Of a DNA stretch of 20,385 nucleotides, positions 1 through 20,385 are shown one piece after another (positions within the stretch are counted from its first letter, which is position 1; each line of letters begins with the position of its first letter). Source of the stretch: an uncultured Planctomycetaceae bacterium (GTDB taxonomy: Bacteria > Planctomycetota > Planctomycetia > Pirellulales > Pirellulaceae); assembly GCA_903927685.1 (NCBI GenBank), contig CAIYOB010000896.1, forward strand, positions 1 to 20,385. Direction: 5' to 3'. A program made the translations under genes and the position numbers. The notes beneath the pieces were generated by a model. That model was not told where the DNA came from and searched no databases. It saw only the letters and a program-made list of their open reading frames with translations.

Positions 1-531
1 CCCGGAATTCTCGCGGTTGGTAAAGCCGCGGACGTGCATCTCGTAGATGATCAAGTCGGCTTGGTGCCGCAAGGGCGCATCGCCTTGCCAATCGAAGGGC
101 GCCTCGCGCGAATCCAGAACGGACAACGGAGCGCGGCCCCAGTTCGAACCAGGCCGGCGGGCCGCCTCGCGGTCAAAGGCGGTGGAAAAATGCACGTCCC
201 GCGCGTACGGGTCCAGCAACAGCTTCTCCGGGTCAAACGCATGCCACTCGACCCCCGGCCCGGGCTTCGGACCGTCGATCTGATAGGCATAGAACTTGGC
301 GCCGGCCAACGCGGCCTGCGGGATCCGGCAGTGCCAGATCGGTCCGGTCTTGTTCCGCAGATGCTCAAAGTCGTACCGAAAAACCGGCGTCACGAGGTCG
401 TCCTCGAAGAATACCAACGCGACCTCTTCGGCATGCTTGGAATAGAGCGCAAAGTTGTAGGCTTCCTCGGACGCGATCCAAGTCGCGCCGAGCGGGGTCG
501 GCGAACCTTCGGTGGATTCCCAGCGGATCAT
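1..531 (-). CDS. glgX: Glycogen debranching enzyme (GlgX/isoamylase type), 5' part only
   Basis: The frame is open from an ATG at 531 to the window edge, giving 177 N-terminal residues; the 3' end lies outside. Translation shows an early-set/CBM48-like N-terminal domain: near the start G-S-P-T-P-L-G-A-T-W, then N-F-A-L-Y-S and V-A-L-V-F-F-E-D-D. It continues with W-H-C-R-I-P, F-Y-A-Y-Q-I-D-G-P and F-D-P-E-K-L-L-L-D-P-Y-A-R, and reaches the start of the GH13 barrel at I-I-Y-E-M-H-V-R-G-F-T. These are standard GlgX/TreX landmarks. Family enzymes hydrolyse alpha-1,6 branches of glycogen in the cytoplasm. Catalytic Asp/Glu residues are beyond the window and cannot be checked. No strong ribosome binding site precedes the ATG. 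The gene is divergent from gltA, and about 280 nt between them must hold both promoters. Family assignment is confident; debranching rather than another CBM48-GH13 activity is inferred. Confidence 0.88.
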   Translation of the reverse strand, partial: MIRWESTEGSPTPLGATWIASEEAYNFALYSKHAEEVALVFFEDDLVTPVFRYDFEHLRNKTGPIWHCRIPQAALAGAKFYAYQIDGPKPGPGVEWHAFDPEKLLLDPYARDVHFSTAFDREAARRPGSNWGRAPLSVLDSREAPFDWQGDAPLRHQADLIIYEMHVRGFTNRENSG

Positions 532-706
532 GCAGTATCTCACAACAGCGAAACTGTGCACCGTGACAACTCGGCAGCGCCGTGCAAGTTTAACACAAAA
601 GCAGCACCGCTGCCTGTTGGCCACCGAGGTCGGATCACCGCATTTGGGCCGGGCCGGAGGGTCGGGCGGATTGCGCCAGGACATTCCGCCGGGACTTGCT
701 GCCGCC

Positions 707-736
707 TTGAGCAACCGGGGCTCCGACGATTACACT
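707..736 (+). promoter_or_regulatory. Candidate sigma70-like promoter for gltA
   Basis: TTGAGC (707-712) and TACACT (731-736) are separated by 18 nt. They would start transcription near 743 and leave a leader of about 70 nt before the gltA start. Both hexamers match the consensus at four of six positions. There is no experimental support, and the region is GC-rich enough for chance matches. Confidence 0.35.
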
Positions 737-811
737 ATGGGACGTCCGCCTTGGCCGGTCACCACCTCTCCCGGCAAGGCCGTTCCTAAACCTGCGGCAA
801 GGAGAACGATG

Positions 812-2098
812 ATGTCCGAAAAAGCGGTGTTGACATTTGGAGATAAACGAATCGAGTTACCCGTTCTCACGGGAACGGACGGCGAGGTGGCGGTCGATAT
901 CAGCAAGCTACGCGACCAAACCGGCATGATCACCTATGACCCGGGACTGGGGAACACGGCAGCCTGCCAGAGTTCGGTCACGTACATCGACGGGGACAAG
1001 GGAATCCTCCGCTATCGCGGCATCCCGATCGAACAGTTCACGAACAAGCCGAATTTCGTCGAAGTCGCCTGGCTGCTGATCTTCGGCCGATTGCCCAAGC
1101 GTGACGAACTGCAGGCGTTCAGCGACCGGCTGACCGAAAATGAACTCCTGCACGAGGGCCTCAAGCACCAATTCCAGCACATTCCCGTCGACGCGCCCCC
1201 AATGGCGATCCTGTCGGCGACCTTGAACAACTTGGCCTGCTACCATCAACAGTTCCTCGCCTTGGACGACGTCGAGGCCCTGACCGAGGCCGCCGCACGG
1301 CTGATTAGCAAGGTCCGCACCATCGCCGCCTTCTCCTATCGCCGGTCGCGTGGCTGGCCGTTCATCTATCCCGACCCGAAACTACGGTACTGTGCGAACT
1401 TCCTGCACATGATGTTCTCCATCCCGTACCAGCAGTACGTAGTGACACCGGAGGTCGAGGACGCGCTGAACTTGATCTTCATCCTGCATGCGGATCATGA
1501 ACAGAACTGCAGCACGTCGACCGTCCGCACGGTCGGTTCGGCCCGCGCGAACGTGTTCGCCTCGTGCGCCGCCGGCGTCAGCGCCCTGTGGGGACCGCTG
1601 CACGGCGGGGCGAATGTCGAAGTTCTGCAGATGCTGGAACGGATCCACGCCGGTGGTCTGTCGGCCGATGACTGCATCAAGGCCGCCAAGGACAAAACGA
1701 ATCCCTTCCGCCTGTTCGGCTTCGGCCACCGGGTCTACAAGAACTACGATCCGCGAGCCAAGATCCTCCGCGAGTGCTGCGACCGGGTGTTCGCCAAGTT
1801 GAACCGCCAGGACCCGCTGCTGGACATCGCCCGCAAGCTGGAGGAACTGGCCCTGCAAGACCCGTACTTCGTCGACCGCAAGCTCTATCCCAACGTGGAT
1901 TTCTACAGCGGCATCCTGCTCCGCGCGATGGGCATCCCCACCAACGCGTTCACCGTCTGTTTCGCCATCGGCCGTCTGCCCGGCTGGATCGCCCATTGGA
2001 AGGAACAGCACGAGGACGCCACAACTCGCATCATCCGCCCGCGGCAGGTGTACAAGGGCAACGATGTGACGAATTACGTGCCGATGGACCAGCGTTAA
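812..2098 (+). CDS. gltA: Citrate synthase (hexameric bacterial type)
   Basis: The enzyme condenses oxaloacetate and acetyl-CoA to citrate, the entry step of the TCA cycle, in the cytoplasm. The product has 428 residues, close to the 427 of the E. coli enzyme, and is collinear with it. The signature G-F-G-H-R-V-Y-K-N-Y-D-P-R is present. Active-site residues are visible: H-A-D-H-E-Q-N (His226, His229), G-P-L-H-G-G (His264), G-H-R (His306) and P-N-V-D-F-Y-S-G (Asp363). Two adjacent ATGs occur at 809 and 812. The Shine-Dalgarno AAGGAG at 799-804 lies 7 nt from the second and 4 nt from the first, so 812 is preferred. The frame is open upstream to 512, but that extension has no homology-like features. 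It is a single-gene unit divergent from glgX, with no other TCA gene beside it. Confidence 0.97.
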   Translation: MSEKAVLTFGDKRIELPVLTGTDGEVAVDISKLRDQTGMITYDPGLGNTAACQSSVTYIDGDKGILRYRGIPIEQFTNKPNFVEVAWLLIFGRLPKRDELQAFSDRLTENELLHEGLKHQFQHIPVDAPPMAILSATLNNLACYHQQFLALDDVEALTEAAARLISKVRTIAAFSYRRSRGWPFIYPDPKLRYCANFLHMMFSIPYQQYVVTPEVEDALNLIFILHADHEQNCSTSTVRTVGSARANVFASCAAGVSALWGPLHGGANVEVLQMLERIHAGGLSADDCIKAAKDKTNPFRLFGFGHRVYKNYDPRAKILRECCDRVFAKLNRQDPLLDIARKLEELALQDPYFVDRKLYPNVDFYSGILLRAMGIPTNAFTVCFAIGRLPGWIAHWKEQHEDATTRIIRPRQVYKGNDVTNYVPMDQR

Positions 2099-2141
2099 GC
2101 GAAGATCCTCCCCCCTTATCTTTCTCGTGATCTTTCACTTT

Positions 2142-2171
2142 ATCTCCCCGCAGCCTCGCAGCCAGGGAGAT
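2142..2171 (+). terminator. Weak hairpin downstream of gltA
   Basis: ATCTCCC (2142-2148) and GGGAGAT (2165-2171) form a perfect 7-bp inverted repeat with a 16-nt loop, 44 nt after the gltA stop. A run of G and a short GTTTC follow, but there is no proper U tract. It could end gltA transcription or be incidental. I see nothing else of note in 2099-2324. Confidence 0.3.
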
Positions 2172-2324
2172 GAGCCGGGGGAGTTTCTAGATGCTCAGCA
2201 CGACTTGCAGGTGCGACGGGAGCAGCACAACCGGCAGGCGGGCGAAGTCGCCGAGGCGACCTGTTCGGCAGCCAAGCCGTCCAGGACAGTAAGACCGACC
2301 GCGACGCCGACTCGGACGTCTCGT

Positions 2325-2948
2325 TTACGCCTGTTTTCGCCTGCGCCGACTGCGGAAGGTCGATACAACGGATGCCGCCCCAAACGCCAGCAGCGACAGC
2401 CCTACCGTGCCAGGTTCGGGGGTGACGATGAGCGTCGCCGCTGCACCCGGAGTGATCAGGCCATCAAGGATGGTACCCTGCCCCGTGATAATGTTGTCAA
2501 TACCGGAATCCAAGTCAGTTACGCCAATAGTCGTCGTTCCCAACGCTAATCCCGTGAAAGTAAACGTGCCCAACCAGATGCGGTCATTGACAGGGTAGAC
2601 AAACGAGCTGGAAAGATCGGTCGCTTGGTCGAGTTCTGCCGCGGTGCCCGTCACGACTTTAGAAAGAATGAGCAAATCATCAAACCCAGGGTTCTGCTGA
2701 ATGTCGCCTGCCGACTGAACGGCAGCAATTCCGCCCGGACTATTGAAGGACACCTGAATCCCCGCAAAAGCCAGGCCTTCATCCGTGAGGATCGTGGTAG
2801 TGCCGGTCTGACTTAGATACACCTGAATGTCAACCGTCTGTCCCACTCCGCCAATGTTGATCGACGTCTCCGGCGCGCCCCCTACGGCGAATTCGACGAC
2901 AACGCGAAGCCCGCCCAGTATGCAACAAGCGGATTCGCCAATTGTGCG
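2325..2948 (-). pseudogene. PEP-CTERM protein lacking its signal peptide (5'-truncated)
   Basis: The C-terminus is a clear PEP-CTERM sorting tail: V-T-P-E-P-G-T-V-G-L, a hydrophobic segment (S-L-L-A-F-G-A-A-S-V-V-S) and a basic end (R-S-R-R-R-R-K-Q-A). In the family this tail is processed by an exosortase for envelope export. The preceding region, with V-D-I-Q-V-Y-L-S-Q-T-G and F-A-G-I-Q-V-S-F-N-S-P-G-G, resembles a beta-sandwich (cohesin-like) secreted domain. The only standard start codon in the frame is GTG at 2846, which would begin inside that domain. Reading further upstream gives plausible mature-protein sequence (G-G-L-R-V-V-V-E-F-A-V-G-G-A-P) back to about 2917, then unrelated residues and a TGA at 2951-2949. 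No signal peptide can be found, so an exosortase substrate could not be exported. I therefore call it a remnant. A real CDS from the GTG (173 aa) remains possible. Confidence 0.65.
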
Positions 2949-3600
2949 TCATTCGCCGGCGGCGCCGCCACTGCCGGCGGTGCGGCGTCGCGAGCCTCAC
3001 TGCGGCCGCGGTCCGGATTGCCGCGTGGGGGGCAACCTCCGCGGCGAACTCAGGCAGCGCGATCTCCCACGGCATCAGCTCCGTCTCCTCCCGAAACACC
3101 CGCTCGAACAGCAGGGGAACCAACGCCACGTCGCCATCGCTCGCCGCCCACGTAGATCCGCCAGCCCGCTGATCCAGGGGCTCGGCATCCAACCGCGTAG
3201 GACGGGGCTCCGCCCCGTCCTGCCACCAGTCGTCCGTTCGATCGGGGACGTGTTTGATTCCCCTCTCACAACGGCCGCGAAACTCCAGCCGTACGATCTC
3301 CCGCAACCCTGGCACCAGCGGCTTGCCGCCCGCGCCGACCAGTCCCACCCGAGGCTGCCCTGCAGCGATCAACGTCGCTGCCTCCCACGTTCGCGCCCGC
3401 GGACTGGACGGCCAACGGCACCGTAACCCAGCCGTCGGCAATCGCCGGTGTGGCCGCTGCGAGGCGGAACTGCCGATCCGCGCCACTGCCCACCGGCAAG
3501 ACCGAGACGTGCCGGTTGTTCGGCACAACGGCTCGTCCAGTCCCAGCCCTTCCTGCAAGATCCAGAACGCTTCGGCCCATCTTCGGCCCCCAGTTGGCAT
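2949..3600 (-). pseudogene. Frameshifted coding remnant of unknown family
   Basis: No single frame gives a convincing protein, but coherent stretches alternate between two minus-strand frames. One frame gives F-W-I-L-Q-E-G-L-G-L-D-E-P near 3560. A second gives V-S-V-L-P-V-G-S-G-A-D-R-Q-F-R and then A-D-G-W-V-T-V-P-L-A-V-Q between about 3520 and 3390. The first frame resumes with P-R-V-G-L-V-G-A-G-G-K-P-L and R-E-I-V-R-L-E-F-R-G-R-C-E-R-G, then A-L-V-P-L-L-F-E-R-V-F near 3110 and L-M-P-W-E-I-A-L-P-E near 3070. This is what a gene looks like after at least two indels. I do not recognise the family. It runs directly into the truncated PEP-CTERM frame downstream and contains the palindrome at 3199-3221. 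The alternative is non-coding GC-rich sequence with chance open frames. Confidence 0.4.
3199..3221. repeat. Perfect 10-bp GC palindrome with 3-nt loop
   Basis: AGGACGGGGC (3199-3208) and GCCCCGTCCT (3212-3221) are exact reverse complements around TCC. It sits inside the coding remnant. It resembles the short 'gacggggc..gccccgtc' palindromes dispersed through many planctomycete genomes (recollection, not searched). No other copy occurs in this window. Confidence 0.6.
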
Positions 3601-3621
3601 CGCCAGCTCGGAATGCTGGCG
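3601..3621. repeat. 7-bp inverted repeat with 7-nt loop
   Basis: CGCCAGC (3601-3607) and GCTGGCG (3615-3621) flank TCGGAAT at the upstream end of the decayed region. There is no adjacent U run on either strand, so it is not a convincing intrinsic terminator. From 3622 to 3884 I see no gene and only weak promoter-like matches. Confidence 0.45.
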
Positions 3622-3884
3622 TCCTGGGCCGTCGCCGATTGAGCCTGGCAGTTATTCCCTCGCAAGGCGGTCCTCACAGGTGCATTTCAAGTTCGACAGT
3701 ATTCTCGGCACAGTGGATTACGCCTCGGTTGCAGGTCCGCAGAAAATGCCTCGAAGCGAATACTACCTTGGGCGGCAACTCGAGGAGCATACAGTGCCTG
3801 GGAGGATGGGATGACAGAAAGCTCTGCCACTTGACCAAGGCAACCTGAAAATGGTCGAATAACGCGCCACAGGAGGACCGAGCT

Positions 3885-5756
3885 ATGATGCGCACCGTGA
3901 AGCCGAGTTTGGGGTTGTTGTGGTTGGTTCTGGCGAGCGGGCTCGCAGCCCCTGTCGGAGCTGACTCTGCCGCTCCCAGCATGTTGTCGTTCCTGAAGGA
4001 GCGGCAAGCTGTCCGTCATCAGCGGGTCCCGCGCGAGGTGCTGGCTTTCTACTACACGTGGTACGGGCGGCCGGAGCGGCAGGGAGGTTGGGTCCATTGG
4101 GGTGGCGAAGATCCCGCCGCGCATGAGATTCCCCAGTCGACGCACTATCCGGCCAAGGGCGCCTACGACTCGCACGACCGGGAGATCATCGAGGGCCATA
4201 TCGACCAGGCCAAACGCCATGGGCTGACCGGTTTCATTGCTACGTGGTGGGGACAGGGCACCTATGACGACCGGGCCTTGGCCACGCTGCTGGAGCGTGC
4301 CGCCGACAAGCACTTCAAGGCGACGGTGTACTGGGAGACGGCTCCGGGCAAGGGAGCGGCGCAGATCGAGCGGGCGGTCGACGACCTGCTGTACGTGCTG
4401 CAGCGATACGGAGGGGCGGATGCATTTCTGAAGGTGGACGGAAAGCCCGTGGTGTTCGTCTACGGCCGCGTCATGGGCGAGGTGCCACTGACCTCGTGGC
4501 CTGCCATCATCCACGGCGTCCGCCAGCGGTACGGCCGCGATTTCTTGTTGATCGCCGATGGCTACAACGAGTCGTACGCGCGGCTGTTCGACGGCGTCCA
4601 TACCTACAACATCTGCGACTGGGTGCGCGATCAAAGCCCGGAGGATTTGCGGCGGTCGAGTGCGGCGTCCTTCTCCGCCGCCGTGCAACTGGCCAAATCG
4701 CAGGGCAAGATCAGCTGCGTGACGATCATTCCCGGATACGACGACACCAAGATCCGCCAGCCGGGCCTGAAGGCCGAACGCCAAGACGGGAAGACCTACC
4801 AGGTGCTGTGGGACGAGGCCATCCGGGCCGATCCCGACTGGGTGCTGATCACCTCGTGGAACGAGTGGCACGAGGGCTCGGAGATCGAACCCAGCTGGGA
4901 GGACGGTGACCGGTACCTGCAACTCACGAAACCCTCCGCGGAGCGGTTTCGGGCGAGCCCCTACAGCCGTGTGCCCGTGCCGGATTCGCCGGCAGGTCTG
5001 ACGCCGGAGCAGGCCCAATCGCTGCGCGAACTGTACCAGGGCCGGTCGATCGGCGTGCTGCCCAACTACGGACCCCAGGTCGTGTTCTGGCTGGCCGACG
5101 TCGGCATTTCGCTCCGGGAACTGAGTTGGCAAGAGGTGCTCGATCCGCAGGTCCTGGACGCGAAACGACTGCCGATCCTGCTGTACGCCAGCGACGAGCA
5201 CTATGTGCGGACGATGCATCAGGACGGCGACGTCGAAGCGGCCCTGGGGCGTTATCTGGAAGGCGGCGGCCTGCTGCTGGCGTTCTCGCCTGAACCCTAT
5301 CCGTTCTTCTACGACGAGAGCGGCCAGCCGAATATCGCCGCGGGCCGACTGGGCTTTCCGATCCTCGGCAGCGGGCGGGCCATCCGGAGCGAATTGCCGG
5401 AGCGGGCTTTCATTCGGGCGTGGGAGTCGCCGCCGGCGGATGTTCCATTGACGTTTCGCGTTGATTGCGAGCGGTTGCCTGGCCTGCCGGCGACAGCGGC
5501 GTTCCCGGCCAGCGGCGATCGGCGCTGGCGTCCTGCCACGGAAGCCTTGACCGCGCCGGGGGACGTGTATCTGCCACTGGCTCGGTTGAGCGACGCCGAG
5601 GGCCATGTGTACGGCGACGGTATCGTGTACGTCGAACACCGCGATTCGACGCCCAAGGGTGGGCGCAACCTGTACGTCTGGATGCGCATGCCGGATGTGC
5701 TGGGTACGCACCAGACGCTGCTGTCGATCTTCCGCTTTGCGGCGCGAAGTTTGTAG
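3885..5756 (+). CDS. Secreted GH99-like glycosidase (endo-alpha-mannosidase/mannanase family)
   Basis: The protein has 623 residues. A signal peptide spans about 1-26 (hydrophobic L-L-W-L-V-L-A-S-G-L, cleavage near V-G-A). The barrel domain, about 50-355, carries GH99 hallmarks: F-Y-Y-T-W-Y-G (55-61), V-H-W-G-G (70-74), Y-D-S-H-D (94-98), T-G-F-I-A-T-W-W-G (115-123) and S-W-N-E-W-H-E-G (324-331). Glu327 and Glu330 match the E-x-x-E pair known as catalytic in bacterial GH99. Family enzymes cleave internal alpha-mannosidic bonds with retention. The C-terminal region (about 370-623), with G-V-L-P-N-Y-G-P-Q and G-G-G-L-L-L-A-F-S-P, looks like an accessory Rossmann/beta module and has no clear assignment. 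An AGGAGG at 3871-3876 lies 8 nt before the ATG; a second ATG follows directly. The PQQ fusion gene starts 102 nt downstream in the same direction, suggesting co-transcription. Mannan specificity is inferred from the family. Confidence 0.85.
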   Translation: MMRTVKPSLGLLWLVLASGLAAPVGADSAAPSMLSFLKERQAVRHQRVPREVLAFYYTWYGRPERQGGWVHWGGEDPAAHEIPQSTHYPAKGAYDSHDREIIEGHIDQAKRHGLTGFIATWWGQGTYDDRALATLLERAADKHFKATVYWETAPGKGAAQIERAVDDLLYVLQRYGGADAFLKVDGKPVVFVYGRVMGEVPLTSWPAIIHGVRQRYGRDFLLIADGYNESYARLFDGVHTYNICDWVRDQSPEDLRRSSAASFSAAVQLAKSQGKISCVTIIPGYDDTKIRQPGLKAERQDGKTYQVLWDEAIRADPDWVLITSWNEWHEGSEIEPSWEDGDRYLQLTKPSAERFRASPYSRVPVPDSPAGLTPEQAQSLRELYQGRSIGVLPNYGPQVVFWLADVGISLRELSWQEVLDPQVLDAKRLPILLYASDEHYVRTMHQDGDVEAALGRYLEGGGLLLAFSPEPYPFFYDESGQPNIAAGRLGFPILGSGRAIRSELPERAFIRAWESPPADVPLTFRVDCERLPGLPATAAFPASGDRRWRPATEALTAPGDVYLPLARLSDAEGHVYGDGIVYVEHRDSTPKGGRNLYVWMRMPDVLGTHQTLLSIFRFAARSL

Positions 5757-5858
5757 CGTCCCGGCGGGTTCCGGGCGCCGGCCGGAATCCGATCAGATGC
5801 AGACGCGGCCAGGTCGACGGAGCCGCGGTCGGCGGCCGCGGTCCACGGGAGGAACGCC

Positions 5859-8800
5859 TTGATCGGACTCCGCTATTCTGTCTTGCTGTTCACGTGGCTC
5901 GCCGCGTCCCCCGCCTTCGGCTCCGACTGGCCGACCTACCAGCACGACGTCCGCCGCAGCGGCTATTCGGACGAGCCGTTGGATGCGTCGCGGCTGCGTG
6001 CCGCGTGGACTTGGCGTTCTCCGCAGCCCCCGCAGCCGGCGTGGGGCGGGCCGGCGCGGTGGGATGCCTACGCGGGCCACCGCGATCTGCCGTCAATGCG
6101 CAACTATGACCTGGCCTTTCACGCGATTGCGGTCGGCGACGCGGTCTACTTCGGATCGTCGGCCGACGATACCGTGCGGTGCCTGGATGCGGCCAACGGC
6201 CGACTCGTCTGGTCGTTTACGACGGGCGGCCCCGTGCGTCTCGCTCCCACTTGGTCGGAAGGCCGCGTGTATTTCGGCTCGGACGACGGCTATGCCTATT
6301 GCCTGCGAGCGGACTCGGGCCAGTTGCTGTGGAAGTTCCAGCCGCCGGGATTGGACAGTCGACCGCAAATCTTGAACGACGGCCGCTTGATCCCGCTGCA
6401 TCCTTGCCGCACCGGCATGCTGGTGGACGGCGCCACGGCGTACTGCGGCTACGGGCTGCTGCCGTGGGAAGACACGTACTTGTGCGCGCTGGACGCGGCG
6501 ACGGGACAGCCCGCAGGTCCCGGCCGGTACATCCGCAAACTGCCAGCCCTGACGCTGGAGGCGTCACCGGCCGCCATGGCCGACACGCTCGTATTCCCTC
6601 AGGGCCGCATTGCGCCGCAACTGTTCCGTCGCAGCGACGGGGCCGATCAAGGCCAGCTGAAAAACAGCGGCGGCGGCTCGCTGGTCGTCGTCGCCCTCGA
6701 CTCGACGATCTTCCACGGGCCCGCGGCGGAACCTCGCCAGGGCGAACTCCGCCGCAGCGATCCGCGCACACTGGAGACGATCGTCGGGCACGGCCGCGGC
6801 AAGGCGATCGTGTGCGCCGGCCCGGTCTGCTATCTGCTGACGGACGATTCGCTGGTCGCGTCGGATCTGGCCAGCCGCCGGCAGTTGTGGCTCGTGCCCA
6901 GTGAATATCCGTACGCTTTGATCGCCGCGGGCGAGACCTTGTTTGCCGGCGGCGACGACCAGGTCGCGGCGCTCGACGCACGCGACGGGCGCATCGTCTG
7001 GCGCCAGCCGGTGCAAGGCCACGCCTGCGGCCTGGCGGCCGCCCGAGGGCGACTGCTGGTCAGCACGGACGAAGGTGCCATACACTGCTTCGACAGCTCG
7101 GCCGCAGCTGCCCCCACGACGGAATCGAAGTCCACGGCCGGCGCTCCCGCGAGCCCGGCCTCGGCGGAGCCGCATCCGGAAGAGCCGCTCGCGAACATCG
7201 CACCGTCGGACGAACCCGGCCTGCTCGGCCGCTGGGTTTTCCAATCGCCGCACATCCAGGGCGATGCCGTTCGTGATTGGGCGGGCCGTACCGACGCCCA
7301 CACGCTGAGCGGCGTCCGACTGGAGCGGGTGGGCCGCTTTCAGGCGCTGGTGGCCGACGGCCGCACCCAGAGCGTCCGCATCGCCGACGATTACCGTCGC
7401 GTGCCGGTGCCCAGCGGTCGGATGACGGCCGAAGCCTGGGTGCGCGTCGACCAGCCGCTGGCCTGGGGTGGCATCGTCGGCGCTATCCAAGACAACGGCA
7501 GCGACGAACACGGCTGGCTGCTGGGCTACTGTAACTCGAGGTTCAGTTTCGCCCTGGCCGGTGCTCAGGGAAACGGCCGGCTGACTTACCTGAACGCGGA
7601 CGCGGATTTTGCCACGGGCCGCTGGTATCACGTCGTGGGCACGTACGACGGCGCGGCGATGAAGCTGTACGTCGACGGAGCCCTGGCCGGATCGTCGTCC
7701 GTACAGCGGGGTGACATCCGCTACCCGCCGCAGGCGTTCTATGAGATCGGCGCGTACCACGACAAGGACGAGTACTTTCGGCTGACGGGGCGGATTCACG
7801 AAGTGCGCGTGTTTGACCTCGCGCTGACGGCCGACCAGGTAGCCGCTCACTACGCCGCCGTGGCCGACCGATTTCCGCAGCCCGCGCCGACTCCGGAACA
7901 CCGTCCCCTGCCACTGGCCGCCGGCCCGTGGCTGCAGTTCAGCGAACCCGGCACGGCCGTGGTGCGTTGGAAGTCGCATTCGCCTACGGCCAGCGTGCTG
8001 GAATACGGAGCAGATGATGCCGTTCAGCGAATGGTCGAGCCAGCGATGAAAACCGAGCACGAACTGCGGCTGACCGGCCTGCGGCCGAACCGCAGGTACT
8101 GGTACGCGATCCGCAACGAAGCGGAAGATCCGCCGGCGGCGACCGAGCGGTTCGAGTGCGATACGTTCCACAATTACACGCTGGGGCCGATCGCCGGCGA
8201 CGCCGAGGCGCGCTTCGACGACGCGTCCGGCAGCTTTTCGCGGGCGGCGGACGAAATCCTGAGACGGACCGAGGCCCGGAGCGGGATCTGCCTGGTGTAC
8301 GGCTCGGGCGACGGCCGTCTGGCGTATCAACTGGCCCGCCGCAGCAGCTTGCGCGTGATCGGCGTGGACGAGGATGAAGCGCGCGTCGAGGCCTCGCGCG
8401 CCGCCCTGCTGGCCGCCGGGGTCTACGGATCTCGCGTGGCGCTGCACAGCGTCCCGAGCCTGGACAGCCTGCCGATGATCGGCCGGTTTGCCAATCTGGT
8501 GGTGTCCGAACGCGTGCTGGTGGACGGCGTCGCTTGCGGTCAGGCGGCCGAGATGCGGCGCGTCCTGCGTCCCGATGGCGGTGTCGCGTGCCTGGGCCAG
8601 CCGGCCGGGGTGGGCCGAACGCTGGACGCCGAGGTCCTGCGGACTTGGCTGGCCGCCGGTTCGATTCCCGCGAACGTATCGGCGGATGCCGGGGGAGTAT
8701 GGGCCCTGTATACGGAGCCGCCATTGGCCGGCATTGGCCAGTGGACGCACTTGTACGGCAGCGCCGACAATTCGGCGTACGGCGGGGAGCAGTTGGGCGG

Positions 8801-10064
8801 GGCCAGCAGCACGCGGGATTTGGCGGTCCAGTGGCTGGGGCGACCGGGGCCGAGCTTCCAAGCCGACCGGAATGGCCGCAAGCCGTCGCCGCTGTCCGTG
8901 GCGGGGCGATTGTACTTGCAGGGTCTGCACCGGATCCTCGCCTTGGACGCCTACAACGGCTCGCCGCTGTGGTCCCTGGAGATCCCGGACTTCGAGCGGT
9001 ACAACATGCCTCGCGATTGCGGCAACTGGTGCGCCGACCGCGAGTATGTCTATGCCGCTGTGCGCGACAAGTGTTGGCGGATCGACGCCGCGAGCGGGCG
9101 CGTGGTCGATCAGCGGGACGTCGTTCCGCCGGCCAGCGCCGACTGGCGGTACGATTGGGGATATCTGGCCAGCGACGGTCCGCGACTGATCGGCAGCGCC
9201 GTGAAACAAGACGCGTCGTGGACCGGGTTTTGGGGCGGCGCCGACGCCGGCTGGTACGATGCCCGCAGCGGGGCTGTCACGTTTCCCGTCTGCAGCGACA
9301 ACCTGTTCGCGCTCGACAAGGCGACGGGGCGGCCCGCCTGGACCTATGCCGGCGGCGTCATCCTGAATTCGACGATCACCGTGGCCGGTGGCCGCGTCTA
9401 TTTCGTCGAGAGCCGCCATCCGGACGTGAAAGCCTGGCCGGAGCGGCGGGTGGGCAGGCCGGAGTTGTGGGAGCAGCAGTTCCTGGTGGCCCTGGACGCC
9501 GAAACCGGCTCGGCGGTCTGGCAGCAGCCTATCGATACGGAGAACGGCGATGTTGTGTTCTATCTGGCGCACAGCCAGGACCGTCTGGTGATCGTTGCCT
9601 CGACCCACGGGCGCTACCACGTGTACGGGTTTTCGACGCAGCGTGGCGAGCCGGTTTGGGAGCAGCGCGTGGACTGGCCCGAGGGCAAAGGCGACCACGG
9701 CAAAGCGATGTCCCGGCCGGCGATCGTGGGCGGACAAGTCTACGTGCGGCCGGGCGCGTTCTCGCTGGCGGACGGCAAGCCGCTGCCGCAAGCCGTTCCC
9801 CCCGGCGGCTGCGGTACGTACGCCTGCACAGCCAGCACGTTGGTCTATCGCTCCGGCACGGTCACGCTGTGGGACCGGGCCACCGGGGGCGTCAGCGGCT
9901 GGCCTCGGCTGCGGCCCGATTGTTGGCTCAGCACCATCCCCGCTGCGGGCATGCTGCTGTCGCCCGAAGGCGGCGGCGGTTGCAGTTGCGGCAGTTGGCT
10001 GGAAACGTCGATCGGGTTCATGCCGCGCCCGACGCCAGCTGACAGGGAAGACAGCGGCGGCTGA
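5859..10064 (+). CDS. Giant exported PQQ-propeller / LamG / Fn3-like / methyltransferase-like fusion protein
   Basis: The product has 1401 residues. It starts at TTG 5859, supported by GGGAGG (5847-5852) 6 nt upstream and by the signal peptide that follows (about 1-21, ending F-G-S). Domain order: PQQ-like propeller blades, about 23-415 (Y-F-G-S-S-A-D-D-T-V-R-C-L-D; L-D-A-A-T-G; A-L-D-A-R-D-G-R-I-V-W); an Ala/Pro/Ser linker; a LamG/concanavalin-like domain, about 455-670 (W-Y-H-V-V-G-T-Y-D-G, L-Y-V-D-G); an Fn3-like domain, about 686-770. Next is a class I methyltransferase-like domain, about 795-905, with V-Y-G-S-G-D-G (813-819), acidic D837 in V-I-G-V-D-E-D and V-L-R-P-D-G-G. A second PQQ-like propeller covers about 960-1401 and ends G-G-G-C-S-C-G-S-W-L-E-T-S. 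I recall similar fusions in other planctomycetes but cannot verify this. It is probably periplasmic or surface-exposed. The role is unknown; neighbours suggest glycan processing. Confidence 0.85.
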   Translation: MIGLRYSVLLFTWLAASPAFGSDWPTYQHDVRRSGYSDEPLDASRLRAAWTWRSPQPPQPAWGGPARWDAYAGHRDLPSMRNYDLAFHAIAVGDAVYFGSSADDTVRCLDAANGRLVWSFTTGGPVRLAPTWSEGRVYFGSDDGYAYCLRADSGQLLWKFQPPGLDSRPQILNDGRLIPLHPCRTGMLVDGATAYCGYGLLPWEDTYLCALDAATGQPAGPGRYIRKLPALTLEASPAAMADTLVFPQGRIAPQLFRRSDGADQGQLKNSGGGSLVVVALDSTIFHGPAAEPRQGELRRSDPRTLETIVGHGRGKAIVCAGPVCYLLTDDSLVASDLASRRQLWLVPSEYPYALIAAGETLFAGGDDQVAALDARDGRIVWRQPVQGHACGLAAARGRLLVSTDEGAIHCFDSSAAAAPTTESKSTAGAPASPASAEPHPEEPLANIAPSDEPGLLGRWVFQSPHIQGDAVRDWAGRTDAHTLSGVRLERVGRFQALVADGRTQSVRIADDYRRVPVPSGRMTAEAWVRVDQPLAWGGIVGAIQDNGSDEHGWLLGYCNSRFSFALAGAQGNGRLTYLNADADFATGRWYHVVGTYDGAAMKLYVDGALAGSSSVQRGDIRYPPQAFYEIGAYHDKDEYFRLTGRIHEVRVFDLALTADQVAAHYAAVADRFPQPAPTPEHRPLPLAAGPWLQFSEPGTAVVRWKSHSPTASVLEYGADDAVQRMVEPAMKTEHELRLTGLRPNRRYWYAIRNEAEDPPAATERFECDTFHNYTLGPIAGDAEARFDDASGSFSRAADEILRRTEARSGICLVYGSGDGRLAYQLARRSSLRVIGVDEDEARVEASRAALLAAGVYGSRVALHSVPSLDSLPMIGRFANLVVSERVLVDGVACGQAAEMRRVLRPDGGVACLGQPAGVGRTLDAEVLRTWLAAGSIPANVSADAGGVWALYTEPPLAGIGQWTHLYGSADNSAYGGEQLGGASSTRDLAVQWLGRPGPSFQADRNGRKPSPLSVAGRLYLQGLHRILALDAYNGSPLWSLEIPDFERYNMPRDCGNWCADREYVYAAVRDKCWRIDAASGRVVDQRDVVPPASADWRYDWGYLASDGPRLIGSAVKQDASWTGFWGGADAGWYDARSGAVTFPVCSDNLFALDKATGRPAWTYAGGVILNSTITVAGGRVYFVESRHPDVKAWPERRVGRPELWEQQFLVALDAETGSAVWQQPIDTENGDVVFYLAHSQDRLVIVASTHGRYHVYGFSTQRGEPVWEQRVDWPEGKGDHGKAMSRPAIVGGQVYVRPGAFSLADGKPLPQAVPPGGCGTYACTASTLVYRSGTVTLWDRATGGVSGWPRLRPDCWLSTIPAAGMLLSPEGGGGCSCGSWLETSIGFMPRPTPADREDSGG

Positions 10065-10259
10065 CAGGTCCGCCGAAAACAACACGTTCCAGGATGTTGC
10101 GTTCCCCAAGTTTACTGGAGGAGGACGACACACGAGGCCGGCGTGGGGGCTTCCCAGGGAACGCGATGGGAGATCAAATGGAACGTCTTGCTGTCCCTCG
10201 GTATTCGCCGGACCGATCAGGATCTTGGTTCGCTTTCCTCCAGCCAGGAGAACGATGAC

Positions 10260-11762
10260 GTGAACAAGACGTTGCTGCTGCTGTTGCTTGCTTGGACCTG
10301 CGGCTTGGCAGCCGAATCCGGATCGGCCGCCGATGGCCTGCCGGACACCCGCCGGATGAATGTGCTCTTCATTATCGCTGAGGACTGGAATGCCAATACG
10401 CCCGGCTGCTACGGCAATCCGATCTGCCAGACGCCTAACCTGGACCGGTTTGCCACGACCGCGGTCCGTTTTGACTCGGCCTACGTCCAGGCGATCTGCT
10501 GCAATCCCTCGCGGACTTCGTTCCTGACGGGCCTGCGTCCGCTGACCACCGGCGTGTGGTCCAACGGCCAAGAGATGGACACGCACCTGCCGCCCGGGAC
10601 CGTCACCTTGCCGGAGATGTTGAAACACAAGGGCTTCACGACCGCGGTGATCGGCAAATTCTTCCACACGGTCGAGTATGCCGAAAAACAGCTGCTGGCG
10701 TTCGACCGGATCGAGATGTACGGCAAACCGCCGGGCTGGAACGGCCCCGGACCGATCCTGGCGTTCCCAACCGTGAAACTGCCGCCCGCCGAACGCGATC
10801 CGGCCCCGAAGAACAAGGCCAGCAAGGAGTACCGCCAGTGGCGCGCCAGGCATTCGGACCGCTATGGCGACTCGGGGCGGGAGCCCGAGCAGGAAGGCGA
10901 TTACCGTCACGCCCAGACGGCGATCGGTTTGCTGAAGGAGTTTTCCAAGTCACAGGATCGCTTCTTCCTTTCGGTGCATCAGTCGCGTCCGCATACTCCG
11001 TTGCTCGCGCCCAAGAAATACGTCGACATGTACGACCCGGCCCGGATCCCCGATCCGCCGGCTCCGCCTGCGAGCCTGCAAGGCTGCCCCTATCCCAAAC
11101 GTATGACGGGCGGCAACCCGGACATTTTCATGGAACGGCAGCCCACGCCCCAGCAGGCCAAGGAAGCGATCGCAGCCTACTATGCCTGCGTCAGCTTTGT
11201 CGATGACAACATCGGCCGCATCCTCGAATCCTTGACGGATCTGGGGCTGGCCGACAACACGATTGTCGTGGTCATGGGCGATCACGGCTTCCACCTGGGC
11301 GACCACGGCTTCTGGTCCAAGTACTCGATGCTCGAAGCCACCCGCCGCGCACCGCTGTGGGTCCGCGTGCCCGGGGCGGCGGGCAACGGCCAGGTCTGCC
11401 GCGAATTCGTCGAGTTCGTCGATCTCGTGCCGACCGTGGGCGAACTGGCCGGCCTGGACGTGCCGGCGAACCTCGAAGGCATCAGCTTTGCCCCGCTGTT
11501 GGCCAATCCCACGCGGCCCTGGAAGAAAGCCGTGTTCATGGTTGAAAACGAGGCCAGCCAGATGGTGCGGAACCGCCGGTACAGCTATCTGCAGTTCGAC
11601 AAGGGACCGGTACCCGCCGCGCTGTACGACTTGCAGAAGGACCCCTGGGAAATCGTGAATCTGGCGGACGATCCGGCCTATGCCGAGGCTCGTCAGAACA
11701 TGGCCGCGCTGCTCAAGGCAGGTTGGAAGGCCGCGTTGCCCGAACGATTTAGCCAGCCGTAA
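10260..11762 (+). CDS. Secreted sulfatase, iduronate-2-sulfatase-like
   Basis: The product has 500 residues. The start is GTG 10260, preceded by AGGAG (10246-10250) at 9 nt and followed by a signal peptide (N-K-T-L-L-L-L-L-L-A-W-T-C-G-L-A-A). The frame stays open to 10143, but that extension buries the signal peptide and lacks a well-placed ribosome binding site. Type I sulfatase features: I-I-A-E-D-W (metal site, Asp42), the formylglycine motif C-N-P-S-R with Cys81 followed by T-S-F-L-T-G, H-Q-S-R-P-H-T-P, and V-M-G-D-H-G-F-H-L-G-D-H-G-F-W-S-K, which is typical of the iduronate-2-sulfatase branch. The family uses formylglycine and Ca2+ to hydrolyse sulfate esters. Cys81 would need an FGE-type maturase encoded elsewhere. 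The first acidic pair is Glu-Asp rather than the usual Asp-Asp. It follows the PQQ fusion by 195 nt; the true substrate is unknown. Confidence 0.93.
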   Translation: MNKTLLLLLLAWTCGLAAESGSAADGLPDTRRMNVLFIIAEDWNANTPGCYGNPICQTPNLDRFATTAVRFDSAYVQAICCNPSRTSFLTGLRPLTTGVWSNGQEMDTHLPPGTVTLPEMLKHKGFTTAVIGKFFHTVEYAEKQLLAFDRIEMYGKPPGWNGPGPILAFPTVKLPPAERDPAPKNKASKEYRQWRARHSDRYGDSGREPEQEGDYRHAQTAIGLLKEFSKSQDRFFLSVHQSRPHTPLLAPKKYVDMYDPARIPDPPAPPASLQGCPYPKRMTGGNPDIFMERQPTPQQAKEAIAAYYACVSFVDDNIGRILESLTDLGLADNTIVVVMGDHGFHLGDHGFWSKYSMLEATRRAPLWVRVPGAAGNGQVCREFVEFVDLVPTVGELAGLDVPANLEGISFAPLLANPTRPWKKAVFMVENEASQMVRNRRYSYLQFDKGPVPAALYDLQKDPWEIVNLADDPAYAEARQNMAALLKAGWKAALPERFSQP

Positions 11763-11778
11763 ACGCCCGACACGCCGC

Positions 11779-11802
11779 GCGCTGGGCCCGGAACCCCAGC
11801 GC
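11779..11802 (+). terminator. GC-rich hairpin just after the sulfatase
   Basis: GCGCTGGG (11779-11786) and CCCAGCGC (11795-11802) pair perfectly around an 8-nt loop, 17 nt after the sulfatase stop. No U tract follows. It may protect the mRNA 3' end, act as a pause site or be a Rho-linked terminator; intrinsic termination is not demonstrated by the sequence. Confidence 0.45.
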
Positions 11803-11855
11803 TCGCCCCTGCCAGGCGAAGCCCCTGAATTCTGCCGCTCCGGAAAGGAACCCGT

Positions 11856-12539
11856 ATGATGTCTGATCGATTGAATCGTCGCAGGATGTTAAGCATGTTG
11901 GCGGCCGGTTCGGCCGCCTGGGCCGCGAGACCGTCGGCAGCTGCGGACGCGGAAGGCGTTGCCGGCAAGATCCTGATGCCCATCGGCGACGCCACCGAGG
12001 CGGTGGACACGCTGTACCCGTTCTTCCGCGTGCAGGAGGACGGTTACCAGGCCGTGGTGGCCGGTCCGGAGGCCCGCTTGTATCACATGGTCCTGCACGA
12101 AGTGCCGCCCAGTCCTGACGTGCCGTGGGACATTACCGAGGAGCGGCCGGGGTACCATCTTCAGGCCGACGTGGCCTTTCGTGACGTCCAGCCTGAAGAG
12201 TACGCGGGCCTGTTCGTTTCCGGCGGCCGGGCCCCGGAGTACTTGCGTTACGACCAGGATCTGCTGCGGATTACACGCCACTTTTTCGAGGCCCGCAAGC
12301 CTGTGGCCGTGGTCTGCCACGGAATTGAGATTGTCAGCGCCGCCGGAGTGATTCGCGGACGCACAGTGACCACAGTCGCCAAATGCGCGCTCGATGCCGA
12401 ACAGGGCGGCGCCAAGTACGTCAACCAGCCGGTCGTCGTCGACGGCAATCTGGTGAGCGCCCGCACTTGGCACGACAACGCCCCGTTCATGCGCGAGTTC
12501 ATGAAGTTGCTCAAGGCCCCCGGGAACTCAAAGGCGTAA
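11856..12539 (+). CDS. Tat-exported DJ-1/PfpI family protein
   Basis: The product has 227 residues. It begins with a twin-arginine-type leader (L-N-R-R-R-M-L-S-M-L-A-A-G-S-A-A-W-A-A, Arg8-Arg10), with cleavage probably near residue 30, so export after folding is predicted. The mature part is a class I glutamine-amidotransferase-like fold of the DJ-1/PfpI type: K-I-L-M-P-I-G-D near the first strand, Y-A-G-L-F-V-S-G-G-R-A-P-E-Y (Glu128 near the active site), and the nucleophile elbow V-A-V-V-C-H-G (Cys154, His155), then A-A-G-V-I-R-G-R. Family members include proteases, glyoxalase/deglycase-like enzymes and redox chaperones, so the reaction cannot be named. AAAGGAA (11844-11850) lies 5 nt before the ATG. 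It is the last of four consecutive plus-strand genes for exported proteins. Confidence 0.88.
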   Translation: MMSDRLNRRRMLSMLAAGSAAWAARPSAAADAEGVAGKILMPIGDATEAVDTLYPFFRVQEDGYQAVVAGPEARLYHMVLHEVPPSPDVPWDITEERPGYHLQADVAFRDVQPEEYAGLFVSGGRAPEYLRYDQDLLRITRHFFEARKPVAVVCHGIEIVSAAGVIRGRTVTTVAKCALDAEQGGAKYVNQPVVVDGNLVSARTWHDNAPFMREFMKLLKAPGNSKA

Positions 12540-12541
12540 CG

Positions 12542-12591
12542 AGCCCCACGGAGCGCCAGTCTTGCCCGCAGGCAACGCTAGCACGGGGGCT
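12542..12591. repeat. Nested palindromic structure after the DJ-1 gene
   Basis: Three arms nest symmetrically: AGCCCC (12542-12547) with GGGGCT (12586-12591), AGCG (12552-12555) with CGCT (12576-12579), and TTGCC (12562-12566) with GGCAA (12571-12575) around a CGCA loop. It begins 2 nt after the stop codon and is followed by AAAATCC. It could terminate or stabilise the DJ-1 transcript, or be a REP-like element. Confidence 0.5.
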
Positions 12592-12603
12592 AAAATCCAG
12601 CCT

Positions 12604-12631
12604 TTGGTTCACCACGCGGTTTCGGTATACT
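12604..12631 (+). promoter_or_regulatory. Sigma70-like promoter placing transcription start at the ATG
   Basis: TTGGTT (12604-12609), a 16-nt spacer and TATACT (12626-12631) form a good promoter. The -10 ends 7 nt before the ATG at 12639, so the predicted +1 is at or next to the start codon. No Shine-Dalgarno is visible there. The downstream gene is therefore probably leaderless. Confidence 0.6.
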
Positions 12632-12638
12632 CCGCCCC

Positions 12639-13751
12639 ATGCGTGCATGGAGGACGGGGCGATTCCTGGTTGGTGGACTAGGGCTGGCATTGGCCGCAAT
12701 GCTGGCGGGTTGCGGGACCACCAAGACGCGGAACGCCACGGAACAACTGCTGATCTCGGATGCGGTGGACCGCTCCATCGCCGTGATCGACTTTACACCC
12801 CTGGCGGGCAAGACGGTTTTTCTTGACACCAAGTACCTGGTCGCCGTCAAGACCGTCGGCTTTGTCAATGCGGAATACGTGACCAGCGCCCTCCGCCAGC
12901 AGCTGTTGGCCTCCGGTTGCCTGCTGCAGGACAAGGTGGAGGAAGCGGAATACGTCGTCGAGGCCAGGATTGGGACCTTGGGCACGGATGGACACGACGT
13001 GACTTACGGGATTCCGCCCAGTTCCGGGGTCGCTCAGGCGGCGGAGATGCTGCCCAACGTTCCCCGCGTCCCGATTCCGGATATCTCCCTGGCCAAGAAG
13101 GAAGACATGCTGGGCGCCGCCAAGGTAGCGGCGTTTGCTTATCACCGCGAGACGCGAATCCCGGTCTGGCAATCCGGCATCTCCGTGGCGACCAGCAACG
13201 CCCGGGACTCGTATATCCTGGGCGTCGGACCGATCCAGGACGGGACCATCTACCACGGCACACATTTCGCGGGCAGCCGCATGCAGATCCCGCTATTGTC
13301 CGGCAAGCAGCAGGCGCCGCCCTGGCGCGGTTTGGTCTCGCACTACGACGAGGTTCAGTTCGACAAGCTGACAGGCAAGATCGGCATCCCCGCGAAGCCC
13401 ACGGCCGAAGAAATCAATGCCCAAATCGAAGCCATCGTCAAGGTACCCAAGCTGTCCCCGCTGACCGAACAGATGTTTGCCGACATGAGTCCGCCCGCCC
13501 CGACGGCCAATGCCGTGCCCGCGCCAGCCGCGCCATCCGCCGCGCCGGCCCCGGCGGCAGACGGGCCCGTGGCGAGCGTCGCCGAACGTCCCAAGCCGTT
13601 ACCCGCGGTCGCACCCGAACCACCGACCACCGCTGTGGCCGCGCCGGCCAATCCTGCACCGCCGCCTGCCCCGCCGACCGCCCCGCCCGCGAATCAGCCT
13701 CCGCCTCCACCGCCAGCGGCACCGGGGCCAACTCCGCCAACTCCGCCGTAG
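12639..13751 (+). CDS. Lipoprotein with Pro/Ala-rich C-terminal tail, function unknown
   Basis: The product has 370 residues. A lipoprotein signal ends in L-A-G-C with Cys25 as the lipidation site. The conserved-looking body, about 26-285, includes T-K-T-R-N-A-T-E-Q-L-L-I-S-D-A-V-D, V-F-L-D-T-K-Y-L and Y-V-V-E-A-R-I-G-T-L-G-T-D-G. The start of this body reminds me of the planctomycete family named DUF6655, but this is unverified recollection. After about residue 285 the sequence is almost entirely Pro and Ala and ends in Pro runs. Such a tail could span the periplasm or peptidoglycan, though low complexity prevents a firm claim. The ATG at 12639 has no ribosome binding site and lies 7 nt after a -10 element. 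It ends 72 nt before the preferred comEC start. No enzymatic motif was seen. It might be an envelope-assembly lipoprotein; that is speculation. Confidence 0.82.
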   Translation: MRAWRTGRFLVGGLGLALAAMLAGCGTTKTRNATEQLLISDAVDRSIAVIDFTPLAGKTVFLDTKYLVAVKTVGFVNAEYVTSALRQQLLASGCLLQDKVEEAEYVVEARIGTLGTDGHDVTYGIPPSSGVAQAAEMLPNVPRVPIPDISLAKKEDMLGAAKVAAFAYHRETRIPVWQSGISVATSNARDSYILGVGPIQDGTIYHGTHFAGSRMQIPLLSGKQQAPPWRGLVSHYDEVQFDKLTGKIGIPAKPTAEEINAQIEAIVKVPKLSPLTEQMFADMSPPAPTANAVPAPAAPSAAPAPAADGPVASVAERPKPLPAVAPEPPTTAVAAPANPAPPPAPPTAPPANQPPPPPPAAPGPTPPTPP

Positions 13752-13787
13752 CCGGCCGCTGCGCGGGACTTTACGGGCTCGTCCGAA

Positions 13788-13816
13788 TTGACAGCCTCTC
13801 GGCCGGCTGGTCGAAT
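13788..13816 (+). promoter_or_regulatory. Sigma70-like promoter for comEC with consensus -35
   Basis: TTGACA (13788-13793, full consensus), a 17-nt spacer and TCGAAT (13811-13816, four of six) place +1 at about 13823-13824, exactly at the ATG of comEC. The TTG of this -35 box could be mistaken for a start codon of a longer comEC product. Confidence 0.58.
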
Positions 13817-13823
13817 AGCCCGT

Positions 13824-16325
13824 ATGAGCGACGGCGCGGCGTGTCGATCCCTGCGACTCACTCCGGCGCGGCGGATTCTGCCGCTGCCGGTCATCCTGGC
13901 AGCTCTGGTGCTCGGGGTGTTGGCCGATTGCGCGCGGCCGCAGTCCGTGGCGGTCTGGCTGACGGCCAGCGGCGGCGGACTGCTGGCCTGGTTCGCCCTA
14001 TGGTGGCTGCGTTGCGACCGCGCGGCCGCCGTGGTGTTGCTGCTGGCCGTCGCGTGCGCGGGTGCCGCTCGGCATCACGAGCGCTGGAATGTCTACCGCG
14101 CCGACGAAATCGGACTCGCGGCCCGGGACAGCCCGCGGCCGATCTGCCTGCAGACCGTCGCCCTCGATTCTCCCCGCCGTGTCGCGGCGCCGCCCGACAA
14201 CCCTCTGCGGACTCGCCCGGCTGGGGAACGCTCGCGACTGTTGGTCCAAGTGGTGGCAGCACGCCACGGGCAGGCCTGGCAAGTCGCGACGGGGACGGCC
14301 GAACTGACCGTGGATGGGCACGTGTTGGGCGTCCGCGCGGGCGATCGCCTGCAAGTGTTGGCCTTGTTCCAACGGCCGCCCAGCCCGTTGAATCCGGGCG
14401 GTTTTGATCTGGCCTGGCACCGCCGCTGCGATCGGCAGTTATTCCAATTGGAGGCCGACTTTCCGGACTCGATTACGGTGCTAGCTACTGGCTCGCTGTG
14501 GAACTGGCGCCGTCTGCTGGGCGCGGTGCGAGATCCCTGCCAGGAACTGCTGTGGGGATATCTGCGCCAGCGCCAAGCCGGCCTGGCCACCGCCTTGCTG
14601 CTGGGAGCCCGCGAGCACGTGGATCGGGAGCGGACCGAGCCATTTGTGACCACTGGGACCGTCCATCTGCTGGCCATCTCGGGGGTGCACGTCGGGATCT
14701 TGGCGCTGGGGTTCTGGTGGATCGCACGGCTGTTGGCCCTGCGCCGCACGGTGGCGATCGGCGGGGCGATTGCCTTCGTCGTGGTCTATGCCCTGCTGAC
14801 CGACGCCCGGCCCCCCGTGGTTCGCGCGGCAATTCTGGTGGTCGCCTTCTGCCTGGCCCGCTTGTCGGCTCGCCGCGCGTCGGGCTTTAATGCGCTGGCC
14901 GCGGCCGCGATCGCGGTCAGCGCGTGGAATCCCGCCAGTCTGTTCCAGGCCGGCACGCAGTTGTCGTTCCTGGCTGTCGCGACGATTTACCTGATCAGTC
15001 CCTACCTTGTGACGCCGGGCGACCAGGATCCGCTGACGCGGTTGATCGAGCAGAGCCGCCCCTGGTACGTGCGGTGGCGGAAAGGCTTTGCGTTGGGGCT
15101 GGGCAACCTGCTGTTGATCAGTTCGGCGATCTGGCTGGTGACGCTGCCGCTGACCGCCTACCGCTATCACTTGGTCTCCCCCATTGCCCTGGTGCTCAAT
15201 CCGCTCGTCGGGATTCCCGTCAGCGTGGCTCTGTTTGCCGGTTTCGGCGTTATGGTCTTCGGCTGGATCCTGCCGCCGGTCGGATACGCCTGCGGCTGGA
15301 TCTGCAACCAAAGCCTGGGGCTGCTGGAGTGGCTGGTCGACGCGGCGGATCGAGTCACCGCGGGCCACGTCTGGATTCCGGCGCCGGCGAGTTGGTGGGT
15401 CCTGGGCTTCTACGCCGGGCTGGCGGTGTGGGCGGTCTGGTTTCGCCGCCGCTTGCCGGCCCGCTGGTGCCTGGCCGCATTGTCGCTGTGGTTTGGGATT
15501 GGTGCGCTGACCATCGTCCGCCAGATGCCGGGGCCGGCCGAGCGAGCCGGGGAACTGGTCTGCACGTTTGTGGCCGTGGGGCATGGCGCATGCACGGTCG
15601 TGGAACTGCCGGGCGGTCAAACGCTGTTGTATGACGCGGGCAGCATGAGTGCCCCGGATGCCACCGCGCGGACAATCGCCGAATTCCTCTGGTCGCGGAA
15701 GATCACGCATCTGGATGCCGTCCTGCTGACCCACGCCGATGCGGACCACTACAATGCGTTGCCCGAGTTGTTGGAGCGATTCTCCGTCGGCGCCGTGTAT
15801 GTCTCGCCGGTCATGTTCCAGGAACCTACGCCGGCGTTAGCGGCGTTGCGCCAGGCGCTGGTCCAGCGGTGCCTGACCGTCGGCGAGATTTATGCCGGCG
15901 ATGGACTCCGCACACGGGATGCGTCGGAGTGGGTTGTCCTGCATCCGCCGCGCCGCGGCGTGTCCGGCAGCGACAACGCCAGCAGTCTGACGTTGCGCGC
16001 GGCTTACGCGGAACGCTCGATCTTCCTGGCCGGCGACCTGGAACCGCCCGGGCTGGATGACCTGCTGGCTGGCCGGCCGCTGGAATGCGCCGTCGTGCTG
16101 GCTCCGCATCACGGCAGTTCGCGAAGTCTGCCCGAGAAACTGCTGGGCTGGTCCCGGCCGGAATGCCTGGTGATCAGCGCGGCCGCCAACGAAGGCTTTG
16201 CCGCGTACCAAGCGGCCGTTCGGGCTGGCGTTCGGGCGATCAACACCGGTCGGTCCGGCGCTGTCCAGGTGACGGTTGCTCCGGACCGGTTCGAGGTGAG
16301 AACTTGGAGACACGAACCGTGGTAG
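13824..16325 (+). CDS. comEC: ComEC/Rec2 DNA-uptake channel protein
   Basis: The product has 833 residues from ATG 13824. ComEC forms the inner-membrane channel that takes up single-stranded DNA during natural transformation. Layout: N-terminal membrane segments (residues 15-80); a soluble DUF4131/OB-like region (about 80-215) with P-L-N-P-G-G-F-D; the polytopic competence domain (about 250-570) with the signature H-L-L-A-I-S-G-V-H-V-G (His281-Gly291); and a metallo-beta-lactamase-like domain (about 580-833). The latter has D-A-G-S near 603, T-H-A-D-A-D-H (His637, Asp639, Asp641, His642), A-G-D-L-E near 738 and P-H-H-G-S-S (His762-His763), so the metal-binding set looks intact. The in-frame TTG at 13788 lies within a consensus -35 box and is rejected as start. 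No ribosome binding site precedes 13824, consistent with a leaderless mRNA. It converges on the small secreted-protein gene with only 6 nt between stops. No other competence gene is present here. Confidence 0.93.
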   Translation: MSDGAACRSLRLTPARRILPLPVILAALVLGVLADCARPQSVAVWLTASGGGLLAWFALWWLRCDRAAAVVLLLAVACAGAARHHERWNVYRADEIGLAARDSPRPICLQTVALDSPRRVAAPPDNPLRTRPAGERSRLLVQVVAARHGQAWQVATGTAELTVDGHVLGVRAGDRLQVLALFQRPPSPLNPGGFDLAWHRRCDRQLFQLEADFPDSITVLATGSLWNWRRLLGAVRDPCQELLWGYLRQRQAGLATALLLGAREHVDRERTEPFVTTGTVHLLAISGVHVGILALGFWWIARLLALRRTVAIGGAIAFVVVYALLTDARPPVVRAAILVVAFCLARLSARRASGFNALAAAAIAVSAWNPASLFQAGTQLSFLAVATIYLISPYLVTPGDQDPLTRLIEQSRPWYVRWRKGFALGLGNLLLISSAIWLVTLPLTAYRYHLVSPIALVLNPLVGIPVSVALFAGFGVMVFGWILPPVGYACGWICNQSLGLLEWLVDAADRVTAGHVWIPAPASWWVLGFYAGLAVWAVWFRRRLPARWCLAALSLWFGIGALTIVRQMPGPAERAGELVCTFVAVGHGACTVVELPGGQTLLYDAGSMSAPDATARTIAEFLWSRKITHLDAVLLTHADADHYNALPELLERFSVGAVYVSPVMFQEPTPALAALRQALVQRCLTVGEIYAGDGLRTRDASEWVVLHPPRRGVSGSDNASSLTLRAAYAERSIFLAGDLEPPGLDDLLAGRPLECAVVLAPHHGSSRSLPEKLLGWSRPECLVISAAANEGFAAYQAAVRAGVRAINTGRSGAVQVTVAPDRFEVRTWRHEPW

Positions 16326-16335
16326 CGGGTGCTAC
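16322..16335. repeat. Small palindrome spanning both convergent stop codons
   Basis: GTAGC (16322-16326) and GCTAC (16331-16335) flank GGGT. The plus-strand stop TAG (16323-16325) and the minus-strand stop TAG (16334-16332) each lie inside an arm. The stem is too short and lacks U tracts to be called a terminator. Confidence 0.4.
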
Positions 16336-16796
16336 GGCTGCGGCTTGTCCTGGTTCAGAAACTCGCTGACCGTCCGCGGACGGCTTGGCTCCTCGTCTTG
16401 GCCGGAGAACCAACTCGAGAAGAACGACTTCTTTTCCTCTTCCTTCTTCTTCACGCCGTACCGGTTGCGGACGCTGTCCGGGGCCTTCTTGGCCGGCTTG
16501 TCGTTGTCCCAAAAGGTGATCGCATCCGTCGTCTTGTTGAACGCGGCTTTGGATCCCGTGGTGAACTTGTCCCACGCCGACGGTTCCGTCGAACGTTTGG
16601 TCACCTTTTTCTGGTCGGACGCCGGCCACAGCGAGGGCAGTTTGAAGCCGCTCGAACTGCTGCTCGACTTGGAGGCCGAAGTGGTCTTGGCGAAAGGGTT
16701 CAGGCTGAAACCCGACTTGGTCTCGGCCCACACGCGGGCCGAAGCCAAGGCGAACACAACGCATGCGACCAGCACGGTCGGACGGGCCAGGTTCAC
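16332..16796 (-). CDS. Small secreted Ser/Lys-rich protein, unknown function
   Basis: The product has 154 residues. The N-terminus is a signal peptide (L-A-R-P-T-V-L-V-A-C-V-V-F-A-L-A-S-A-R-V, cleavage near W-A-E). The mature chain is hydrophilic and rich in Ser, Lys, Phe and Trp, with short aromatic motifs recurring in charged context: F-S-L-N-P-F-A-K, F-K-L-P-S-L-W-P, A-W-D-K-F-T-T-G-S-K, F-W-D-N-D-K-P and F-F-S-S-W-F-S-G. A Lys/Glu run (K-K-K-E-E-E-K-K) precedes the last motif. It looks disordered and periplasmic, and has no recognised domain. Start is GTG at 16796 with AAGGAG 8 nt upstream; the ATG 8 nt further upstream is out of frame. It lies 122 nt downstream of the FG-GAP gene in the same direction and converges on comEC. 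Coding is supported by the signal peptide plus ribosome binding site. Confidence 0.75.
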   Translation of the reverse strand: MNLARPTVLVACVVFALASARVWAETKSGFSLNPFAKTTSASKSSSSSSGFKLPSLWPASDQKKVTKRSTEPSAWDKFTTGSKAAFNKTTDAITFWDNDKPAKKAPDSVRNRYGVKKKEEEKKSFFSSWFSGQDEEPSRPRTVSEFLNQDKPQP

Positions 16797-16804
16797 GCTA
16801 GCAT

Positions 16805-16810
16805 CTCCTT
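16805..16810 (-). promoter_or_regulatory. Ribosome binding site fixing a GTG start
   Basis: On the minus strand AAGGAG (16810-16805) lies 8 nt before the GTG at 16796. An ATG at 16804-16802 is adjacent to the site and out of frame, so the GTG is the functional start. Confidence 0.75.
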
Positions 16811-16918
16811 GACTAGTGACGAGCCACCGGGGAAACGGGGCGCGGAGTTTGCCAGAACCGGGCGCTGGCGTCCAGATCAGTTTGTGAGCATTGAGATGAC
16901 TTAGCCGAAGCGGGCAGG

Positions 16919-18547
16919 TCAGGATCCCCCCTGGTTCTCCAGCACGAACAGGCTCGGCGTAGGGGATACCTCGGACTGTTCCCAGACCACGAAGTTCCCG
17001 ACGACCAGGTCCAAGTCCCCATCGCCGTCGAGGTCTCCCGCATCCAGGCAGGGGTGGCGGGGATAGCCCTGCTCCAAACAGAATCGCTGGAACTGGCCAG
17101 GCGCGGTCTGCGACAGCCAGACGATCGTCTCGAGGTCGGCCGCGTCCGGCGACTCGGGCTTAATCGCCGGGATGAACACGCTGGAGACGACGTCCAGATC
17201 GCCGTCGCGGTCCAGGTCCACCGGATGCGAAGTGTGCGCGCCGGGCAAATGAGTCAGCTGGTGGTGCCGAAACCCAAGGCTGCCGTTGTTCTCCAGCCAG
17301 GCGACACCGTGATAGGGCCGCAGGATGGGCGGCACCTGCACCTGGTCGCCGTTGTTCCACAGGATGTCCACGTCGCCGTCCGCATCCAAGTCGGCTAACT
17401 TGATGCCGGTGGACCCCCAGCGTGTGTGCGGCGCGTGAGCCACGGGCACGGGATTGAATCGCCCTCGCCGTGCGTTCAGGAACGCGATGATGCGCTCGTG
17501 CTCCTGGGCTTGGAGCGCCACAAAGTCGGGGCGGCCGTCGCCGTTCAGGTCGACCACCGGAATGTCGCTGGTTCCCGTGTGGCCGTCGAGCGAGATCGGC
17601 TCAAAGTCCGGATGCGCGTAGTCCTCGGTGAAATTCTCCAGGTAGACGATCATCCCGGTGGTGAAGTTGCCGAACACCGCGACGACGATGTCCAGGTCGC
17701 CGTCGCCGTCGAAGTCGGCGGGTGAGACCTCGTTCACGCGTCCGACGCCACTCAGCAGCACGACCGGCTCGAACTGCTCGTTGCCCCGGCCCCGCAGCCA
17801 GATCACGCTGCCTTGGTCGGTATCCAGGGGCCAGAATACGCCCAGATTCGCAACCAGGATGTCGCGGATGCCGTCGCCATCCAGGTCCACTACGCAGGTG
17901 CGGCTGGGATGCGGAATCCGGGCGATGACGCGCGCGGTTGCGGCCGGCTGCGCAGGATTCCAGAGCACGACCGCGCCGTGCCGCATGTCGCTGACGAGCA
18001 ACTGCTGCGGGGCATCGTCCGAAAGGCGGACGAAGCGGACGCACGAAACCGCAGGCGGGCTGGGTACTCCAGCCAAGTCGACGGGGCGCCGCTGGAACAG
18101 GACTGGCGATGGCGGTGAATTCGTTGCGTCGGAGGGCAGCGTCAGGGCAGCCGGAGCCCGCGCTGTCCAATAGTCGATCGCCGCCTCGATGGCGGGAATC
18201 TCGGTCTTGGGCCAGGGACGCTTACTTTCCGCATAGCCATACATCTCCTGGATCTTCCGCGCCCACGCTCCCCGCGGCTCTGCGTCCGCAGGCGGCAGTA
18301 CATGGCAGGTGCTGCAGAACTTCTCGACAACCGGGTCGTCGGGAGGTTGGCGAAAGTGGGACTTGGCGACCGGATCTCGCAGACGCACGTCAAAGGGGTT
18401 GTGGGCCACGGCAGACGATGATGCCCGTGACGAGACATCGCGGCCGCCATCGCCGGCCAGGAACCGCGTGGCGACAATACTTGCAGCCGCAACGGCAACG
18501 ACGGCGGCGAGAGAGGTGATGATGATCGAGCGTCGGGACAAACTCAC
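16919..18547 (-). CDS. Membrane-anchored FG-GAP/VCBS repeat protein with a haem c motif
   Basis: The product has 542 residues from GTG 18547. A hydrophobic segment (about 8-28) preceded by S-R-R-S-I-I-I gives an N-terminal anchor or signal, with a Tat-like arginine pair. Next comes a single haem c attachment site, C-S-T-C-H (Cys78, Cys81, His82), in F-C-S-T-C-H-V-L-P-P; Met102 is a possible distal ligand. The rest is a beta-propeller with six calcium-type FG-GAP motifs: D-L-D-G-D-G-I-R-D, D-F-D-G-D-G-D-L-D, D-L-N-G-D-G-R-P-D, D-L-D-A-D-G-D-V-D, D-L-D-R-D-G-D-L-D and D-L-D-G-D-G-D-L-D. It is presumably periplasmic, in electron transfer or binding; no enzyme activity can be named. The frame is open to an ATG at 18685, but that extension has no signal-like features and reads through a large inverted repeat. 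No Shine-Dalgarno precedes either start, so the start is uncertain. Confidence 0.8.
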   Translation of the reverse strand: MSLSRRSIIITSLAAVVAVAAASIVATRFLAGDGGRDVSSRASSSAVAHNPFDVRLRDPVAKSHFRQPPDDPVVEKFCSTCHVLPPADAEPRGAWARKIQEMYGYAESKRPWPKTEIPAIEAAIDYWTARAPAALTLPSDATNSPPSPVLFQRRPVDLAGVPSPPAVSCVRFVRLSDDAPQQLLVSDMRHGAVVLWNPAQPAATARVIARIPHPSRTCVVDLDGDGIRDILVANLGVFWPLDTDQGSVIWLRGRGNEQFEPVVLLSGVGRVNEVSPADFDGDGDLDIVVAVFGNFTTGMIVYLENFTEDYAHPDFEPISLDGHTGTSDIPVVDLNGDGRPDFVALQAQEHERIIAFLNARRGRFNPVPVAHAPHTRWGSTGIKLADLDADGDVDILWNNGDQVQVPPILRPYHGVAWLENNGSLGFRHHQLTHLPGAHTSHPVDLDRDGDLDVVSSVFIPAIKPESPDAADLETIVWLSQTAPGQFQRFCLEQGYPRHPCLDAGDLDGDGDLDLVVGNFVVWEQSEVSPTPSLFVLENQGGS

Positions 18548-18560
18548 AAGATGTTCTGTC

Positions 18561-18640
18561 GTTGAACGGCAAGCCGCAGGCGACGGCGGATCAGCGGGAT
18601 GCGGCCACTCAAGCCGTCGCCTGCCGGCTTGGCTTTCAAC
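18561..18640. repeat. Long imperfect inverted repeat upstream of the FG-GAP gene
   Basis: The arms are 18561-18587 and 18613-18640, with a 25-nt loop. The reverse complement of the second arm matches the first (GTTGAA, CAAGCCG, CAGGCGACGGC) apart from a three-base patch and one inserted G. It ends 13 nt upstream of the GTG at 18547. It could be a 5' UTR hairpin, a REP-like unit or a MITE-like remnant. No target-site duplication was identified. Confidence 0.75.
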
Positions 18641-18709
18641 GAGGACTCGATTTCGTGAACGATGCTCGGGGCCGGTATCGGACATTCCGGCGGGTGCCGA
18701 ACCCTGCGC

Positions 18710-18746
18710 AAAAAAATCGGGGCGTCCCGCTTGACGGGACGCCCCG
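18710..18746 (-). terminator. Strong intrinsic terminator of the DUF1559 unit
   Basis: On the minus strand a perfect 12-bp stem (CGGGGCGTCCCG at 18746-18735 pairing with 18729-18718) around a 5-nt loop is followed after GAT-type sequence by seven T residues (18716-18710). It begins 72 nt after the DUF1559 stop. It separates that unit from the FG-GAP gene. Confidence 0.92.
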
Positions 18747-18818
18747 GTCGAACTCCGTTCTCAGCTCTCCGAGTCGCCCAGCCATGATGGCATCAAGCGT
18801 CCTCGCGATTGCTGATCG

Positions 18819-19919
18819 CTACTGGGAGATCTCCTCTCCGCCATTTCGGGTTGCCAATGAATAACGGACGATCGGGGCGATATCCTCGCTCCAGAAACGC
18901 ACGCTTCCGTCGGCCAGCACGCCCTGGGCGCCACCGGGATGGTTGCTGCTCCAGCCGTGGCAACGCGGGTCACCGCGCCATTCGAACCACGCCGGGTTCT
19001 TCATGTTCGTCGGATTCCGCAAGGTGTGGATCGCCGCATTGGGGTTCGCCCAGCCGCCATCCTCCTGCGGCAGGTAGCTGAATACGCTACCCGCACTGCC
19101 GTCATGACCTTGCCAGTGCATGTCCTCGAAAACCATCATCGTATTGGCCGTGCCATCGCGGATATCCGCCAGTCGGGCCGAATCACGCCAGAAGAAGACG
19201 CCGTTCCAGCGGGCTTTGTCGTCCGCGTCCCAATCGCACGAGATCCAAGGCGTACCGGCTCCACCACGATTGAACCGGCCCTGCGGATCGGGGAAGTCGG
19301 GAACCCTCTGGCAGTCTTTCCAACCGCCCCAGAAATGTCCCATATTGCCGACGTAGTCGGTTCGACCCGCAGGCTGATCGCCGCGCGGGCCATTCCACGG
19401 ATCGTTGATACCGATCCCGGCGCTGGGAACAAGTGGCTCCTGATCGTTCGACGGGCACATCAACGCGGGGAGGATGGTCTGCCGGAGAACGTAGTTCGGA
19501 GTCGGGTTGGGAGTCGTCATGCTTCCGCCGTGCCCCTCGGGGTCGGCGAGATTTAGTTGGTTGTAAAGCGTTTCCTGTTCAAAGTACGGCAGAGCCGCCA
19601 CGATCCACGACCAGGGTTCGACCGAACACGAAGGGGTGTGCCAGGGACAATTCGCCTGCTGAGTACCCCGGTAATTGCCCGGATCGGCATTGTAGGGCAA
19701 TTTCTCTTTGTACTTGTCCGCGTAGTTGTGGCACGCTAAGCCAAGCTGCTTCAAATTGTTCACGCATTGGGTTCGGCGAGCCGCTTCGCGGGCCGCCTGA
19801 ATGGCTGGCAGCAATAACGCCACCAAGATGCCAATAATGGCAATGACCACGAGCAGTTCCACCAACGTGAACGCTCGTTTGCGGTGACCTCGTGCGGTCA
19901 CCAACCGAGAAGTCGACAT
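18819..19919 (-). CDS. DUF1559 pilin-like protein (type II/IV pseudopilin N-terminus)
   Basis: The product has 366 residues. The N-terminus carries a prepilin-type cleavage and methylation motif: K-R-A-F-T-L-V-E-L-L-V-V-I-A-I-I-G, followed by A-L-L-L-P-A-I-Q-A-A-R-E-A-A-R-R and C-V-N-N-L-K-Q-L-G-L-A. This is the standard DUF1559 opening. The C-terminus has N-H-P-G-G-A-Q-G-V-L-A-D-G-S-V-R-F-W, the family's other hallmark. The body is Trp/Asn/Gly-rich and presumably extracytoplasmic. Family members are very abundant paralogues in planctomycetes, and their function is not established. ATG 19919 is chosen because GGGAGGA (19933-19927) lies 7 nt upstream; an in-frame TTG at 20000 is unsupported. 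It lies 97 nt downstream of a regulatory-like lipoprotein gene in the same direction and is closed by a strong intrinsic terminator. Confidence 0.95.
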   Translation of the reverse strand: MSTSRLVTARGHRKRAFTLVELLVVIAIIGILVALLLPAIQAAREAARRTQCVNNLKQLGLACHNYADKYKEKLPYNADPGNYRGTQQANCPWHTPSCSVEPWSWIVAALPYFEQETLYNQLNLADPEGHGGSMTTPNPTPNYVLRQTILPALMCPSNDQEPLVPSAGIGINDPWNGPRGDQPAGRTDYVGNMGHFWGGWKDCQRVPDFPDPQGRFNRGGAGTPWISCDWDADDKARWNGVFFWRDSARLADIRDGTANTMMVFEDMHWQGHDGSAGSVFSYLPQEDGGWANPNAAIHTLRNPTNMKNPAWFEWRGDPRCHGWSSNHPGGAQGVLADGSVRFWSEDIAPIVRYSLATRNGGEEISQ

Positions 19920-19966
19920 GAATGAGTCCTCCCTAGTCGAAAAGAACACGTGACAATAGCTCTCGC

Positions 19967-19982
19967 CGCCTCGATCGAGGCG
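19967..19982. promoter_or_regulatory. Perfect 16-bp palindrome upstream of the DUF1559 gene
   Basis: CGCCTCGATCGAGGCG is fully self-complementary with no spacer. It lies 48 nt before the DUF1559 start and 35 nt after the stop of the upstream lipoprotein gene. A dimeric-regulator operator is possible; it has no U tract and no loop, so a terminator is less likely. Confidence 0.4.
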
Positions 19983-20016
19983 AACGAGCCCAATCCACAA
20001 TTAGATTCTCTGTTCG

Positions 20017-20385
20017 TCACTCGGCCAGAATGTCGATCTTGAGATCATTTGGTCCACTGACGACTTCAACTTCTTTGTCCGAAGTGGACGCATCCTTGTA
20101 CTTGTCCGGAAACGGCGCCTTAATCTCAGGTGGGGCACTCGACTTGGCCCCGGCCGCAGCACCACCGCCCCCGTACATTTGCTTCGCCGCTTCGGCACCG
20201 CCAGCCATCGCCTGCAGAACCACCTTGTACTTGCCAACCATCGCGCCCGGCTTGCCCTGGTTGCCGCTGAACAAGGTAAAGGCCCCGCCTTCAACATTCC
20301 CTGTCGCCGGCTCGAGTTTGGTGTCCACCGGAATCAAGCTGATCTGGACGTTGCTCGCGGGCTGACCTGCAATCGTCAAAGTCCC
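20017..20385 (-). CDS. Carboxypeptidase-regulatory-like small exported protein, N-terminus missing
   Basis: The frame is open from the window edge to the stop at 20017, giving 122 C-terminal residues. The visible part starts G-T-L-T-I-A-G-Q-P-A-S-N-V and continues V-Q-I-S-L-I-P-V-D. This matches the 'G-x-V-T-x-x-G-x-P' opening of the planctomycete carboxypeptidase-regulatory-like (CarboxypepD_reg/transthyretin-like) proteins. It continues with G-A-M-V-G-K-Y-K-V-V-L, a Gly/Ala-rich loop, P-F-P-D-K-Y-K-D-A-S-T-S and a final N-D-L-K-I-D-I-L. Family members are normally short lipoproteins; the lipobox would lie outside the window. It is upstream of the DUF1559 gene in the same direction. Such pairs are common, often in the opposite order (recollection). 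Confidence 0.82.
   Translation of the reverse strand, partial: GTLTIAGQPASNVQISLIPVDTKLEPATGNVEGGAFTLFSGNQGKPGAMVGKYKVVLQAMAGGAEAAKQMYGGGGAAAGAKSSAPPEIKAPFPDKYKDASTSDKEVEVVSGPNDLKIDILAE

Follow-up and report, generated by a model that had tools for sequence, protein, structure and literature searches.

A methyltransferase-fold domain with altered SAM motifs in a predicted exported propeller protein and its relatives

Gene organization and predicted export

The window, a stretch of 20,385 nucleotides, carries on its forward strand an open reading frame at 5859-10064 with a TTG start, 1401 codons and zero internal stops. The preliminary description had noticed here a methyltransferase-like domain (MT) embedded between LamG/Fn3-like modules and a second propeller. 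A Pfam domain scan bears out these surroundings, and the observation is confirmed overall, with its interpretation partly supported. The features are as follows.

5859..10064, + strand: whole gene, PropN-LamG-Fn3-MT-PropC; predicted exported protein of 1401 aa, TTG start, matched by P0002
5859..5921, + strand: predicted Sec-type signal peptide, about residues 1-21 (ASPAFG before SDWPTYQHD); hydropathy heuristic, cleavage site estimated
5928..7103, + strand: first PQQ/BamB-like propeller, PropN, residues 24-415; Pfam PQQ_2, a separate gene in many relatives
7356..7844, + strand: LamG/concanavalin-like domain, residues 500-662; Pfam Laminin_G_3, E 4e-29
7938..8138, + strand: Fn3-like domain of the purple-acid-phosphatase N-terminal type, residues 694-760; Pur_ac_phosph_N, below the Pfam cut-off
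8193..8744, + strand: class I methyltransferase-fold domain (MT), residues 779-962; structure prediction and profile
8289..8324, + strand: modified motif I, residues 811-822, CLVYGSGDGRLA; Val813 in place of the strand-1 acid
8367..8369, + strand: acid ending strand 2, D837; Asp/Glu in 118/132 family domains
8397..8435, + strand: conserved R847 ... Y856-G857-x-R859; family alignment against stand-alone methyltransferases
8742..10028, + strand: second propeller, PropC, residues 962-1390; directly after MT, with many invariant charged residues
9810..9989, + strand: invariant PropC cysteines C1318, C1355 and C1375-x-C1377 (66/66)

P0002, a protein database entry from a separate source record, also has 1401 residues, of which 1392 are identical to the window protein, and a local assembly error is therefore unlikely. 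The existence of PropN as an adjoining gene of its own in many relatives could speak for an assembly chimera or a frameshift that fuses separate genes, an objection foreseen in the preliminary description. Against it stand P0002 and the many full-length relatives whose domains are arranged alike; the likelihood of such an artefact is negligible and it was rejected. From the separate PropN genes it follows instead that the long window protein is a natural fusion. The LamG position is variable across the family, other relatives carrying PF11721, PF06452 or other modules. Phage relatives comprise eight records, and the five listed match the LamG part only.

The N-terminus of the window protein passes a simple signal-peptide test, a hydropathy heuristic that leaves out ORFs truncated by the left end of their contig. 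By this test signal peptides are predicted for 64 of 73 MT-containing ORFs and for 45 of 48 ORFs that have PropN and no MT match, versus 8 of 116 internal controls. Of 52 family proteins, 47 start with Met, and none of these shows a Tat-like motif. The family-wide signal lends support to the export that had been suggested. The opposite case, a protein that remains cytoplasmic with MT as an ordinary methyltransferase, draws on the fact that all evidence for export is computational. It is contradicted by the above counts and by the permuted relative P0051, in which MT lies close behind an N-terminal hydrophobic stretch, and is highly improbable.

Methyltransferase fold and state of the SAM motifs

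MT is predicted with a pLDDT of 94.8 and shows the seven-stranded, Rossmann-like order of class I methyltransferases. Methyltransf_25 matches residues 814-907 with 25.6 bits in the whole protein (cut-off 27) and with 29.8 bits, above the cut-off, when the domain is searched alone. The best match in a structure search with the predicted domain was 3dlc, most matches listed being named methyltransferases, and a profile search likewise connects 3dlc with MT (E 3.6e-13). The Rossmann methyltransferase-like domain read from the letters is thus real at the level of predicted structure and profile; the comparison with class I methyltransferases, which had been proposed as a check, gave a methyltransferase-like result and not the contrary one.

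The complete fold is common to MT and the class I SAM-dependent methyltransferases (Methyltransf_25/11/31; nearest solved structures 3dlc, MMP1179, and 3bus, RebM), as are the position of the glycine loop, the strand-2 acid in most members, G809 and the P905-x-G turn. Unlike these enzymes, the family has mostly lost the strand-1 acid, is variable in the glycines, and has its own YG signature, an export signal and a propeller fusion. A protein search for the stand-alone methyltransferase nearest to L076, the member with the most canonical domain, yielded only three proteins of 320-331 aa, apparent fragments of the same family.

Motifs were counted in 132 family domains, which include near-copies and a possible overlap of database and locus sets; the relatives were sampled from the window protein, partly via the MT-PropC junction pattern, which biases the sample toward that junction. 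As a control served 20 stand-alone methyltransferases, 17 of them from one subfamily, out of 26 rows matching the MT part alone (G115, which has an internal stop, G059, G204, G121, G129 and G312 were left out).

The letters V-Y-G-S-G-D-G (813-819) and D837 are present as described, but their description as intact rather than decayed does not hold. It overlooked that the strand-1 acid of motif I corresponds to Val813 in the window protein, a departure from active methyltransferases, and that motif I is eroded in many relatives. Asp or Glu stands at the strand-1 position in 8 of the 132 domains; the other 124 have lost the acid. The GxGxG loop is complete in the window (G815-S-G817-D-G819), all three glycines being present in 38/132 domains, G815 in 118/132 and the second glycine in 46/132. 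The acid at the end of strand 2 is present as D837 and kept in 118/132. The strand-3 acid is missing in the window, where Pro866 and Ser867 stand, and Asp/Glu occurs at either position in 79/132 in a gappy alignment. Strand-1 acid, GxGxG and strand-2 acid come together in two domains of the 132 (L076 and P0042), whereas the stand-alone methyltransferases have the strand-1 acid in 20/20, the glycines in 19/20 and the strand-2 acid in 20/20. In the passages of PMC1282579 used here, the strand-1 acid is called 'exceptionally well conserved' among methyltransferases and the strand-3 acid is given as partially conserved across class I. The same passages describe non-catalytic proteins of the methyltransferase fold, the absence of the strand-1 acid in nicotianamine synthases, and a Tyr at its place in some ribose methyltransferases.

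With the motif state defined by whether G815, G819 and the strand-2 acid occur together, it changes 16 times on the PropC tree, a quick tree with two long branches (L076 and L069), and at least nine of the changes are forced by starred branches. The SAM motif thus comes and goes on one tree on which fold and junction persist. Among 45 eroded members G809 is kept in all 45, R847 and G857 in 43 each and P905 in 41; none of the ten most conserved MT positions falls within the glycine loop. G857 is present in 130/132 family domains versus 0/20 stand-alone methyltransferases (18 of them gapped there), which have Y856 in 2/20, R847 in 10/20 and R859 in 17/20. Since G809, R859 and P905 are common in stand-alone methyltransferases too, their persistence shows a kept fold and not a new role. 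Still more degenerate domains lie at the same place in L051 and L121, the latter without a recognizable glycine loop. At the family level this is the pattern of a pseudo-methyltransferase, with the fold kept and the SAM motifs lost; the window copy is only partly eroded.

An active extracytoplasmic methyltransferase, fed with SAM by leakage or by the linked ABC transporter, would agree with the intact GSGDG and D837 of the window, with the closest solved relatives being SAM enzymes and with the genetic linkage of a transporter. Its main obstacle is the strand-1 acid, absent in 124/132. Moreover, among 80 locus rows, 16 of 34 domain rows are eroded in loci with F1 or F2 (see below) versus 17 of 46 elsewhere; the transporter is therefore not tied to an intact SAM site. 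Permeases of the FtsX/LolC/MacB type are not known to export SAM. This reading was rejected as the main one on acid loss and on erosion being as common in transporter loci, and is very unlikely. The MT domain of this large, predicted exported protein probably no longer does methyl-transfer chemistry.

The MT-PropC junction and a proposed structural role

In 90 of the 92 members examined PropC follows MT directly, and the predicted Fn3-MT-PropC model reaches a pTM of 0.93. By fold and PQQ_2 profile the protein belongs with the PQQ-like propellers (PQQ_2/BamB clan), with scores far below the NCBIfam cut-offs for the BamB equivalog (TIGR03300, 81 versus 285 bits) and for PQQ-dependent dehydrogenases (TIGR03075, 47 versus 480 bits). 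The closest known propellers are those of the BamB, YxaL and quinoprotein type and tetrathionate hydrolase (7cqy, 6l8a); PropC differs from these in an invariant set of its own, C...C...CxC included. Tetrathionate hydrolase was dismissed as a model for PropC, since the two align at the level of repeats, with no common catalytic site shown.

On balance we favor, as somewhat probable, that the window domain is a methyltransferase fold kept as a non-catalytic cap or adaptor after erosion of its SAM site, with PropC as the working site, acting with F1, F2 and F3. A class I SAM-dependent methyltransferase would have been captured into an exported propeller protein, where, outside the cytoplasm, its SAM site may have been freed from selection and eroded repeatedly, the fold being retained as a pseudo-methyltransferase. 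MT would make an almost linker-free joint to PropC, and the variable modules, LamG/Fn3 or others, would sit on the opposite side of MT. The working site would be formed in PropC by invariant Asp, Arg, Glu and His together with C...C...CxC, and the partners of the whole protein may be F1, a CxC protein anchored in the membrane, and F2 and F3, an ABC transporter of the FtsX/LolC type. The earlier idea of a scaffold, or of a ligand different from SAM, gains support here, the non-catalytic, structural role being what we infer. A similar case, described in PMC1282579, is yeast mitochondrial transcription factor B, likewise a methyltransferase fold with degraded SAM motifs and another use; it acts in mitochondrial transcription, whereas the window domain is predicted to be exported and lies in front of a propeller.

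Some observations speak against a cap. The strand-2 acid and G815, each in 118/132 domains, are kept above the expectation for a functionless pocket, the strand-1 acid is dispensable in some SAM-binding Rossmann proteins, and L076 and P0042 keep the full canonical set. Through these two residues a re-targeted pocket might bind a small extracytoplasmic ligand (a nucleoside, a diol or sugar end, or a decarboxylated-SAM-like amine). The strand-2 acid and the loop glycines tend to persist together, as under joint selection (Fisher p 0.01, kinship ignored); judged by PMC1282579, the missing strand-1 acid resembles the situation in nicotianamine synthase, and the Asp within the glycine loop is reminiscent of spermidine synthase. 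That Asp is found as well in L069 (GCGDG), which has the strand-1 acid, so that the spermidine-synthase-like reading was dropped as not diagnostic. The second glycine and the strand-3 acid vary freely (46/132 and 79/132) and L121 persists with its loop unrecognizable, and a re-targeted pocket appears unlikely, if less so than an active enzyme. With the cap or adaptor, the puzzle of a SAM-type domain where SAM is not expected becomes a testable case of a cofactor site lost repeatedly in an exported enzyme fold.

Linked genes F1, F2 and F3

The family is associated with F1 both by gene cluster and at the genome level, F1 being found in 25/25 family genomes given. The cluster survey covered collections other than those of E. 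coli, plasmids and viruses, per-genome scoring used the best five candidates per genome, and the Fisher tests ignore the kinship of genomes. The F1 family has 1882 database matches, with no Pfam entry on any of 120 listed. No title or abstract on this architecture or cluster was found in the open-licence PMC full text searched. The analysis also exposes a conserved, unnamed gene cluster that includes the F1 family, and with it genetic tests of what many planctomycete 'PQQ-binding-like' proteins do become possible.

F2 and F3, genetically linked to the family, are predicted to form an FtsX/LolC-type ABC transporter. As in LolCDE, MacAB and FtsEX, there are a LolD-like ATPase and a permease with an FtsX domain, in which a single large loop separates membrane segments. 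Unlike in those systems, the ATPases score below the LolD cut-off (196 bits in L017 and 179 bits in L074 versus 308), the permeases of two members score below that for the LolC/E equivalog (28 and 35 bits versus 362), the loop carries a CxC invariant in 18/18, and the genes are linked to F1 and propeller proteins.

A wider proposal, which we put forward tentatively as a possibility, is that PropN, MT-PropC, F1, F2 and F3 work together as a single machine of the cell envelope, not described so far, in Planctomycetota, Verrucomicrobiota and a few Bacteroidota. A MacB/LolC-like ABC motor would power a relay that handles thiols or metal and runs through three extracytoplasmic CxC proteins. The working site of this relay would be formed by the propeller, on which the captured methyltransferase fold would sit as a structural cap.

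A role in sulfated-glycan metabolism was not adopted: no relative of the window's GH99 gene clusters with the family among the neighbors compared, and relatives of the neighboring sulfatase lie near the family in four loci (L025, L057, L062 and L079).

Domain architecture and family

The features of the window and of the protein encoded by the gene under study are as follows.

3885-5756 (+): GH99-like glycosidase gene, directly upstream of the gene under study
5859-10064 (+): gene under study, an uninterrupted ORF of 1401 residues
10143-11762 (+): sulfatase gene, downstream
13788-16325: ComEC-like competence protein with a metallo-beta-lactamase domain
16919-18685 (-): FG-GAP repeat protein
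18819-20000 (-): DUF1559 protein, its N-terminus resembling a type IV pilin
Both ends of the protein: PQQ-type propellers (Pfam), the first termed PropN and the second PropC
Residues 500-662: Laminin_G_3 (Pfam)
Residues 694-760: Fn3 of purple-acid-phosphatase type (Pfam, weak)
Residues 814-907: Methyltransf_25 (Pfam), just below cut-off in the whole protein and above it with the domain alone; here MT, a class I methyltransferase-fold domain

A glycan context of the window gene is possible. Named relatives and the DUF1559 gene suggest a planctomycete origin of the window. Database protein P0002, from a separate source record, is of equal length and identical to the window protein at 1392/1401 residues. 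A hydropathy test for signal peptides was passed by 64/73 MT-containing ORFs, 45/48 PropN ORFs without MT match and 8/116 internal controls; of 52 family proteins 47 start with Met, and none of these has a Tat-like motif. The methyltransferase-like domain in a putatively exported propeller protein, as given in the preliminary description, is thus borne out by the uninterrupted ORF, the Pfam matches, P0002 and the signal peptides predicted across the family.

Residues 760-960 as query returned 51 proteins from the protein database, all annotated with PQQ_2 (PF13360). A scan of genome contigs yielded 548 confirmed stretches; the locus set consists of the best 80 of these, which by record title originate from Planctomycetota, Verrucomicrobiota, Lentisphaeria, Kiritimatiellales, Bacteroidota and a few otherwise-labelled bins. 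MT was detected in 77 of these loci, the exceptions being two truncated by contig ends (L065, L070) and L051, where the copy is degenerate (hhalign 98.2%, E 4e-14). Because PropN is fused in some relatives, as in the window, and in others is a gene of its own adjoining on either side, the window protein represents the naturally fused form of a two-gene unit.

MT lies immediately before PropC in 90/92 PropC domains with sufficient upstream sequence (three locus sets), a sample that is not unbiased since the loci were retrieved partly by the MT-PropC junction pattern; the projected gap is one residue in 50 of the 90. The remaining two, L121:1580-4999 (-) and L051:9983-14272, carry shrunken or degenerate MT remnants still placed before PropC; that of L121 is short, without recognisable glycine loop, and ends in the usual junction. 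L001:4513-8472 and 9824-14134 are tandem paralogues, the first permuted with MT at residue 42 followed by PropC and PropN. MT also comes first in P0051, and in P0049 it occupies about residues 23-205.

State of the SAM motif and role of MT

According to PMC1282579, the strand-1 acid of class I methyltransferases is exceptionally well conserved, the GxGxG loop is without any universally conserved glycine, and strand 2 ends in a partially conserved, ribose-binding acid, with a further acid in strand 3. The family domains compared number 132, of which 80 come from loci and 52 from database proteins, the window protein counted among the latter. The strand-1 acid, at the position of Val813, is retained in 8 of the 132. 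Of the loop glycines, G815 is present in 118, G817 in 46 and G819 in 103, and 38 domains keep all three. The strand-2 acid is found in 118 and an acidic strand-3 position in 79. The full set of strand-1 acid, GxGxG and strand-2 acid occurs only in L076 and P0042. The window copy is intermediate, with D837 and the glycine loop present and the strand-1 acid lost; the earlier view that the glycine motif and acidic residue look intact rather than decayed has to be corrected. Two long-branch members, L076:9230-12130 and L069:6808-9744 (the latter without strand-2 acid), carry a near-canonical DYGCGxGRL motif and are possibly of ancestral type.

The control methyltransferases, 20 of 26 MT-only matches to the family profile in Bacteroidota genomes and 17 of them from one subfamily, possess the strand-1 acid (20/20), GxGxG (19/20) and strand-2 acid (20/20). 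G857 is found in 130/132 family domains versus 0/20 controls (gap at that place in 18), and Y856 in 2/20 controls; G809 (20/20), P905 (19/20), R859 (17/20) and R847 (10/20) are also frequent in controls. The 45 members lacking G815, G819 or the strand-2 acid retain G809 (45), R847 (43), Y856 (38), G857 (43) and P905 (41). None of the ten most conserved MT positions lies within the glycine loop; among 166 positions G815 ranks 11, D837 27, G819 41 and G817 113. On a quick PropC-only tree (66 rows, 37 'intact' and 29 'eroded') the motif state changes 16 times, at least 9 of these changes being forced by starred branches.

The SAM site would accordingly seem dispensable in the family, the MT fold and its junction with PropC not, and MT is for that reason best read as a pseudo-methyltransferase cap. 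Of the alternatives to SAM use proposed earlier, this favours the scaffold; a pocket re-used for another ligand is still a real rival, because the strand-2 acid is kept in 118/132. The working site is more likely to reside in PropC, which has 13 residues invariant in 66/66 (D1003, R1004, R1007, R1047, D1053, E1184, H1280, C1318, R1352, C1355, C1375, C1377 and S1384) and a mean pairwise identity of 42% versus 29% for MT.

The F1-F2-F3 gene cluster

Clustering of neighbour genes delivered three recurrent families. F1, a membrane-anchored CxC protein of about 390 aa, has no Pfam or NCBIfam match (4 members tested); among the 120 listed of its 1882 database matches none carries a Pfam domain, and those named are 'hypothetical' or 'uncharacterized'. 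Hydrophobic segments are N-terminal in 16/19 and C-terminal in 19/19 members, and C28, N71, S133, G257 and C286-x-C288 are invariant in 22/22. F2 is an FtsX-domain (FtsX/LolC-type) permease with an invariant CxC in its large loop (18/18), F3 a LolD-like ABC ATPase. Among the best 80 of 548 stretches F1 occurs in 33, F2 in 27 and F3 in 27, some F3 possibly being other ABC ATPases. All three are clustered with PropN and MT-PropC in L017:6789-14317, L041:9923-17201, L072:7529-14205 and others. CxC is common to PropC, F1 and the F2 loop; with low confidence, a thiol or metal relay powered by the ABC motor may be envisaged. This larger cluster surrounds the family, and no description of it was found in the open-licence full text searched.

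F1 is encoded in 25/25 genomes given for the 80 loci, elsewhere in the genome where not adjacent. F2 or F3 accompanies F1 in the same fetched stretch in 13/20 cases, and F2 in 11/14, some stretches stopping at contig ends. At thresholds of E 1e-10 (F1) and 1e-30 (MT-PropC), 199 sampled Planctomycetota genomes include 34 with F1 and 33 with MT-PropC (both 29, MT-PropC only 4, F1 only 5), and 194 Verrucomicrobiota genomes 16 and 7 (both 7, F1 only 9). With kinship ignored and centre genomes left out, Fisher tests of co-occurrence gave p values of 8e-25 and 8e-8. In 296 Bacteroidota genomes F1 and MT-PropC above 100 bits each occur once, in the same (centre) genome; weaker MT-PropC profile matches in 55 others are by position stand-alone methyltransferases or Fn3 pieces.
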